From assembly GCA_030147525.1 (NCBI GenBank), contig JASBVF010000056.1, positions 1 through 64,000 on the forward strand: a DNA stretch of 64,000 nt. The letters are read 5' to 3'. Positions 1 to 64,000 of the stretch are shown in pieces; positions within the stretch are counted from its first letter, which is position 1, and each line of letters opens with the position of its first letter. Origin of the DNA: Bacteroidota bacterium. GTDB taxonomy: Bacteria > Bacteroidota > Bacteroidia > Chitinophagales > Saprospiraceae. The position numbers and the translations under genes are program-made. The notes beneath the pieces were generated by a model that saw nothing but the letters and a program-made list of their open reading frames with translations, was not told the origin of the DNA and did no database searches.

Positions 1-1
1 T

Positions 2-136
2 TTGGAGGGCATCAATTCAAAAATACAATTGGCTAAAAAGCGTGCAAGGGGTTATCGAAATCTCAACAATTTCATCAATATGATTTATTTCCTGTGCGGA
101 AAGCTAAAATTGACTTACCCACAGGTTTTCATATAG
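2..136 (+). pseudogene. Transposase C-terminal fragment (ISL3-like)
   Basis: Reading from base 2, 44 codons run to a TAG. They carry the pattern EGINSKIQLAKKRARGYRN followed by a short hydrophobic segment and CGKLKLTYP. This is the usual C-terminal end of ISL3-type DDE transposases as I remember them: an E, then NSKI, then a basic RARGYRN block. The start lies outside the window, so it cannot be told whether the upstream part is intact. The coding end is followed within a few bases by the tail of an unrelated secreted protein in another frame, which suggests the element landed inside or next to that gene. Confidence 0.6.
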
Positions 137-338
137 AACCAGTTTTTTTGTACAATCTAACAATTTGTTTACGGGTCTTGATGTGAAGCTCGTCGATAGG
201 ATGGGAAGAGTAGTGAAGAGCTGGCAGGGTATTTCAACCGGAGAAACGTTGTGGATAGATGAAGTAGGCGCCGGGCTTTATTTTGTACAGGTGTCATACG
301 AACGCAGATCGGTGGTAAAGCGGATTGTCATACATTAA
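114..338 (+). pseudogene. T9SS type A sorting-domain remnant
   Basis: An open frame without a good start ends at a TAA (336-338). Its last ~55 codons have the shape of a T9SS type A C-terminal domain: VKLVDRMGRVVKSW, then a turn, then GAGLYFVQVSYERRSVVKRI and a short tail. In the family this beta-sandwich directs export across the outer membrane and is then removed. Only the tail remains here. The frame is closed by stops just upstream, where the transposase end lies, so the rest of the cargo protein was probably lost or separated by the insertion sequence. Confidence 0.55.
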
Positions 339-351
339 ATAGCCTTTACAA

Positions 352-437
352 CCAGAGTAGGCGAGTTTGCAAGTAGGCCGGTAGGCAAACGCACTGATTT
401 TGTTCAAAACCAGGCACTTTCGCAAACCACATTACTT
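352..437 (+). promoter_or_regulatory. Upstream element, copy 1 (shared with 53211-53300)
   Basis: The 50 bases at 352-401 match the reverse complement of 53251-53300 at 45 of 50 positions (AGTAGGC/GTAGGC-rich core, ending CTGATTTT). A second block, TTTCGCAAACCAC at 418-430, is also shared. In both places the element lies just upstream of a gene for an exported protein and has the same orientation relative to that gene. It may be a regulatory element or a small dispersed repeat. Confidence 0.5.
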
Positions 438-552
438 TGGACATAATTTGGCCTTGGCCAATTGTATGAATTAAGGGGCCAGGAATATGTGTTGATATAT
501 TTTTCAATAATCTTCCTGGCTCCATCACTTCCAAATATTAAAAACCAATATC

Positions 553-2841
553 ATGAAACCGTTAACATTTCAACCAACGGGCATGCTGCTGCTATGCCTG
601 CTAACGAGCTTTTCAATTTCAGCCCAAAGCTATCAACCTGATACTTTGAAAATAAGCGGCAAGGCTCTATACACCGGCAGCGAGGTCATTGTCAGGTGGG
701 CGCCGCTTGATTTTGAAACCTGGCAATGGGGCGCTGAACATGGGTACCGGTTGGAACGAAGGACGGTGAAAGATAACGGCGTGGCTTTGAACATCGGTGA
801 CCAATTGCAGAGCATCGTTGTGCTGGATTCCCTGTTACTTCCGCTTCCGGAAGCGCAGTGGGAATCGATGGCAGATACCAATGCGATGGCAGGTGTGGCT
901 GCGGGTTTGCTTTACGGTGATAGCCTCGAAATTGTCAATTACGACAGTTTATCGTTTACGGACATGATAAACCTGACTGCGGAGCGTGAAAATCGCTTTG
1001 GATTCAGCCTGTTTGCGGCGGATAATTCATTGCCCGTGGCAAAGTCCATGGGGCTTGGTTATGAAGATTCAACGGTCAGTTCAGGCAAGGAATATGTTTA
1101 CACAATCAGCATCAATAACGCTGATTCCCTGACAGTAGTTAAAAAAGCTATCGTGGTAATCGCAACAAGTGGTAGTAATACTTTTCCCGCCCCGGTTGAG
1201 TTGAAAGCGATGCCAGGCGACAGAACTGTTGTGCTGAGTTGGAGCAAAACTGGCCTCGATGATATATACACAAGTTATTGTGTGGAGAAATCTTCCGATG
1301 GAGGCTCCACATTTCAACCTGCCCATGATCTCCCGCTGGTATTTTCAAGTTCGCTAACGGCCAATGCGGAAAATGCGCATTTCTACGATTCACTTGCTGC
1401 CAATGGTGTGACCTACGTTTACCGTGTAAAGGGAAAGTCGCCGTTCGGGATCATGGGACCCTATTCCGATACCGTGCATGTGAAAGGCGTACCCTCTCCA
1501 TTGGGAACCAATCCGGTGATTTTGAAAGTGACGGACGCAGTTACAGATGGCGATTTGAAGATAACATGGGATTTTCCATCGAACCTTGAAAGTAAAATCA
1601 CAGGCTTCGATATTTACCGGTCAAAAAACCTCGACAGCACGTTTGTGAAAATAAACCCAAATATGCTGGGCGTTTCGATCCGTGAGTTTACAGATACGGA
1701 GCCTTATCCGGTGAATTATTACAAGATAAAATCTGAGGATGAGAACGGATATGAACTTGCCTCCAATGTTTTGCTTGGGCAACCGAAAGATACCATTCCA
1801 CCTGCTCCTCCGTCAGGACTATCGGGTGTTTGCGATAAAAACGGTGTTGTGACGCTAACCTGGGCTAAAAATGCGGAAGCCGATCTGATGGGCTACCGGG
1901 TTTTTATGTCAAACAATCCGGACAGCCTGTTTCAGCAGGTGACCGGATCATGGGTTACCGATACGACTTTTAAATACACCATTAATCTGATGACCCTGAC
2001 CGAGCGAGTTTATTTCGCTTTGAAAGCCCTCGACTTGAGGCAAAATGCTTCCTTGCTATCGCCATCCTGTACGGTCGTCCGGCCAGACATTATCCCTCCG
2101 GCGCCACCGAACATAACAAATGTCCAGGCCGAACCGGGCAAAGTGCATTTTAACTGGGCGCTGAGCAGCAGCGGGGATGTGGTGTCTTACGAATTCCAAA
2201 GAAAACCCAACGGAAGACCAGGCTGGGAAGTCTTGTTGTCTTTTTATCCGGGTAATGCTGTCCGCAGCTTTACGGATTCAACGGCGTCTGTTCGAAACTG
2301 GTGGGATTACCGGCTGTTGGCAGTGGATGATGCCGGGTTGGTTTCCAGTTCCAAAGTAATCAAAGCCAAACCAGTGGATAATGGCGTCCGTGATTCTATC
2401 CAGAATTTCAGCGGACAGTTGACCGGCGCAGGAACGGATGCTGCACGTGTTTTACTGGAATGGGATTATTTCAAAGATCCGGACCTGGAAGGATTCCAGA
2501 TTTTCAGAGGGATTGATACGAATTCGATTCGCTCCTATCAATTCATCACGGCAGTGCAGGCAGGGCAGATGGCAGCCACCTATGGTTCATCCCTCACGTT
2601 TGCATTTGTGGATTATGACCTTGACTTCAGACAAGTGACGGTGCAGAATACTTACACCTCATCGTCAACGGTCAGTAATTCGGGCGGGAATCCCTCACAG
2701 GGAGTTTATGTAGCACCCATCAATCCGAATGTTCCGGTCAACCCTCAATCGGGTGTAACGCTGACCTACCAGGTGATGGCAAAGTTTGTTGACGGGGCAT
2801 TCTCACCTCTGTCTCAACCTGTGATCATTCAGATACAGTAG
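553..2841 (+). CDS. Secreted multi-domain fibronectin type III protein
   Basis: A 762-residue protein with a signal peptide (hydrophobic residues 9-22, probable cleavage after SISAQ). At least four fibronectin type III-like modules follow between about residues 205 and 610, recognisable by repeated W/L...YRV/Y..Y and PPAPP linkers before each module. The C-terminal ~140 residues are a further fibronectin-like segment with a Ser/Asn-rich linker. No T9SS sorting domain is visible at the C terminus, so export beyond the periplasm is unproven. No catalytic motif is seen. The likely role is a scaffold or adhesion protein at the cell surface. A shared element at 352-437 lies upstream. Confidence 0.7.
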   Translation: MKPLTFQPTGMLLLCLLTSFSISAQSYQPDTLKISGKALYTGSEVIVRWAPLDFETWQWGAEHGYRLERRTVKDNGVALNIGDQLQSIVVLDSLLLPLPEAQWESMADTNAMAGVAAGLLYGDSLEIVNYDSLSFTDMINLTAERENRFGFSLFAADNSLPVAKSMGLGYEDSTVSSGKEYVYTISINNADSLTVVKKAIVVIATSGSNTFPAPVELKAMPGDRTVVLSWSKTGLDDIYTSYCVEKSSDGGSTFQPAHDLPLVFSSSLTANAENAHFYDSLAANGVTYVYRVKGKSPFGIMGPYSDTVHVKGVPSPLGTNPVILKVTDAVTDGDLKITWDFPSNLESKITGFDIYRSKNLDSTFVKINPNMLGVSIREFTDTEPYPVNYYKIKSEDENGYELASNVLLGQPKDTIPPAPPSGLSGVCDKNGVVTLTWAKNAEADLMGYRVFMSNNPDSLFQQVTGSWVTDTTFKYTINLMTLTERVYFALKALDLRQNASLLSPSCTVVRPDIIPPAPPNITNVQAEPGKVHFNWALSSSGDVVSYEFQRKPNGRPGWEVLLSFYPGNAVRSFTDSTASVRNWWDYRLLAVDDAGLVSSSKVIKAKPVDNGVRDSIQNFSGQLTGAGTDAARVLLEWDYFKDPDLEGFQIFRGIDTNSIRSYQFITAVQAGQMAATYGSSLTFAFVDYDLDFRQVTVQNTYTSSSTVSNSGGNPSQGVYVAPINPNVPVNPQSGVTLTYQVMAKFVDGAFSPLSQPVIIQIQ

Positions 2842-2901
2842 AATGCGGTTGGGGGTATACACAGCTATTAAGCAGTTGTCTCCAATCAAAAAAAATTAAA
2901 A

Positions 2902-4581
2902 ATGGAAAGACCAAACCAATTTAAAGCCATTTTGATGTTCGGAGTAACCATTTTTATTACCAACATTTTGCACACCCAGAATAGTTGTTTCGAGCAATTA
3001 CAGGATGCCTCTGGATTTTCTTCATCGCAATTTCAAGTTGATTTGCTTGAAACAGCTTCATGCAGGCTTTTAGATAGCCTTCCAACAATTTACCAAGATT
3101 CATTCAAAATATTTGAATTCGGATTTTACCTGCACAACGAAGTAATGCAAGGAGGGATACCCGAAGTGTTCACACAAGTTAAAAGCACTGTGAGCCAGCA
3201 AAGCAAATATTATTTGCTGTTTGGAAAACAGTCTGATAAAAATGGAGTGCACACAAGGTTTTGGTTGGACTTGAACCTTCCAAATGAGGATATTTTCTAT
3301 TGCATTGACCAATTGTCTGCAACCCTAAGAAGTGAACTGATACAGAAATTCGAATTGATAGCCAACGCAATTCACCTATCTAACGATAAGTCGCCCTATA
3401 GTTATCATTTAGCAGAAAAAGGGACCATAGATTCCCTAATCAACTATGTTTCTGACCTTAAACAATGTTGCCTTGGTCAACAAAGGCAGCAAAGGTCAGC
3501 TTCTGGATGCACACCCTGTGCCTTCAGCAAATCACAGTTTGAGGCATTGCTCGTTAACGAAGGGCTTTTGGACATGGAAGTAAAAAGCATTATTGACGAA
3601 TCGCAACAAGCTGTAGGGGCAGAAGAAGTCGGCTTCAAAATCGAAATTAATGGAGAAATGATCGATTTGGATGAAGCCATTGATTCACTCAAAGCAAAAA
3701 TACATGCTTCCTTCTCCAATGTTTCCATAAAAGTTTATCCCTTCAATTATGGCCAACAGTGTTCAAACTTTACGGGATTGAAAAATCAGTTCCTCACCGA
3801 AAATGTTGATTTGGGGATACTAATTGGGGTTATTGGAAACAGTGATGGGAGCGGGACTGTTTATTGGCAGATGGTAAGTAAAGAATCAACAGTGCCAGAG
3901 CCTGTTCCATTCACCTCAGACTCTTGTTATTATTTTGATTCAAATAATTTATTTGTGAGAACGGAAACATGTAATGGAGGCCCTCGGGGAGTAATAGAAA
4001 ACATGAACAAGCAAGGGTTTAATTATGAGTTTACTTTTGCTGACCCTGAGACTACGCCATTAACTTTAACCACAGATTCTGTTTTTGATGGTAATGGGGC
4101 ACCGATTTTTTTCAATGGAACTCTTGAGCCATTAACGAATCGAATTTTGTCAATGACTAAACCTATGATTTGGTCGAGATTGGCATTGGGGACAGCATTT
4201 GAACCGAAATCTTTTGCTCCGTGGGCATTATATGTTGGTAGCTCTGGATGGTCTGCTCCTTTTGATTTTTCTCAAAAAGATTTTTTCTGGGAAAGAAGAA
4301 ATTACTTATTTATTACAGATGTTAGGACGGAAAGTGGAACTTTTTTAGTTGTAGCCCATAATTTTAGAAATATGGGGAATTTTTTGTGGGGAGCTTCAAC
4401 CTACATAATGGGAGTCCCGGAATGGCTATCATTAACAGGAGCTCATCTAAACAATTTAAATACAGACGGAGGTTGGGATGCTCCAGACGACCAATATTCG
4501 ATAAAGTTAGGTAGATATTACGCAAAGCGAATGGGATGGAAAACAGTTTATGCCGGGCGAAACAATATTTTTAGAAACTAA
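2902..4581 (+). CDS. Secreted protein with type 44-like polymorphic toxin domain
   Basis: A 559-residue protein with an N-terminal hydrophobic export signal (about residues 8-25). The middle region has no family I recognise; residues ~150-300 include Cys-containing stretches such as SGCTPCAF. The C-terminal ~150 residues resemble the polymorphic toxin type 44 domain. WALYVGSSGWSAPFDFSQ is followed by NMGNFLWGASTYIMGVPEW, an LTGAHL segment, then GWDAPDDQYSIKLGRYYAK, matching the family's W-D-F, GNF.YG and DDP.DQ..I..G..YY signatures. A small AT-rich lipoprotein gene follows after 11 bp, as expected for an immunity partner. The toxin mechanism cannot be read from the sequence. The gene is visibly more AT-rich than its neighbours, suggesting transfer. 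Confidence 0.6.
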   Translation: MERPNQFKAILMFGVTIFITNILHTQNSCFEQLQDASGFSSSQFQVDLLETASCRLLDSLPTIYQDSFKIFEFGFYLHNEVMQGGIPEVFTQVKSTVSQQSKYYLLFGKQSDKNGVHTRFWLDLNLPNEDIFYCIDQLSATLRSELIQKFELIANAIHLSNDKSPYSYHLAEKGTIDSLINYVSDLKQCCLGQQRQQRSASGCTPCAFSKSQFEALLVNEGLLDMEVKSIIDESQQAVGAEEVGFKIEINGEMIDLDEAIDSLKAKIHASFSNVSIKVYPFNYGQQCSNFTGLKNQFLTENVDLGILIGVIGNSDGSGTVYWQMVSKESTVPEPVPFTSDSCYYFDSNNLFVRTETCNGGPRGVIENMNKQGFNYEFTFADPETTPLTLTTDSVFDGNGAPIFFNGTLEPLTNRILSMTKPMIWSRLALGTAFEPKSFAPWALYVGSSGWSAPFDFSQKDFFWERRNYLFITDVRTESGTFLVVAHNFRNMGNFLWGASTYIMGVPEWLSLTGAHLNNLNTDGGWDAPDDQYSIKLGRYYAKRMGWKTVYAGRNNIFRN

Positions 4582-4592
4582 AAAAATAAACC

Positions 4593-5084
4593 ATGAAAAA
4601 AATAATAATTGCGATAATATTTTTCGCATTATTCAATTCATGTGATGATAATATTGAAAAAGACGTTAAAAAAAGAATTTCAGTTATAGAAAGTCTTGAT
4701 TCAGCAACCTTCAGCGGATATCAGATATTTGTAATTAGAGGAGATGTCAAAAATCCTAATTTTGCTGTTTACAGAAAGGATGAAAAAAAAGAGTATGCTG
4801 TGTTTAGCATAAGTCCAGAAATTAAGATTGAGAAGAACTTCAGTGGTGATTCGATAGATATATTTTTTGTAGAGGAATTTGAAAAACTTGATTGCATAAA
4901 CTTTCAATATAGCCAAGAGTTTATAAGGGTTGATTTTTTACATAAGCAGGGAATTCTTGGCAAAAAGGAAAAGGTGATATTATTTAAAGGTGATATTCCT
5001 AAGTATCAAAACTTTCTCTTAGAGGAATCAATTGTTAAGGAGTTACCCAAAGGATGGAAATACTTAGTCATACCTATAAAGTAG
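4593..5084 (+). CDS. Small AT-rich lipoprotein, candidate immunity protein
   Basis: A 163-residue protein beginning MKKIIIAIIFFALFNSCDD, a typical lipoprotein signal with Cys at 17. It would therefore sit in the periplasm, anchored to a membrane. The rest is a short alpha/beta-looking domain with no family I can name. It starts 11 bp after the toxin-like gene on the same strand and is strongly AT-rich (runs of AAAAAATAATAATT), a composition typical of immunity genes acquired with their toxin. Assignment as immunity protein is by position, size and location only. Confidence 0.45.
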   Translation: MKKIIIAIIFFALFNSCDDNIEKDVKKRISVIESLDSATFSGYQIFVIRGDVKNPNFAVYRKDEKKEYAVFSISPEIKIEKNFSGDSIDIFFVEEFEKLDCINFQYSQEFIRVDFLHKQGILGKKEKVILFKGDIPKYQNFLLEESIVKELPKGWKYLVIPIK

Positions 5085-5172
5085 AAAATGACTTGAGACA
5101 ACACTGCATATAACCCGCTTTCCCTAATGCCCTAACTGGGCAAACAAGGTAAATACGAGCCAATAACCTTTG

Positions 5173-5250
5173 CCAAGATGAGAAAGTTGAGAAAATGAGA
5201 AAAGTGAGAATTTTCTCAACTTTCTCATTTTCTCAACTTTCTCATCTTGG
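5173..5250. repeat. Long hairpin of 8-9 bp TGAGAAAR units
   Basis: A near-perfect inverted repeat of about 78 bp. Each arm is a run of four TGAGAAA(A/G) units and the outer ends are CCAAGATG/CATCTTGG. It overlaps the 3' end of the minus-strand gene, so the last codons (KMRKLRK) and the TGA stop of the 802-residue protein are read from the hairpin arm. The architecture matches the GTRAATTR hairpins of the rnf region although the unit sequence differs. Confidence 0.8.
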
Positions 5251-7633
5251 TATAAACGCCGTGTTGCGTGCACTCCAGGTAGCTGCCGGTCAGAGACTCT
5301 AACATTCGGTCCACGGTGGCCCTGCTGAGGTCGAATGTGATGCCAGCCTCTATGGCTTCTTTTCTCCGGAACTCATTCGGAAGACTTTCGACGAACAGGC
5401 GCTTGTTATTGGGCAAGTTGTTGAACGCCGACACCGCCTCTCTCGGCAATTTTTCAAACAAAAACATCGCATGTTGCAGGTAGGCTTCCACCAGGTGGGT
5501 GGCAGTCTGAAAATCCACGTCATCGCAGGTGACGGTGGGCGAGGCGTCCGCATTTTCAAAACGCCGGCAGGCGGTAAGCGTCATCGCGATGCGGAAGAGG
5601 ATGGCGCCGAGGCGCTTGATGCTGGACAGGCTTTCCGTGCCGAAAAAGGCATTGGTTTCCTGCAGCAGTTGGCCGAAGCGCTGGTTGAGTATTTGCCAGT
5701 GCGTTTTTTCAAACTGAAACTGGGCGGGATTTTCAGCAGTGAAACGGTGGATTTCGAGGACAACCTCTGAAAGTTTGGTGAAATGCTCGGTTAAGTTGAT
5801 ACCACCGGTGGAAGGGGAAACATCCCGCCAGTTGGGTTCGACGGCGTAGCAGTAGAACAGAAAGCGGCTAAAAAGTCCGTCCTCGACGGAAGGGATAAGT
5901 TTGAGGATTTGGTTGGGCGTTCCGCTGATGGCCACGCTGAGACGGGGTTGGTCAATTTCAAAAAACTCCTGGCTGCCCTTGCGGGAGTAGCTGATTTTTT
6001 CAAAATGAAATGCTTTGCGGAGCAGATCGGAATAGCCTCCCCAGTCCTGTTTGAGGACGTTGCCGAGGGTGTCGGCTTCGGTCTCGCACATGATGCCGGT
6101 GCCGCCGGTGTCACGCAGGTGCTTGATAACCATAGCGGAGGAGGAGTTGGCGGGGATGAAGAGGACTTTGAAGGGCGGTTTTTCAGGTTCTTCCGGCAGA
6201 GTTTTGCCCCGTTTGTAGTTGGACATGAGGAGTTTGTAGTCGGCGAGTTCCTGGCGGTACTGCTGCATGGCGGTGTTGTTTTCTTCGAGCAGGGTTTTGT
6301 GGACGGCGTCGCCGAGTTGCTTGGCGAAGGTGAGGGCAGATTTGCCGCTGGCGGCGGGGGCGATGATGAAAGCGAAGAGATTCGGGTAGGTGGTGCGACG
6401 GTCGTACACGCCCTCGATGCCGGTGAGGCAGCCGGAAAGGACGGCGAGTGCACCGGTGAGGAAGACGTCCCGTTCACGGGGATCGTCGAAGGCTTGGCAG
6501 CCTTCCAGGAGCGGGGAGGGGAGGTTGGGGAAGATTTGGGAGTCGAGGAGCGGGGTTGTTAATAAGAGGTCATTTAAGTCGGCCTCCCCCCGACCCCCTC
6601 CCGGTGGAGGGGGAGTTGGGGCATCGTTGTTCGGTTGGGATGGAACGGGTTCCCTGTGGGGATGACAAGCAGCGGTGGCATGTTCAGCGGCGTGGTGCTT
6701 GTAGGCGCTACTGATGGTTTGGCGGACTTCCCGGTCATCGAGGTCGTTGAAATGGCTTTGGGCGAAGGAGAGGGTTTCGGCTTCGGGGATGCCGGCACGG
6801 TTTGCGTTGCTGGATAAGAGGTAGAGGAAATTGTTGCGGTTGCCGGGGGTGTAGGTGGATTGGGATTCGGTTTGACCGAGGATGGTCGTTAGCTGTTGGC
6901 CATTGGCTGTTGACCGATTGTTTTCACTTTTAACGTGGACGGGTCCTCTTCGAGGATGACAAGCACTTTGGGATGGAACGGGTTCCCTTCGGGAATGAGA
7001 AACACATTTGGCGTGGACGGGTCCCGACTTAAGGTCGGGATGAAAAGAGAGGAGGACGGGAAAAACTTCCTTGCTGGGGTCGTACCAAGCGTCCGGATCG
7101 TGGGAGAGGAAGCAGAGGCGGGTGATGTCTTTGCCGGAGTGGTCAAGGCCACACCCCCCTTTGATTCCCCCCTGAAGGGTGGAAAGCAGGTCGGAGTAGT
7201 ATTTGGTGACCTGGTGGAAGGCTTCGATGTGGTGATTCTGGTCGCTTTCCACCTGGACGATGATTTTGTAGCCGTTGCCGCTGGGAGAGGTGAAGCCGGC
7301 AAGGGCGAATCGGTCCTGCTGGGCTTCAGATTTCAGATTTTCAAGCTGGGTGGGTTCGAGTTTGTCAAAATCGAGGATGAGGAATTGGGTGTATTCTACC
7401 AGATGTTCGAGGGTGCGACCGCCGTTGAAGTGACCGGAAGGGGTGAAAGCGGGAAGTTGTTTTTTCAGGTTGTTGGCCTGTTTGTCTTTTCCAATGCCCA
7501 CCAAATGGCGGATCCGGGCAACCGGGTCTTTGAAGTGATTGCCCTGGATCGCCTGGATCAGTTGTTCGAGGGTGCGATGCCCGGCGACTTTGTTGAAGTG
7601 GTAGAAGAGGGTCAGTTTGCGGTCGTTGGACAT
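5225..7633 (-). CDS. BT4734-like / DUF3987 mobile-element protein
   Basis: An 802-residue protein of the Bacteroidota mobile-element type. Residues ~20-190 are a BT4734-like (VirE_N) domain, with LILDFDK, LAGFTSPSGNGYKIIVQV and DITRLCFLSHDPDAWY. Residues ~360-790 are a DUF3987 domain with a Walker A-like loop (APAASGKSAL). Family members accompany integrases and are thought to act in element replication or transfer, by analogy with primase/helicase proteins. The linker (~200-350) is built of repeated short units, SRREPVPSQ, HPRRGPVHVK and HPHREPVPSQ, encoded by inserted palindromic DNA repeats. The extreme C terminus is read from a hairpin repeat. The gene lies 6 bp downstream of a second BT4734-like gene, so the two are probably co-transcribed. 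Confidence 0.75.
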   Translation of the reverse strand: MSNDRKLTLFYHFNKVAGHRTLEQLIQAIQGNHFKDPVARIRHLVGIGKDKQANNLKKQLPAFTPSGHFNGGRTLEHLVEYTQFLILDFDKLEPTQLENLKSEAQQDRFALAGFTSPSGNGYKIIVQVESDQNHHIEAFHQVTKYYSDLLSTLQGGIKGGCGLDHSGKDITRLCFLSHDPDAWYDPSKEVFPVLLSFHPDLKSGPVHAKCVSHSRREPVPSQSACHPRRGPVHVKSENNRSTANGQQLTTILGQTESQSTYTPGNRNNFLYLLSSNANRAGIPEAETLSFAQSHFNDLDDREVRQTISSAYKHHAAEHATAACHPHREPVPSQPNNDAPTPPPPGGGRGEADLNDLLLTTPLLDSQIFPNLPSPLLEGCQAFDDPRERDVFLTGALAVLSGCLTGIEGVYDRRTTYPNLFAFIIAPAASGKSALTFAKQLGDAVHKTLLEENNTAMQQYRQELADYKLLMSNYKRGKTLPEEPEKPPFKVLFIPANSSSAMVIKHLRDTGGTGIMCETEADTLGNVLKQDWGGYSDLLRKAFHFEKISYSRKGSQEFFEIDQPRLSVAISGTPNQILKLIPSVEDGLFSRFLFYCYAVEPNWRDVSPSTGGINLTEHFTKLSEVVLEIHRFTAENPAQFQFEKTHWQILNQRFGQLLQETNAFFGTESLSSIKRLGAILFRIAMTLTACRRFENADASPTVTCDDVDFQTATHLVEAYLQHAMFLFEKLPREAVSAFNNLPNNKRLFVESLPNEFRRKEAIEAGITFDLSRATVDRMLESLTGSYLECTQHGVYTKMRKLRK
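6593..7045. repeat. Cluster of short hairpin + ATGACAAG units inside a gene
   Basis: Within the 802-residue gene, several short stem-loops are each followed by a GGATGACAAG- or GGAATGAG-like tail: GGTTCCCTGTGGGGATGAC near 6647, TCCTCTTCGAGGATGACAAG near 6942, GGTTCCCTTCGGGAATGAG near 6981, and TCCCGACTTAAGGTCGGGAT near 7021. The TTGGCCATTGGCTGTTG unit near 6897 also occurs at 16633-16745. All are in frame and lengthen the linker between the two domains. Confidence 0.65.
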
Positions 7634-7639
7634 TGGTCA

Positions 7640-8314
7640 TCAGTTGAAATGGATGGTTGGGAAACATGCAGACAAGGGAACCGGCGAGGCGTTCGATGGC
7701 GGAACGTCTTCGGGAATGAGCGACTCCATGAGGTCTTTTAAAAATGGCGGTTCGGGTGGCGGTGCGTAAAGAGAAGCCAAGAAGCTGGAAGCTCCGGGAT
7801 TGTAGTAGGCCTCCGGGTCGAAGGACATTTTGTTCAGCCAAAAGGGGTAGTCATGTTCCAAGCTCATTGTGACCGGTAGCAGGATTTCGTAATACTCCAC
7901 CAGCTCGTGAAAATGGAACCGGTAATTGTTAATGCTGCCACCGGTGCGAACGATGATTTGAAGCTGGTCGCCGGTGACGTTTTGAAAACAGGCCAGCGTG
8001 AGCGGGTCGTTTTCAACGATCAGGCGAACTTCTGAAAGCAAATCAGGAGGCATGTGCTCAGTTTCGAGCAGGACGCAACCGCTGAAGCTGACCAACCGGC
8101 TCGGCCGAAAGGAACTTTTAAAATGTCCTGCGGGAGAGTAGGATGGAATGTTGCCGAGCGCTTCCCGGAAGCGTTTTCCTTCGGCTTGCCGGTAATGCTG
8201 GCGGGCCAGGGTGACGACTTCCTTGTAAGTGCCGGTTTTGATGTGCCGGACGATGTTGGGCAGGGGCAGACAATAAGCTGCCTGCCTTCCGGATGGAAAG
8301 ACAGAGATGATCAT
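7640..8314 (-). CDS. BT4734-like (VirE_N-type) domain protein
   Basis: A 224-residue protein that resembles the N-terminal domain of the 802-residue neighbour. Shared features are an IPSYSPAGHF segment (compare LPAFTPSGHF), a QLQIIVR strand at the position of YKIIVQV, a HELVEYYE helix and a DPEAYYNP motif matching DPDAWYDP. The acidic LDFDK strand is replaced by CVLLETE, so it is a diverged stand-alone copy. It probably works with, or arose by duplication of, the BT4734 part of the downstream gene. Mobile elements of this group often carry such pairs. Confidence 0.6.
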   Translation of the reverse strand: MIISVFPSGRQAAYCLPLPNIVRHIKTGTYKEVVTLARQHYRQAEGKRFREALGNIPSYSPAGHFKSSFRPSRLVSFSGCVLLETEHMPPDLLSEVRLIVENDPLTLACFQNVTGDQLQIIVRTGGSINNYRFHFHELVEYYEILLPVTMSLEHDYPFWLNKMSFDPEAYYNPGASSFLASLYAPPPEPPFLKDLMESLIPEDVPPSNASPVPLSACFPTIHFN

Positions 8315-8412
8315 GACTTGAAAAATTTAATGGTGAAAGAGGAATTCGACGTTGTTCGTTGCTGGTTGTTCGTTCGAGACGTTGCAGATCCGCTACGAGG
8401 ATGACAACCGGC

Positions 8413-8700
8413 TCAGAACTTCTCCGTTTTGAAAGCTTTTTTGTGATGTTTTTCGATGAACTCCTCGACGTCGGAGATTTTGTAGTAGATTTTTTTACCG
8501 ATCTGGGAGAAGGAGATGAGTCCTTCGTCCCGCCAGGTCTGGGCGGTGCGGGGGGAGACTTTCATCATGCGAATAAAATCGGAGTTGTCGAGGTACTGCT
8601 CGGAGAAGGACTTTTGAGGGTCTTTGAGCGTCTGCTTGATTTCTTCGAGGTGGTTGACAAGGTCCTCGTATTGAGTTTGGGTTAAAATAACTGCGTTCAT
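8413..8700 (-). CDS. Excisionase-like helix-turn-helix protein
   Basis: A 95-residue protein. A predicted coiled N-terminal helix (residues 5-35) is followed by a MerR/excisionase-type HTH_17 domain: DFIRMMKVSPRTAQTWRDEG, then the wing ISFSQIGKKIYYKISDVEEF. In Bacteroidota elements such proteins lie next to the integrase and act as recombination directionality factors or repressors. Two identical 17-bp palindromes lie just upstream (8772-8788 and 8833-8849), between this gene and the integrase gene, and are natural candidate binding sites. Confidence 0.75.
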   Translation of the reverse strand: MNAVILTQTQYEDLVNHLEEIKQTLKDPQKSFSEQYLDNSDFIRMMKVSPRTAQTWRDEGLISFSQIGKKIYYKISDVEEFIEKHHKKAFKTEKF

Positions 8701-8771
8701 TGAACTATAAGTTTAATCATAGGAAGTTTAATAGCGTATTGTGGAGCCAAAGATAATGGAAAGGATAAAAT

Positions 8772-8788
8772 AAAAACAAATTGTTTTT
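8772..8788. promoter_or_regulatory. 17-bp palindrome, copy 1
   Basis: AAAAACAAATTGTTTTT is a near-perfect palindrome, repeated identically 61 bp away at 8833-8849. Both copies lie between the integrase stop and the start of the excisionase-like gene. This is a candidate operator or recombination accessory site. Confidence 0.5.
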
Positions 8789-8832
8789 AAATGCTGCGTT
8801 ATTTTGCTTCTTTTTGATGTTTTCTGCGTTTT

Positions 8833-8849
8833 AAAAACAAATTGTTTTT
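8833..8849. promoter_or_regulatory. 17-bp palindrome, copy 2
   Basis: Identical copy of the palindrome at 8772-8788, ending 14 bp before the integrase stop codon. The 61-bp spacing is about six helical turns, so the two sites would lie on roughly the same DNA face. Confidence 0.5.
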
Positions 8850-8863
8850 CAAAATTGATGCTT

Positions 8864-10072
8864 TCAGTCGTTGAAAATATCCATCGCCTTGTCCAGTTCC
8901 GAGTTTACGATTTTAGCATACACTTGGGTGGTTTTAATGGCGTTGTGTCCCAGCAGTTTTGAAACGTACTCGATGCGCATGCCTTTCCGCAGGGCACGGG
9001 TAGCGAAGGTGTGGCGAGAAGTGTGAAAACTGATGTGCTTATCGATGCCTGCTTTTTTGGCGATAGTTTTCAGATTTTTATTGGCGTAGGCGGTGTTGGA
9101 GGAGATGGCATTGAACAGTGTTTTACCTTTGGAGTAGTCCATATCATTTTGGAGGAAGGGAAAAATGAAGTCGGTAGGCTTAGCGTCTGGTTTGAGATAC
9201 CGCTGGAGCATGACCAACGCTTTGTTTGGAAGCTTGACGGAAATCTGTTCTTTGGTTTTCTGCATAGTAACGGTGATGTGGGTTCCGTTGAAATTATGCC
9301 ATTTCAGTTGGAGCAGGTCGGAGATACGCAGGCCGCCTGCGTAGGATGAAAAAATGTATAGGTTACGATGGTGGTTGATGACCTGGTCTTCGGGGAGCGG
9401 CAGATTTTCAATTTTGTTAATTTCCTCTTCGGTCAAGTATTCCTTGGTGGTGTTTTCCCAACTGAGTTTGTACCGTGGAAAAGGGTTTACCCCTGGTTCT
9501 ATGATTTCTTCCCGCACGGCGGCGTTCATCAGTTTACGAATCACTTTCAGGTTGGCGTGGACGGTATTGGTGGTGTTGCCCAATTTGTTTCGGAGGTAAT
9601 GTTCGTATTTTTTGAGAAAGTGGTAGTTGACTTCTTCGAAGGTCAGGTCTTTTCCTTTCAGGTATTTTTTCAGCTTTTTCAGGACGGAGCGGTTGTGGGC
9701 ATAAGTGCCCAATTTATTGGTATCTTTCAGTGCCTCATTGGATTCTTTGAAGTATTCCAGGAAACTGGGGATGGTTTTGCCTTTGACGTTTTCCTTGATG
9801 GAAAGGGTGGAAATGCTTTTGTTTTCGGTTTCCAGTTCGAGAGCGACACCTTCGGCTTCGGCAATTTTTTGAGCCAGGAAGTTGTTGAGGCGCACGGAGT
9901 TGGGATGTTTTTTCTTCACACGCTGCTTTTGATCATCCCAAACTTCAGGGTGAACCTTGATGCCAAGTGACAGGAATTTGGTCTTGCGATCCTTGATAAT
10001 TCTCAGGTAAAGTGGCATTTCGCCATTTGCGTCTTGCTTGTTTTTCTTGAGGAGAAGGGTAACGGTTGCCAT
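8864..10072 (-). CDS. Tyrosine site-specific integrase
   Basis: A 402-residue tyrosine recombinase. The N-terminal arm-binding domain (~1-90) has the Bacteroidota form (LYLRIIKDRKTKFLSLGIKV), followed by a SAM-like core-binding domain (~100-195) and the catalytic domain (~210-395). The expected residues are present: R249 in AGGLRISDLL, H350 and R353 in HTSRHTF, H376 in LLGHN and the nucleophile Y385 in VYAKI. Length and order are typical, so it should be active. It is the outermost gene of the element, and a tRNA-like att fragment lies about 170 bp beyond its start. Confidence 0.93.
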   Translation of the reverse strand: MATVTLLLKKNKQDANGEMPLYLRIIKDRKTKFLSLGIKVHPEVWDDQKQRVKKKHPNSVRLNNFLAQKIAEAEGVALELETENKSISTLSIKENVKGKTIPSFLEYFKESNEALKDTNKLGTYAHNRSVLKKLKKYLKGKDLTFEEVNYHFLKKYEHYLRNKLGNTTNTVHANLKVIRKLMNAAVREEIIEPGVNPFPRYKLSWENTTKEYLTEEEINKIENLPLPEDQVINHHRNLYIFSSYAGGLRISDLLQLKWHNFNGTHITVTMQKTKEQISVKLPNKALVMLQRYLKPDAKPTDFIFPFLQNDMDYSKGKTLFNAISSNTAYANKNLKTIAKKAGIDKHISFHTSRHTFATRALRKGMRIEYVSKLLGHNAIKTTQVYAKIVNSELDKAMDIFND

Positions 10073-10245
10073 GATTTGTTTTATTTTTCGGTTTGCTCCT
10101 CAAATTTACTGAATAGGTACAACAAATGGTACAACATTTATTGCTTTTATTTGCAACTTTTTGCTTTATTTTGAAAAATAAATTTTGATTTTAACTGATT
10201 ATCAAGCAATTGACGAAGAAACAAATAATTTTAAAAATGAAAAAT

Positions 10246-10262
10246 AAGTCCTGTCGGGATCA
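10246..10262 (+). other. Candidate att site: 3' end of a tRNA gene
   Basis: AAGTCCTGTCGGGATCA reads as the end of a tRNA: the last T-loop bases AAGT, the 3' T-stem strand CCTGT, a 7-nt acceptor strand CGGGATC and discriminator A. No matching 5' half is present, so it is a fragment. It lies outside the integrase gene at the end of the element. Tyrosine integrases commonly use tRNA 3' ends and leave such a duplicate. The complete tRNA would be expected at the other end, to the left. Confidence 0.5.
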
Positions 10263-10274
10263 CGATTATTTTTG

Positions 10275-10313
10275 AAAAAAGCCTTGTAGGTCAAAGACCT
10301 ATGAGGCTTTTTT
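10275..10313. terminator. Bidirectional Rho-independent terminator
   Basis: AAAAAAGCCT...AGGTCAAAGACCT...AGGCTTTTTT forms a strong stem-loop with an A-tract before and a T-tract after, so it can stop transcription in both directions. It lies 36 bp beyond the stop of the large minus-strand FG-GAP gene and closes the CRTAC1 cluster. Confidence 0.85.
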
Positions 10314-10348
10314 GTTGTATAGCGGATCAGAAACTATCGCCCAGGTCG

Positions 10349-13300
10349 TCATTTTATTTCAAAAACTTCTCGCCTGAAATTCTTGGTGTTCACCTTCCGT
10401 GTATTGTATTTTTTCAAATACTCCAGGTGCTCAGCGTCGGAAGGAAACGATTCCTCTTTGCCGTAAGGATACCTCGTCATGGCGTGAAAAGGCAGCGGGT
10501 CCACCGTCTTGCCATGAGCCGTGTTGAGGTCTCCGTCTTTAATCCAGCCTTCACTGTAGATCAGGAAATCCCGTTTCCATCCGGCGGGCAGCGGTGGCAG
10601 CACATTGGCATCGAAGGAGACTGTCATTTCATCGCCGGAATTCATGATGACCAATTTATCATCCACCTCGGCGAGCAAGGAAACCACTTCCCCGAAACGG
10701 GTGTAGCTCCCGATGAGGTCACGCCATTTCGGCCCCTTTTCGACTTTAGAATAATCGAACCAGTGGGGGCCGTAGCGACCGCCTTTGCGGTACAGCGCCG
10801 AAAAGCCACGGTAGTGCAAATCAGCTCCGATCGGTTTAAGGCGGGAAGCTCTGACCTTGCTTGGCTTCGCCTTAGGCGCAAAGAAAATTTCATCCCAGTA
10901 AATCTGCATGTTGGTGCGGATTCTGACCCGACGGTCTTTTGACAAAAACTTCCCGCTCAGGTCTACAATCATCAGTTTGTCCTTGCCCATGGGAAAACCC
11001 ATGTTAGGAATGACCGTTTGCCACTCCCCTTTTTTGTTGATTACCTGCAATTGGGGCGGTATCACCTCCAGCTTGGAGGACTGCCCGAGCGCCACATTGA
11101 TGCTGGCATCGGACGGGAAAATCCAGCCGTTCATGAAGAGCACAACGTCGTCAGGGGGGAGATCTTTACCAGGGTCGAGCACCAAATCATGGGTTTCCGT
11201 GATGCCCTGGTATTCGTCGAGTTGGAAATTTGAAATGTACCGGTCGTCCTTTTTCAAAATCAATGGCAACACATCGGTCCCTGCTCCATCGTTGGCCGAC
11301 ACAGGCGAAAACTTCTTTTGCACCGCAAAAAGCTCGTACTCGTTCGAGTAGGGCGGTAGCGTAAATTTTTCATCTACAAAGACCTCCTCGGTTGCAGGGT
11401 GGTCGATGGCGACCATTTCGAGGTTGTCGAAGTAGGCCGTTTCCCAAAGCTCCTCAGTCACCTGAATGATGTATTTGCCTCCCTGGGGTTTCATCATTTC
11501 ACCTGGAATTTTCAGGTATTCCTGCGAGGGGTCGGCGGGTGCATAGGCTGTGTTGGCACCCATGATCCCAAGCGGCATACCCAGGGCACTTCGCCACATC
11601 ATGTCTTTGAAAAACACATATTTCTCCCCGTCCCAGGTGTACAGGAAGGCACAGGATCCCTTCAGAGCCTCAGCCTCCAGCAGTTCCTGATCGGTTCCGG
11701 GGAAATATAAATATTGTGCAACGCCATTTGTCCAGAGTATCCGCACCACGTCGGCTTTCAAATGTGATCCAAGACCAAAATGCATGTTTGGTTCGGTGAC
11801 AACCTTTGTTTGGTAAAGTTCCCTGGAGCGCAATTCCACTTTGGCTCCTATTCCAAAATGGTTGTTCTTACCGCTGCCGTCACGCCGAGCCATCAATTTC
11901 AGCCTTAAATAATGGTTCATGCTACCGCCTTCGTTCTCCAGAATTTGAAAATCTCCTTTTAAATTGGCAGCAAATACATCCAGATCGCCATCTTTATCAA
12001 AATCGGCGGTGCCAATTTGACGGGCGGAAACAAGGCTTGCGGGTAAAAGATTTGAAACATCTTCAAAATTGCCTCTGCCGTCGTTGTGAAACAAAAATGC
12101 CCCTCTGCTTCCACTCCTTACCGGCCTGCCTACCACCATGATATCTAAGAAGGCATCATTGTCGAAATCGAAAAACATGGCGTCAAGCGCTTCAAGGTTT
12201 TTCAAAGCCTTCGCCCAGGGCGTTGGCACCGCCTTAAAGGTTCCGTCACCACGGTTGTTGAATAACTCAAGATTGCCGGGAGTTTTGGAGAGCAGGAGTA
12301 AGTCGGTGAAGCCGTCATTGTTATAATCTGCGGCAGCTACTGCCACTGCGGGTTTGGAACTTTGCAGTCCGCTGGCGGAGGTGACGTTGGTGAATTTGCC
12401 GTGCCGTTCGTTGGTGAACAGCAGACCGGACGTTTTATCATTTGTAAAAAACAAATCGAGGTCGCCATCATCGTCAAAATCAGCGAAAGCGGCGTCGGTG
12501 CAATGTGTAAGGGGTAGCCCCAGCCCCATTTCAGCGGCTTTTTCCGAAAATGAGCCGTCGCCGTTATTGCGGTACAGTAAGTTCGAAGCAGGCCGGACAA
12601 CGAGCAGGTCGAGGTCGCCGTCGTGATCAGCATCGAGGAACAATGCAGCGCTGCCCGACTCCCGATCGTCCGTTTTTGAATTGGGAGTTACGTTGGTAAA
12701 GCCACCGTTTTTATCATTTTTAAACAGCTCATTCGAACCATCTTTGACAATGTACAAATCGATGTAGCCGTCGTTGTCGTAATCGCCGAATTTGGCGGCG
12801 GTTTCAAGTCCGGCAGGGCTATCTACTTGCCCGGTTTTATCTTCAAAATAAACGCCGTTCCGGTTTCGGAGGAGGCGCCCGGAATCTTGAGTGCTCACAT
12901 ACACATCCACGTAGTCATCACCGTCGAAATCTCCAAGTGTAAACTGGCTTGCCACCTCTTCCACTCCCGCTTTATCCTGACCCTGCTCAGTGGCGGAGAT
13001 AAGGCCCATCTTCACGGAAGTATCAAAGAATCGAATCCGGTTATAAATGGATTCACCTTCCCGGGCATAGGGCAAATCAAAATCGCTAAGGGTGAGCACG
13101 AGCAGACCTGTGAAAGTACCATCGGGACCTTTTAAATCTTTGAGACCGGATTGATACTGGCCTGTAACTGAGATAAAATTTCGGAACAAAATGAAGTTAC
13201 TTCCCGCAGTTGCAGTGTCAGAGGCATACAATGCTGCCATTGTTTTATCATAATATCCGGAAGGTTCTTCCGGGAATTCAGGGAAAATTTTTGGGAGTTC

Positions 13301-13891
13301 CTCCAGGTGCATAGTTGCTTCCTCATACCTGCCTTTTTTCATAAAAAGATCAATTAGATCGATCCTCGGCACCATGTTCCCGGGAGCTTTTTCCACTACC
13401 TGCTTAAGGTACTTTTCCCTGTTGGAATTGGCTGACTCATTTTCCGATTGGTCATAGATCAAGGCAAGGTTGTATAGTGCTTCCACATAGTCAGGGTCTT
13501 TTTCTAAAATTTTCCCAAACTCTTCGATAGCCTTGTCCGGTTGTTGAGTCAGTTCAAAATACCTGGCAGAAATCATTCGGATATCCAGGTTATCGGGAGC
13601 TTTTTTCAGTGCTTGTTTTATTCTCTTTTCAGCTTCTTCGTACCTGTTTTGTTTAAGATAAACGAGGGCAAGGTTTGCATAGGCGGTAGCATCGTCAGGC
13701 GCTTTGCTAATGAGTTGGAGATAGGTCTCTTCAGCGTCTTCCAACATGTCTTTTCCCAGGTATGATCTGCCTGTCAGCGTGAGAAACTGAATGTCCAATT
13801 CTCTTTTACTTCGTTCTTCTTCACTTTCACGACAGCTAAATAACATCCATGTCGAAGCTAATATCAGGGTGAATACGATAATGTTTTTCAT
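10349..13891 (-). CDS. TPR / FG-GAP / ASPIC-UnbV lipoprotein
   Basis: An 1180-residue lipoprotein (signal ends MLFSC, Cys20). Residues ~30-235 are TPR repeats (AYANLALVYLKQNRYEEAEK and relatives). Residues ~300-690 are FG-GAP/VCBS blades with Ca-binding DxDxDGxxD loops, such as DFDGDDYVDVYV and DYDNDGYIDLYI, probably a beta-propeller. Residues ~690-760 match the ASPIC/UnbV region (GIGAKVELRS, then HFGLGSHLKADVVRILW). The last ~400 residues, including SCAFLYTWDGEKYVFFKDM, form a further domain I cannot name. It is the last gene of a seven-gene minus-strand run. The TPR part suggests protein-protein contacts at the periplasmic or outer surface. No enzymatic motif is seen. Confidence 0.75.
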   Translation of the reverse strand: MKNIIVFTLILASTWMLFSCRESEEERSKRELDIQFLTLTGRSYLGKDMLEDAEETYLQLISKAPDDATAYANLALVYLKQNRYEEAEKRIKQALKKAPDNLDIRMISARYFELTQQPDKAIEEFGKILEKDPDYVEALYNLALIYDQSENESANSNREKYLKQVVEKAPGNMVPRIDLIDLFMKKGRYEEATMHLEELPKIFPEFPEEPSGYYDKTMAALYASDTATAGSNFILFRNFISVTGQYQSGLKDLKGPDGTFTGLLVLTLSDFDLPYAREGESIYNRIRFFDTSVKMGLISATEQGQDKAGVEEVASQFTLGDFDGDDYVDVYVSTQDSGRLLRNRNGVYFEDKTGQVDSPAGLETAAKFGDYDNDGYIDLYIVKDGSNELFKNDKNGGFTNVTPNSKTDDRESGSAALFLDADHDGDLDLLVVRPASNLLYRNNGDGSFSEKAAEMGLGLPLTHCTDAAFADFDDDGDLDLFFTNDKTSGLLFTNERHGKFTNVTSASGLQSSKPAVAVAAADYNNDGFTDLLLLSKTPGNLELFNNRGDGTFKAVPTPWAKALKNLEALDAMFFDFDNDAFLDIMVVGRPVRSGSRGAFLFHNDGRGNFEDVSNLLPASLVSARQIGTADFDKDGDLDVFAANLKGDFQILENEGGSMNHYLRLKLMARRDGSGKNNHFGIGAKVELRSRELYQTKVVTEPNMHFGLGSHLKADVVRILWTNGVAQYLYFPGTDQELLEAEALKGSCAFLYTWDGEKYVFFKDMMWRSALGMPLGIMGANTAYAPADPSQEYLKIPGEMMKPQGGKYIIQVTEELWETAYFDNLEMVAIDHPATEEVFVDEKFTLPPYSNEYELFAVQKKFSPVSANDGAGTDVLPLILKKDDRYISNFQLDEYQGITETHDLVLDPGKDLPPDDVVLFMNGWIFPSDASINVALGQSSKLEVIPPQLQVINKKGEWQTVIPNMGFPMGKDKLMIVDLSGKFLSKDRRVRIRTNMQIYWDEIFFAPKAKPSKVRASRLKPIGADLHYRGFSALYRKGGRYGPHWFDYSKVEKGPKWRDLIGSYTRFGEVVSLLAEVDDKLVIMNSGDEMTVSFDANVLPPLPAGWKRDFLIYSEGWIKDGDLNTAHGKTVDPLPFHAMTRYPYGKEESFPSDAEHLEYLKKYNTRKVNTKNFRREVFEIK

Positions 13892-13929
13892 GAAACAAGA
13901 TATTTGGTAACCTTATTCGGAATTCCAGT

Positions 13930-14790
13930 CTACTTGATTTTTTTTCTTAAATCCTTCAAAAAGGCATCGAGGCTTCGATAGGATTTTCCGAGGGCCTGGT
14001 CAACCTGCTCCGCTTCTACTTCTGGCAATTCTTTCGTAAACTGGATGAAGATGGATTTATTCGTTACGTCGCCAAAGCTTTTTCCCTTTTTTGTGTCACC
14101 CTCGCCAATCACTTTGTGCAGGTTACTGTCGTCCGGTTTGGCATATTTTACTGCTGTGTTAAACAAGTCTCTGGCATGTGCCGCATCACCTTTTTTCCAA
14201 GCCACGTAGCCGCCCAGATAATAGGCTTCAATGCTTTTGAAATTAGATCCTGTTACAGCTTTGAAATCTTTGGCAGCATCATTCAGTTGCCCCCGGATGA
14301 GTTTGACTTCGCCCAATGACAACACTGGCCCGGATTCTTCTTTGTTGATTTTCAGCGCTTCGAGGCAGGCGCTTTCGGCCTTGCCGATGTCAAACAACTC
14401 GTCGCTAATGAGATAGAGATTTCCAAGTTGCATAAAAGACCGGGAATTTCTCGGATTGACCTGTGCAAGCTTTTGCCAATATTGCTCTGCTTCCCGGTGC
14501 CGGCCAAGTTCTAAGTACATATTTCCCAAATAATACAGCGCATCCTCATGCTCGCCGTTCAAATCCAGCGCATCGTGGTAGGTTTGGGCTGCCTGTTCCC
14601 ACTGGTCGTTCATTCGCAGATCGGTCGCCTTGCGGTAAAGTTCCCAAAACTTGATGATCTTCTCCTTTTCGATGGCAGTATGACCGCTTTTCGCTTGTTC
14701 CGGTTCTGCTGCCGGTTTGTTTTTGTTAATGGTAATGAATACGAACAGTGCGGCGAAAACAGCCATGGCTGCCAGGGCTACTTTTTTCAT
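13930..14790 (-). CDS. Membrane-anchored TPR protein
   Basis: A 286-residue protein with an N-terminal hydrophobic segment (residues 3-21) that could be an uncleaved anchor or signal. About five TPR-like helix pairs follow, for example EQAAQTYHDALDLNGEHEDA and LYYLGNMYLELGRHREAEQY. The C-terminal ~60 residues (GEGDTKKGKSFGDVTNKSIF onward) are predicted helical and lack TPR signatures. It lies 11 bp downstream of a CRTAC1 gene and 38 bp upstream of the TPR/FG-GAP lipoprotein, so the three are very likely one transcript. Its probable role is an assembly or scaffold protein for the neighbouring secreted proteins. Confidence 0.7.
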   Translation of the reverse strand: MKKVALAAMAVFAALFVFITINKNKPAAEPEQAKSGHTAIEKEKIIKFWELYRKATDLRMNDQWEQAAQTYHDALDLNGEHEDALYYLGNMYLELGRHREAEQYWQKLAQVNPRNSRSFMQLGNLYLISDELFDIGKAESACLEALKINKEESGPVLSLGEVKLIRGQLNDAAKDFKAVTGSNFKSIEAYYLGGYVAWKKGDAAHARDLFNTAVKYAKPDDSNLHKVIGEGDTKKGKSFGDVTNKSIFIQFTKELPEVEAEQVDQALGKSYRSLDAFLKDLRKKIK

Positions 14791-14801
14791 GATAAAATTT
14801 A

Positions 14802-16613
14802 TTAGCGCTTTGTACTCTTATCCCCCTCCACGATTTTAATGATTTGATTGGCTTCAAAATCTGTAAAGGTCTGTTTTGTCCCCGAGGGCCACGTAATAAA
14901 AAGTGAATCAATTCGAGTAGTTTGACCCAAACCAAAATGCTGAACCGGACTGTTTTGGGAGCAGTAGGAACCCTGAGCCCCAACCTGCTGTATCAGTGTA
15001 GCTGACTGAGTGACCAGCCGAAGTTCGGCGCCGAAGGCGGATGTGTTACTTTTTTTACCTTCCAGGTGTATCTTCAGCCAGTTGTTTTTGTTGCCGCCTT
15101 CGTTTCTTAAAAGTTGCGCAAGGCCGCAGTTATTGACAATGAAAATATCCACGTCGCCGTCATTGTCGTAATCGCCGAAGGCGGCGCCTCGCCCGACGTG
15201 TTCCTGTTTAAAAACGTCCCCGCTCACGGGCGACACTTCAAAGAAACCCTCCTGTTTTCCTTTGTTCCAAAAAAGCAGATTGCGCATGGGGACCAGCAAT
15301 TCAGGATTGTCTTTTTGCTGAAAAGTGCTGCCGTTCACGACAAAAAGGTCAGGCTGCCCGTCGTTATCGTAATCAAAAAATGAGGTTCCCCAGCCGATAA
15401 AATCCAGGGCGATTTGACCGAGGCCAAAGCGATCTGCTTCGTCCATGAAACGCAACTCCTGCAAGGGGTTGTCGGCGGAAGTGAGCTGGGTGTGGAGGCT
15501 GCTGTACAGGGCATTTTCCTGCGCTATCCAGTGAGTGATGAACATGTCATAATCGGCGTCGCCATCCCAGTCGCCAACGGCGATGCCCATAGCGCCCCGG
15601 TAGTCAGCGACGAGAGCATTGTGGCTGATTTCAGTGAAGGTGCCATTGCCGTTGTTTTTATATAAAACATTGTCGGAAACATCGTTGGCGACGTAGATGT
15701 CAGGCCAGCCGTCCTGGTCGAGATCAGCCCAGGTGGCTGATAGACTACGGCCATTTTCGTTGGCTACTCCCGCTTTTTCGGCTATTTCAGTGAAAGTGCC
15801 GTTGCCGTTGTTTTTAAACAACAGGTTGCGCTCCGGCGGGAAGGAGGAAGGATTGATGCTTGCAGGAACTTCCACATCGTACTGCTTGCTGCTTTCTGTT
15901 GAGGTCTGGAAAGTATATTTCACATAGCCACAGACGTAGAGGTCGAGGTTGCCATCCCGATTGAAATCTCCCCAGGTAGCACCTGCCCAGAAACTATTAT
16001 AGCCTTCAAGGCCTGCCTTATCGCTTGTTTCGGTGAAAGTTCCGTCGCCGTTGTTGTGAAAGAGGTGGTTTTGGCCGTAGGCCGAAACGAAAAGATCGGT
16101 CCAGCCGTCGTTGTCGTAATCGCCCCAGGCAGCTCCAATGCCCCAACACCTGATGCCTACGCCTGCTTGCTTACTCACATCAGTGAAGGTGCCGTCGCCA
16201 TTGTTGTGGTAAAGGGTGCAGGTTGCGGGCGAATCCTGGAGTACCTTGCTGTCGTCGGTGATGGGGCCGGCGAAATTCACTACGAAGAGATCAATCCAGC
16301 CGTCGTTGTCGTAATCGCCCCAGGCAGCTCCGGAGCCCATGTCTTCCGGCAGCTGGATACTTCGCTCGCCCTGGAAATGGTTGAAATTGATTCCGGCAGC
16401 TTTCGTTGCGTCGACGAAAGTCACTTTCGGATAGTCCTCCGGGATATCACGGTTCAGGTCGGTAGTCAGGCCTTCGGTGTTGGTGCCGGGCAGGTAGGTG
16501 TTTTTTTTCGGGGAAAGGACATACATTAATGTCAAAATGGCTGCAACCATCACCATCCCCAGCAGAGCTGCGAAGACTACCTTTCTTCTGCGTTTAGGTA
16601 AATTTTCAAGCAT
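14802..16613 (-). CDS. CRTAC1-family FG-GAP/ASPIC protein
   Basis: A 603-residue protein with one N-terminal transmembrane segment (residues ~12-31, after a KRRRK cluster). It continues with the CRTAC1 layout: FVDATKAAGINFNH, then repeated GAAWGDYDNDGWIDLFV-type FG-GAP blades (~80-480), then an ASPIC/UnbV C-terminal domain (LEGKKSNTSAFGAELRLVTQ, VQHFGLGQTTRIDSLFITWP) at ~500-595. Six or more DYDNDG loops would bind Ca2+. It is homologous to the CRTAC1 protein at the head of the cluster. The molecular function of the family is not established. A nested inverted repeat separates it from the cytochrome gene upstream. Confidence 0.8.
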   Translation of the reverse strand: MLENLPKRRRKVVFAALLGMVMVAAILTLMYVLSPKKNTYLPGTNTEGLTTDLNRDIPEDYPKVTFVDATKAAGINFNHFQGERSIQLPEDMGSGAAWGDYDNDGWIDLFVVNFAGPITDDSKVLQDSPATCTLYHNNGDGTFTDVSKQAGVGIRCWGIGAAWGDYDNDGWTDLFVSAYGQNHLFHNNGDGTFTETSDKAGLEGYNSFWAGATWGDFNRDGNLDLYVCGYVKYTFQTSTESSKQYDVEVPASINPSSFPPERNLLFKNNGNGTFTEIAEKAGVANENGRSLSATWADLDQDGWPDIYVANDVSDNVLYKNNGNGTFTEISHNALVADYRGAMGIAVGDWDGDADYDMFITHWIAQENALYSSLHTQLTSADNPLQELRFMDEADRFGLGQIALDFIGWGTSFFDYDNDGQPDLFVVNGSTFQQKDNPELLVPMRNLLFWNKGKQEGFFEVSPVSGDVFKQEHVGRGAAFGDYDNDGDVDIFIVNNCGLAQLLRNEGGNKNNWLKIHLEGKKSNTSAFGAELRLVTQSATLIQQVGAQGSYCSQNSPVQHFGLGQTTRIDSLFITWPSGTKQTFTDFEANQIIKIVEGDKSTKR

Positions 16614-16632
16614 TAGTCAGCGATTGTATCTC

Positions 16633-16745
16633 TTGGCTTTTGGCTGTTGGCCATTGGTTTGATGAAAATTTTTAAAAGGACAAGAGTTGACAACTTTTGA
16701 AAAGATGTCAACTCCCGTAAGTGCAAGCCAAAAGCCAATGGCCAA
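16633..16745. repeat. Nested inverted repeat between CRTAC1 and cytochrome genes
   Basis: Outer arms (CTTGGCTTTTGGCTGTTGG.. at 16633 and CAAGCCAAAAGCCAATGG.. at 16724) are near-complementary. Inside, GAGTTGAC...GTCAACTC (16684-16714) forms a second stem. The element starts immediately after the cytochrome stop codon on the minus strand. The unit TTGGCCATTGG also occurs inside the gene near 6897. Confidence 0.65.
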
Positions 16746-16746
16746 T

Positions 16747-18822
16747 TTAAGATTTCACCTTAATAGTTTTTTTATCCTCCGACATCACGGTTACCGGTGC
16801 GGTCAGGCCCGATTCAGCTCCGAACAGGAAGTTCAACAAAAACTGGTCGAACTTCCGGTAGAGCAGTTTAGCACTGACGTGTAGTTCGCCTGTTTTGTTA
16901 GCGTCGAAGGCAAAGTCTGTCTGAGGCACAGCCGGTTTTGCTTTGACCTCGCCTTTTTCCAAGCTTCCGGGACAGGAAAATGCATACTCTGCTTTATCTG
17001 AAAAACCGGGGAACATGGAGCGACGGTACCGAACACCGACCATTTCCCAGAGATTATGCTTATCGATGAGGTTGCCATACTGATCAACCGGTTCTGCTTT
17101 GAAAATGAACGCACCGGGCTCAATGAAGTGCCCTTCGTCCTGCTTTCCTGAAGAAAAGATCACGTTGCCGTCCTGGTCAGTCACTTCCACTTCTACCCAG
17201 GCCTGAATGATATCGAGGGGACCGGTCGGGAATTCATGCCCCACCTTGTTGTTGGTAATCAAGGTCTGAATGTTCACTTTTTCACCTGGTTTCACCGATT
17301 CCGGTACTACCAGTTCGATGGGCACAGCTGGACCTGCTTTCCACTTATGAGCAATCTCAGGTATTTCCAGCTCACCCCGGAGCCATTTTTTCGTCAATTC
17401 AACTTGTTCATCGGCGCCCGGCAAACCCAGCGCAGCGGGCATGTATTGGTTGGCAGCGAGGAAGCGATGGCTGCGGTGTTTGCCGTCATTGGAGGTTCGA
17501 TTGTAGTCACTTTCATCGCCGGCCGAAGGGTCTCTGGAATCTACGAGCGGCATGTGGCATTCACGGCATTCCACCGTTTGGGCGGGGTCGCCGGGATGGT
17601 TCCAGCGGCTCTTGCGCCAGTTGTCAAACTGGTTCTGCAACTGTACCCAACCTACTTTATTGATTTCCTCGTCAATAAATTGTTTGTGGCAGGCTGCGCA
17701 AAACTCAGGACTTTTGAAAAGTGTATGTTGAAACGTCTCGATATGCTTCTCCGGATATGCCCGGATAAGGAAATCGCTGATGAACTTGGCGCTGTTTCCT
17801 TCCTTCATTTCAAACAAATATCGGTCGGGTTGCGTCATTACGTAATTCGCATTGCCCTTGATGTCAGTTTCTTTGATAGCATGGCAGGAGATGCAGGAAA
17901 CTCCTTCCTGGTAGCCCGAAAGATTGGTCAGGTCTTCAACAAATATATTTTTAGTGCCGGAAAACAGTGAAATCGGATCGTGACAACCGCCACAATAGCG
18001 GGTGGATTCCGGCCCGTTCTGTTGAGCCATCACTGCCTGCACTTTCTGGAACCCCACGTCCATGGCCGACCAGCGATGGGCACTCACTTGCCATTCGTCA
18101 TAGATTTCCTGGTGGCAACCCGAAGTCCCACAGCCCTCCGATCCGCTCATGGATTTGGCGTCGAACGCTCCGCCCGTGCTGGTGGTCGCCAGGCTGGGGG
18201 CAAAAGGTTTGTCCCCGCCATACGAAAGATTGTAATCTTCCGGAAATTCATTGTTAAGGGCCTCCGGCTCGTAGCTGTACCCCGCCAGGAAAATTGCCGC
18301 CAATAATATGACGGAAACCAACGCCGTATTCGAGACGTACTTTTTCTGAGCGTTTACGATGGACTGCATGACACCCGAAGAACGGGCTTGGTAGTTCCTC
18401 ACCATTGGCATCACAGTATGCGGTAATAAAAAAACGATCAGCGCAAATGTGGACACAACGTGCACCAAATCCCATGCCTCGCTGATTTTTGGTTGAAAAG
18501 CTGCCTGCCAGGTAAGGACCAAACCACTGACAGACAAGGCCAGACCCAGAACCATAGACACATAGCCCGTCAGTTTAAAATGGTCGAACTTTCGCCAATT
18601 GTAAACCATCAGGTGCCTGCCGAGATAGAACAAAAATGGCAGTGTAAAAATCAGCCCTCCAACCGTGTGGAGGAGAACCATTACCTGGTTGTTAACACTG
18701 AATGGCAGGAAATATATAGATAAACCGGAAAGGGTCTCAAAAGCAAGAAAGGCAGACACAAATAACAACAGTTTATGAAGCCATTCTTTTTCGCTGGAAT
18801 GTTTTGTAAAATTATCGCTCAT
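16747..18822 (-). CDS. Membrane-anchored pentaheme cytochrome c (c554-like)
   Basis: A 691-residue protein. Residues 1-190 hold five transmembrane helices with His residues (HTVGG, HVVSTF, PHTVMP) suggestive of a b-type heme anchor. The periplasmic part (~220-460) has heme-binding sites C277GGCH, C310ISCH, C375AACH and C419RECH, plus an unusual C231GTSGCH site with four residues between the cysteines, followed by QEIYDEW, typical of the first heme of cytochrome c554/NrfB-like proteins. The C-terminal ~230 residues are beta-rich, with GPAVPIELVVPESVKPGEK and NNKVGHEFPTGPLD. It probably moves electrons between the quinone pool and a periplasmic partner. The neighbours suggest a link to the CRTAC1 proteins. 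Confidence 0.82.
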   Translation of the reverse strand: MSDNFTKHSSEKEWLHKLLLFVSAFLAFETLSGLSIYFLPFSVNNQVMVLLHTVGGLIFTLPFLFYLGRHLMVYNWRKFDHFKLTGYVSMVLGLALSVSGLVLTWQAAFQPKISEAWDLVHVVSTFALIVFLLPHTVMPMVRNYQARSSGVMQSIVNAQKKYVSNTALVSVILLAAIFLAGYSYEPEALNNEFPEDYNLSYGGDKPFAPSLATTSTGGAFDAKSMSGSEGCGTSGCHQEIYDEWQVSAHRWSAMDVGFQKVQAVMAQQNGPESTRYCGGCHDPISLFSGTKNIFVEDLTNLSGYQEGVSCISCHAIKETDIKGNANYVMTQPDRYLFEMKEGNSAKFISDFLIRAYPEKHIETFQHTLFKSPEFCAACHKQFIDEEINKVGWVQLQNQFDNWRKSRWNHPGDPAQTVECRECHMPLVDSRDPSAGDESDYNRTSNDGKHRSHRFLAANQYMPAALGLPGADEQVELTKKWLRGELEIPEIAHKWKAGPAVPIELVVPESVKPGEKVNIQTLITNNKVGHEFPTGPLDIIQAWVEVEVTDQDGNVIFSSGKQDEGHFIEPGAFIFKAEPVDQYGNLIDKHNLWEMVGVRYRRSMFPGFSDKAEYAFSCPGSLEKGEVKAKPAVPQTDFAFDANKTGELHVSAKLLYRKFDQFLLNFLFGAESGLTAPVTVMSEDKKTIKVKS

Positions 18823-19001
18823 GTTAATAGGATTTATTGAGCAGGTCCGGCATCCGTTTTTATCAGAATGATGGGTACAGGACTTACTCTTCTTTGACTA
18901 AAAGAATCATAGTATTTTCGGGGAAAGTGGCAGGTTGAGATGTGTCATAGAATTGAAACTCTAATGTATGGGGATAATTGAAAAAATACGAATGACTTTT
19001 G

Positions 19002-19964
19002 TCACTTGGCTATGTTGGAAAGACAGTAATCGCACTTGATGGCAGGAGGGATTTTCTGGCCCAAATTCATTATTCCCAATCTTTTTTTTCTTTTTTCAAA
19101 GCAATGCGGGCAGTTGGAAAAAATGTCCAGATCCCACAGGTCGGCGAAGACTCGGCCGAGGCCGAGTTGGATGCCGTATTCCATCACAATCTCCAGCGAG
19201 GTAAGGGAGGGTTTTGTAAAAAAATCATGCGCTTCCAGCCAGTCCATTGCCCCATTCCCCGGCCTGGTGGGTATTACTACGCAGCATTCCACCCCGACAT
19301 CAAATGCAAAATCCAGCGTGCGTTTTGACCAAAAAACGCCTTCCTCCTCGGTCAAAAATGGTGGTCGCAACAGCGTGAAAGCCCGTGTCCGGATTCCGTT
19401 TTTCATCAAAAAACCCACACAGCGCCTGAATTCTTCCAAATCCATCCGCTTTTTCAATTTTTCCAGCACTTCCGGGTGGGCCGTTTCCAGCCCAATGGCA
19501 ACCTCCAGTTTGCCCCGCAGCATATCCCGGAATTGCAGGCAGCGCTCGCCGATGAGTTTTGGGTGACTCTCCACGATGACGATATCGAAGGGTTCAAGGA
19601 TGGTGGCTATTTCTTCGTAGTCTTCCGGCGGGATGGCTTTGGTGTCGAAGAAATTTCCGGAATTGTACAGTTTGATGTGGCGTGCCGGAGGTAGCTGCTC
19701 CAGAGCCCAGGCAATCTGGCGGGGAATATCGCCGGGCTGCGACTTTTCGCCGGTGGTATTTTTCCACAGGTCACACATCAGGCAGCGAAACGGGCATTCC
19801 CGGTTGGTCAGAAAAACCGTTGCCACGTTTTCGATGTGCCCGGCGGCGGTGCGTTCCTGCTCAGCCAGGAAGGCATACGGCACCCGTGCGTCCACCAGAT
19901 TTTTGGACGACCGGTGCGACAAAATCCACCGGTCGTCCATTTCGAAATCAGGAAAGTTGCTCAT
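19002..19964 (-). CDS. Radical SAM enzyme (COG1244/RaSEA-like)
   Basis: A 320-residue protein with the radical SAM cluster motif CPFRCLMC (CX3CX2C) near residue 57, preceded by VATVFLTNRE. Downstream are HIKLYNSGNFFD, where the SAM-binding GGE segment is expected, and GLETAHPEVLEKLKKRM, a common family segment. A C-terminal pair, NCPHC...KCDYC, could bind Zn2+ or an auxiliary cluster. The layout recalls COG1244/archaeosine-synthase-like (RaSEA) enzymes from memory; the substrate is unknown. The start codon lies 17 bp inside the end of the asparagine-synthetase-like gene, so the two are translationally coupled and probably act on the same substrate. Confidence 0.8.
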   Translation of the reverse strand: MSNFPDFEMDDRWILSHRSSKNLVDARVPYAFLAEQERTAAGHIENVATVFLTNRECPFRCLMCDLWKNTTGEKSQPGDIPRQIAWALEQLPPARHIKLYNSGNFFDTKAIPPEDYEEIATILEPFDIVIVESHPKLIGERCLQFRDMLRGKLEVAIGLETAHPEVLEKLKKRMDLEEFRRCVGFLMKNGIRTRAFTLLRPPFLTEEEGVFWSKRTLDFAFDVGVECCVVIPTRPGNGAMDWLEAHDFFTKPSLTSLEIVMEYGIQLGLGRVFADLWDLDIFSNCPHCFEKRKKRLGIMNLGQKIPPAIKCDYCLSNIAK

Positions 19965-21285
19965 ACATGTCCTGGAATGCCCGCCGGTAAGTGATGTCTT
20001 TTTCAGGGAACAGCTTTCGAAAACCCTGCATCTCGACTGCCCCGTGCTGGAAACGCCGCTTCGGGAATACCGGCATATCCACCCCGGTGATGGCTTTGAC
20101 TCCCCGGGCCACGATGGCGCCTTTCAGGGCGTACAGTTTTTCATGGTCCCAATCCGTCAGTTCGATGAAAGGGATACCCTCAGCAACCTCGATAACCTTC
20201 GGAAGGGTATAAGGGCTGAAACCCTCGAACCCAAGCATGTCCGCCGGGGCGCTCGTGCGCACATGCCCCCGACTGAGGCCGCCGGAGTAAGTCATGGAAT
20301 GTTTCATCGAATCCACGCCCCAGCCTTCCTGGTAGAGCATCAGATTGTTCAGCACACTTTTGATGGTCAGTTCCGGGTTTTCCTCAATGGGGTAGTCTTT
20401 CAGGTTTTCATCGCCGCCGTCGCCGTCGAGCAGGAACTTCCAGTCGGGGTAGCGCTGACGGATGCCTTCGAGCAGAGCCACGTTCATCGTCGCTGCCTGG
20501 ATGTCGAGCGGTTTGTAATCTTCCACGATCCGGATGGCTTTTTTCCAGTCGAGGTCATCGGACGAAACTTCGATTTCCTCCAAAAACAGGCCGAGTTTCA
20601 CTTTTTCCAAAAACTGCCGGGCCTGCCGCACATCCTCGCCGCCACCGTCCACACTGAGGGTAAAGGCCTTGAGCCGGGAGGGGCTTTCACCCAATTCCAG
20701 CAGCGCGTGATAGGTGAGTAAAAATACCGAACCGCTGTCCACTCCTGCGGAAAAACTGACGCCGATGGGGCCGGTGGTTGCCCTGTTTTTCAGCCACTTT
20801 TTTATCTCCTCGTACAGGGCGCTCATGTACAATGTGCCCAGTTTTCCGATATCGTCCATCGGGTACTTGTTGCGCTCCGGCGTAAAAAACCGCTCGTAAA
20901 CCGGGTTGGGGTCGGGACACCCTAACAGGTGGATGGTCGTGACGTAATGGGCCGGCGCCATCCTCGTGTACGAAGGATGGTACTGGTCGTCGATGCCCTC
21001 CGACTTGAGGTAATCGAAGATGGTGTCTATTCGCTCCGCAACGACGAGGTTGGGGCCCTCCGTCCGCTTGGCGATGAAATACCGCAGCGGCCTGCCGATG
21101 GACCTTGCCAGCCGGATGACCTTACCCTCAACAGAAACGAGTGCAAACTGTCCGTCAATCTTTTGGACAGCTTCCGGGTCGCCGGATTTGAGCAGTGCCC
21201 TCGCCTGCTCGTTGGTCATATTGTGAATGATATTTTTTTCAGGGTGGGTCAGGTCTATGACTTTGCCGATGTAATCGTGGTGCAT
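19948..21285 (-). CDS. Asparagine-synthetase-like enzyme lacking the glutaminase Cys
   Basis: A 445-residue protein. Residues 1-130 are a shortened class II glutamine amidotransferase fold (IDGQFALVSVEGK, LARSIGRPLRYF, VVAERIDTIFDYL). It begins MHHDY, so the catalytic Cys2 is missing and glutamine cannot be the expected ammonia source. Residues ~150-400 are the ATP-pyrophosphatase domain with a PP-loop-like SFSAGVDSGS and the second conserved segment LLDGDGGDE. Adenylation of a carboxylate is therefore plausible, followed by attack of ammonia or an internal amine, as in beta-lactam and lasso-peptide synthetases. The overlapping radical SAM gene suggests a joint peptide, natural-product or cofactor modification. 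Confidence 0.78.
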   Translation of the reverse strand: MHHDYIGKVIDLTHPEKNIIHNMTNEQARALLKSGDPEAVQKIDGQFALVSVEGKVIRLARSIGRPLRYFIAKRTEGPNLVVAERIDTIFDYLKSEGIDDQYHPSYTRMAPAHYVTTIHLLGCPDPNPVYERFFTPERNKYPMDDIGKLGTLYMSALYEEIKKWLKNRATTGPIGVSFSAGVDSGSVFLLTYHALLELGESPSRLKAFTLSVDGGGEDVRQARQFLEKVKLGLFLEEIEVSSDDLDWKKAIRIVEDYKPLDIQAATMNVALLEGIRQRYPDWKFLLDGDGGDENLKDYPIEENPELTIKSVLNNLMLYQEGWGVDSMKHSMTYSGGLSRGHVRTSAPADMLGFEGFSPYTLPKVIEVAEGIPFIELTDWDHEKLYALKGAIVARGVKAITGVDMPVFPKRRFQHGAVEMQGFRKLFPEKDITYRRAFQDMYEQLS

Positions 21286-21369
21286 GATTTTTTATATTTA
21301 AATGAAATAAAATCAAATTTGGTCGCAACTCCCGCCTCCTTATCATTGCCTTCAGGGATAAAAAAAGGA

Positions 21370-23034
21370 TTACTTCTTCCCCGTCCCCTGCCTGATTTTG
21401 AGGTATTGGTCGCCGACGATATTTTCAAAAACGTCTTTTGATCCATCCGTCCAATCAACCTCAATTCGGTCAACTTTCGAGCGGCTGCCCAGCCCCACGT
21501 GCACCCGGTTGTCACCATAGCTAAGGTAAGCATTGCCAGGTTGGTGAATCAGCACCTGTGTTTTCCCGCCCGCCGTGACGCTTACTTTTGACCCCGGCCA
21601 GGCTGGCGAACCGTTCCGGCTGAGGAGGACAAGCCCCAGCCAATGGTTCCCGTTGTTGCACTGGTTGCGGAGTAACGAGGCGGTGGCTTTCAGGTCAACG
21701 TGCGAGACGACGAGGTCCAGGTCGCCGTCGTTGTCGTAGTCCAGGCAGGCAGCTCCACGGCCGGAGCGCTTTTGGACAAAATAAGCACCTCCCTCCACCC
21801 CTGCATCGGTGAAATGGCCCTTGCCGTCATTGACCAAAAGCAGCGGGTATTGCTCGGTCAGCACCTCGGCCGCTCCATTGGCCGAGAAAATATCGAGGTC
21901 GCCGTCGTTGTCAAAGTCAAAAAGAATAGCAGCCCAGGAGCCTTTCCCATTGAAAAAATCCTTCAGTCCGCTCTGAACCGTAAAGTTTTCAAACGTGCCA
22001 TTGCCCAAGTTGCGATAAAGTGCGCCATGCTCAAGGTCAGATACCAGTATGTCAATCAGTCCATCACCGTCCACGTCGCCGAGAGAGGGATGCATCGAGC
22101 CGGTTGGAGCGCCGTCATCGTTCACGGCGATGCCACTGTTGCGACCCGTTTCAGCGAATGCAGAGCCTTCATTTTTGAAAAGGAAATTCGCCTGGTGGTC
22201 GTTGGCCTGCACGATGTCGGGATTACCATCCGCATCGAAATCGAAAACGTTCAGGCCCATGCATTTCGAGTCAGGGTAAAAAAGTCCAAGCTGCGAGGTG
22301 ACGTCTGCAAATTTCCCTCCCGGTATTTGCCGGTAAAAAAGTGATGCCTGCCCCCGGTACTCGTTGGGATGTGGCATCATGTCAGGTTGACCGGGTGTCC
22401 GGTAGGCTGGGTCAAATGCGAGGAAATTTCCCAGCATCACATCGAGCGCACCGTCCCGGTCGAAGTCCAGAAAGGAAGCGCCGACGCTCCATTTGACGAA
22501 TCCGTTGAGCGAATCAGGGCCAGCCAGGCCCATCGTCGCCGTTGCATCCTGAAAGGTGCCGTTGCCATTGTTTTGATAAAAAACATTGGGGCCGTAATTC
22601 ATCAGGTAGAGGTCGAGATCGCCGTCGCCGTCATAGTCCACGGGTGCGGCGGCCATGCTCCAGTGCGAGTCGTCGAGGCCTGCTTGCCGGGCCACTTCGG
22701 TGAAAGTGCCGTCGCCATTGTTGCGGTAGAGTTGGTCAGGCGTATTTTCAAAAATCTTCCCCTCTGAATCGCTGATGCCTTCGAGCCAGGTGCCGTTGAG
22801 TAGGTAAATGTCCTGATCGCCGTCGCCGTCGTAGTCGAAAACAGTGACACCGGAGCCGCTGCTTTCGAGGATGTTTTCATAGGTGTAATCCCCGAAATTG
22901 TATTTGAAATCGATGCCCGCCTCCTGCGTTACGTCCTCGAAGTATGCAGGCTCCGGGCGGTTGCAGGCGGTAAAAACAAAGGTGAGGCAGATGCCGGTAC
23001 ATGTAAAAAAAGTCAGCTCGGTAAATTTAAGCAT
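21370..23034 (-). CDS. CRTAC1-family lipoprotein
   Basis: The start at 23034 was chosen because MLKFTELTFFTC...VFTAC is a clear lipoprotein signal (Cys ~22), whereas the longer upstream reading is low-quality sequence. The mature protein starts PAYFEDVTQEAGIDF and runs through repeated FG-GAP blades with DYDGDGDQDIYL, DFDNDGDLDIFS and similar Ca-binding loops, ending in an ASPIC/UnbV domain (GSKVSVTAGGKTQ, YGDNRVHVGLGSRSKVDRI). Length after trimming is 554 residues. It is the first gene of the seven-gene minus-strand cluster and is related to the CRTAC1 protein at 14802-16613. Confidence 0.8.
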   Translation of the reverse strand: MLKFTELTFFTCTGICLTFVFTACNRPEPAYFEDVTQEAGIDFKYNFGDYTYENILESSGSGVTVFDYDGDGDQDIYLLNGTWLEGISDSEGKIFENTPDQLYRNNGDGTFTEVARQAGLDDSHWSMAAAPVDYDGDGDLDLYLMNYGPNVFYQNNGNGTFQDATATMGLAGPDSLNGFVKWSVGASFLDFDRDGALDVMLGNFLAFDPAYRTPGQPDMMPHPNEYRGQASLFYRQIPGGKFADVTSQLGLFYPDSKCMGLNVFDFDADGNPDIVQANDHQANFLFKNEGSAFAETGRNSGIAVNDDGAPTGSMHPSLGDVDGDGLIDILVSDLEHGALYRNLGNGTFENFTVQSGLKDFFNGKGSWAAILFDFDNDGDLDIFSANGAAEVLTEQYPLLLVNDGKGHFTDAGVEGGAYFVQKRSGRGAACLDYDNDGDLDLVVSHVDLKATASLLRNQCNNGNHWLGLVLLSRNGSPAWPGSKVSVTAGGKTQVLIHQPGNAYLSYGDNRVHVGLGSRSKVDRIEVDWTDGSKDVFENIVGDQYLKIRQGTGKK

Positions 23035-23315
23035 GATAAAAATTCTCGTTTTGACCTGTTCACTGGTTTTTAAGATGTTCGTCTGAGCACCTCTTTCGGC
23101 AGGCATAGTTCGTGATGCGCCTGAAAAGCTAATGTCCGGCTTTCCATCAAAATTCAAAAAAGGCAATGCATGATAATTATCAGTAGCGTGATTTTTCAGC
23201 ATACATCCAGGGAATAGTCGTGAACAACCTGCATTTTTCAACCAGTAATTTTTCCATTCCCTCAAACAGCGGCTATATCTTTTGTAATTTTATAGCCAAA
23301 CCAACTCCATACCCA

Positions 23316-25007
23316 ATGACTTTCTTCGAAAAACTCCGCATCTACGCCCGGGTCATCCGCTGGCGCCTCACCTGGAACCGCCGCCAACTCGATTACCTCC
23401 CGCCCGGCATTACCAATAAAAAATTCATCACCGCACGGGAAGCCGCCAACCGGGTGCCCGACGGATCCGTAGCCCTCAGTGGCGGCATGGCGGGCAACGC
23501 CCGCTGCTCCGTTTTTTTCTGGGCCATCCGGGAGGCTTTTTTGAAAAACGGGCGACCGAACAACCTCACCTGGATCAACGTTGGCGCACAGGGCGGACGG
23601 GGCAGAGCGCCCGGCACTGTCGAAGAACTCGCCCTGCCCGGACTCGTCCGCCGATACATCACCGGGCACCTGGAAACCGCCAAAGCATTTCTCCAACTCG
23701 CTGAAAAACAACAGGTTGAACTCGTCACCATGCCTCAGGGTGAAATGAGCCTGCTGCTCGAAGCCCAGGGCCGGGGCGAAGATTCCATCCTTTCCACGGT
23801 CGGCGTCGGCACCTTCATCGACCCTCGCACGGGCAGCGGCCCCGTCGTCACCGGAGGACCAGCCGAGCCTTACGTTGTGCCGGAAGGCGACCTGCTCCGC
23901 TACCGGCTACCGAGAATCCAAACCGTCTTTTTCAACGTCCCCTACGCCGATGCGGAGGGCAATATTTATTTCACCGACGCCGCTACCATCACCGAAAATC
24001 TGCAGGGAGCGGCGGCGGCCCGTGCCAACGGCGGACAGGTGATCGCCACCGTCGCCGGCATCGTTCCGAAGGACGAATCGAAAATCGGCATGCCCGCCAG
24101 CAACGTGAACGCTATCGTCGTGCATCCGCTCAACGAGCAGACGGCGAGCATCCCGCAGCTCAAACCCTGGAAGGAATTCACCAGCGGAACAAAAGTGAAC
24201 ATCCCCGAAGCCCGTGAAAAACTCCGCCTCATCAACCACATCATGAAAATCACGCCCGTGCGGGGCGAGGTGGAGGGCGCCCTTGCCCGCCTTGGAACTT
24301 ACGTTTTTTCAAAAACCGTCCAACCGGGGGCACTGGCGAACATCGGGGTCGGGTATGCCGAGGAGGTTTGCCGGGTCATTTTCGAGCAGGGTTTGGACAA
24401 AGACATTACCTTCACGACGGAGACGGGCGTGTACGGCGGACTGCCGGCGCCGGGCATTTTTTTCGGCTCGGCGATCGCACCGGAGAAGATGATTACCTCC
24501 GCCGAAATGTTCCGCCTTTACCGCACCAGCCTCGACGTGGCGGTGCTCGGCTTCCTGCAGGTCGATTCACAGGGCAACGTCAACGGCTCGAACCGGGGTC
24601 CCCGCTACACCGACTACGTGGGTCCCGGCGGCTTCCCCGACATTGCGATGGGTGCGAAGACGATTTTTTTCATCGGCACCTGGATGGCGAAGGCGCATTT
24701 TGCCATTGAAAACGGGCGGTTTTTGATCAAAAAAACCGGCCAGGTGAAGTTCGTGGAGCAGGTGGACGAGGTAACTTTTAACGGTCGAATCGGGCTGGAA
24801 CTCGGCAAGCAAATATTTTACGTGACCAGCATTGGCGTATTTCAACTCACTGAAAACGGTCTGGAACTCCGCTGGGTCGTGCCCGGCGTGGACATCGAGC
24901 GGGACATCGTTTCCGCCAGCAAAGCCAAAATCCATGTTTCGAAAAATGTGGAGACGGTGGATGCGGCGGTGCTGACGGGGAGGGGGTTTAAGCTATTTTG
25001 GAGTTAA
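23316..25007 (+). CDS. Family I CoA-transferase (YdiF/propionate-CoA-transferase type)
   Basis: The start MTFFEKLRIYARV at 23316 is preferred over an upstream ATG because the extra 32 residues look non-coding. The 563-residue protein has two CoA-transferase subdomains fused in one chain. N-terminal features are GSVALSGGMAGNARCSVFFW and WINVGAQGGRGRAPG; C-terminal are ANIGVGYAEEV and TFTTETGVYGGLPAPG. E369 of the latter sits where the family's catalytic glutamate forms the glutamyl-CoA thioester. The expected reaction moves CoA between an acyl-CoA and a free carboxylic acid. The ThDP lyase gene follows about 150 bp downstream on the same strand, suggesting activation and then cleavage of a 2-hydroxy or 2-oxo acid. 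Confidence 0.82.
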   Translation: MTFFEKLRIYARVIRWRLTWNRRQLDYLPPGITNKKFITAREAANRVPDGSVALSGGMAGNARCSVFFWAIREAFLKNGRPNNLTWINVGAQGGRGRAPGTVEELALPGLVRRYITGHLETAKAFLQLAEKQQVELVTMPQGEMSLLLEAQGRGEDSILSTVGVGTFIDPRTGSGPVVTGGPAEPYVVPEGDLLRYRLPRIQTVFFNVPYADAEGNIYFTDAATITENLQGAAAARANGGQVIATVAGIVPKDESKIGMPASNVNAIVVHPLNEQTASIPQLKPWKEFTSGTKVNIPEAREKLRLINHIMKITPVRGEVEGALARLGTYVFSKTVQPGALANIGVGYAEEVCRVIFEQGLDKDITFTTETGVYGGLPAPGIFFGSAIAPEKMITSAEMFRLYRTSLDVAVLGFLQVDSQGNVNGSNRGPRYTDYVGPGGFPDIAMGAKTIFFIGTWMAKAHFAIENGRFLIKKTGQVKFVEQVDEVTFNGRIGLELGKQIFYVTSIGVFQLTENGLELRWVVPGVDIERDIVSASKAKIHVSKNVETVDAAVLTGRGFKLFWS

Positions 25008-25012
25008 AACCT

Positions 25013-25134
25013 GGGAGGATTGAAACACGGATTGGACGGATTTAACGGATCTTCACGGATAATTTTCACCACGAGTTGATCAAAAAATCCGTGATAATCC
25101 GCCCAATCCGTCCAATCCGTGTTCCAATCCTCCC
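25013..25134. repeat. Intergenic inverted repeat (CGGATTGGACGGATT type)
   Basis: GGGAGGATTGAAACACGG... at 25013 and its complement ending ...CAATCCTCCC at 25134 form a long stem. The arms contain CACGGATTGGACGGATT with inner CACGGAT copies. It fills the gap between the CoA-transferase and ThDP-lyase genes. Confidence 0.75.
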
Positions 25135-25158
25135 AATTTTGTTTAAAAAAAATCAATC

Positions 25159-26883
25159 ATGAACGGCGGCCAACTCATCGCATCCGTACTCGCAGCGCAG
25201 CGGGTAACCTTCCTTTTCACCCTCTGTGGAGGGCATATCTCCCCCATTCTCGTCGAGGCGAAAAAACTGGGCATCCGGGTCGTGGACACCCGCCACGAAG
25301 CCACGGCCGTCTTCGCTGCCGACGCCGTGGCGAGGCTCACAGGACGCCCCGCCGTCGCAGCCGTCACGGCCGGACCAGGCGTCACCAACACCGTCACCGC
25401 CGTCAAAAATGCGCAGATGGCACAGTCGCCCGTCATCCTCATCGGCGGAGCAGCACCGACGGCGCTCAAAGGCCGGGGCGCCCTGCAGGACATCGAACAG
25501 ATCGGCCTGCTGAAATCGGTGGTGAAATGGTCGAAGCGGGTAAAGCGGGTCGCCGATCTCGTGCCGGTCATGGAGGAGGCGTTCCGCAGGACGCAGGAGG
25601 GCACGCCGGGTCCCGTTTTCGTTGAGATTCCCGTGGACTTGCTTTACGATGAAAAAACCGTGAAGGAATGGTACGGCGCTAACCGGGGAGGCAAAACCTT
25701 CCTGGACAAGGCGCTGAAATGGTACCTGAAACGGCACGTCAACCGCCTCTTCCGGGATGCCTGGGAGCGCAAGGCTGGCGATTTTATTGAAATCCCGCCC
25801 CCTACCCCATCGCCCGGTTCGGTGGAACGGGTGATCCAAGTTTTATCAAAAGCCAAACGCCCCGTGCTCATCGCCGGCAGCCAGACGACCCTGCAAGCCG
25901 GAGAAGCTGACCAGATCGCCGCCGCCGTTGAGAAGCTCGGCATCCCGACTTACCTCTCCGGCATGGCCCGTGGACTCCTCGGTCGCAACCATCCGCTGCA
26001 CCTGCGCCACAAGCGCCGCAACGCCCTGAAAAAAGCCGACCTCGTCCTGCTTGCCGGGGTGCCCGCTGACTTCCGGCTCGATTACGGCAACCACATCCGG
26101 CGCAGCAGCACCTACGTCTCCGTCAACCGCAGCCGCTCGGATTTGTATAAAAATCGAAAGCCCGACGTGGCGGTGCATGCCGATCCCGGCTTGCTCCTGC
26201 GGCGTGTTTCAGAAAAATTTTCACCCCCCGCCGAATGGGCGGACTGGCTCGCTGAATTGCGGGAAACGAACGACGCCCGTGACGCCGAAATCGTCACCCA
26301 AGCCTCAGCGACCGCCGAAATCGTCAACCCGCTGCATTTTTTCACCGAAATGGAAAAAACGCTGGGTGACGGCTGCATCCTCGTCGCCGACGGCGGCGAT
26401 TTCGTGGGCACGGCGAGCTACATCCTGCAGCCGCCCGGACCGCTGACCTGGCTCGATCCCGGCGCTTTCGGCACGCTGGGCGTGGGGGCAGGTTTTGCCC
26501 TCGGCGCCAAGCTGGTACACCCCGACCGGGACGTCTGGATCGTCTTCGGCGACGGCTCGGTGGGCTACTCGATGACGGAATTCGACACTTTCGTGCGGCA
26601 CGGCACCCCGGTCATCGCCGTGGTCGGCAACGACGCCGGGTGGACGCAGATCGCCCGGGAGCAGGTCGAAATGCTCGGCGACGACGTAGGCACGGTGCTA
26701 TCCCGTGCGGAGTACCACCGGGTGGCGGAGGGCTTCGGCGGCGCCGGTTTTTTATTAAAAAATCAGGGTGAAACGGATGAAGTTTTGACCAAAGCGAAAG
26801 CAGCGGCGAAGGCGGGACAACCGGTGCTGGTCAATGTCTGGCTGGATAAAACGGATTTTCGGAAGGGGTCGATTTCGATGTAA
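25159..26883 (+). CDS. ThDP-dependent 2-hydroxyacyl-CoA lyase / acetolactate-synthase-like
   Basis: A 574-residue ThDP enzyme of the IlvB family. The N-terminal PYR domain has the catalytic glutamate E47 in [14 protein letters not shown] and a [20 protein letters not shown] segment. A central Rossmann-like domain includes [11 protein letters not shown]. The C-terminal PP domain carries [20 protein letters not shown]...[10 protein letters not shown], the GDG-X25-N signature for Mg2+/ThDP. The sequence recalls ILVBL/HACL2-type lyases more than biosynthetic acetolactate synthase, and no regulatory subunit gene is present. With the CoA-transferase it could split 2-hydroxyacyl-CoA to an aldehyde and formyl-CoA; this is inference. 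Confidence 0.8.
26860..26881. repeat. 22-bp direct repeat, copy 1
   Basis: CGGAAGGGGTCGATTTCGATGT, the 3' end of the ThDP-lyase gene, recurs exactly at 30056-30077. GAATTCT follows a few bases later in both places. See the finding on the flanked module. Confidence 0.75.
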
Positions 26884-27071
26884 TTTTTTGAATTCTGTAA
26901 TTGTCAGCTATTCCGGCCTTTAGCGAGTGCGCACCTCCTGAGCACAGTCGATTTTAACCTGCTGCGTCGGTTTGTCTCCAACCGGACCTTTCCATCATGC
27001 CACCTCCGGTCTATTCAACTTGCGTAAGCGATATGCGTTTAGCTGCTTTATCATTTTTCAAATTCAGATTT

Positions 27072-27677
27072 ATGAAGACTTTAATCCTAACAATTTTAAG
27101 TATGACTTTATCACTGACTGCCTCCATCGGTCAACTTCCCGAAAAAGCAGAAGACATCTCCCCACTTTTGGCAGGTGAAATTTTCCCTGACCTTCAGGTG
27201 ACCGCCCTGAACGGCGAATCCGTTTCCACCCAACAAATCTTCAGTGAAAAATCAACTGTACTCGTTTTCTACCGTGGCGGCTGGTGCCCTTACTGCAACA
27301 CGCACCTGTCTGAACTTGGTAAAAACGAAGCGGAAATCCTCAACCTTGGCTATCAAATCGTTGCCATCAGTCCCGACGCTGCGGAGGGCTTGCAAAAAAC
27401 AACTGCCAAAGCTGAAATTAATTACCGCCTCTTCTCTGATGCCTCCGGTGATCTCGCTAAATCTGCAGGTATCGCCTTTCAAGCACCGGAAAAATATGGC
27501 AAGATGCTGTCCGAAAGCTCCGGAGGGAAAAACGAAGGATTTTTACCCGTTCCGTCCGTTTTTGTATTGAATACGAGTGGTGAAATTCTTTTTGAATACA
27601 TCAACCCGAATTATAAAAAACGCCTGAGTGGCGATTTGCTGCTGGCCGTGCTGAAGGCACTCAAAGCTGAACAATAA
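27072..27677 (+). CDS. Secreted peroxiredoxin-like AhpC/TSA protein
   Basis: The start at 27072 gives a clean signal peptide (MKTLILTILSMTLSLTASIG), whereas the longer form does not. The 201-residue product is a thioredoxin-fold peroxidase: VLVFYRGGWCPYCNTHLSEL holds a CPYC redox pair at the peroxidatic position, followed by YQIVAISPD and VPSVFVLNTSGEI. It should detoxify peroxides or reduce thiols in the periplasm. A strong terminator follows immediately, so it is probably monocistronic. Confidence 0.85.
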   Translation: MKTLILTILSMTLSLTASIGQLPEKAEDISPLLAGEIFPDLQVTALNGESVSTQQIFSEKSTVLVFYRGGWCPYCNTHLSELGKNEAEILNLGYQIVAISPDAAEGLQKTTAKAEINYRLFSDASGDLAKSAGIAFQAPEKYGKMLSESSGGKNEGFLPVPSVFVLNTSGEILFEYINPNYKKRLSGDLLLAVLKALKAEQ

Positions 27678-27678
27678 G

Positions 27679-27720
27679 AAAAAGGCTCACCTGAATTTGT
27701 AGTTTTAGGTGAGCCTTTTT
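27679..27720. terminator. Bidirectional terminator between convergent genes
   Basis: AAAAAGGCTCACCT and AGGTGAGCCTTTTT form a 14-bp stem with a 14-nt loop. It lies between the convergent peroxiredoxin and DUF3179 genes, with a T-tract in both directions. Confidence 0.9.
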
Positions 27721-27737
27721 TTATTAAAACAAGTTGT

Positions 27738-28838
27738 TCACTCCTCAAATATCTCAGTGCCTGGGTAAAATGCGCCCCAGGCGAACCAGTAGCCCACAAA
27801 GCTTTTGGCAGGTTTCAGAACAGAACCTTCCCTCGGCCCTGCAACTGCCTCGCCAAAAATATTCCACTCGCTGCCTTCGCTGTCCTTCATTACCACAGGA
27901 TTACCAGTTTCCGAAATGGCCGAAAACTCCAACAGCGTCCCATCCGTCAATTTACGTTCGAATGCTGCCACAAAATTCAGGTCCTTGCTGCCTACGACCA
28001 CCAGTTCGACATTTTCAAAAACATCATGAAATACAGTTGCCGCAGAACCAAACTTTTCAACCGGGTAAAATTTTGCTTTTTCGTTGATGATCAGACCTAA
28101 ACCCCGCTGTTTGCGGGGCAGGCGTTTATCATCCGGAACGACGGGAAAAAGCAGCAGATCGTGGTTGGTCCTGTAATTTCCGTAAGGATAATTCCCGTAG
28201 TTGCGGCTGAAACCGGTGTTCGTGTTCAGCACCTTCGAACCGGGGAACATAGTTTTCCAGGTTTGCCAGGTCGTCTCCAGCACCGGGTACGTTTCAATTT
28301 CTTTACCGCTTTGCGGCCCGTTCACACTTTTCAGCAGTATCTGCGACCAGTTGCTGTTGGTGTTGCGGTCGTAAGGGATCAGGTTGGTGTTGTACAGCAG
28401 ACCGGACACCCCAAATGTCGTGGGCCAACCGTTCACTTCCCTGACCCAACCGATGCCGGTGCCAGTTAGGGGGCAGTACGTGATGGCCAGCGGTTTTCCA
28501 CCCACCTCGTCGTTCACGATTTCATGCCAATCCAGGATGGAATGGGGATACGCACGAATCTCGCCGCCGACATTGACTCCCAGCACCAGGTCGCCGGATG
28601 CCAGAAAATCAATGCTGCTCACATCGCTAAATTTCGGGTTGTCGATGGAAGGAATGCCGTCCTTGCCCGGGCCACCGTCGAAGACCTCATCCCGGGGAAT
28701 CAGCCAGGCGTTGCTATTATTGTTTCCACCGGTATTGTTGCCCGGTGGCACCATATCATCCGATTGGCCGGAGCAAGAAAACAGCAGCATGCTGGCCGAA
28801 AAGCTAATCAATGCCGTTTTTAAAATGATGAATTTCAT
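27738..28838 (-). CDS. DUF3179 lipoprotein
   Basis: The start at 28838 gives the lipoprotein signal MKFIILKTALISFSASMLLF followed by SC; a slightly longer start 7 codons upstream is possible. The 366-residue product fits DUF3179: RDEVFDGGPGKDGIPSIDNP, VLGVNVGGEIRAYPHSILDW-type segment, HEIVND, and the conserved ITYCPLTGTG in which the Cys is invariant in the family. The biochemical role of DUF3179 is unknown. It lies 17 bp after the outer-membrane barrel gene and is probably co-transcribed with it. Confidence 0.85.
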   Translation of the reverse strand: MKFIILKTALISFSASMLLFSCSGQSDDMVPPGNNTGGNNNSNAWLIPRDEVFDGGPGKDGIPSIDNPKFSDVSSIDFLASGDLVLGVNVGGEIRAYPHSILDWHEIVNDEVGGKPLAITYCPLTGTGIGWVREVNGWPTTFGVSGLLYNTNLIPYDRNTNSNWSQILLKSVNGPQSGKEIETYPVLETTWQTWKTMFPGSKVLNTNTGFSRNYGNYPYGNYRTNHDLLLFPVVPDDKRLPRKQRGLGLIINEKAKFYPVEKFGSAATVFHDVFENVELVVVGSKDLNFVAAFERKLTDGTLLEFSAISETGNPVVMKDSEGSEWNIFGEAVAGPREGSVLKPAKSFVGYWFAWGAFYPGTEIFEE

Positions 28839-28855
28839 GATGTTAGTTTTTAGAT

Positions 28856-29848
28856 TCACTTTACCTGAAAATCACTTGCCGGATGTGATTTTTTAACCAA
28901 ATTTATTTTCGTGAAAATACCTGCCGCAATGCGGTAAGTCGGCGTCACCTGCGTCCCCGAAATATTGGAGTAAACCGGCACTTCAACCCGGGCATTGAAA
29001 GCACTCCGGGGACTGAACCAATAACTCAGCCCCGGACTAAGGAACACCCAACTGCCACCAGTACCAGGCACATCCTGGCCGTTGAAGCGATCGGAATTCA
29101 CCTGACGAAAACGCAAATTGAGCGAAGGGTCGATTAATATCTTTCCGATCAGCAACCGATCGGCAATTCCGGCAATCAATTGCAATTCGTTGCCGAACTG
29201 ATAAGTCTGACTGCCCAGGTAGGTGTTGTTTTTCCCCTTGAAACCGTAAACTGCTGTTCCGTTCAGGCTCATGCCAGGCCGGAATTTAAGCATGTGAACC
29301 ACCTGCGCCCAGGCTATGCCATCCCAGGCGCCACTGCCCGGCTGAAGATCGGCATTAATACTCAGCCCGTCCTCCCGCCGGAGATCCGAAGGCCCCAGTG
29401 GCGCTTTGATTCCCAACGCTCCCGTCACCACTGTCTGATTTTGAAAACTGGAAAGCAGCTTGTATTTGAACAAAAAAACCGCATCGCCAACGCCATTCGT
29501 CGCCGTAAAATCCACGTTACCAAACTGTTGGATCGAACGCTCCTGTCGTACCCACGAAAACAGGGCATCTATCGATAACCGGGAAGACAGGCTGTACCCT
29601 GTTTGAAACAATGCGGCGTGGGTACGGCGTGTACGGGAGTTATCGTCCAGTTTCTGCATGCCGGTTTTGAGCGTATTCAGCACATTGAGGTCGTAGTTGA
29701 GATTAATCTGAAGGGTATTTACTTCCTCCGGGGGCAACCCCAGATTGGAAGAAAGTGGTACACCCCCGGAGCAGCAGGTTTGACCGGAAATTTCACCGCT
29801 CAAAAACAGCGAAACGAGCAAAACAGGGATGAAACGGTAACCTTCCAT
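28856..29848 (-). CDS. Outer-membrane beta-barrel protein (transporter-like)
   Basis: The start MEGYRFIPVLLVSLFLSGEI at 29848 gives a proper signal peptide; the longer reading would begin with TTG. The mature protein opens QTCCSGGVPLSSNLG and continues as alternating amphipathic strands (LQINLNYDLNVL, AALFQTGYSLSSRLSIDALF, TAVYGFKGKN) ending with an aromatic-rich segment, the pattern of a ~14-strand barrel. A CCSGG start is seen in putative outer-membrane transporters/porins of Bacteroidota. The substrate is unknown. It is upstream of, and probably co-expressed with, the DUF3179 lipoprotein. Confidence 0.65.
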   Translation of the reverse strand: MEGYRFIPVLLVSLFLSGEISGQTCCSGGVPLSSNLGLPPEEVNTLQINLNYDLNVLNTLKTGMQKLDDNSRTRRTHAALFQTGYSLSSRLSIDALFSWVRQERSIQQFGNVDFTATNGVGDAVFLFKYKLLSSFQNQTVVTGALGIKAPLGPSDLRREDGLSINADLQPGSGAWDGIAWAQVVHMLKFRPGMSLNGTAVYGFKGKNNTYLGSQTYQFGNELQLIAGIADRLLIGKILIDPSLNLRFRQVNSDRFNGQDVPGTGGSWVFLSPGLSYWFSPRSAFNARVEVPVYSNISGTQVTPTYRIAAGIFTKINLVKKSHPASDFQVK

Positions 29849-30055
29849 GCTTCGGTTTTTATAATGAAATCCGTTAAAAATATCCAATCCTCGCCTTTAT
29901 TTCCACCAAATCACGGGCATGTGTCCAGACACGGACATTGCAAAAAAGATTACTTGCGAAGATGTATGGGGGCCGACGGTAAGGGATGACAGGCCAATGA
30001 AAGGCAAGGCAGGCAGGCTGTTCGGTTCAAAGCCGGGCCCGGTAAATGACTCTTC

Positions 30056-30077
30056 CGGAAGGGGTCGATTTCGATGT
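30056..30077. repeat. 22-bp direct repeat, copy 2
   Basis: Exact copy of 26860-26881, here without a reading frame. Together the copies flank the peroxiredoxin/DUF3179/barrel module. The 29849-30166 gap otherwise holds only this repeat and the hairpin at 30086-30157. Confidence 0.75.
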
Positions 30078-30085
30078 GAATTCTT

Positions 30086-30157
30086 CTCCCGCAGATCACG
30101 CAAATTCACGCAGATTTATTCATTTGAGTCTGCGAAAATCAGCGGAATCTGCGGGAG
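30086..30157. repeat. Intergenic palindrome (CTCCCGCAGAT type)
   Basis: CTCCCGCAGAT at the left and ATCTGCGGGAG-like bases at the right form the outer stem. Inside are further CGCAGAT/TCTGCG copies. It lies just beyond the stop of the saccharopine-dehydrogenase-like gene and may help end that transcript. Confidence 0.7.
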
Positions 30158-30166
30158 CAAAACCCC

Positions 30167-31309
30167 TCACACCTCCCCATACACCGGCACCACAAAACTC
30201 CCCTTCAGAAAACCCTCCGGCTCAATCTGGCTCTGCAAAATCACCCCTTTCCGGGGCTTTTCCAGCAAATCCATCGCCGCCTGGAGCATGGGCACTGCCG
30301 TCGTCGTCTGAATGGCACGGAGTGTGTGCCGCCCGACCCGCTGCGGTTTTATCAGCTTCGCAACCTCCCGACGGCGCAGCGTGCCGCCGGCGTCTTTCCC
30401 TTCCACCGCAGCGTAGAGGATGATGCGGTCGTCCTCGATATGCGGGATGACCTCCTCCATCTTTTTTTGCAGGGCGGCGATTTTGTCTTTTTCATTGTTA
30501 AAACCGGCGAGTTGCTCCTTCACCCAACCGTAGTGACCGGGGTGGCGCAGGGTTTTATAGTCGAGCGATTTCACCCGGCCAGCCAGCGCATCAGGCAGGT
30601 CGGCAGCGCCGCCGGAGGTCAGGTCGTCCTCGTAGGCAATGCCGTCGATGATGATGGCGCCCGTTTCGGAGAGGGCCGGCAGGGTTGTTTTTTTGAAATT
30701 GCGAAGTACCACGGCGTCCTTTACGTACTCGGTCGCAACGCCGACGGGGCTCCAGGTGAAGCCGTAAAAATGCGGCGCCACGGCATGGTCGGTCAGCGCC
30801 CCGACTTTGAATTCGAGCTTGTCCACCTTGTCCACGCCGAAGTCCCGGCAAAATTTCAGGAACATGCCATGCGCCAGCACGTCGATGTAGCCGGGGGCAA
30901 TGCCGGTTTGCAGCACGAAGCCCGTCTCCGCATCCTTCGCCAGCGCCATGATTTCGTTGGTTTCGGCGACGTATTCGGTCATGTTCACGTAGTGCATGCC
31001 GAAGTCTTTGGCAAAACGGGCCATCCTGGGCGCCAGGCTGCCAGGCAGGCAGTCGAGTAAAATTTCACCCCTTGAAAAAACATCCTTCATCTCCTCCGTC
31101 ATCTCTGTTCCGTGGAGGTGGAAAGGTTTTACCTTGCATTCACCGGATATGCCCTCCTCAATCCAGCGGGCAACTTTCTGCGCTTTTGACAGCGTCCGGT
31201 TTCCGATAAAAATTTTCGGAGCCGTCCGGCTCCACTCGGCGAGCAGCAGACCTGCTGCCTCGGCGATTCCACCGGCGCCGGCGATGATGATGTGGTGTTG
31301 TTTTTTCAT
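30167..31309 (-). CDS. Saccharopine dehydrogenase-like oxidoreductase
   Basis: A 380-residue protein with an N-terminal Rossmann motif (IIIAGAGGIAEAAGLLLAEW) and the core of the saccharopine dehydrogenase/carboxynorspermidine synthase superfamily: ILLDCLPGSLAPRMARFAK, HYVNMTEYV, VLQTGIAPGYIDVLA and the substrate-domain segment KTLRHPGHYGWVKEQL. NAD(P)-dependent oxidation or reduction of an amino-acid C-N bond is expected. The true substrate cannot be read. It is 41 bp downstream of the small Cys-rich membrane protein, at the 3' end of the rnf gene run. Confidence 0.75.
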   Translation of the reverse strand: MKKQHHIIIAGAGGIAEAAGLLLAEWSRTAPKIFIGNRTLSKAQKVARWIEEGISGECKVKPFHLHGTEMTEEMKDVFSRGEILLDCLPGSLAPRMARFAKDFGMHYVNMTEYVAETNEIMALAKDAETGFVLQTGIAPGYIDVLAHGMFLKFCRDFGVDKVDKLEFKVGALTDHAVAPHFYGFTWSPVGVATEYVKDAVVLRNFKKTTLPALSETGAIIIDGIAYEDDLTSGGAADLPDALAGRVKSLDYKTLRHPGHYGWVKEQLAGFNNEKDKIAALQKKMEEVIPHIEDDRIILYAAVEGKDAGGTLRRREVAKLIKPQRVGRHTLRAIQTTTAVPMLQAAMDLLEKPRKGVILQSQIEPEGFLKGSFVVPVYGEV

Positions 31310-31350
31310 GAATTTGATTTTAAAAGGAAAGGGCAGATTCGATTTTCCGG

Positions 31351-31524
31351 TCAGTTTTTCTTTTGGCAGGCGCCGCTTCCGCAGCCGTAATTTCCGCAGC
31401 CTTCACCCAGATTGTCAAAGTGATTTTTGGTACCCATTTTTTTAGCTAAAAACTGAATGGCCACCCATCCGGCGGCGAGCAGCGCCAGGGCGAGGATGGG
31501 GAGGAGGTGGGAAAGAATTTGCAT
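31351..31524 (-). CDS. 57-residue Cys-rich membrane protein
   Basis: A short gene found by reading the gap. It begins MQILSHLLPILALALLAAGW, an N-terminal membrane helix, passes a basic KKMGTKNH stretch and ends with the Cys-rich tail GEGCGNYGCGSGACQKKN. Three cysteines within 11 residues could bind an Fe-S cluster or metal. It follows the rnf genes on the same strand. The design (one helix plus cytosolic Cys tail) recalls NqrM-type maturation proteins of the related Nqr complex, but the cysteine spacing is different. It may be an Rnf accessory or maturation factor. Confidence 0.65.
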   Translation of the reverse strand: MQILSHLLPILALALLAAGWVAIQFLAKKMGTKNHFDNLGEGCGNYGCGSGACQKKN

Positions 31525-31539
31525 TGAAAAGTTTGTTGT

Positions 31540-31968
31540 TTAGTCCATTTTATTCCTGAGTTTTTCTTCACTCCAGACATTTCCATAAATTCCATTTTTG
31601 GCAACCGATTTACTGAACCCCTTCTTTTCATCATCGGTAAAAAGTACAAATGGAAACCCATTCAATTCTAAAACCACATTTCCCCCAACTCCCCATTTCA
31701 CAGAAATATCATCTACAGTCAATTCGTGCTGATGACTCTTGGCAGTGGCAAAATCCAAAGTCATGGGTGGCGGTATTTGTTTCTTTCTAAATTCCTCAAA
31801 ATCAAACTTCTGTATCTTGATTTCATTCCTGCTGCACAGAAAACAACTTTTCTCTATTCTAATTTCGTTTGGAAATGTTAAGTACGCCCAAATCGAATTT
31901 TCATCCTCTTCGACAATTAAATACCTTCCCGTGATTTCGTCCTGGTCCTCAAAGAATATTGGTTCCAT
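31540..31968 (-). CDS. Hypothetical AT-rich protein
   Basis: A 142-residue soluble, acidic protein with no family I recognise. It begins MEPIFFEDQDEITGRYLIVE and contains RIEKSCFLCSRNEIKI (a Cys pair), then WGVGGNVVLELNGFPFVLF. The beta-strand-rich shape and AT-rich composition resemble stand-alone immunity-type or phage-defence accessory proteins, but nothing specific supports that. It lies between rnfA and the small Cys-rich gene on the same strand and looks like a recent insertion into the operon. Confidence 0.55.
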   Translation of the reverse strand: MEPIFFEDQDEITGRYLIVEEDENSIWAYLTFPNEIRIEKSCFLCSRNEIKIQKFDFEEFRKKQIPPPMTLDFATAKSHQHELTVDDISVKWGVGGNVVLELNGFPFVLFTDDEKKGFSKSVAKNGIYGNVWSEEKLRNKMD

Positions 31969-32011
31969 TCAGCAATTTTAATTTCACCTGAATAATCTGC
32001 CGGATAATAAA

Positions 32012-32590
32012 TCATCCCGCACTAAACATCCCCGCAAACCCCATAAACGCCATCGACAAAATCCCGGCGATGATGAGCGTCAGCGCCGTCCCTTCGACGA
32101 CTTTCGGGATGTCCAGCAGCTTCGTTTCTTCCCGGATGCCGGCCAGCAGCACCAGCGCCAGCGTCACGCCGCCGCCTGCACCGAGGGCATACACCAGCCC
32201 TTCGACCAGCCCGTAGCCCTTGTTTGTTGAAAACAACGCCAGCCCCAAAATAGCACAATTCGTCGTGATGAGCGGCAGGAAAATCCCCAGCGCCTTGAAC
32301 AGCGCCGGACTGAGTTTTTTAATGGCCATTTCTACCAGTTGCACCATGCTCGCAATGACGATGATGAAACTGATGAGCCGCAGGTACGGCGCATACGGCA
32401 GGACGAACGTGTTCAGCAGCCAGGCAAAAAACGCCGTGATGAGCATGACAAAAATGTTCGCCAGCCCCAGCCGGAATGCCGTCTCCAACTTCCCCGACAC
32501 CCCCAGAAACGGGCAGATGCCCAGGAAATACGCCAGGGTAAAGTTGTTTATCAGCAGCGCTGAGATGAATATCCAGAGAAGATTTTCCAT
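32012..32590 (-). CDS. rnfA: Rnf complex membrane subunit A
   Basis: A 192-residue integral membrane protein with six predicted helices. It has the RnfA/NqrE hallmarks LLINNFTLAYFLGICPFLGV near the N terminus, including the conserved Cys of the intramembrane Fe-S site, and a second half segment LITTNCAILGLALF with the matching conserved Cys. RnfA and RnfE together hold the membrane-embedded Fe-S centre that carries electrons across the membrane. The length is normal. It is downstream of rnfE on the same strand. Confidence 0.93.
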   Translation of the reverse strand: MENLLWIFISALLINNFTLAYFLGICPFLGVSGKLETAFRLGLANIFVMLITAFFAWLLNTFVLPYAPYLRLISFIIVIASMVQLVEMAIKKLSPALFKALGIFLPLITTNCAILGLALFSTNKGYGLVEGLVYALGAGGGVTLALVLLAGIREETKLLDIPKVVEGTALTLIIAGILSMAFMGFAGMFSAG

Positions 32591-32603
32591 GTCCTACTTT
32601 TTC

Positions 32604-32740
32604 ATCCCCGCAGGGGATTTGTTCATGTTAAAAGTGCTGGCGCTTTGTCATCGCCGAAGGCGACCTGCAACGTCATGAGGGAAGTCACTTTTAGCAGTCC
32701 TCACGACTTAGCAGTTCCTCTTCGAGGATGACAAGGGGGT
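32604..32740. repeat. Run of short hairpins between rnfE and rnfA
   Basis: The 152-bp gap holds a chain of small stem-loops: ATCCCCGCAGGGGAT (about 32605), TCGCCGAAGGCGA (about 32650) and CCTCTTCGAGGATGACAAG (about 32716). The last is the same unit found inside the gene near 6942. No promoter was identified. Confidence 0.65.
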
Positions 32741-32742
32741 GG

Positions 32743-33381
32743 TCAAATCACCTCTTTTGCACGCTCCTTCCGCTCCTTCCTCCAATTAAAAAACAGCAAC
32801 AAAAACCCCAGCGTAAAAAAACCGCCCGGCGGCAAAATCATCACCACCCACGGCTCGAAAGTGCTGCCAAACAGCGGAATATTGAACAGCGACCCGCTAC
32901 CTAAAATCTCCCGTATCGCACCGATGCAAAACAGTGCAAACACAAACCCGGCACTCATTCCGAAGGCATCCGCCAACGCCAGTTTCACATTGTTTTTGCT
33001 GGCAAATGCCTCCTGCCGCCCCAAAATCAGGCAGTTCACCACGATGAGGGCGATGAAAGCGCCGAGTTCCTTGTGGATGTCCGGCACCACGGCGGCGAGC
33101 AAAAAATCAATCACCGTCACCATCGTGGCGATGATGATGATGAACGTCGTGATGCGCACAGGCCCCGGAATCCAGTTGCGAAACAGCGACACCAGCAAGC
33201 TGGAAAACACCAGCACAAACATCGTCGCCAGCCCCATCGCCAGGCTGTTGATGGCGGTGTTCGTCACGGCCAGCACGGGGCACATACCCAGCACCATCAC
33301 GAAGACGGGGTTCTCCTTCCAGAGCCCTTTGAGGAACTCTTCGGCTGTGCGGTTAGTGATTGGTTCGGTGGTTTGGTTCAT
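32743..33381 (-). CDS. rnfE: Rnf complex membrane subunit E
   Basis: A 212-residue membrane protein of the RnfE/NqrD family. It contains LWKENPVFVMVLGMCPVLAV (conserved Cys) and IALIVVNCLILGRQEAFASK (second conserved Cys), the pair expected to ligate the intramembrane Fe-S centre together with RnfA. Six helices are predicted. It lies between rnfG and rnfA; the 5' gap contains a GTRAATTR hairpin. Confidence 0.92.
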   Translation of the reverse strand: MNQTTEPITNRTAEEFLKGLWKENPVFVMVLGMCPVLAVTNTAINSLAMGLATMFVLVFSSLLVSLFRNWIPGPVRITTFIIIIATMVTVIDFLLAAVVPDIHKELGAFIALIVVNCLILGRQEAFASKNNVKLALADAFGMSAGFVFALFCIGAIREILGSGSLFNIPLFGSTFEPWVVMILPPGGFFTLGFLLLFFNWRKERKERAKEVI

Positions 33382-33395
33382 GCCTGCTATTTTTT

Positions 33396-33509
33396 GTGAA
33401 TTGGTGGATTGGTAAATTGGTGAATTAGTAAATTGGTAAATTAGGACGGGGGCGGGACATGCGCAGCCTAATTTACCAATTCACTAATTCACCAATTTAC
33501 CATTTCACT
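33396..33509. repeat. GTRAATTR hairpin 1 (rnfG/rnfE gap)
   Basis: The left arm is a run of 8-bp units (GTGAATTG, GTAAATTG, GTGAATTA), the core GGACGGGGGCGGGACATGCG and the right arm the complement. It overlaps the TGA stop of rnfG. The core matches that of the hairpin at 34171-34257 in the same orientation. Confidence 0.85.
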
Positions 33510-34161
33510 GTGTTTTCAAATACCCCTCAATCGCCCCCTTCCACTCTCCAATCCCTTTGTTCAGCAGTTTCACCACCGTCTTCGACGAAATCGTCGCACC
33601 GGTGATAGCTTCCACTTCGTTCGGGTTTTTCTTTTCGCCCTTTTTCACCGACACGATTACCGGCTCGACGGACAGCGACTCGAACTGCACGGTGAACGCC
33701 TGGTCTTTGATGATTTTATCACCCAGCCCCGGCGTCTCTTTGCTGTCCAGCACCTCGAAGCCGACGATGGTTTTCGTCTCCGGCTGGTAGCCCATGATGC
33801 CGGCAATCACATCCTGAAAGCCCGGCTCGTCGGATGGAATAGCGAAGCCGACCAGTTTCCCTGCGTCGTCGTGTCCGGCGTAAATGGCTTTCGGCGGCTT
33901 GCTACCGGCGGCGGCTTTCACTTCTTTCAAAACGTCCAGTTTTCCATCGGTCAAGACCAGTGTCTCGAAACTCGTGCAGCTGGGCAACACTTTGTAAATG
34001 GCCCGTTCCAATGCTGCCGCCTTGTTGGCTTCAATCATCGGCAGGGTGTACAGGTACGCCCCCACCAGCAGCAAGCCGGAGAGGAGGCCAGCAATGCCGA
34101 GGGTGGCGATGAGGCGGGAGGAGCTGGGCTCCAGTGTCGTTGTATTTTTAATGTCGTCCAT
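33505..34161 (-). CDS. rnfG: Rnf complex FMN-binding subunit G
   Basis: The start MDDIKNTTT at 34161 is chosen; the upstream extension is read from a hairpin repeat. The 218-residue product has one N-terminal membrane helix (LIATLGIAGLLSGLLLVGAY) and a periplasmic FMN-binding domain with GLGDKI and EAITGATISSKTV. The Thr of the TGAT motif is the site to which FMN is covalently attached by ApbE in this family. RnfG passes electrons within the complex. Confidence 0.92.
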   Translation of the reverse strand: MDDIKNTTTLEPSSSRLIATLGIAGLLSGLLLVGAYLYTLPMIEANKAAALERAIYKVLPSCTSFETLVLTDGKLDVLKEVKAAAGSKPPKAIYAGHDDAGKLVGFAIPSDEPGFQDVIAGIMGYQPETKTIVGFEVLDSKETPGLGDKIIKDQAFTVQFESLSVEPVIVSVKKGEKKNPNEVEAITGATISSKTVVKLLNKGIGEWKGAIEGYLKTQ

Positions 34162-34170
34162 TTTATTCTC

Positions 34171-34257
34171 GTAAATTGGTGAATTAGTAAATTGGTAAAT
34201 TAGGACGGGAACAGGACGTGCGCAGCCCAATTTACCAATTCACTAATTTACTAATTC
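34171..34257. repeat. GTRAATTR hairpin 2 (rnfG side of four-helix gene)
   Basis: The arm runs GTAAATTG-GTGAATTA-GTAAATTG-GTAAATTA, the core is GGACGGGAACAGGACGTGCG, and the complement follows. It lies between rnfG and the four-helix-bundle gene. Its core is the reverse complement of the core of hairpin 3, so the two form inverted termini around that gene. Confidence 0.85.
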
Positions 34258-34266
34258 AACAACCCC

Positions 34267-34668
34267 CTACTTCGGCTTGCCACGTTTAGGATTCTTCTCC
34301 ATTTGCTCTTCGATGTAGTTGATGTAGTTATTCAAACGTTTTGCAAGCGTTTCATACCTTTCTTTCAAATCTTTGTACTCTTCACTGGTCACCAATTTCC
34401 GGCTATAGGCTTTCAGGAATTGGGTTTTTGATTCATACAACGAGCCTCTGCCATAAAAGCAGAAATTGCGGTTTTCACTATAAAAATACCTGCCGTAACC
34501 TTCGGCAATGTTGTTTGCCACAGAGTCCGTCGAATCCGTCCATTGTGCACCCAACCCCCGCTTGTTAAAATAATCCCATCGCTGCACTATTTTGTAAACT
34601 ATTTCCCCCAACTGCATGGCCAGCTTCCAAACCTCCAGGCTTTCAAGTCCCTTCCAATCGTTTTCCAT
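34267..34668 (-). CDS. Four-helix-bundle protein (23S rRNA IVS-type)
   Basis: A 133-residue all-helical protein of the four-helix-bundle/23S rRNA intervening-sequence family. The signatures are ESLEVWKLAMQLGEIVYKIV, SVANNIAEGYGR and the aromatic-rich helix NFCFYGRGSLYESKTQFL; the C terminus is basic. Family members occur inside rRNA intervening sequences and as orphan genes; a relative (Avd) partners the reverse transcriptase of diversity-generating retroelements. Here it interrupts rnfD-rnfG and is tightly flanked by hairpins in opposite orientation, 9 bp and 12 bp away. This suggests a small mobile unit rather than an Rnf gene. No reverse transcriptase or template repeat is present. Confidence 0.85.
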   Translation of the reverse strand: MENDWKGLESLEVWKLAMQLGEIVYKIVQRWDYFNKRGLGAQWTDSTDSVANNIAEGYGRYFYSENRNFCFYGRGSLYESKTQFLKAYSRKLVTSEEYKDLKERYETLAKRLNNYINYIEEQMEKNPKRGKPK

Positions 34669-34680
34669 AGTCGATTTTTT

Positions 34681-34772
34681 GTAAATTGGTGAATTAGTGA
34701 ATTGGTAAATTAGGCTGCGCCTGTCCAGTTCCCGCCCTAATTTACCAATTCACTAATTTACCAATTTACTAA
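34681..34772. repeat. GTRAATTR hairpin 3 (rnfD side of four-helix gene)
   Basis: Arms of GTAAATTG/GTGAATTA units surround the core GGCTGCGCCTGTCCAGTTCC, the inverted form of the core of hairpins 1 and 2. It ends at the rnfD stop codon. With hairpin 2 it brackets the four-helix-bundle gene. Confidence 0.85.
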
Positions 34773-35767
34773 TACCCATAAACCCTCGTCCTCGTAAACT
34801 TATTTATCAACGGCGTCGCCGCATTCATCAATAAAATAGCGTACATCACCCCCTCCGGCAGACCGCCCCAGACCCGTATCAGCACGACCAACAACCCAAT
34901 GCCGATACTGTAAATCCAGATACCCTTCGGTGTCAGCGGCGAAGTGACCAAATCGGTCGCCATGTACACCGTTCCGAGCAGCAGGCCGCCCGCCAGCGCT
35001 ATGAAAACCGGCGACGCAAATTTTTGAGAATCAATTAAATACAGTGCCCCTGACAGCACGCCCACCGCCAGCAGAATCCCCACCGGGATGCGCCAGTTGA
35101 TGATTTTCCGCCAGGCGAGATACAGTCCGGCGAGGATGAGCACCACGCCGCAAGTCTCGCCAAGCGAACCACTGATGTTTCCCAAAAACAAATCCATCAC
35201 GGGCGTCGCTTGCTGGCTGAATTTCATCTGCGCCAGCGGCGTTGCCATGGCTACAGCGTCCACCGTTTCACCCTGAAAAAACGGCAGGGCGAGGTTCGTG
35301 CCCCGTGCCGCCAGGTACTGACCGTCCGGGGCTTCCCAGGTCGTGATGGCCGTGGGGAATGCCGCCTGCAAAAACGCCCGTCCGAGCAGCGCCGGGTTGA
35401 AGATGTTCTGCCCCAGCCCACCCCAGATGATTTTGCCCATGCCGATGGCCACCACCCCGCCGAGGAAGGCCATCCACATCGGGAAGCCCGGCGGCAGGGT
35501 CAGCGCCAGCAGCATCCCGGTAATCATCGCACTGCCGTCCCGCAGCGAGGCGCCCCGCTGGGCATTTTTATCGAAAAACCACTCCGTCGCCAGGCACCCG
35601 GCAATGGCGGCCACGCTCACCAGCAGGGCGCTCAGCCCGAAGTAGTAAAACGCCGCCAGGAAGACCGGCACCAGCGTGTACACTACTTCCCACATGATTT
35701 TCGGGGTGGTATCCCGGTGGTGAAGGAAGGGGGAGGTGGAGATGGTTATTTTAGATGGTTGGACCAT
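34769..35767 (-). CDS. rnfD: Rnf complex membrane subunit D
   Basis: A 332-residue membrane protein with about nine to ten helices and the RnfD/NqrB pattern. STSPFLHHRDTTPKIMWEVV is near the N terminus, GLGQNIFNPALLGRAFLQAA is the conserved cytoplasmic loop, and DAVAMATPLAQMKF carries the Thr that binds FMN covalently. In most homologues this motif reads SGATPL; here it is AMATPL, with the Thr kept. RnfD forms the core of the ion-translocating part. The stop codon touches hairpin 3. Confidence 0.92.
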   Translation of the reverse strand: MVQPSKITISTSPFLHHRDTTPKIMWEVVYTLVPVFLAAFYYFGLSALLVSVAAIAGCLATEWFFDKNAQRGASLRDGSAMITGMLLALTLPPGFPMWMAFLGGVVAIGMGKIIWGGLGQNIFNPALLGRAFLQAAFPTAITTWEAPDGQYLAARGTNLALPFFQGETVDAVAMATPLAQMKFSQQATPVMDLFLGNISGSLGETCGVVLILAGLYLAWRKIINWRIPVGILLAVGVLSGALYLIDSQKFASPVFIALAGGLLLGTVYMATDLVTSPLTPKGIWIYSIGIGLLVVLIRVWGGLPEGVMYAILLMNAATPLINKFTRTRVYGY

Positions 35768-35828
35768 ATAATTATCAGATAATCAATCTTTTTACTAAAA
35801 AATAAAAATAACTGGGCTACCAAAACTT

Positions 35829-36668
35829 CTATTTGTTTTTGGAAGTGAAATATCGAATAGGAATTCTTTCTGCTGTTTTACCCCCTGACTTTTCATGTTC
35901 AAATTGAAGTCGAGCGACTTCAATAAGATTATTGATTGAACCTCCGTAAGTGAATTTGTCAGAAAAGTCATTTGGATTAAACTGCTTTTGAACTTCAATA
36001 TTTGCCACCACTTCTGGCTTTGCTTTGTCTTTTTTTAATGAAGAAGCATACATCCACGAAATAGCTGGTTCTTCCTTCCAAAGGGCAAAAGACATGACCA
36101 ATACATTTGACTTTTCAAAATTTTTTGAATCTGGTATTTGTGGTTGATTTATTTCTAAAGCAGCGATTAAATTGAGTCCATATTCGTCACCATTCACTGC
36201 TTCAAGGACGATTGCTCCGCCATAATTGCCATTTTCAAGTTTATATGCTAAACAATCTCCTTTTTTATAAACAGGCTCTACAATTCGCTTCTTCTTTCTC
36301 CTTCTTGGTTTTGGTTTATCTGTTTGCAGTTGAACTAAAAACTTATCAAGTGCAGCTTTTCGCTTTTTCAAATCACCGTTGCTCGCTCCAAGATTTCGCC
36401 ACACCTCAAGGTCTTCGCCCGACTCGATGATTTGTTTAACTCGCTGAAACACATCCCCATCAAGTTGTTTACATTCCCATTGAGCTTTTGCCAGGGCAAA
36501 CCAAAAGTTGTTTGCATCATCTTCGTCACCAATGACTTCACTGTTGTCTTCAACTAACTTTTTTGAAACATCCTTGACCTCCCATCCTTCGTTATATAAA
36601 TCAAAAAAATCCGCATATACGTCGGCATATGTGTCATTTGAAGAAATCGCTGTACCCCATGCTCCCAT
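35829..36668 (-). CDS. DUF4259-like protein
   Basis: A 279-residue soluble protein starting MGAWGTAISSNDTYADVYAD, the N-terminal signature of DUF4259. A helical region follows (to ~115), then a very basic linker (KPKPRRRKKKR), then a beta-rich C-terminal half (YKKGDCLAYKLENGNYGGAI). The function is unknown. It is clearly more AT-rich than the rnf genes on either side and sits between rnfC and rnfD, so it is probably a later insertion. Confidence 0.65.
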   Translation of the reverse strand: MGAWGTAISSNDTYADVYADFFDLYNEGWEVKDVSKKLVEDNSEVIGDEDDANNFWFALAKAQWECKQLDGDVFQRVKQIIESGEDLEVWRNLGASNGDLKKRKAALDKFLVQLQTDKPKPRRRKKKRIVEPVYKKGDCLAYKLENGNYGGAIVLEAVNGDEYGLNLIAALEINQPQIPDSKNFEKSNVLVMSFALWKEEPAISWMYASSLKKDKAKPEVVANIEVQKQFNPNDFSDKFTYGGSINNLIEVARLQFEHEKSGGKTAERIPIRYFTSKNK

Positions 36669-36737
36669 TTTACTATGCTTTTAAGTCTTAACATTTTTAC
36701 AATCCATAACCTCTGACTGCCACAGACGAACTGCCAC

Positions 36738-38096
36738 CTACCCCTCCTTCTCCCTCGCCTTCCTTTCCCTAATCATCGCCTTCCCCACCCGAAAACTCTG
36801 CACAAGCGGTATCCCCGATGGGCAGACGAACGAGCAGGAGCCGCACTCGAAGCAGTCCAGCACGTTGTAGTCCTCCATTTCCTCCCACAGCCCTTTGCGG
36901 GCGAGGGCGCCCATACGGGCGGGGTTGAGGAACAGCGGGCAGGCGTCGAGACAACGGCCGCAGCGGATGCAGTTCAGCGTGTTGATGTCCTGCACCTCCT
37001 GGTCGGTCAGTAGCAGGATGCCGGAAGTGCCTTTCACCACTGGCACGTCGAGGTTTTTCTGCACGGCGCCCATCATCGGGCCGCCGAGCAACATGCGGGG
37101 CGATGGGTGCGTGAGACCGCCGCAGTAGTCCACCACCTGCCGCATGGGCGTACCGATGGGCACGAGCACATTGGCCGGACGCTTCACCGCCGTACCGGAA
37201 ACCGTGACGACCCGCTCAATCAGCGGCAGTCCCTTGCGGAAGTATTGCGACATGGCCACAATCGTCCCCACGTTGGAGACCATCGTGCCGACGTCGAGCG
37301 GCAGCTTGCCCGCCGGGACTTCCTCGCCGAGAATGGCCGAAATCATCATCTTTTCCGCCCCCTGTGGGTATTTCACCTCCAGCCCCACCACCTCAATGTC
37401 GAGCCGGCTCTTTTTCGCCGCTTCCCGCAGCACGAGGATGGCGTCGGGTTTGTTCGCCTCCACGGCGATGTAAACTTTTTCCGCAGGAACGAACCGTTGC
37501 AGGATTTCACAGCCGTCAATCAGGTCGCCGGCGTACTCGACCATCACCCGGTGGTCGCAGGTGAGGAAGGGTTCGCACTCGCAGCCGTTCATCATCAGGT
37601 ACTTGCAACTCTTGCCTTCGGGAATGGAAAATTTCACATGCGCCGGAAACGCCGCCCCGCCCATGCCGACCAGTCCGGCCTGCTGCACGGCTGCGATGAA
37701 TTCTTTTGTAGTCAAATTTTCCGGCGGCGTGGGCAGGTTCACCGCCAGTTTTTGGGTGGAAAAGGGGTCTGTTTTGATTTTGATACCCGGCGCCATCTGC
37801 CCGTTCGGTTGGTCGAACAGGTCAATCGCCGCCACCGTGCCGTCCACCGGGGAGTGCAGCGCCACGGAGACGAAGCCGCCGGGTTCGGCAATCATTTCGC
37901 CCCGGCGTACCCGCTGCCCTTCCTTCACCACCGCCTTCGACGGCGCCCCGATGTGCTGCCCCAGCGGCAGGATGTACTCCTCCACAAACGGCATCCGCTC
38001 TATCCGGCTGTTGCAGGAGAGTTCCTTGAATTCTTCCGGGTGTACGCCGTGCCGGAAGGTTTGGAGGGGGCCGATGGCGGTGGATGTATTTTGCAT
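36738..38096 (-). CDS. rnfC: Rnf complex NADH-binding subunit C
   Basis: A 452-residue protein with the full RnfC layout: GQHIGAPSKAVVKEGQRVRR near the N terminus, the NAD/FMN-binding loop GMGGAAFPAHVKF, MMNGCECEPFLTCDHRVMVE, then two ferredoxin motifs CIRCGRCLDACP (~376-387) and CFECGSCSFVCP (~412-423). RnfC is the peripheral subunit that exchanges electrons with NAD(H). All eight cluster cysteines are present. The 5' gap carries hairpin 4. Confidence 0.93.
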   Translation of the reverse strand: MQNTSTAIGPLQTFRHGVHPEEFKELSCNSRIERMPFVEEYILPLGQHIGAPSKAVVKEGQRVRRGEMIAEPGGFVSVALHSPVDGTVAAIDLFDQPNGQMAPGIKIKTDPFSTQKLAVNLPTPPENLTTKEFIAAVQQAGLVGMGGAAFPAHVKFSIPEGKSCKYLMMNGCECEPFLTCDHRVMVEYAGDLIDGCEILQRFVPAEKVYIAVEANKPDAILVLREAAKKSRLDIEVVGLEVKYPQGAEKMMISAILGEEVPAGKLPLDVGTMVSNVGTIVAMSQYFRKGLPLIERVVTVSGTAVKRPANVLVPIGTPMRQVVDYCGGLTHPSPRMLLGGPMMGAVQKNLDVPVVKGTSGILLLTDQEVQDINTLNCIRCGRCLDACPLFLNPARMGALARKGLWEEMEDYNVLDCFECGSCSFVCPSGIPLVQSFRVGKAMIRERKAREKEG

Positions 38097-38108
38097 TCGT
38101 TATTACTT

Positions 38109-38187
38109 GTAAATTGGTGAATTAGTAAATTGGTGAATTAGGTTGGGGCCCAGCCCAATTTACTAATTCACCAATTCACTAATTTAC
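38109..38187. repeat. GTRAATTR hairpin 4 (NifJ-like/rnfC gap)
   Basis: GTAAATTG-GTGAATTA-GTAAATTG-GTGAATTA, core GGTTGGGGCCCAGCCC, then the complement. The right arm provides the last residues (GVN) and TAG stop of the 1283-residue protein. The core differs from hairpins 1-3. Confidence 0.85.
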
Positions 38188-41100
38188 TCCTCTCATAGAA
38201 AGCGCCAGCAACTTCTCCCGCAACTTCACCTTTACATCCGCCATCACCGCCGCCTCTTTTTTGGCCAGTTGCGATTCGTAATCTGCCCGTACGTCCGCCA
38301 GTTTTGCCTCGTATTTTTTCGTCAATTCCGCTTCGGCTTCCTTCCAGAGTTTTTCCGGGTAAGGCGTTAGCGTTCCGGCGATTTCACGCAGGGTATGCCA
38401 TTGATTTTCAGCGGCTTGGGCTGCTTCTACGACTTGGCGGGAGGCCACCCAGCGTTGTAGTTCGCCGTTTTCACCCAAAGAAAAAATCATGGCCACTTTG
38501 CCCTCCCTCGCCGATGGTTCCAGCGCCAGCAATTCGGCGACAGGCAGCAGGTTTGCCTCGTCCTCCAAAGCTGGCCGGAAGTGCGACGCCCAGTTGACCT
38601 GCGTGAACAGCCAGTCTGCCAGCGTCAGGGTGTAAGGTTGCGATTTTTGTTCGTCTTTTTCGATAAAATTCAACTCCGCTTTATGCCAATTTTCCTCTGC
38701 CGACGGATTTCCTTCCAGCGAGATTTGCGTTGAAAGGAAGCCACCTTTTTTCACTGGGTCAAAAGCAAAAAACGGAAAGGCACGGGTCTCCAGCGCCAAC
38801 TTCGGTAAAGCCGTCCAATCAACCGCCGTGTGCTGCACTTGGTAGGGGGCGAGCAGGTGGAAGAAGGCCGGGCCGGGGCGTTGCAAACCTTTCAGCAGGT
38901 TGTTGAAAAGCACCTTGCCGCCATCCATAACTCCCTGAAAGACAAAGGCTTTACGGAGCGCCAGTGCCGAAAGCAGCAACGTGTTGTTTTTACTAAAATT
39001 CACCGCCGCTTCGCCGTCAGGCGAGAGCTGACCATCGTTCAGTACGATGATTTTTATCGGAAAATCACCTGCCAGCAGGCTGTTCAGTTGGGTGAAATTT
39101 TTCTCCAGAAAACTATCCCGGCTGCCTACCAGCAGCATCGGCGGCACGAGGCGTTTTTCGCCCTCCTCCAAATCCTGCCAGCGCAGGGCGGCGATTTTCG
39201 GAGCATGCACATCGGGCTGGTACTTGTCGTTGGCTTCGAGGCGGGCACGGCGCAGCAGGCGCAGGTTGTCGAGCGCATGGCGCAGGTAGCCCCGGAAAAG
39301 GCCCTCGGCCAGTTCCGCTGTCACACCGTTTTTATCAAAAATCACGGGCGTCGTGAAGGGGTTGAACGGGAACGCAGCGCCCGGCAGCGAGCCGTCGTGC
39401 AGCGCCAGTCCGAAGCGGGAACGTCCCATGCCGTTCGGTCCCTCGGTGAGCAGCCAACGGAGTTCCTTCAGGTCGTTGACGAGCTGGATTTTGCGTTGCA
39501 AAAGCGCCGTGTCCAGCAATTTGAGATGCTCCCCGGCGCCGAGTTTTCCGAAGATTTCATCCATCGGCAGGCGCTTGCCTTGGGCCTCGGCGATGGCATT
39601 CCAGAGTGCCGACGAGTCGTCCTTTGGCAGGGCGCCGCTGAGTTTTTCATGGATGTTTTCGGAGAGGTTTTCAATCAATTTTTCTACCTCCCGCACCTGT
39701 TCCACCACGCCCGGTTGCACGGCGGATTCGGTGAGCGCCGTGAGCCAGTGCAGCAGCGTTTTCGCCGGTGCGCCGGATTCGCCGAGGCTGCCGCCCGTCA
39801 TCGAAAGGTAGTTGAAACGGCTGAGCAGCACGGCGGCGAATGGGTTGTAGTCGCCGTCGTTCACCTGCCGCCGGATGGCGTCGGAGGCGGTATCGGGCAG
39901 TTGCTCCCAGGTACTGAAATTTCGCTCCGTTTGCGCCAGCAATTCGGGCGTTTGGGCGCTCATCGTAAGGGCGTCTTCGGGGCAAATTTGAGCGCAAAGT
40001 CCGCAGGCCGTGCAGGCGTGCGGGTCAATGGCGAGTGAGAACAGTTCGCCGCTGCCCTTTTCACGGGTTTCATTTTTTTCAAAAAACGCCTCTGTCACAG
40101 CCACCGGGAAGTCCGACAGCACGGAGAGGAGGTTGGCGAAATCACGCTGGGCGTTCTCCAGTTTTTCGCCGGTGAGGTTGAGTTGGGTGGTCAGTTTTTC
40201 AAATGCAAATGGCAGGAAATCGCCCGCCAAAGTGACGGGGTAACTTGAAGTTACCCCGTCACTTGAGGCAGCGTCACTTGAGGCCGAGCGCACCACCTGC
40301 GCCGACACCTTCCCCAAATTTTTCACCAACGGCGTCAGGCTTGAAACGCTCAGCCCCTGCCGTCCTGCGATGTCCATGCCGCCCCGCAGTAGGCTCTCAA
40401 AACCCAGCGCCACGGGCGGAATCGCCGAGTGCGGGCACTGCACGAAACAGGTCCCGCATCCCGTGCATTTTTCAGGTAAAAAAACGGGCAGCTCCGTTCG
40501 CCGGGCGTCCATGCCGGACAGCCCCGCCGTCGTAGCGGGCATCACGGGTAGTGCCTGAAACGGGTCGGCGATGAGTTCCTGCGCCTCACCGGACTGAAAA
40601 AAATAGGCGGCATCCTGGTAAAAACGGCTCAGCCGGGAGTAGGGCGGGCCGAGGTTTTTGTGCTTGCGCACGACGAGGGGCAGGCCGAGGTTGCTTTCCT
40701 TACCACGGTTGAAACCGTGGGTTGAAATTGGTTCCTCGGGCAGCGTTTCGTCCCCGATTCCGGGGTACTCCCGTGCGATGGTTTGCAGCAGGACTTCGTG
40801 CTGCGGGTAGTCGGTTTTGTTTTTGGTGAAATGGAGGCCGAGGTAGTAGCGGCGTTTGGCTTTGTCGCCGAGGAGCATGTTGCGTAGGGCGGCCGTGATG
40901 AGTTTTACCAAATTTTCAAAATTTGGTAAATCTAACTGCCCGGAAATCAATGCCAGTTCCTTCTTTTTATCCCAAAAATGCCCGCCTGAAGGCCCACCTT
41001 CCAACGCCGCTTTCACCTGTGTAAAAACGGGCGGCTCACCCATCTGGACACCATCCACAGCTTCAAGCACCGTCACGGCTTTTTTACCCGAAAGCAATTT

Positions 41101-42030
41101 TGCCAAGTCCTCCGCTGGGAAGGGGCGCACCAAGTTCAGATTCAGGCAGCCCACTTTTGCTTTTTCTTTGTTTCGCAATTCATCCACCGCTTCAGTTGCT
41201 TTTTGAAAAACGGCACCCTGCGTAACCAGCACGTAATCAGCATCATCCACCCGGTGGGCGCTCACTGGTGCGTATTTCCTTCCCGTCAATTTTTCAAACT
41301 CGGCAAACACCGAGGCGAAGATTTCCGGCAAATGCTGGTAGAAAAACCGCTGCCGTGCCGCCGCTTCAAGTGATTGTGTGTGGGCGTCTTTTTCCACGCC
41401 ATTCACCGTCGGGAAGTCGAAGTTGAACCAGTTGGGCAGCCTCCGGCGGGTATCGCCGAAGAGCATTTTCTGGGCGGGTGTCGGGCAGGCGATTGGCTCG
41501 TCCGGGTCGCCGAGGAATTGGCGGATGGTCGTTTGGTCAGGAAATTTTACGGGCTGCTCGCCGTCAAAGTTATGAAAAACGATACCCGGCACGAGCGACA
41601 ATTCTGCCACCCGGTGGGCGATGAGAGCAAAATCCACAGCCTCCTGGGTGGTGTTGGCGATAAGTTGGAAGCAGCCGGAGCCGCTCAAGTTAGGCGGTAA
41701 CTTCAAGTTACCGCCTAACTTTGGCACCACATGTACCACCGCCCCGATGTGCTGCCGGGCGAGTGTGCTCAGTTGCCCCATATTTTTCACCAAATCCTCC
41801 TCTTGCACGAAGCCCGCCGTCCGCAAGCCACTGGAAGCGATTCCCAACAGGTAGGATAAGTCGTTGGAAGCGAAGCGGTTGGGGGTTCTGCCGAAGGTGT
41901 GTTCGACGGGTTTTGATTCCCAGCCCACTGGCGTCAGGATGCCTTCGCTGATGCTGGATTCGAGCAACTGGACTGCCTCGGGGACAGTCAGTGTTAAGGA
42001 TTCACCGTGTATTTTAAGTTGCTTTTGCAT
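38179..42030 (-). CDS. NifJ-derived giant Fe-S protein with degenerate ThDP domain
   Basis: A 1283-residue protein built on the pyruvate:ferredoxin oxidoreductase plan. Residues ~15-250 are PFOR domain I-like (ASSGLRTAGFVQEEDL, AVDFALIAHRVAEL). Residues ~265-345 are domain II (DYVLVTQGAVFQKATEAVDE, LNLNLVRPFP). The gamma domain is missing; chain continues through YYLGLHFTKNKTDYPQHEVL. Two ferredoxin motifs follow, C522TGCGTCFVQCP and C673TACGLCAQICP. The ThDP-domain remnant (~740-1160) has GGSLGESGA where NifJ has the Cys-rich GACAGCGE, and LLVGSRDSF where GDGW should bind Mg-ThDP. The C-terminal 90 residues are a coiled coil. It should carry electrons but not do PFOR chemistry; a scaffold or electron hub is likely. 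Confidence 0.75.
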   Translation of the reverse strand: MQKQLKIHGESLTLTVPEAVQLLESSISEGILTPVGWESKPVEHTFGRTPNRFASNDLSYLLGIASSGLRTAGFVQEEDLVKNMGQLSTLARQHIGAVVHVVPKLGGNLKLPPNLSGSGCFQLIANTTQEAVDFALIAHRVAELSLVPGIVFHNFDGEQPVKFPDQTTIRQFLGDPDEPIACPTPAQKMLFGDTRRRLPNWFNFDFPTVNGVEKDAHTQSLEAAARQRFFYQHLPEIFASVFAEFEKLTGRKYAPVSAHRVDDADYVLVTQGAVFQKATEAVDELRNKEKAKVGCLNLNLVRPFPAEDLAKLLSGKKAVTVLEAVDGVQMGEPPVFTQVKAALEGGPSGGHFWDKKKELALISGQLDLPNFENLVKLITAALRNMLLGDKAKRRYYLGLHFTKNKTDYPQHEVLLQTIAREYPGIGDETLPEEPISTHGFNRGKESNLGLPLVVRKHKNLGPPYSRLSRFYQDAAYFFQSGEAQELIADPFQALPVMPATTAGLSGMDARRTELPVFLPEKCTGCGTCFVQCPHSAIPPVALGFESLLRGGMDIAGRQGLSVSSLTPLVKNLGKVSAQVVRSASSDAASSDGVTSSYPVTLAGDFLPFAFEKLTTQLNLTGEKLENAQRDFANLLSVLSDFPVAVTEAFFEKNETREKGSGELFSLAIDPHACTACGLCAQICPEDALTMSAQTPELLAQTERNFSTWEQLPDTASDAIRRQVNDGDYNPFAAVLLSRFNYLSMTGGSLGESGAPAKTLLHWLTALTESAVQPGVVEQVREVEKLIENLSENIHEKLSGALPKDDSSALWNAIAEAQGKRLPMDEIFGKLGAGEHLKLLDTALLQRKIQLVNDLKELRWLLTEGPNGMGRSRFGLALHDGSLPGAAFPFNPFTTPVIFDKNGVTAELAEGLFRGYLRHALDNLRLLRRARLEANDKYQPDVHAPKIAALRWQDLEEGEKRLVPPMLLVGSRDSFLEKNFTQLNSLLAGDFPIKIIVLNDGQLSPDGEAAVNFSKNNTLLLSALALRKAFVFQGVMDGGKVLFNNLLKGLQRPGPAFFHLLAPYQVQHTAVDWTALPKLALETRAFPFFAFDPVKKGGFLSTQISLEGNPSAEENWHKAELNFIEKDEQKSQPYTLTLADWLFTQVNWASHFRPALEDEANLLPVAELLALEPSAREGKVAMIFSLGENGELQRWVASRQVVEAAQAAENQWHTLREIAGTLTPYPEKLWKEAEAELTKKYEAKLADVRADYESQLAKKEAAVMADVKVKLREKLLALSMRGVN
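40232..40262. repeat. In-frame 31-bp palindrome in NifJ-like gene
   Basis: A perfect palindrome, GTGACGGGGTAACTT-G-AAGTTACCCCGTCAC. Its inner GGTAACTT-N-AAGTTACC core is shared with 41687-41721. It encodes part of the linker after the first Fe-S motif (GVTSSYPVT), next to two CGTCACTTGAGGC direct repeats. Confidence 0.85.
40703..40720. repeat. In-frame 18-bp palindrome in NifJ-like gene
   Basis: CCACGGTT-GA-AACCGTGG, in frame and coding for HGFNRG in a loop of the 1283-residue protein before its first Fe-S motif. Confidence 0.75.
40904..40930. repeat. In-frame 27-bp palindrome in NifJ-like gene
   Basis: TTTACCAAATTTT-C-AAAATTTGGTAAA, a perfect palindrome with a single-base centre. It codes for LPNFENLVK in the region after domain II. 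Confidence 0.85.
41687..41721. repeat. In-frame 35-bp palindrome in NifJ-like gene
   Basis: AAGTTAGGCGGTAACTT-C-AAGTTACCGCCTAACTT, a perfect 17-bp stem with one central base, coding for KLGGNLKLPPNL. Its core is the same as that of the palindrome at 40232-40262. Confidence 0.85.
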
Positions 42031-42042
42031 GATTTTTTTGCT

Positions 42043-42315
42043 TCATCTTGGGGCTTGGAATGTTGCATGTCCGTCACAGATTTTCATGGAAGGATGAAGT
42101 ACTACTTTTCCTTCCTCCGTCAGGACTACTTTTTGGCGACTAATTAGAAAGTTGAGTGCATTTTCTTTCGGAAAAGCATTTCCCGAACATGCACCAAAGT
42201 GAACATCAGCGCCCCACGTGTTACCGATGGCTTCTACCAACTCTTCAGGTGTCCAGTGTCCGTTATTCTTTTCGACTAAAAAGATTACCTCGTGTATGTG
42301 CTTTATGTTATTCAT
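42043..42315 (-). CDS. YecH-like small metal-binding protein
   Basis: The start at 42315 (MNNIKHIHEVIFLVE) matches the family start; an upstream ATG adds 13 unrelated residues. The 90-residue product has the YecH/DUF2492 pattern: a helical N-terminal half (WTPEELVEAIGNTWGADVHF), then a Cys-containing GACSGN, a helix and a C-terminal CDGHATF. The conserved Cys/His residues are thought to bind metal. It starts between rnfB and the NifJ-like gene and ends 12 bp before the latter, so it is co-transcribed. Its function in the cluster is unknown. Confidence 0.75.
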   Translation of the reverse strand: MNNIKHIHEVIFLVEKNNGHWTPEELVEAIGNTWGADVHFGACSGNAFPKENALNFLISRQKVVLTEEGKVVLHPSMKICDGHATFQAPR

Positions 42316-42431
42316 GTCTTTTGTTGCTTTTGCATGATTTTTCTTGGCGCCCACCCCTGACCCCTAAAGGAAGACCACTTCGGGAAGTGCGCAGGTATTT
42401 GCAGATTTGGTTCCCCTTCAGGGATCAGGGG

Positions 42432-43313
42432 TCAAAAATTCTCCTTAAACCCATACTTCTCCACCCGCCCCGTCGGCAGCCACGTCCCTTGAATTTTGGC
42501 GAACTGCGCCTCCTCCACCCACACAATCGCATCGGTGGGACAGCGGAGGGTGGCGTCGATGGTCGCCAGGTGGTTCAGGTCGTAGTTGATGACGGCGAGG
42601 TTGTTTTTGATTTCAATCAGCCCCGGTGCGGCGTCGGCAACGCAGCGTCCGCAGGCGGTGCAGGCGACGGAGCATTTGTTTAGCGCCAGGTCGCCTTCCA
42701 GCAGCGATTTGCACTGCACGATGAGCTTTTGACTGACGGGGTACAGCTCGAACAGTCCCTTCGGACAGGCCACCACGCAGTCGTTGCAGGCGACGCATTT
42801 TTCGGGGATGACCACCGGCAGACCATCGTCGTTCATCACGATGGCGCCGAAGTCGCAGGCATCGGCGCAGTCGCCCAGACCGATGCAGCCCCAGGAGCAG
42901 GCTTTCGGTCCGCCCGTCACGACGGACTCGCCACGGCAGGTGCGCAGCGTTCCCCGGTATTCGGCGAGGTTGTGCGCTTCCCGCTTGCCACCGGCGCAGA
43001 GCAGCCTTGCCACCCTGCGCTCTTCCGAACCGGCATCCACACCGAGGTATTCGGCGATGCGGGCCAGGCCATCTGCCGACGAGACGGTGCATTTCGACAC
43101 GGCCACCTCACCTTTCACCACCAACTCCGCAAAGGCCCGGCAGCCGGGTTGCCCGCAGGCGCCGCAGTTGGCGTGGGGCAGCATTTCCTCCACCTCGTCG
43201 ATGCGGGGGTCTTCGTACACCTTCAATTTCTTGTAGGCAACGGCGATGACGGCGGCGAAGAGGAGTCCGAGGCCGCCGACGATGGAAATGGCTATGATGA
43301 TTTCGTTTAGCAC
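42432..43313 (-). CDS. rnfB: Rnf complex Fe-S subunit B, with fewer cluster ligands
   Basis: A 293-residue protein with the RnfB N-terminal membrane helix, KVYEDPRIDEVEEMLPHANC and the first cluster motif CGACGQPGC, followed by ferredoxin-type segments. CVACNDCVVACP is complete. Compared with RnfB of other Bacteroidota as I remember it, CIGCGDC reads CIGLGDC, the next motif reads CTACGRCVADAAP (last Cys gone), and the final motif reads NHLATIDATLRCP (three Cys gone). RnfB normally takes electrons from ferredoxin through these clusters. The subunit may still work with a shorter chain, or the NifJ-like protein may replace the lost clusters. Confidence 0.88.
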   Translation of the reverse strand: MLNEIIIAISIVGGLGLLFAAVIAVAYKKLKVYEDPRIDEVEEMLPHANCGACGQPGCRAFAELVVKGEVAVSKCTVSSADGLARIAEYLGVDAGSEERRVARLLCAGGKREAHNLAEYRGTLRTCRGESVVTGGPKACSWGCIGLGDCADACDFGAIVMNDDGLPVVIPEKCVACNDCVVACPKGLFELYPVSQKLIVQCKSLLEGDLALNKCSVACTACGRCVADAAPGLIEIKNNLAVINYDLNHLATIDATLRCPTDAIVWVEEAQFAKIQGTWLPTGRVEKYGFKENF

Positions 43314-43319
43314 GGTTTG

Positions 43320-43444
43320 GTGAATTAGTAAATTTGTGAATTGGTAAATTGGGTGGGGCGCTGAGTGAATTGGTGAATTGGTGAATTAGTAAATTGGGTT
43401 AGGACCCAGCCTAATTCACCAATTTACTAATTCACTAATTTACT
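43320..43444. repeat. GTRAATTR hairpin 5 (853-aa gene/rnfB gap)
   Basis: A compound element: a first run of GTGAATTA/GTAAATTT units with core GGGTGGGGCGCTGA, then a second run (GTGAATTG x3, GTGAATTA, GTAAATTG) with core GGTTAGGACCCAGCC and a complementary right arm. The right arm supplies the TAA stop of the 853-residue protein. Confidence 0.85.
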
Positions 43445-46001
43445 GAAACTTCTCCGCCCGCTTCACCAACTCCTCCAACCCCGGCTCCTCCGCATTCAGC
43501 GGCGCCCCCGGATGAATAATACTCACCGGGCACTTCTCCGCCGCCAGTACCAATTCACGGAACGTACCCGCTTTCGGGTCGGCGATAAAGGCCTGCTTGT
43601 CGGCGTTGTAGTTGAACATGCGCTTGTTCAGGTTGATGCAGTCGTTGCAGGAGGTACAGAGCGGAGTGTCAATCCACGGCTCGCTGGACATGAGAATTTC
43701 TTCTTCCGCCTGCTTCGGAGCCTCCGGTTTCGGTGCCTCAGCTTCGGCGACTGGCTCGGTGGACTTAGTTTTGGGAGCGGGTGCAGCCTTCACTTTTTTT
43801 GGCGGGCCAACTGGCAAATCGACCAGTTCCGAAGTATCCATGTCGAGGAGGACGGCGGCGAGGCGCTCCATGGCGGCACGGCCTTCTTCCTCTTTTGCCT
43901 TGTCCAATTCGGCAGCGTGAACGGCTTGCAGGTCAGTAGTTTTTTTGGAAAACTCCGCCTCCAACTCCTGGCGCAGCCGCCCGGTTGCCTGCTCGACGTG
44001 GTAGCTGTGGATGCCCGCATTTTCCTGTAAAAAATGCCAGAAATCCAGCCGCTCACGGCAGGCGACGACGAGCGGGGCAGCAACGGCGGCTTTTTGCAAA
44101 TTATTCTTTTCATCCACCACCCAGATGTAAGGGACTTTGGCGTAGAGTTCTGCCGGTGGTGGTTTGAGGTAGTCACCGAGCGGCACGAAGTCGTCGGTCC
44201 AGAACTCCGGCGGCACGAGGTGAAACTGCCCGGCGTAGTGCCCATCCTGCGCCGCAAAATCGGCGAAGGTGAACGGTAAGTCGAGCGCCTCCTCTTCCCC
44301 TTTTTCATTTTGAAAAACGAGGCGGTGCTGCGGGAAATCGTCCTCCGGCTGCGGGTTGTGGAGGATGTTGAAACGGCTGCCCCAGCGTGCGCCCTGCTCG
44401 TGGTTGTACACGAAGCCGGGGAATTCCCGTCCCTCGACGGCGGCGCTTGTCCAGAGGTTCGGGCCGCTGAGGGACTGCTCCTCGCCCGCCGGTGAGAAAA
44501 TGTAGAACATCGCAGGAGCGAAACTGCCCAGCCCTTCCCGGTAGCCCTCGACCAGTTTGCCGGGAGCGACGGAGGCGGATTGCAGCACGTAGGCGTTGCG
44601 GTGGGCAATGGCCAGAGCGCCGGGTTCCTGGCGGTAGGCAAAGCCTTCGGCAACACCCGGAACACCCTGTTTCAGCACCAGCATTTTCACGGGGCGATTG
44701 CTGGACAGCAGTTGCGAAAATTCGTTCAACTCGCTCGCTATCAGTGCATTATCTTTTGTAAAAAGTAAAACTGGCGGGCAAACAGCCATCTCCTCCGCCG
44801 TGAAGGAGCGCCAGTCGAAGTGGGCGAAAAAGTCGCCGTGAATGTCAGGCGTGTACTTGTCGTCCACCTCCAGTTCCGCCGTGCGGATGGCAGCGAACAG
44901 CCCGGCGTATTCCGCCATTTTTTTATCGAAAACCTCCATTGCCAGTTGGCAATCCTGCCCCGGATTGGCGACCAGCACGGTGCATTTTTCAAAGGCATTT
45001 TCCCAATCCACCTTGGCCGATGCGGCCAGCGATTCGCCGAGGATGAGGCAGGCATTTTTTTGAAAAAAGTCAGCCTTGGTGTCCTCCAGCAGTGCCACGA
45101 TTTTTTCGATGCGCTGCTGCCGCTCCTCCGGCATGATGGCCGAGCCACCCTTCGGAATCACTGATGACAGTTCCTCGAAGTTGAAAAACTCTTGTGCAAA
45201 ATCGAGCGAACCATGCAGCTTGTCCGGCGAGTGGGACTCCGGTTTTTTATCCTGCTCCACGGCGAGGATTTCCTTCAGCCGGGCAGTCAGGCGTTTGATT
45301 TTTTCCTGTAAAACCTTGCGCTTGACCGTCAAGTGATTGCGCAGTATCGCAGCGAGCAGGTAAAACGGCGCATTCGGCGAAAACGGAACGAGCAGCCCCT
45401 GCCGGGGGATTTGCTTGCGCAGGTTGTTCACGTCGTTGGCGAAGGTCTCGCCCTCGGCCCCGCCGATGTTCAGGCGGGCCACCAGTGTCTCCAAAGCATC
45501 ATCAATGACGGCGAAGGCCTGGTAGGCATCCTCAGCGAACTGCACCTTCTCCCGCACGATGACTTCGAGGCGCAAGAGGTTGTCTTTCAATATTTTAGCT
45601 TCACCCTCGCCGGGCGCCGAACGGGCGATTCGCTCCGTGAGCAGTTCATGCAGCGGCATGACCTGACCGCCTGCTTCCTCCTCCATCCAGAGGGGGAAGT
45701 TGCGCTCCATGTGCGGGCGGTTGCGGTACGGCGCCAGCAGGGCGGGGTAGCCACCTTGCGGCATTTCGCCGCCCTGTCCGCTGCGGAAAAAGGCACGAAG
45801 CGTGCGCCAGTAGGCACGCTGCTCCTCGTTGGGTACCGGTTCGGCTGCGGGCATCACGGGGAGGGTGCTTACTTCCCTGAAAGTCAACTCGCCCGGGTGT
45901 TCGGCGGTGATGCCGCCGCCGGGACGGATGCCAATTGCCTCTGCGGCTTCTTCGGTGAAGAGGTCGAGGAGGAGAGATGTATCTTGTGAGTTATTTTTCA
46001 T
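43440..46001 (-). CDS. NifJ-ThDP-domain-derived Fe-S protein, paralogue of 1283-aa protein
   Basis: An 853-residue protein homologous to the C-terminal half of the 1283-residue neighbour: VDDKYTPDIHGDFFAHFDWR aligns with ANDKYQPDVHAPKIAALRWQ, and PPVLLFTKDNALIASELNEF with PPMLLVGSRDSFLEKNFTQL. PFOR domains I and II are absent. The position of the Mg-ThDP GDG motif is occupied by FTKDNAL, so ThDP catalysis is not expected. After a Pro/Ala/Lys-rich linker (~735-780) the C terminus holds a single ferredoxin-type site, CTSCNDC followed by a distant EKCPVS. It lies 11 bp after korB and is surely co-transcribed. A structural or electron-transfer partner of KorAB and Rnf is likely. Confidence 0.7.
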   Translation of the reverse strand: MKNNSQDTSLLLDLFTEEAAEAIGIRPGGGITAEHPGELTFREVSTLPVMPAAEPVPNEEQRAYWRTLRAFFRSGQGGEMPQGGYPALLAPYRNRPHMERNFPLWMEEEAGGQVMPLHELLTERIARSAPGEGEAKILKDNLLRLEVIVREKVQFAEDAYQAFAVIDDALETLVARLNIGGAEGETFANDVNNLRKQIPRQGLLVPFSPNAPFYLLAAILRNHLTVKRKVLQEKIKRLTARLKEILAVEQDKKPESHSPDKLHGSLDFAQEFFNFEELSSVIPKGGSAIMPEERQQRIEKIVALLEDTKADFFQKNACLILGESLAASAKVDWENAFEKCTVLVANPGQDCQLAMEVFDKKMAEYAGLFAAIRTAELEVDDKYTPDIHGDFFAHFDWRSFTAEEMAVCPPVLLFTKDNALIASELNEFSQLLSSNRPVKMLVLKQGVPGVAEGFAYRQEPGALAIAHRNAYVLQSASVAPGKLVEGYREGLGSFAPAMFYIFSPAGEEQSLSGPNLWTSAAVEGREFPGFVYNHEQGARWGSRFNILHNPQPEDDFPQHRLVFQNEKGEEEALDLPFTFADFAAQDGHYAGQFHLVPPEFWTDDFVPLGDYLKPPPAELYAKVPYIWVVDEKNNLQKAAVAAPLVVACRERLDFWHFLQENAGIHSYHVEQATGRLRQELEAEFSKKTTDLQAVHAAELDKAKEEEGRAAMERLAAVLLDMDTSELVDLPVGPPKKVKAAPAPKTKSTEPVAEAEAPKPEAPKQAEEEILMSSEPWIDTPLCTSCNDCINLNKRMFNYNADKQAFIADPKAGTFRELVLAAEKCPVSIIHPGAPLNAEEPGLEELVKRAEKFQ

Positions 46002-46012
46002 CGGGATAGATT

Positions 46013-46969
46013 TTACACCGCAAACGCCTCCAACTTCCTTTCAATCGCCGCCATCTTTTGTTCCGGCGTATAGCCCAGGTTGTGCGCCCCGTACAGGTCG
46101 TACCGCAGCGCTTGTTTGTTTTGATAAAACAGGCCGAGGTAGGTCATGCTTGGGTCCTCGGCGAGGGTGCGGGCGGCGTTGATGTCAGTTGGGTCGTGCT
46201 GCACGTGGTGGGTGAACATGCGCTCGGTCGACTCGTCCGGCTGGATGCCGTTTTCATGCATGAGCAACTGCACGGTGTCCCGCTCACTGACTTTTTGCTT
46301 CGCAAAATCGGCCATGAACTTCGGGCAGCGCATGGATATTTTCACAAAAGAAAAACCCTGGTGCTCGTAAGCGGCCTTGATGGTGGCGTACAGGTGGCTC
46401 GGCACCCAGTCCACGGTCTGCGCCACGAAGCTGACGTTCGACACGCCGAGCGTTGTCTGGATGGGGTTGACCGGGGGCAGCACGGAGCCTTCCGGGTGGG
46501 TGTTGGAAATGGTACCCATCGGGGAGGTCGGCGAAGTCTGCTTTTTAGTCATACCGTAAATCTGGTTGTCGAACAGCAGCACAGTCAGGTTCATGTTGTA
46601 GCGGATGGCGTGGAGCCAGTGCCCTGCGCCGATGGAGCAGCAGTCGCCGTCGCCAGTTACCACGAAAACGTGCAGATCGGGGCGGCGGAATTTGACACCC
46701 TCGGCCACAGGAAACGCCCGCCCATGCAGACCGTGGAAGCCGTAGGTATCCATGTAGTGCGGGAAGCGGCTGGAGCAGCCGATGCCGGACACGAACACAG
46801 TCTTTTCCGGCGGCAATTGCTTTTCAGCGCATAGCCGCTGCACAGCATGGAGTACGGAGTGGTCGCCGCAACCGGGACACCAGCGGGCGATGCCCTTGGT
46901 GTAGTCGCTCTGCGGATGGTAGGTTTCGGGGAGGTCGATGGCGCAGTAGTCGTTGTTTAAGCCGAACAT
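46013..46969 (-). CDS. korB: 2-oxoacid:ferredoxin oxidoreductase subunit beta
   Basis: A 318-residue ThDP- and Fe-S-binding subunit. RWCPGCGDHSVLHAV provides two cluster Cys, VSGIGCSSRFPHYMDTYGFH follows, and VVTGDGDCCSIGAGHWLHAI...VLLFDNQIYGMTKKQTSPTS is the GDG-X-N Mg-ThDP motif. The TKKQTSPTSP segment is typical of KorB. With KorA it oxidises a 2-oxoacid (2-oxoglutarate is most common) plus CoA to acyl-CoA and CO2, reducing ferredoxin. Length and residues are normal, so this is the catalytic centre of the cluster. Confidence 0.92.
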   Translation of the reverse strand: MFGLNNDYCAIDLPETYHPQSDYTKGIARWCPGCGDHSVLHAVQRLCAEKQLPPEKTVFVSGIGCSSRFPHYMDTYGFHGLHGRAFPVAEGVKFRRPDLHVFVVTGDGDCCSIGAGHWLHAIRYNMNLTVLLFDNQIYGMTKKQTSPTSPMGTISNTHPEGSVLPPVNPIQTTLGVSNVSFVAQTVDWVPSHLYATIKAAYEHQGFSFVKISMRCPKFMADFAKQKVSERDTVQLLMHENGIQPDESTERMFTHHVQHDPTDINAARTLAEDPSMTYLGLFYQNKQALRYDLYGAHNLGYTPEQKMAAIERKLEAFAV

Positions 46970-46975
46970 GATGTT

Positions 46976-47072
46976 AGTGAATTGGTGAATTAGTGAATTG
47001 GTGAATTGGTGAATTGGTGAATTAGTGGGGGACCCTCCTAATTTACCAATTCACTAATTCACCAATTCACTC
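46976..47072. repeat. GTRAATTR hairpin 6 (korA/korB gap)
   Basis: GTGAATTG/GTGAATTA units repeated six times, core GTGGGGGACCCTCC, then a complementary right arm. The right arm supplies the final residues (LVN) and TAG stop of KorA. Confidence 0.85.
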
Positions 47073-48949
47073 AATTCCTGTTTTATCCGCTCCAAAATAT
47101 TCCTCGGTTTCAACGGCTGCCCGTGTACATTCGAGAAGCAGTCGATATCCACCAGCGTGCGGGCCCGGAGTATCCAGGCGAGCTGGGAGTAGCGGCGGTT
47201 TTCTTCGGTGATGAGCGGCGCATTGGGGTCGTCGCTGTAATTGATTTCGACGGTCATCACTTTTTTGAAACGTTTAAAAATATCCTTCAGCCCCGGCTCA
47301 AACGGACTGAGAAAGCGCAGATGGACAGACGAAACTTTACCGCCCAGTTCCCTGGCCCGCTCGACGGCTTCCTCGATGGCGCCACGGGTACTGCCCCAAC
47401 CGACGAGCAGCAGGTCGCCCTCCTCGTCGCCGTAAACTTTCGGCGGCTTCAGCGTGCGGCTGAAGGCGGCGATTTTGCGGCTGCGCATCTCGGTGCTTTT
47501 CTGGTTGACTTCCGGGAGGTAGGAAACCTGCCCTTTGGTGTTATGGGTCAGGCCCGTCAGCGTGAATTCACCACCTTTCTGGCCGGGGATGGGACGCTTG
47601 CTGAGCCCCGTTTCTTCATCCCAGGCGAAGGGGGTGACGCCCTCCTTCCAGGGACTTTGGTCGATGGGCGGGGCCATCCACTCGGCTTTGAGTTTTGGCT
47701 TCACAAATGGCTGTACGCCGGTGGCCAAATTCGAGTCAGAGAGCAGGAAGACCGGGGTACGGAAGGCATCTGCAATCTGCCGTGCGACGATGGTAAACTG
47801 GAAGCACTCCTCAATGGTGGAGGGAGCGATGACGATTTTGGGCGCATCGCCCGCTGCTCCGTAGAGTACGGCGAGCAAGTCGCCCTGTTCAATTTTAGTC
47901 GGCATACCGGTGGAAGGGCCACCCCGCTGCACGTCGATGATGAGCAGGGGCACTTCGGCCATCACGGACAGGCCGATGAATTCCGTTTTTAAAGCAAGTC
48001 CCGGACCGGAAGTAACAGTCAGCGCCGTTTTACCGGAATACGACGAGCCGATGGCAAAGCCGATGGCGGCGATTTCATCCTCCGCCTGGTGTACGAGTCC
48101 GCCTGCTTTTTCAAACGCCTCGGCCAGCATGTGGGAAACGGAAGTCGCCGGGGTGATGGGGTACATCGAACAGACCTCCACGCCGGCAGCCATTGCGCCG
48201 AAGGCGAAAGCCTCGTTGCCGTTCATCACCACGAGTTCCTTTTCGCTTGGGATGGAGGGAATTTCAAATTGAAAATCGAGGTTCTCGGCAGCCCAGGCGT
48301 GGCCTGCATGCAGCAGGTTGATGTTGGAATCGACGACGGCCTGCGATTTTTTTCGGAATGTATGCCGGATTTGGTCTTCAGCGATATTCAAATCCCGCAT
48401 GTAGATGTAGCAGAGCATGCCGAGCACCCACATGTTTTTACCCCGTTTGGGGTCAGGCACGAGTTTGAGGCACTCCTCCGCCATGGGGATTTCATATACG
48501 ACGTAGCCTCTGTTTTTGAAATCGGCAATCGCCTTTTCGTAGCTCTCCTTCACCGTGGGGTCGTCGTGCTGTGCCCAGGCGCTCTCGATGAGAATTTTGG
48601 TGCCCGGTTTGAAGGCGTGCTGCTCGATTCGGGAGTAAGGGCACACCTCATTGAAAGCCACCACGAGGTCGGCTTCGTCGCCGGCATTGGTGATTTCCTT
48701 GGAGCCGATGCGGATGCGAATGCCGGAAGTACTCTGGATGGTACGGGGCGGCGGCTCGATGTCTGAGGGGATGATTTCGACGGTCCAGACGCCGTTGCCC
48801 ATTTTGGCGCTCATGGAGGCGAAACTGGTTCCTGCCTTTTGGGCGCCCTCGCCGGAGTCGGCAACGATTTCGACGATGTGGCGGGAAATAACCTGCTTGC
48901 CGGTTTTGTTGGGCGCAGGTTTGACCAATGTATCGGTGAGATTTTCCAT
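47054..48949 (-). CDS. korA: 2-oxoacid:ferredoxin oxidoreductase subunit alpha (gamma-alpha fusion)
   Basis: A 631-residue fusion. Residues ~20-215 are the gamma domain (IVADSGEGAQKAGTSFASMS, PGTKILIESAWA), and ~235-625 the alpha/PFOR domains: GNEAFAFGAMAAGVEVCSMYPITPATSVSH (read in two parts, around 245-275), TVTSGPGLALKTEF, DVQRGGPSTGMPTK and, at the C terminus, GDLLLVGWGSTRGAIEEAVE. The YPITP motif and QRGGPSTG loop are typical of the KorA family. It is the first gene of the kor-rnf run, starting about 290 bp from the mechanosensitive-channel stop, and probably defines the main promoter region. Confidence 0.92.
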   Translation of the reverse strand: MENLTDTLVKPAPNKTGKQVISRHIVEIVADSGEGAQKAGTSFASMSAKMGNGVWTVEIIPSDIEPPPRTIQSTSGIRIRIGSKEITNAGDEADLVVAFNEVCPYSRIEQHAFKPGTKILIESAWAQHDDPTVKESYEKAIADFKNRGYVVYEIPMAEECLKLVPDPKRGKNMWVLGMLCYIYMRDLNIAEDQIRHTFRKKSQAVVDSNINLLHAGHAWAAENLDFQFEIPSIPSEKELVVMNGNEAFAFGAMAAGVEVCSMYPITPATSVSHMLAEAFEKAGGLVHQAEDEIAAIGFAIGSSYSGKTALTVTSGPGLALKTEFIGLSVMAEVPLLIIDVQRGGPSTGMPTKIEQGDLLAVLYGAAGDAPKIVIAPSTIEECFQFTIVARQIADAFRTPVFLLSDSNLATGVQPFVKPKLKAEWMAPPIDQSPWKEGVTPFAWDEETGLSKRPIPGQKGGEFTLTGLTHNTKGQVSYLPEVNQKSTEMRSRKIAAFSRTLKPPKVYGDEEGDLLLVGWGSTRGAIEEAVERARELGGKVSSVHLRFLSPFEPGLKDIFKRFKKVMTVEINYSDDPNAPLITEENRRYSQLAWILRARTLVDIDCFSNVHGQPLKPRNILERIKQELSELVN

Positions 48950-49237
48950 CCTTGCAATGTGGAAGCGGCGAATTGGTGCATTGAAAATTGGTGGTTAAAA
49001 GCAGCCATCGATTCCCAATCTCAACAATTTCAACCTGTTACAAATTTGGCGAAGCAAAAAAATGACAGATTTTTCTAATCGTCTTCTTTCAAATTTTGCT
49101 TCAAAAATTCGGGTAAAAATTGAATTTTTCCGCAGGTGTACAAATGATAGAAATCAGTGGAAGGGGTGACCAAAATCAGGGGGCAGGAGCGCCCGGATGG
49201 TTAAATGCAGACTTTTTTCAGACGATGGATTGTACGT

Positions 49238-50275
49238 TCAAGGCTTAGAATCTTGGGTTGTTTCGGCGATAGCCTGCTGAAGTTGTCCGATATAATTTTT
49301 GGTTTTGGTCAATCGGCCTTCAAGTAGCTGGCGGCGGCCGGGGTCGGTGCAATTCTCAATTTCCTTTTCAATTTCGGTCATACTGGCTTTCATTCTTTCG
49401 ATCACTTCCTTTTTCTTTTCCACAGAACCTGCCTGTTTCGCTTCATCGAAGGTGATGTCTTCCAGGTATTTTTGCCTGACCTCTTTTTTTACCCGTTCTT
49501 TTTGGGGAATAAAAACCTGATCGTTTACCTGCCGCTGATTCATGAAGGTAGGGGAAACAATTTCGATGCCCAATTCGTGAAGGGCATCGAGTACCGATTC
49601 GTTGAGACTGGAACGTGCGGAAAGCAGCTTATCCGTTTCTTTGAGTATCCCCATCACCCGGTAAACGACGGAAAAATCGCCCAGGCTGATGACATGCACA
49701 AAGTAAGGCTCCTGTACAAATTCGGCGGCCTTGGCCGCTTTTTCGAGACATTCCCTGATTTTATGACGGGAAACATCGTAGCCCAGCGAAACCTCCGTTG
49801 AAATCACCGTCCCTTTTTCCCGCATCACCTCCACCGGATTTGTGGTCAGGTACAAGTTGGGGAGCGTGGTCATGCCCCGGTTTTCAACCTGAATTTTGAC
49901 GTGAAAAGGCCCCTGATCCGATACCTGACCGAAGTAATCATTAACCTTGATGAAATCTCCCGGTTTGATACTGCCCACGCTTCTGATCATCATGCCCGCC
50001 AGCGCATTGCCCAAAAAAGTGGTGGAACTAAGTGCAAATGCCCCACTGATGAGCAGGCCCAGCAACCCAAGAATTTTCTCCCGCTGGCTGTCCTCCAGTC
50101 CGGGTACAAACAACACCAGAATAGCAATGGCCAGAATCAGTCCGATGAAAACAGCGGCTACTTTTACGAGGGCATTTTTTTGATCTTTTAAAATACGGTG
50201 GAAGAGGTAGTTCGCAGCAATAAACGCAAGTGCAATGGCGATAAAGACGATGGCAAAAATGTAAGGCTGTTTCAT
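49238..50275 (-). CDS. MscS-type mechanosensitive ion channel
   Basis: A 345-residue protein with three N-terminal membrane helices, the third being the pore-lining MscS-like segment (LLISGAFALSSTTFLGNALAGM). The beta domain follows (GSIKPGDFIKVNDYFGQVSD, GMTTLPNLYLTTNPVEVM). The C-terminal ~90 residues form a charged coiled coil (KKEVIERMKASMTEIEKEIE). It should release osmolytes on hypo-osmotic shock. It is separated from korA by ~290 bp in which I see no gene, and runs in the same direction, 44 bp after the CaiB gene. Confidence 0.85.
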   Translation of the reverse strand: MKQPYIFAIVFIAIALAFIAANYLFHRILKDQKNALVKVAAVFIGLILAIAILVLFVPGLEDSQREKILGLLGLLISGAFALSSTTFLGNALAGMMIRSVGSIKPGDFIKVNDYFGQVSDQGPFHVKIQVENRGMTTLPNLYLTTNPVEVMREKGTVISTEVSLGYDVSRHKIRECLEKAAKAAEFVQEPYFVHVISLGDFSVVYRVMGILKETDKLLSARSSLNESVLDALHELGIEIVSPTFMNQRQVNDQVFIPQKERVKKEVRQKYLEDITFDEAKQAGSVEKKKEVIERMKASMTEIEKEIENCTDPGRRQLLEGRLTKTKNYIGQLQQAIAETTQDSKP

Positions 50276-50319
50276 GTGAAGCTGTTGGACAGGGCAACCT
50301 GGCCACCCCGGAATTGATA

Positions 50320-51393
50320 TTACCTGATTTCAAAAACCGCTGTCCGCACCCGCCTGCTCACGCCTCCATCCGGCAGCGGTTCTTCCAAAATTAGGTTTTT
50401 TGCCGCAGGAATTTCAAAAACCTCCTCCAAATTCCGGATCGGGGCCACCGGCACCTGCAACTCGTGGCAGCGCTCAAGTATCTTCTCCGCAGTCATTTTT
50501 TGAAAGGCTGGCATCAGTTTTTCATTCAAAACCGCCCGGTTCGACAGGCGCAGGGTGTTTGTTTTAAAACGCTCATCTTCAGCTATTTCCGGCACACTGA
50601 GGATTTCACAAAGTTCCCGGAACTGCTTCTCCGTTCCCGTGGCGAGGATGATCGGCTTGTTGTCATTTGTGTAAAATATTTCACCGTAAGGCGCAATGTT
50701 CGGGTGCTGGCTGCCCATGCGCTGTGGCAGGTGGGCCACGTTGAGCCAGTTGGCCGCCTGGTTAGCGAGTGAAGCAACGCCGGCATCGAACAGCGAAACG
50801 GTGACCTCACTCCCCTCCCCCGTCCGTTCCCGCTGAAGCAGTGCGACGAGAATTCCCTCCTTCAGCTGATGCGCAGCCAGGATGTCCATGAGCGCAACGG
50901 GCATTTTCACGGGCGGGCCGCCGGGTTCGCCGTTCATGAACATCCAGCCGGTTTCGGCCTGAATGGCCACGTCGAAGCCGGGGCGCAGGTCATCTTCGCC
51001 GTAGGCGGAAATGCTGGCGTAGATCAGGCGGGGGTTGCAATCACGCAGGGAGCGGCAGTCGAGGCCGAGTTTTTCGGCGGAGCCAGGCTTAAAATTGGCG
51101 ATGACTACGTCGGCGTTTTTCACCAAATCAATCAACTGCGCCCGGTCCTCCGCTTTTGTTAAATCCATAAAAATGTGGCGTTTGTGCCAATTCACGGAGT
51201 GGAAGTAGGCCGAGGTGGGGCTGTCCTTATCTTCCTGCGGCAGCTTCCAGTGGCGGGTAGTGTCGCCGCCGGTTCGGCTGTTTTCGACCTTGATGACTTC
51301 AGCGCCGAGTTCGGCGAAGAACATACCCACAGCCGGACCGGCGAGCACACTGGCGAGCTCGATGACTTTGAGATTATTAAAAAAAGAATGCAT
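50320..51393 (-). CDS. CaiB/BaiF (family III) CoA-transferase
   Basis: The start MHSFFNNLKVIELASVLAGP at 51393 matches the usual family start; an in-frame ATG three codons upstream is possible, and longer readings run into the preceding gene. The ~357-residue product has the family III signatures: AGPAVGMFFAELGAEVIKVE, SVNWHKRHIFMDL, DVVIANFKPGSAEKLGL and FDVAIQAETGWM. The Asp in the last segment aligns with the catalytic aspartate. It transfers CoA between acyl groups through an anhydride intermediate. The substrate is unknown. Confidence 0.88.
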   Translation of the reverse strand: MHSFFNNLKVIELASVLAGPAVGMFFAELGAEVIKVENSRTGGDTTRHWKLPQEDKDSPTSAYFHSVNWHKRHIFMDLTKAEDRAQLIDLVKNADVVIANFKPGSAEKLGLDCRSLRDCNPRLIYASISAYGEDDLRPGFDVAIQAETGWMFMNGEPGGPPVKMPVALMDILAAHQLKEGILVALLQRERTGEGSEVTVSLFDAGVASLANQAANWLNVAHLPQRMGSQHPNIAPYGEIFYTNDNKPIILATGTEKQFRELCEILSVPEIAEDERFKTNTLRLSNRAVLNEKLMPAFQKMTAEKILERCHELQVPVAPIRNLEEVFEIPAAKNLILEEPLPDGGVSRRVRTAVFEIR

Positions 51394-51451
51394 GCGCCGC
51401 ATATTGTTTTGAAGTAAAATACACGGCGTGAAGATAGCGGTTTTGACCACA

Positions 51452-53179
51452 CTACTTTGAATACCGGTAATCAACCGGCACCCCGCCAGCCATCAGCATC
51501 CCGTCGGAAACTTCGAAGGTGTTGCCTTCCGGAATATAAACCAGCAGCCTTGCAGCATTAGCGGGCAAGTCAACAGCTACGTTGCCTTTTACTCCCCTTT
51601 TCAGAATGGTGCGGCTGACGGCATCGTAGATGTCGACAGCCTGGCTGCCCACCTCCGTTGTGATCGATTTCACCTCCGGATAGGGATTGTAAAACAGGAA
51701 AGTCGGGTATGCCCCGGATTGCATGAACATATCCGTAGCCAGACAGTCGATCCGCAGGATGCGCTCCACATTCGTTGGTTCAATCAGCGCACCGAAAATA
51801 CCGGCATGTCCACTGCCGTAAACCGAAAACATCGTTTCCGGAGGCATGCCTTCCGCCCAAAGCGGACCGTCGCCCTGCGCAAACGGCGTGATGCCTTTAA
51901 ACTCCGGATAAATGGATTCCTTGATCAACCCCTCGTAGGCAATGAGGTTTTTGGTGATCGCTTTTTTATCCGGAAGCGCCTGCAGGGAGTCCGGAATGTC
52001 ATACGGATAAAACAGGCGGGCAGCATTGGCGGCATTGAGCATCCACTTACCGACGGCCCGTGCGTAGCGCTGGTCGTAGCGAACCATCGGCGCAAGTGGC
52101 CAGGCCAGGTCGAACGTATTCATCAAAAAGCCGTAGCCACCATTGTGCACTGTGCTGCCGGCAATGCCGCTCACGTCGTAACCGCCCCAGTTACCCACAA
52201 CTACGCCCCAGCCTTCCCGGCCCACGGCATCGCCGTCGAAGGTCCAGTTCATGAATTTCTGCACCTCGTAATCGCCATTTTGTTCGGCATTGAGGCGAGC
52301 AGCCATGTAGGCGCCAAAAGGCATAAACATTTCGTAGTTGCGATTTTCCGGCAGGTCGTGCAATACTTTCAATGCGTGACGGGCTGCCTTCAGGTATTTT
52401 TCATCACCATATTTCTGGTAGGCAGCGTAAAGAATAAAAGCATAACCGGCTGCTACATCCTCCTGGGCAGGGATGTGGTTCTTTCCGGGGGTCATGTTTT
52501 TAAAATCAAAATAAGAATAGCTGTAGCTGTCACCCAGAATGGAGTCAGATTTATAAAACTGGTCGGCAATTGTGAGCATGATATCATTCACTACCTCCTC
52601 CTGGGGGTAGTAGTGGCCAATGGCATAGAACAGTACATTGTTGAAGACATCGTACCAGTAGTCGTTGCCATATCCGCCGCCGATATGGGCGCTTTTGTTG
52701 GTGAAATTCTGAATGATATTCCAACCATTGTCCTTGTTGAAATAATTAGCGAGCATGCCCACGTAATTATGGCCGTTCTGGTTGCTTTTGTCAATACCAA
52801 TGAGCGTTGCGCCCAGCACGGCGCCCTGCGCACCCAGGGCCTCATGGTTTTGGCCACCGTTAACGGAAGGCCCCTCCCGTACATCGCCGATGGCAGTGTA
52901 CAAACCGAAAGTGGTTTGATCAAAATTATGGCCGGAGGAATCGAGCCAGATCAGGGGCAAAAAAGGCCCCTCCGCCTCAAAATCAAAGGCAAAACGGTCG
53001 AAATCCAGCGCCGTCTGCCGCCAGTCTTTCAGTTGATAGGGTTCGGGCAGGTTAGGCATGGCCTCGATGCGCTGCACCGCTACCTGTTCCACGGGCTTGC
53101 CCGAGGGTTCAAACTGATTAGACTTGCAGCCGAACAGGCTGATCGAAAACAAAAACCAAGCGATAAAATTTCTGGTCAT
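51452..53179 (-). CDS. Lipoprotein of uncharacterised glycan-locus family
   Basis: A 575-residue lipoprotein (signal ending LFGC, Cys18). It is homologous over its whole length to the N-terminal ~540 residues of the T9SS protein at 60059-63166: GGYGNDYWYDVFNNVLFY matches SSGNDWWYDMMPNIFFY, GWGVVVGNWGGYDVSGIAGS matches GWGAIVGKWGGFDVHGLIGE, and APMVRYDQRYARAVGKWMLN matches APMVRYDKRFARAIGKWMLN. The helical first part suggests an (alpha/alpha)-barrel, followed by a beta domain. I cannot assign a CAZy family. The locus context makes a polysaccharide-degrading role likely. A shared upstream element lies at 53211-53300. Confidence 0.65.
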   Translation of the reverse strand: MTRNFIAWFLFSISLFGCKSNQFEPSGKPVEQVAVQRIEAMPNLPEPYQLKDWRQTALDFDRFAFDFEAEGPFLPLIWLDSSGHNFDQTTFGLYTAIGDVREGPSVNGGQNHEALGAQGAVLGATLIGIDKSNQNGHNYVGMLANYFNKDNGWNIIQNFTNKSAHIGGGYGNDYWYDVFNNVLFYAIGHYYPQEEVVNDIMLTIADQFYKSDSILGDSYSYSYFDFKNMTPGKNHIPAQEDVAAGYAFILYAAYQKYGDEKYLKAARHALKVLHDLPENRNYEMFMPFGAYMAARLNAEQNGDYEVQKFMNWTFDGDAVGREGWGVVVGNWGGYDVSGIAGSTVHNGGYGFLMNTFDLAWPLAPMVRYDQRYARAVGKWMLNAANAARLFYPYDIPDSLQALPDKKAITKNLIAYEGLIKESIYPEFKGITPFAQGDGPLWAEGMPPETMFSVYGSGHAGIFGALIEPTNVERILRIDCLATDMFMQSGAYPTFLFYNPYPEVKSITTEVGSQAVDIYDAVSRTILKRGVKGNVAVDLPANAARLLVYIPEGNTFEVSDGMLMAGGVPVDYRYSK

Positions 53180-53210
53180 GGTTGTCTATTCTTAAAATGA
53201 TTATACCCGA

Positions 53211-53300
53211 AGAAAAGTGGTTTGCGAAAATGGACGACTTTAAACAATTGAAAATCAGTCTGTTTGCCTACTGGCCTACTCGCAAACTGGCCTACTCTGG
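53211..53300 (-). promoter_or_regulatory. Upstream element, copy 2 (shared with 352-437)
   Basis: Read on the minus strand, this is the 90%-identical partner of 352-401, with the shared TTTCGCAAACCAC block nearer the gene. It lies about 30-120 bp upstream of the lipoprotein start, where a promoter region is expected. Confidence 0.5.
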
Positions 53301-53329
53301 GTATAGAATGAAGTGTCAAAAAAATTAAG

Positions 53330-54613
53330 TTACTGCACTGGTCCGCCTACCGCTTCCGCAGCCTGCAAATCACTGGCAGCAGGTTCGTGCCAATACTGGT
53401 CTTTCAGAATGGATTTTGCCACCGGAATGGATAGCAACTGCACCAGCGCAATCACCAGCAAGGCGTAGCGCAGGGCCACATCCTCATTCACGTAGCGGGC
53501 CAGGCCGATGAACAAACCGCAACCCACCAGCCTGCCGAGGTAGAGCCCCAGCTCATGGTTGAAAATATAGGAAAATTCGTTGCGCTTCTCTTTCGCCGCC
53601 ACCACGTCGATAACGCCCAGCTGAATAGGGAAATAGGCCAGGTCGAGCAAAGGCCTGGCAAAAATGAGACAGGCAACAAAGAAAATTGCTCCAAACATCG
53701 AGTACAGCCCCGCATTGGCCAGGGCTCCTAAAGCGAAGAACAACAGCCCTCCCGTGAAAATGGCCAGCCGGTGTTCGGGCTTTGCCATGCGGCCCAGTAA
53801 GTACAGCATGATGGCCGACAGAAATGCCCCGACGGACTGGATGATACCAAGGGAGCCTTCCTCGCCAACCAGTTTCAGGATCAGCATCACCGGAGCGGTG
53901 ACGATGTAGCCCTGGGCGATGCCTTTCAGGGCAGCCAGTTTGAGCATTTTCCGCCAGAGCGGATGGAATTTTAAAAACAGAAATGGCGCCTTCTTCGGGT
54001 TGCTGAACTTGCCCCGGTGAACGACAATAGAGGCAGCAATCGTCAGAACGTAAACAAAGCCGGTCAGGATGTAATAGGCCATGTTCACGTTTCCGCCGAA
54101 CCAGCCTTCTTTCTGCGTTGTGGCAATGAACACACCGGCACAAAACGGCACCAGGATCGCCGTGATGGTATAGAAAAACGATTCCAGTCCGTAGTAGTAA
54201 TTCCGGTTGTCATCCCTTGTGGTATTGAGCGCCAGAAAATCCCGGTTGGCCCAGAAAAACCCGTAGGAAACCCCCATGATCAACCCAGCCAGAAATACGC
54301 CCAGCGTATCGAGTTCACTGAGCATCATCATCACCGTCATGGACACGCCGCTCAGCAGCATACCGAAAGAATACACCCTGGAAATGTGGACCTTGTTAAG
54401 CAAAAAACCATTGAGCATGAAAGTAGCAGGAATACCTGTGTAAAGCGCCAGCTGAAACACCACCACCAGACTGAGATCTGAGGAATTCCGCATGATGTAG
54501 GCGCCGATAAACAACTCGATAATGGGCAACACCAGCGAATAAATCAGGTTGGTCAGCAACAGCATGCGCATGCTGAAGGGATGTGATCGGAAGAATCTTA
54601 ATTCTGATAACAT
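53330..54613 (-). CDS. MFS transporter
   Basis: A 427-residue membrane protein with twelve predicted helices. MGVSYGFFWANRDFLALNTT is the loop 4-5 region, HRGKFSNPKKAPFLFLK the central cytoplasmic loop, and YLLGRMAKPEHR matches the loop 8-9 position. The organisation is that of a major facilitator symporter. Its place next to GH130 and the SusD-linked genes suggests uptake of a mannose-containing di- or oligosaccharide into the cytoplasm. Confidence 0.8.
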   Translation of the reverse strand: MLSELRFFRSHPFSMRMLLLTNLIYSLVLPIIELFIGAYIMRNSSDLSLVVVFQLALYTGIPATFMLNGFLLNKVHISRVYSFGMLLSGVSMTVMMMLSELDTLGVFLAGLIMGVSYGFFWANRDFLALNTTRDDNRNYYYGLESFFYTITAILVPFCAGVFIATTQKEGWFGGNVNMAYYILTGFVYVLTIAASIVVHRGKFSNPKKAPFLFLKFHPLWRKMLKLAALKGIAQGYIVTAPVMLILKLVGEEGSLGIIQSVGAFLSAIMLYLLGRMAKPEHRLAIFTGGLLFFALGALANAGLYSMFGAIFFVACLIFARPLLDLAYFPIQLGVIDVVAAKEKRNEFSYIFNHELGLYLGRLVGCGLFIGLARYVNEDVALRYALLVIALVQLLSIPVAKSILKDQYWHEPAASDLQAAEAVGGPVQ

Positions 54614-54710
54614 AAGTTAAAAATGATGCGGCCAAACTTTTCCCGAGCTATCGACGATACCCCGGGCAAAGGAAGCCAGGCTGTTACTATCCGGATTATG
54701 TTCAATTATT

Positions 54711-55763
54711 TCAGGCTGAAACCCTCAGGCTGGCCAAAATGCCCTTGACCGAAAGTTTTGCGCCACAGATAACTTCGTCTGAGGCGCCATAGTACATCGT
54801 AATTTCATCCCCGTTCACGAGGTGGCCGTTGGTAAAAACCACGTTGCCGAAAAAGCCGGTTTGTTCGTAAGGGGCTACTGGTTCGAGGAGTGGTTCAGAG
54901 GAGCGGGCGAGTACCTTCCAGGGTTTTTTCAGATCGAGCAGCACAGCTCCGAGGCAATACCGGTGATTGGCATCAGCACCGTGGTAAATTTCCAGCCACC
55001 CTTCCGATGTTTTGATGGGAGCTGCGCCTGCGCCCACCCGTGCGCTGTCCCACATGCCGGGCCGGGTTTGAAGGATGCAACGGTGGTCTCCCCAGTGTGT
55101 AAGGTTTTCTGATTCGGCGATCCAGATAAAATTCCCGCCTAAATCTACACCCGAAGGGCGATGCAGACAGTAATATTTCCCATCTATTTTTTCTTCGAAC
55201 AAAGCACAGTCTTTGTTGTGGGGCGGCAGAATCATTCCTGCCCGGTCGATGTGTTGCCAATCCTTCGTTCGCATCAGCCCCACGCCGACGCCGCAGGCCG
55301 AAACCTGCGTGTAAGTAAGGTAATATTCGCCATCTATGAAACTAACCCGGCAATCCTCGATGCCAAAAGTTTCCAACGGCCCGGCGCCAAACAAACGGGT
55401 CAAAGCCGGGCTATCCGGTTCGTAAAAATGTATGTCGTCATCGCTACACATCAGGCGCAGGTGCGAAATCGTTGAGAGGTAAGTCGTGTTATTGTACTTC
55501 ACCAAACGGGCGTCGGAAAGGTCGAGCCCCGGGTGGCCTTTTTCAAATTCAAGAATGTTAAAAGTGCCATCCTCATTCAGCACGGGGAAGGAAATAATAC
55601 CTTCCCGCTGGGCCGGGCGTTCAGCGACCCTGAGTATTAGCCAGGTTTTACCCTGAAAAGAAAATACGCCGGGATTGAGAACACAATTCACTTCCAGCCC
55701 CGGATGGCTGGGTGATATATCGCGGGTGCTCAAAATTGGATTTTGGTCAAACCTTGTTGTCAT
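54711..55763 (-). CDS. GH130 family glycoside phosphorylase/hydrolase
   Basis: The start MTTRFDQNPILSTRDISPSH at 55763 fits the family; the longer reading adds an unrelated N terminus. The ~350-residue product is a five-bladed beta-propeller of GH130. Features are NPGVFSFQGKTWLILRVAER, DARLVKYNNTTYLSTISH, GIEDCRVSFIDGEYYLTYT with the catalytic Asp137 in the E-D-x-R motif, and GHLVNGDEITMYYGASD near the C terminus. Members phosphorolyse or hydrolyse beta-mannosides. No signal peptide is seen, so it is cytoplasmic, downstream of the MFS importer. Confidence 0.88.
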   Translation of the reverse strand: MTTRFDQNPILSTRDISPSHPGLEVNCVLNPGVFSFQGKTWLILRVAERPAQREGIISFPVLNEDGTFNILEFEKGHPGLDLSDARLVKYNNTTYLSTISHLRLMCSDDDIHFYEPDSPALTRLFGAGPLETFGIEDCRVSFIDGEYYLTYTQVSACGVGVGLMRTKDWQHIDRAGMILPPHNKDCALFEEKIDGKYYCLHRPSGVDLGGNFIWIAESENLTHWGDHRCILQTRPGMWDSARVGAGAAPIKTSEGWLEIYHGADANHRYCLGAVLLDLKKPWKVLARSSEPLLEPVAPYEQTGFFGNVVFTNGHLVNGDEITMYYGASDEVICGAKLSVKGILASLRVSA

Positions 55764-55857
55764 AACAACCGCTCTTGCTGAGTTAAGAAATAAACCTCCC
55801 GTTTCACCGAAGCAAGGCACGGTGAGGAGATGGATTTTAAAAAATGAAAGAGAAAAA

Positions 55858-55888
55858 TTCACCGGGCAGATAAGACCCGCCCGGTGAA
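55858..55888. terminator. Terminator after the LamG gene
   Basis: TTCACCGGGC and GCCCGGTGAA form a 10-bp stem just past the stop of the 1364-residue gene. On the minus strand it is followed by a T-rich stretch (GAATTTTTCTCTTTC). Confidence 0.7.
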
Positions 55889-55901
55889 AAGGTGATGTTT
55901 T

Positions 55902-58900
55902 TTAACGTTTGTCAAACTTCACCGAACCGAGGTTTTTACCACCCAATACAAAATTGAGGAAGTAAGTACCGGAGGATAAGTTGCTCACGTTCAGTGAAAA
56001 CTGTCCGGCGGTCAGCTCGTTCCGGTCAAAACGGACCATCCCGGTTTGCCTGCCGGAAGTATCGAATATCCGCACCTGCAAAGGTTGCAGGTTGTTGAAA
56101 TTATGCTCCACTACCAACTGGGCAGAGGTCGGGTTCGGAAACACTGACTTCAGCACACTCTTCAGGTAGCCGCTCAGGTCGTCGGTACCAGTGGTACCTG
56201 ACTGGTAGAGTTTGGCCACTTCTTCGGGCGTAAGTGCCCGGTTGTAGATTTTCACTTCGTCCAAAGCACCGTTGAAATACTGCCCTCCGTCGATGGGATT
56301 GCTACCCATGCCAAACGGGCGGTTGGTGCTGTTGAGCGTACCGGCAGCAGGCAGGTTGTTCACCTCCTCGCCGTCGATATAAATGATGTCGTTCACGCCG
56401 TCGTGTACCATCGTCACATACCACCAGAAACCGACTACGAGTTCGTTGCCGTCCTTGGAGTCCATGTCGTGGATAAAATTGTTGGAAACAGCGTTCTTGC
56501 TATTGGTTGTCCAGACAATTTTCTGGTGCTGTGGCAAGGAGATTTTCCAGCGCTGATCCCAGTGACCAAAATCAAGTACGTAAGCCTCTGCATCAACTGA
56601 AACAGCATCCGGCCTGATCCAGAAGCTCACCGTGGTGTAATCCGAAATCAGCTGTACAGCATTGGGCGCCAATACGGAATCCTGCTGGCCGTCAAACTTG
56701 ATGGCCTGTCCTCCGACACCATTCGGATGAGTCACATTTTCAAAAGTAGGATTGCCTCCGATGGCGCCATGGTTAGCGTAAGGCGTGGCATCGTTGGCGT
56801 CGCCATCGAATTTGTACCAGGCCACCAGGCCAGGCTCGCCTGTATTCAGTTCAGCCTCCGTCGACACCGTGATGTCGGCGATGGGCGATTCATTACCTGC
56901 CAGGTCGAAAGCATAGATTTCGAAAGTGTAGAACGTTTCGGGATCCAGGCCGCCTACCAACACGGAAGTAGCCGAGCCAGCCAGACTGTCGTAATGCACA
57001 CCGTCCACCAGCACTACGTAGCCGGCAACCTGGGTATCATCTGTTGAAGGTTCCCAGGAAAGCAGGACGGAGTAAGCGCCCGTAGAAGCGGCAAGGTTGC
57101 CCGGCATAGTCGGAGGTGTTACGTCCGGTGTTTGATCGGGTCCAGTGGTGGCTTTCAAAGAGGAAGGAAGGGATTCATTCCCCGCAGCATCCACTGCAGT
57201 AACAGAGAAAGTGAACTGGGTCAGCGGTGTCAGAGTCGTTAACTGGGCAGTCGTGCTCGTAGTCGTCATCACTTTCACGCCATCTTTGAAAACATTGTAT
57301 CCGCTCACACCCACGTTGTCGGTGGAAGCCAGCCAACTGAGGGTCACATTGTTGAAAAATACGGAAGCCGACAGGTTCAGCGGAGCTGTAGGCGGCTCGT
57401 CGTCAGTCGAAGCCGGAGGCGTCGATTGAGCAGCATACAGATCGGCCACTTCCTGGTCGGTCAGCGCCACATTGTAAACCTGCACCTCGTCAATTGAACC
57501 CTTGAAGTGATTGCCACCGTCCACGGCGTTGTAACCGATGCCGAGCGGATGGGTGGTACTGTTCATCGCACCGGCAACTGCTTTCGAGTTAGCCAGTGTT
57601 CCGTTGATAAAAATTTTGTCGTTTGTACCGTCATGTGTAAAAACCACGTGTTGCCAGGTGCCTGCCGTCAGTGGCGTGCCGCTGTCCATGTCAGAGATAC
57701 CGGAAGTATTGTTCGTCGTCCAGACGGGTTTGCCGTGGCTGGGCAGCGAAATTTTCCAGCGCTCCTGCCAGCCGCCGAATGACATCAGGTAGTATTCTCC
57801 GGTGACCGGCATTTCTGCGATGTTTACCCAAAAACTCACGGTCGTGTTGGGTGAGTTAAGTTGCGTGGAGTTGGCAGCGGTGATTTCATTGCCCAATCCG
57901 TCAAAACGGTAAGCTTTGTTGGCTTTGCCAAACCGGTCGTTTGCCAGTTGGGCGCCTTTCACGAGCGCATTGTTTTGAAATGGCGTGATATCGCCGGCGT
58001 TACCACTGAAAGGATAGTCCGCTACCAGAGGGCTGGTTACAGTCGGGGCCGGACTTTGTGCAGCGAATAACGCAGCGATTTCAGCATCGCCCATGGCGAC
58101 ATTGTAGATCTGCACGTCGTCGATGGCTCCGTCAAAATAACCGCTGGCGCCAATCGGATCGTAGCCAATGCCAAGCGGATGCTTGGTTTTGTCGAGCGTT
58201 CCGGTGACCGCTTTTGAGGCTACCTGCACGCCGTCAAAATATATTTTGTCATTCGTTCCGTCGTGTACCATGGTGACCATCTTCCACTGACCCACGGTCA
58301 GCGGAGTGCCAGAATCCATGTCCGAGCAACATGCGCCGCCGGAGTGCGTGGTAAAAACAGGCTTGCCGTGATTTGGCAAAGATATTTTCCAGCGCTCCTG
58401 CCAGCCGCCGTTTGATAAAAGAAAAACCTCGCCTGAAGCTGGGAATGAGTTGGGTTTCACCCAAAAATTAATGGTTGCGTAGTCGGAATTCAGCGCCGCT
58501 GAATTGGCAGCGGTTGCCGCTCCCTGCAACGCATTCGAACCCCAGCCGTGGCGGTTGGCCACAGCGGTGGCGGCGGCGTCAACAGTAGCATTGTTGCCGA
58601 ATTGTGTGGCATCTGTTCCGTTGCCGTTCAGGCTGTAATCTGCCACCAATGTGGCGGGCACACCGGGGAAAGTGGATTGCGCAGCATACGCAGCAGCCAC
58701 CTGAACGCTGGTCAGCGCAAAGTTGGCAATCTGCACATCGTCAATCGCTCCGTCGAAAAAGCCGCCGTTGTCAATCGGATCGTAACCGATGCCCAGTGGA
58801 TGGGTGGTCGGGTCAAGCGCTCCGGTCACGTTTTTTTCAGCGACTTGTACGCCATTGAAATAGATAATGTCTTTCGAGCCGTCGTGCACCATCACCACGT

Positions 58901-59996
58901 GTGTCCAGGTGTTCAGCGGCAGCGGAGTACCGGAGTCCATGTCACTGCAGCAGTTTCCTCCGGAGTGGGTGGTGAAAACGGGTTTACCGTGGTTGGGCAA
59001 TGAGATTTTCCACCGCTCCTGCCAGCCGCCGTTGGACAACAGGAAAACCTCGCCCGAAGCAGGGAAAGAATTGGGTTTTACCCAAAAACCAATCGTAGTG
59101 TTAGCCGAGTTCAATTGTGCCGAATTGGCCGCCGTCACTGCGGAAGTAGTGCCGTTGAATCGAAATGCGCTGTTGCCAAAGCCGAAGCGATCCGTGGTAA
59201 AAGCCACATCTTTCGCCGTGGCATGGTTAGCGAATGGGCTGGCATCCAGTGTGTTTTTGCTGAAAGAATAATCCGCCACCAGGCCGGGCATAACCGTCGG
59301 TGCTATGTTTTGGTCCGCATACAGCGCAGCAATTTGAGCCGCTGAAAGGGCAGAACTGTAAATCCTGATCTCGTCCAATGACCCGGAGAAATAGTTGCCA
59401 ACATCGATAGGATTGTAACCGATGCCGAGTGGCCTGGTTGTGCTGTTGAGGGTTCCGGATACATTTTTCTCGGCTACCTGGACGCCATTGATGTAGATGA
59501 GGTCCTTGGTGCCGTTGTGTACGAAAGCCAGGTGCGTCCATACGCCTGCCATCAGTTCGTTACCGCCTCCGGCATCCATATCGGAAATGCCGGAAGAGTT
59601 ATTCGTCGTCCAAACCAGCTTACCGTGCGTGGGCAGGGAGATTTTCCAGCGCTCCTGCCAACCACCGTAGGAGAGGAGAAATGCCTCGCCCTGGGCTGGT
59701 AAGTTTTTGACGTTCACCCAAAAAGCAACCGTCGTGTAGTCAGAATTCAGCGCAGCATTGTTGGGTGCCTGAAGATAACTTTGTACCCCGTCAAAGCTGA
59801 ACGCATTGTTTGCCCAGCCGAAACGATCCTGCGTCAGGGTCGCTCCGTTTACCAGGGCGTTGTTGCCGGCAGCTGCCGCATCGTTAGCGTTTCCCGTAAA
59901 GGTGTAATTCGCCACCGGCGTCTGTGCATGTAGGCCAGCTGCGGCAAAAATCCAGCAGCCAATTAGCCATCGAAGTGAATGTAATTTAATTTTCAT
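55902..59996 (-). CDS. Five-LamG/FnIII T9SS surface protein
   Basis: A 1364-residue exported protein (signal ends GLHAQ). It has four LamG-like domains (about 28-232, 240-440, 450-650, 655-870), two fibronectin III modules (~880-1060), a fifth LamG (~1070-1280) and a T9SS type A sorting domain (~1285-1364; PNPTSAQLVVEHNFNNLQPL, then VRIFDTSGRQTG). The LamG copies are close repeats sharing EVFLLSNGGWQERWKISLPN, MVHDGTNDKIYFDGVQVA and HPLGIGYDPI. It probably binds glycans at the cell surface for the neighbouring enzymes. No catalytic domain is recognised. Confidence 0.85.
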   Translation of the reverse strand: MKIKLHSLRWLIGCWIFAAAGLHAQTPVANYTFTGNANDAAAAGNNALVNGATLTQDRFGWANNAFSFDGVQSYLQAPNNAALNSDYTTVAFWVNVKNLPAQGEAFLLSYGGWQERWKISLPTHGKLVWTTNNSSGISDMDAGGGNELMAGVWTHLAFVHNGTKDLIYINGVQVAEKNVSGTLNSTTRPLGIGYNPIDVGNYFSGSLDEIRIYSSALSAAQIAALYADQNIAPTVMPGLVADYSFSKNTLDASPFANHATAKDVAFTTDRFGFGNSAFRFNGTTSAVTAANSAQLNSANTTIGFWVKPNSFPASGEVFLLSNGGWQERWKISLPNHGKPVFTTHSGGNCCSDMDSGTPLPLNTWTHVVMVHDGSKDIIYFNGVQVAEKNVTGALDPTTHPLGIGYDPIDNGGFFDGAIDDVQIANFALTSVQVAAAYAAQSTFPGVPATLVADYSLNGNGTDATQFGNNATVDAAATAVANRHGWGSNALQGAATAANSAALNSDYATINFWVKPNSFPASGEVFLLSNGGWQERWKISLPNHGKPVFTTHSGGACCSDMDSGTPLTVGQWKMVTMVHDGTNDKIYFDGVQVASKAVTGTLDKTKHPLGIGYDPIGASGYFDGAIDDVQIYNVAMGDAEIAALFAAQSPAPTVTSPLVADYPFSGNAGDITPFQNNALVKGAQLANDRFGKANKAYRFDGLGNEITAANSTQLNSPNTTVSFWVNIAEMPVTGEYYLMSFGGWQERWKISLPSHGKPVWTTNNTSGISDMDSGTPLTAGTWQHVVFTHDGTNDKIFINGTLANSKAVAGAMNSTTHPLGIGYNAVDGGNHFKGSIDEVQVYNVALTDQEVADLYAAQSTPPASTDDEPPTAPLNLSASVFFNNVTLSWLASTDNVGVSGYNVFKDGVKVMTTTSTTAQLTTLTPLTQFTFSVTAVDAAGNESLPSSLKATTGPDQTPDVTPPTMPGNLAASTGAYSVLLSWEPSTDDTQVAGYVVLVDGVHYDSLAGSATSVLVGGLDPETFYTFEIYAFDLAGNESPIADITVSTEAELNTGEPGLVAWYKFDGDANDATPYANHGAIGGNPTFENVTHPNGVGGQAIKFDGQQDSVLAPNAVQLISDYTTVSFWIRPDAVSVDAEAYVLDFGHWDQRWKISLPQHQKIVWTTNSKNAVSNNFIHDMDSKDGNELVVGFWWYVTMVHDGVNDIIYIDGEEVNNLPAAGTLNSTNRPFGMGSNPIDGGQYFNGALDEVKIYNRALTPEEVAKLYQSGTTGTDDLSGYLKSVLKSVFPNPTSAQLVVEHNFNNLQPLQVRIFDTSGRQTGMVRFDRNELTAGQFSLNVSNLSSGTYFLNFVLGGKNLGSVKFDKR

Positions 59997-60038
59997 GTAC
60001 CATTTTTTTTGAAACGTTGAACATTAAAAGTGAAATGG

Positions 60039-60058
60039 CACGGGCTCTGCCGCCCGTG
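60039..60058. terminator. Hairpin after the 1035-aa gene
   Basis: CACGGGC and GCCCGTG pair to form a 7-bp stem between the stop of the 1035-residue gene and the start of the LamG gene. The T-tract is weak, so it may only attenuate transcription. Confidence 0.45.
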
Positions 60059-63000
60059 TTACATTTTTATGAATCTGGCCACTGCCATGGTCATTTCATT
60101 CTTAAAAATCAGGGCGTAAACGCCTTGCTGCCAAGCTGCTACATCGAGGCTCAGGCTGCTATCCCCATTGGTTTTCCGGGTCGTCACTAACCTGCCGTTC
60201 GCATCGAAGACTGACAACTCGCCCGGTGCCTCCGGCACCCGGACCCGGATTTCATCTTGCCCGGGGTTGGGTGAAACAAGCATTTTTTCCACCTGCGCCC
60301 GGCCGGGGTTCACGGCCGTGAGGCTGTTTTCAAAAAGCTCCCGCACGGCAGGCGGCGTCAGGGCATAGTCAAAGATTTTCACCTCATCCAGCAGGCCTTT
60401 GTAGTTGTATTCAGTTTGGTCGGGCAGCATCTGCGCCACGAGAAAAGGCTGCGTGGTGGTCCGGATGTTCCCGTTCAGTGTGCGGTAGGAATGCAGCTCG
60501 CCGTCGATGTACAGCAGCATCCAGCCATCGCCGTAGCTTGCGGTTATGTGGTAAATGCTGTCCTGCTGCACGGTCAGCTCCGAGTCAAGGTCGCCGATTG
60601 ACTGGAGGGTGTTGACCGTCCAGCGGATTTTTTTATCAGGGGTGATCGAAATTTTCAAACGATTCTGCCAGCTGCCGTGCGAGAGGATAAACATCTCTTT
60701 GTCAAACAGTTGGGTCGGCTTTACCCAAACGCTCACGGTGATGGCTTCCTGGAAATTGAGCAGCGGGTCGTTGGTCACCGTCATGCGGTCATTCAAGCCG
60801 TCGGTGAGTATTGCACTGGCGGCATTTCCCAGAAAATCCGGGACCAGCAGGGCACCGAAAATCTGTCCGTGGAGGTTGTTGCCGCTGATGTCGTTACCGT
60901 TGCCCGAGAAAGGATACCAGGCGACCAGATTGCCGCCCGAAGCCGGGAAGTTTTTCACCAGCATGGTCGTTGTTGCGGATGCCGAGAGCCCTTCGTCGTC
61001 CTGCACGTCGAGCGTAATTTGATAGATACCTTCTGCTGCAGGCGCCGTCCAGTTTACGGTGCTGCCGCTGCCGGAGAGCGAGCCGCCGCTGGCGGACCAG
61101 GTGTACGTCAGTGGGTCGTTGTTGCTGTCGAACACGTTGGCCGTCAGGCTGACCGAACCGGCCGGTCCTACGTAAGGCTCGCTTTTTTCAATGGATAAAA
61201 TTTGCGGAGCATCATTGATTTCCGCCACGATGTCCAGTTCGAGTGTGGCCGTATCCTGATTGCCGGTATCGTCCGTTACGATCAGCGTAATGGTGGCGCT
61301 GCCCTGGCTGGCCGGGGCTTCGAACTGGACGGTAGTTCCCGTACCGGAGATGTTGCCGCTGCTGGCTGACCAGGTGTAGGTCAGGTTGTCGCTGTCTTTG
61401 TCAAAGGCTTTGCCGTACACCGGAACCGAGGTGTTCATTTCTACCTCTGTTTGTTCCGTGGCCAGTGCCTGTATCCTTGGGGCATGGGTAAATGGCTCCG
61501 CCGTTTGCATGAAATCCACCACTACCCCATCGATCAGCATTTTGTTGCGATCGTAGCTGACCGTGCCGCCAGCCGGAGCCAGCGTGATAACGATGGCTTC
61601 GTTGGCAGGAATGTCCAATGCAGCTGTTCCGCTCACATTTTGGGAAATAAAAGTCTCCGACAGGGCCTCGTAAATATCCACGGGATCGTCTCCCACGGCT
61701 ATCGACACCGTTTTCACCATGCCGTAAGGATTGTAGAGCAAATAGGTCGGGTACGCCTCCCCGTTGTAGAAATCGGTTTTCAGAAGGTCTGTCTGAAGGA
61801 TTTTCGGATCGTCAGTTTTTTTCAAAATAGCACCCAGGTAACCGATGGAAGAGGTGCCGTACAACGCCAGATTGGTCGCTGCCCAGCCTCCGTTGACAGC
61901 GTCGCCGGTGGAATAAGGCGAATTGCCCTGCCAGACCTCCCGCAGCGCTTCGTAGCCGACGACCCGTTCGGGATCGTTCGCATCCGACCAATCGGAGGCG
62001 TCCTGCAGAAAACCGGGCAGAAAGCCGGGGTAAAACAGCCTGGTAGCGTTGGCCAGGTTCAGCATCCATTTGCCGATGGCCCGGGCAAAACGCTTGTCGT
62101 AACGCACCATGGGCGCCAGGGCAGCCGCCTGCTGAGCACCATTCATCTGGAAGGCATAGTCATTGCCGTTATCGTTCGCCTCACCGATCAGACCATGTAC
62201 GTCGAAACCTCCCCACTTACCCACAATGGCGCCCCAGCCCCGCAGATTGCCCCGGTCGAAGGTCCAGTTGACCATTTTTTCGATGTTATAGTCAGTTCCG
62301 ATCTCTGCATTCATTTTTGCCGCCGTGTAAACGCCGTAGGGCAACTGCAATTCGTAGGAGGGGTTGTCGGGCCAATCATTCAAAAACTCCATGCTCCACT
62401 CGGCCGCCCGCAGGTATTCCGGGTTGCCTGCCTGCTTCCAGGCATTGTAAAGCACCCAGGCGAAAGCGCCCGCCGCTTCAGGCTCCTTCACGCCGTTGGC
62501 GTTGGGTTGCATTTGTTTGAAATCCCAGGCCCGGTAGTTCATGTAGGCCGGCTGCCAGGGCGTATCGCTACCACCCATCGCCCGCACGGCCTGCGAAAAT
62601 CGATCGGCGACGCTGATGAATTGAAAATCTTCGTCGCCGCCCACATCCGGGTAGAGTTCGTACAACTGGTAGAAGAAAATATTGGGCATCATATCGTACC
62701 ACCAGTCGTTGCCGCTGGAGCCGCCGACGTTGTTCAGGTAAATCAGTTCGCCATTGTTTTTATTGAAAAAATCCTGGCTCATGAGCACCCAGTTTTGCCC
62801 GAATTGATTGGATTTGTCGGTTCCGGCGAGCGTTGCACCCACCAGCGATGGCAGGATGTTGATGGCTTCTTTCCCGTTCGGGCTGTTCGTGCCGACGTAG
62901 GTGTGCAGGCCAAAGGCCGGGTTCTGGGGATAATTCACGCCGCTCGCCTGCAGGTTGACCAGCGGAAGGTACTGCCCCGTCCGGGTGATGTCGTACACGA

Positions 63001-63166
63001 AGCTGTCGTATTTCACGGCCACTTCATCCCAATCACGAACGTTGAAAGGTGAAGGTTCATCCGGCATCATTCCGATGCGAGGGATATCGATCTGGGAGAC
63101 CTGCCCGAGCAGGCTCAGGGTGAGAAAGGTAAAGATTGTCAATATGCTGTTTCTGCGTGCGGTCAT
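60059..63166 (-). CDS. T9SS multidomain glycan-locus protein
   Basis: A 1035-residue exported protein (signal ends SLLGQ). Residues ~25-545 are homologous to the whole 575-residue lipoprotein of the same locus (NDWWYDMMPNIFFY, GWGAIVGKWGGFDVHGLIGE). Two Ig/cadherin-like modules follow (~555-750: KDSDNLTYTWSASSGNISGT, NDPLTYTWSASGGSLSGSGS), then a LamG-like domain (~760-950, QNRLKISITPDKKIRW) and a T9SS type A domain (~960-1035, SPNPGQDEIRVRV...FDANGRLVTT). It is likely a secreted glycan-acting enzyme of a family I cannot name, delivered to the surface with the lipoprotein paralogue. Confidence 0.75.
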   Translation of the reverse strand: MTARRNSILTIFTFLTLSLLGQVSQIDIPRIGMMPDEPSPFNVRDWDEVAVKYDSFVYDITRTGQYLPLVNLQASGVNYPQNPAFGLHTYVGTNSPNGKEAINILPSLVGATLAGTDKSNQFGQNWVLMSQDFFNKNNGELIYLNNVGGSSGNDWWYDMMPNIFFYQLYELYPDVGGDEDFQFISVADRFSQAVRAMGGSDTPWQPAYMNYRAWDFKQMQPNANGVKEPEAAGAFAWVLYNAWKQAGNPEYLRAAEWSMEFLNDWPDNPSYELQLPYGVYTAAKMNAEIGTDYNIEKMVNWTFDRGNLRGWGAIVGKWGGFDVHGLIGEANDNGNDYAFQMNGAQQAAALAPMVRYDKRFARAIGKWMLNLANATRLFYPGFLPGFLQDASDWSDANDPERVVGYEALREVWQGNSPYSTGDAVNGGWAATNLALYGTSSIGYLGAILKKTDDPKILQTDLLKTDFYNGEAYPTYLLYNPYGMVKTVSIAVGDDPVDIYEALSETFISQNVSGTAALDIPANEAIVITLAPAGGTVSYDRNKMLIDGVVVDFMQTAEPFTHAPRIQALATEQTEVEMNTSVPVYGKAFDKDSDNLTYTWSASSGNISGTGTTVQFEAPASQGSATITLIVTDDTGNQDTATLELDIVAEINDAPQILSIEKSEPYVGPAGSVSLTANVFDSNNDPLTYTWSASGGSLSGSGSTVNWTAPAAEGIYQITLDVQDDEGLSASATTTMLVKNFPASGGNLVAWYPFSGNGNDISGNNLHGQIFGALLVPDFLGNAASAILTDGLNDRMTVTNDPLLNFQEAITVSVWVKPTQLFDKEMFILSHGSWQNRLKISITPDKKIRWTVNTLQSIGDLDSELTVQQDSIYHITASYGDGWMLLYIDGELHSYRTLNGNIRTTTQPFLVAQMLPDQTEYNYKGLLDEVKIFDYALTPPAVRELFENSLTAVNPGRAQVEKMLVSPNPGQDEIRVRVPEAPGELSVFDANGRLVTTRKTNGDSSLSLDVAAWQQGVYALIFKNEMTMAVARFIKM

Positions 63167-63339
63167 GCTTATTTTTTATCAAAAATTACAATGGTCCCTG
63201 CCTGCTTGAAATTGAGAAATTATCAGAAATTGGAAACTTGAACCACCGCTTTGATTATCAACTGGTTACTTAATTTCATAATGCCGCTTAATTTCTCAAT
63301 TTTAATCAGGCCGGGCTTTCACTCTCAGGCCAGAAAGAT

Positions 63340-63999
63340 TCAATACCCCTGGTTCTGGACCAGTAACGGGTTCAAATCGATTTCTGCCTGCGGGATGGGG
63401 AACACTTCGTGCTTGCCGGACTGGAACTCCGGTATCTTTTCCCCGGCGATGCCCCATCGAACCAGGTCAAAAAACCGGTGCATTTCAAAGCCCAGTTCCA
63501 CCTGCCGCTCATGCCGGATGGCATCGATCATTTCCTGTTTGTTCGTAGTCGTAATCGCCGGCAGCGCCGTCGAAGGATCGTCGGCCTGTGCCCGTGCCCG
63601 GGCCCTCACTTTCTCCAGCGGCGCCTGCGCTTCAGAAACACGACCCAGTTCGGCAAGCGCTTCTGCCTCCCAGAGCAGTACTTCGGCATAGCGGATGGCT
63701 GTGTAGTTGATGCCGCCGTCGGACGGCTGGCTTACGGATGCTGTGTCCTGCAAATATTTTTTGATACCATAAAAGGTGGAGGAGAAAGACGGCTTGAACA
63801 CGTAGTCGAAATAAGGCTCGTTGTTCTTCGCAACCGTGAACTTCCTGCGGGGATCGCCCTGCTCGAAAGCATCCACAAACTGCTGGGTCGGTTCTGCAAA
63901 ACCATAACCGCCGACTTTTTTACTGCGCCACCATTGGTTGAGGAAATTACCCACACCCAACTCAAGATTGGCATGCTGGATTTCCCACACGCTTTCCAT
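63340..63999 (-). CDS. SusD/RagB family protein, C-terminal part
   Basis: The 219 residues in view form the C-terminal part of a SusD-family outer-membrane glycan-binding lipoprotein; the gene continues beyond the window end, and the first Met in view is internal. Typical segments are INYTAIRYAEVLLWEAEALA (TPR-like helix), MIDAIRHERQVELGFEMHRFFDLVRWG and a C-terminal FPIPQAEIDLNPLLVQNQGY. It binds oligosaccharide at the cell surface and hands it to a SusC TonB-dependent transporter, which should be encoded just outside. This marks the region as a polysaccharide utilisation locus. Confidence 0.92.
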   Translation of the reverse strand: MESVWEIQHANLELGVGNFLNQWWRSKKVGGYGFAEPTQQFVDAFEQGDPRRKFTVAKNNEPYFDYVFKPSFSSTFYGIKKYLQDTASVSQPSDGGINYTAIRYAEVLLWEAEALAELGRVSEAQAPLEKVRARARAQADDPSTALPAITTTNKQEMIDAIRHERQVELGFEMHRFFDLVRWGIAGEKIPEFQSGKHEVFPIPQAEIDLNPLLVQNQGY

Positions 64000-64000
64000 G

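Follow-up and report, generated by a model that had tools for sequence, protein, structure and literature searches.

The four-helix-bundle (FHB) gene that stands between rnfD and rnfG in the 64,000-nucleotide stretch of DNA analysed here (the window) on balance probably belongs to a family of selfish cassettes of about 0.5-0.7 kb in which no known transposase gene was found, free-standing relatives of the intervening sequences (IVS) of 23S rRNA. The shared layout of these cassettes, the enrichment of FHB genes within it, the linkage between arms and gene, a change of place between sister species, the reuse of gaps, the gene-free hairpins with shared units and the purifying selection on the protein are supported by comparison of sequences; it is from this comparison that we infer mobility. 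The window lies on contig C54 of G000, a 7.08-Mb draft of 59 contigs whose gene content points to Bacteroidota, and the genomes with which it was compared are drafts as well.

The window locus and its counterpart in a sister species

The Rnf operon of the window runs on the minus strand. The genes and hairpins of this region are as follows:

34267-34668, minus strand: FHB gene, 133 aa, recognised by the PF05635 and TIGR02436 family models
34769-35767, minus strand: rnfD, the upstream host gene, by family models
33505-34161, minus strand: rnfG, the downstream host gene, by family models
34171-34261: hairpin A, between the FHB stop and the rnfG start; inverted copy of B
34681-34771: hairpin B, between the rnfD stop and the FHB start; its core matches a solo hairpin in the same gap of G001
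33404-33508: gene-free hairpin of the A/B family, in the rnfG-rnfE gap
38109-38179: gene-free hairpin of the A/B family, upstream of rnfC
43317-43438: gene-free compound hairpin of the A/B family, upstream of rnfB; in G001, the FHB unit occupies the orthologous gap
46987-47077: gene-free hairpin of the A/B family

The initial annotation had described an FHB gene between two inverted hairpins of about 90 bp, and this arrangement was confirmed: A and B are inverted copies of each other over 86 nt at 90%, and the protein scores 87.6 bits against PF05635 (cut-off 33.8), is matched by TIGR02436 as well, and resembles in sequence the solved structure 2gsc, Xanthomonas XCC0516 (E 3.9e-8). The 91-bp hairpin copies lie 5 and 12 bp from the gene, so that the larger of the distances given earlier (9 and 12 bp) is correct and the smaller is not. 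Each hairpin has internal arms (31 and 37 nt) built from TRAATTRG-type 8-mers in tandem; 39 copies of the arm pattern AATTRGTRAATTRG were counted in the window, compared to a mean of 0.00 in 100 shuffles. In RNA folding, hairpin A has a z-score of -8.3 and hairpin B one of -10.8, and none of 200 shuffles reached their stability; scores of -14.6 and -7.0 were obtained for two further hairpins of the operon, and -0.9 for a fifth stretch, which covers only half of the 43317-43438 hairpin. The inverted-arm score of the whole unit is 63.5, and its complementary termini could form a stem around the ORF. The earlier proposal of long termini built on reverse-complementary GC cores holds for A and B with respect to the inversion, but GC cores vary, and the recurrent terminal feature is the tandem arm of 7- or 8-mers.

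A Pfam scan of the window FHB unit found PF05635 alone, with no recombinase, nuclease or reverse transcriptase, and no reverse transcriptase was found among nine further window genes scanned (32012-46001). Inspection by eye of flanks at the rnf gaps of G000 and G001 and at two other FHB loci of G001 (C43 and C113) revealed no target-site duplication.

The rnfD gene of the sister species G001 is 93% identical to that of the window. Its rnfD-rnfG gap holds one hairpin and no FHB gene, and the core of this hairpin equals that of hairpin B at 24 of 25 positions (compared by eye). The FHB orthologue of G001 (86% identity), which carries an in-frame stop, is located between rnfB and the orthologue of the window gene 43440-46001, with two hairpins flanking it. 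The pattern is reciprocal: where one genome carries hairpin-gene-hairpin, the other has a solo hairpin. The FHB gene was said to split genes that are normally adjacent, and rnfD and rnfG are indeed adjacent in G002, G014 and G033 (rnfD 73-77% identical), with neither an FHB gene nor an A/B-family hairpin between them; in G002, the stop of one and the start of the next overlap. The unit is thus not fixed at one place in all relatives, an outcome that would have spoken against mobility according to the initial annotation. The simplest history suggested by these gaps is that the unit arrived after the split from G002, G014 and G033, and later changed place. Mis-assembly of the G000 and G001 drafts is a possible cause of the apparent change of place; however, it is not favored because the hairpin cores around the G001 FHB gene differ from each other.

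Several other features were noted in these operons. The rnfC-rnfD gap of the window contains an ORF (35829-36668) with no Pfam match, and the gap between a PFOR-like gene and rnfB contains another (42043-42354), in place of which the same gap of G001 has GCCCCAGCGGGGC-type repeats. A further tandem-armed hairpin with a different, 9-bp unit is found at 5173-5250 in the window.

The related gene-free hairpins that had been reported in neighboring gaps were found, at the four positions listed above. It should be noted that rnfG is likewise flanked by hairpins of the A/B family, so flanking by this family is not specific to FHB genes. A longer arm pattern of the family has 132 matches in G000 and none for the reversed control; across 148 genomes (G000 included), many matches were found besides only in G001 (39), with six in G002 (control 3) and one to four in each of six other genomes. 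We dropped the family as an FHB-specific marker since only one of the seven FHB genes of G000, that of the window, lies within 1.5 kb of it, the other six having arms of other units. Therefore, the expected genome-wide association of FHB genes with hairpins fails in part if this family alone is considered, but all seven genes have inverted arms of their own. The idea of a small mobile unit with inverted termini and gene-free relatives gained support from the different gap in G001 with its reciprocal solo-hairpin sites, from the like layout at most FHB loci of related genomes and from the linkage between arms and gene. The A/B hairpins are genome-wide and bracket an ordinary gene too.

The second Rnf operon of G000 (L103, G000:C11:1-16000) has A/B-family hairpins in four places; the matching operon of G001 (L111, G001:C116:1-16000) has one pair of arm matches and offers empty sites. 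Another gene of G000 (L104:3283-4035, contig C1), which we take to be a V-ATPase D-like subunit, lies between two nearly identical hairpins, with a local hairpin spread along its operon and no FHB gene. At the rnfD stop of G007 (L047, C4) and G011 (L048, C546), there are short tandem arrays with no marked inverted partner (hairpin scores 5 and 4), which could be early or decayed hairpins. In G010, the 34 matches of the reversed control pattern belong to a second octamer family; the octamer family of this genome is GGTTRAAT. Among its loci L135 and L136, the FHB gene on contig C302 is directly downstream of a GGTTRAAT hairpin, at the contig end, and that on C221, matched in two frames, is between GGTTGTT-type repeats.

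Bracketing, arm sharing and selection

We scored bracketing by comparing the 200 bp upstream of a gene to the reverse-complemented 200 bp that follow it, and considered a locus bracketed at a score of 15 or more. The sample comprised 118 PF05635 loci from 31 genomes (seven from G000, 93 from 12 genomes with 117 matches, and 18 others); six loci with flanks below 60 bp were dropped, which left 112 loci in 30 genomes. The assignment of start codons followed a simple rule and is wrong in some cases. Inverted repeats bracket 85 of the 112 loci at a score of at least 15 and 56 at a score of at least 20, although these counts are not independent because many loci are orthologues. None of 30 PIN-domain control genes from 12 genomes reached 15, and three had a hairpin inside one flank. 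The arms are locus-specific: mismatched flanks reached 15 in 14 of 790 pairs within a genome and in 35 of 2240 pairs between genomes, and dinucleotide-shuffled flanks in 0.36%. The seven FHB genes of G000 scored from 21 to 63.5, with units that differ. Upstream arms were periodic in 64 of 85 loci, with period 7 in 39 and period 8 in 18, compared to 7% of letter-shuffled arms. Their C content is 8%; in left arms of tandem hairpins, gene-free and gene-bearing, it is 3-4%.

We also analyzed a set taken without choice by repeats, namely the 849 ORFs of at least 90 aa in a 1.28-Mb sample from G000, G001 and G007. Bracketing was found for 13 of 14 FHB ORFs versus 13 of 835 others (Fisher p about 1e-20), and for 4 of 251 when the others were restricted to 90-200 aa (p about 1e-17). 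The lone unbracketed FHB ORF (G007:C21) scores 68.5 with another start. The sample lies mostly on FHB-bearing contigs; thus, its FHB density is not representative, while the comparison within it is. The bracketed non-FHB ORFs include rnfG of both G000 and G001 and a PDDEXK_3 (PF13366) gene of G001 (L342:2622-3014, contig C80), which has long inverted repeats of another kind, with a score of 66-71. Neither the fetched loci nor viral contigs yielded a relative of the PDDEXK_3 gene; the locus is possibly a sister cassette that carries a nuclease-family gene.

Arms and gene are linked. We compared arms between bracketed loci, excluding pairs with similar flanks (BLASTN) and alignments shorter than 60 residues. 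For these non-syntenic pairs, arms were alike in 5 of 6 at an FHB identity of at least 80%, 12 of 21 at 70-80%, 5 of 22 at 60-70%, 2 of 74 at 50-60%, none of 183 at 40-50%, and 15 of 2931 below 40%, a class that includes pairs without a BLAST match. Pooled, arms were shared by 17 of 27 pairs at 70% or more versus 15 of 3114 below 50%. For example, the FHB genes of G001:C43 and G001:C113 are 82% identical and have the same arm unit, while BLASTN found no similar neighbors; at both loci, each arm starts where the upstream gene has its stop codon. Where syntenic pairs were compared, their scores include flanking coding sequence.

The dN/dS ratio was 0.02-0.07 in 7 of 10 close FHB pairs, the other three being not computable (saturated dS); the ratios are rough because several dS values exceed 1.4, and six of the seven are above 1. 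Values of this size are indicative of an FHB protein that is kept for its function, despite the scatter of the gene. Some FHB copies carry internal stops.

Stop-codon sites, proposed mechanism and alternatives

The nearest upstream ORF was co-directional in 78 of 82 FHB loci, compared to 21 of 29 PIN controls, for which orientation was measured from the gene and not from arms. The distance from the upstream stop to the arm has a median of 3 bp among the 78 co-directional loci. The downstream ORF, by comparison, has the same direction in 49 cases and the opposite direction in 33. In the 1.28-Mb sample, tandem-armed hairpins number 55, at a density of 3.5-4.7 per 100 kb, and 51 of them have no FHB gene; 35 of the 55 are within 12 bp of a stop codon, versus 47 of 134 other hairpins.

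Gene-free hairpins share units with FHB arms of the same genome. With the four hairpins that adjoin FHB genes removed and a match defined as a score of 18 or more, 10 of 28 FHB arms matched a solo hairpin in the sample of their own genome, versus 8 of 171 trials with arms from other genomes (p about 1e-5). The numbers were 12 of 28 versus 16 of 171 at a threshold of 14, and 11 of 28 versus 14 of 171 at 16. When FHB arms of G000, G001 and G007 were compared to each other's samples, 6 of 56 matched solo hairpins (p 0.009). It should be noted that some of the matches of the window FHB arms lie within its own operon.

Two sets of observations show that certain stop-codon gaps are used repeatedly. 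The FHB genes of G003:C213 (L217) and G005:C47 (L214) occupy the same gap (flanks 86-88% identical), while the FHB sequences are only 55% identical and the arms are different. The gene upstream of the G001:C43 unit was found in 13 other genomes; eight of these have a hairpin with a score of at least 15 at that gap, a repeat array in G000 scores 13.5, and four genomes score 12 or less. Arms were shared in 1 of 45 pairs of hairpins at this gap, and the G007 hairpin there carries the unit of another FHB gene, G007:C36 (score 19.5).

The cassette, as we see it, consists of a 5' arm (mostly tandem 7- or 8-bp units, C-poor), the FHB gene and an inverted 3' copy of the arm, placed directly after the stop of a host gene and in the same direction; given this position, it could be transcribed with that gene. 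The arms could pair in RNA to form a long stem with the FHB ORF in its loop, as in the 23S rRNA IVS, with which the cassettes also share the protein family and the position in a transcript; we propose that they are free-standing members of the IVS lineage that live in 3' ends of mRNAs. The FHB protein may bind the hairpin of its own arms, either in RNA or in single-stranded DNA, and may favor, with host enzymes, its insertion at other stop-codon hairpins by copying or recombination; this role is suggested by the co-divergence of arms and protein, by the purifying selection and by the likeness to Avd. The solo hairpins would then be non-autonomous or residual copies, and cutting by RNase III might limit damage to the host transcript. 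A wider claim would be that FHB proteins recognise the tandem 7/8-mer hairpins of their own kind and insert hairpins, with or without the gene, at stop codons of bacterial chromosomes as a new class of mobile elements without a conventional transposase, that arm units co-diverge with the protein, that the repeat-armed hairpins of these genomes are largely FHB products, and that the 23S IVS is a branch that landed in rRNA; we offer this as a tentative extension, possible and still doubtful. If FHB genes mark, and perhaps drive, hairpin-bounded selfish cassettes, their copy number and scatter would be explained, the 23S rRNA IVS would gain a free-living relative, and a source would be proposed for the locus-specific heptamers and octamers that are repeated between bacterial genes.

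Since tandem-armed hairpins are common without an FHB gene, the hairpins may spread alone, by a host or element enzyme, with the gene as cargo that is carried by homologous recombination between arms and has no part in movement. The near-identical direct and inverted repeats that make up the arms fit such a process, as does the flanking of the V-ATPase-like gene by two nearly identical hairpins and of rnfG by hairpins likewise. However, 13 of 14 FHB ORFs are bracketed versus 13 of 835 others, arms remain with the FHB lineage across species and sites, and the gene is under strong purifying selection; we regard this explanation as rather doubtful. The same selection is what a host-serving, RNA-binding regulator would show. 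If the hairpins were its binding sites in mRNAs and in its own autoregulation, the sense orientation at stop codons and the units shared between solo hairpins and FHB arms of one genome would follow, with nothing that moves by design. Such a regulator would have to differ in position between G000 and G001, to occur as armed copies at unrelated sites, also within one genome, to be represented by different copies in one gap of two species, and to include copies with internal stops, and we consider it unlikely.

Arms could also arise in place, by slippage or template switching at stop-codon repeats, with FHB genes merely tolerating them and the likeness between arms being leftover synteny or chance. 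The arms are indeed simple repeats, and units differ between species in one gap, with the single shared pair among 45 at the G001:C43 gap. Yet the threshold is seldom reached by shuffled flanks, PIN genes are not bracketed, and arms are conserved between FHB relatives that are not syntenic, which makes an origin in place very improbable.

Related systems and distribution of the family

The closest known counterpart is the IVS of 23S rRNA (S23p/IVP gene; Coxiella, Leptospira), which also has a PF05635-type gene in the loop of a terminal-inverted-repeat stem. This stem-loop with its ORF is reported to be removed by RNase III, and in the Coxiella IVS a terminal stem of 28 bp and tandem heptamers ahead of the start codon have been described (PMC4990558). 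In contrast, the FHB units described here are located at stop codons in gaps of protein operons, often with many copies per genome, differing units and gene-free hairpin relatives. The window unit, between rnfD and rnfG, is not inside a 23S rRNA helix, and Rfam gave no match within 31000-48000 of the window.

The REP/REPIN elements with their RAYT genes are dispersed palindromic repeats in which a gene is flanked by related hairpins and many copies are gene-free. The FHB units share these three properties, so the comparison to REP and RAYT made in the initial annotation stands as an analogy only: the window unit contains no Y1 transposase, FHB proteins are not Y1 tyrosine transposases, and FHB arms are tandem 7/8-mers that vary by locus. 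RAYT was rejected as a driver of the A/B family; G000 has four PF01797 genes, and no A/B-family arm is found in their fetched flanks. We know of no established function for PF05635 proteins outside retroelements.

The Avd protein of diversity-generating retroelements is a four-helix bundle with a stated likeness to PF05635 and is essential to retrohoming (PMC10053308); none of the nine neighbors of the window FHB gene that were scanned is a reverse transcriptase.

Intergenic tandem heptamers beside coding genes, to which the FHB arms are similar, include the STRR of cyanobacteria. The TAACTGA heptamers are another case, in which direct repeats lie mostly just upstream of start codons, and the text of that paper does not contain the terms S23, intervening, four helix or four-helix (PMC4679880). 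Intergenic heptamer arrays were thus already known. A link between free-standing FHB genes and flanking tandem-repeat hairpins was not found among the matches listed in a search of the open literature.

The bracketing weakens with distance. It was found for 79 of 95 FHB loci in the 13 best-sampled genomes, for 6 of 17 loci when 17 further genomes of the order were represented by a single locus, and for 11 of 30 loci, chosen by family score, in a sample of the phylum, where mismatched pairs gave 6 of 870. Of 118 genomes sampled across the phylum, 90 contain matches to PF05635, and some FHB genes are close to contig ends. Single-protein queries, a weak test, gave no FHB relative in plasmids and viral contigs. 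In contigs of named genomes there were seven loci with FHB relatives, five of them full-length and all distant, and two of these five belong to candidate phyla. With 250-bp flanks, four of the five full-length genes reach a score of 15 or more, and one scores 13.
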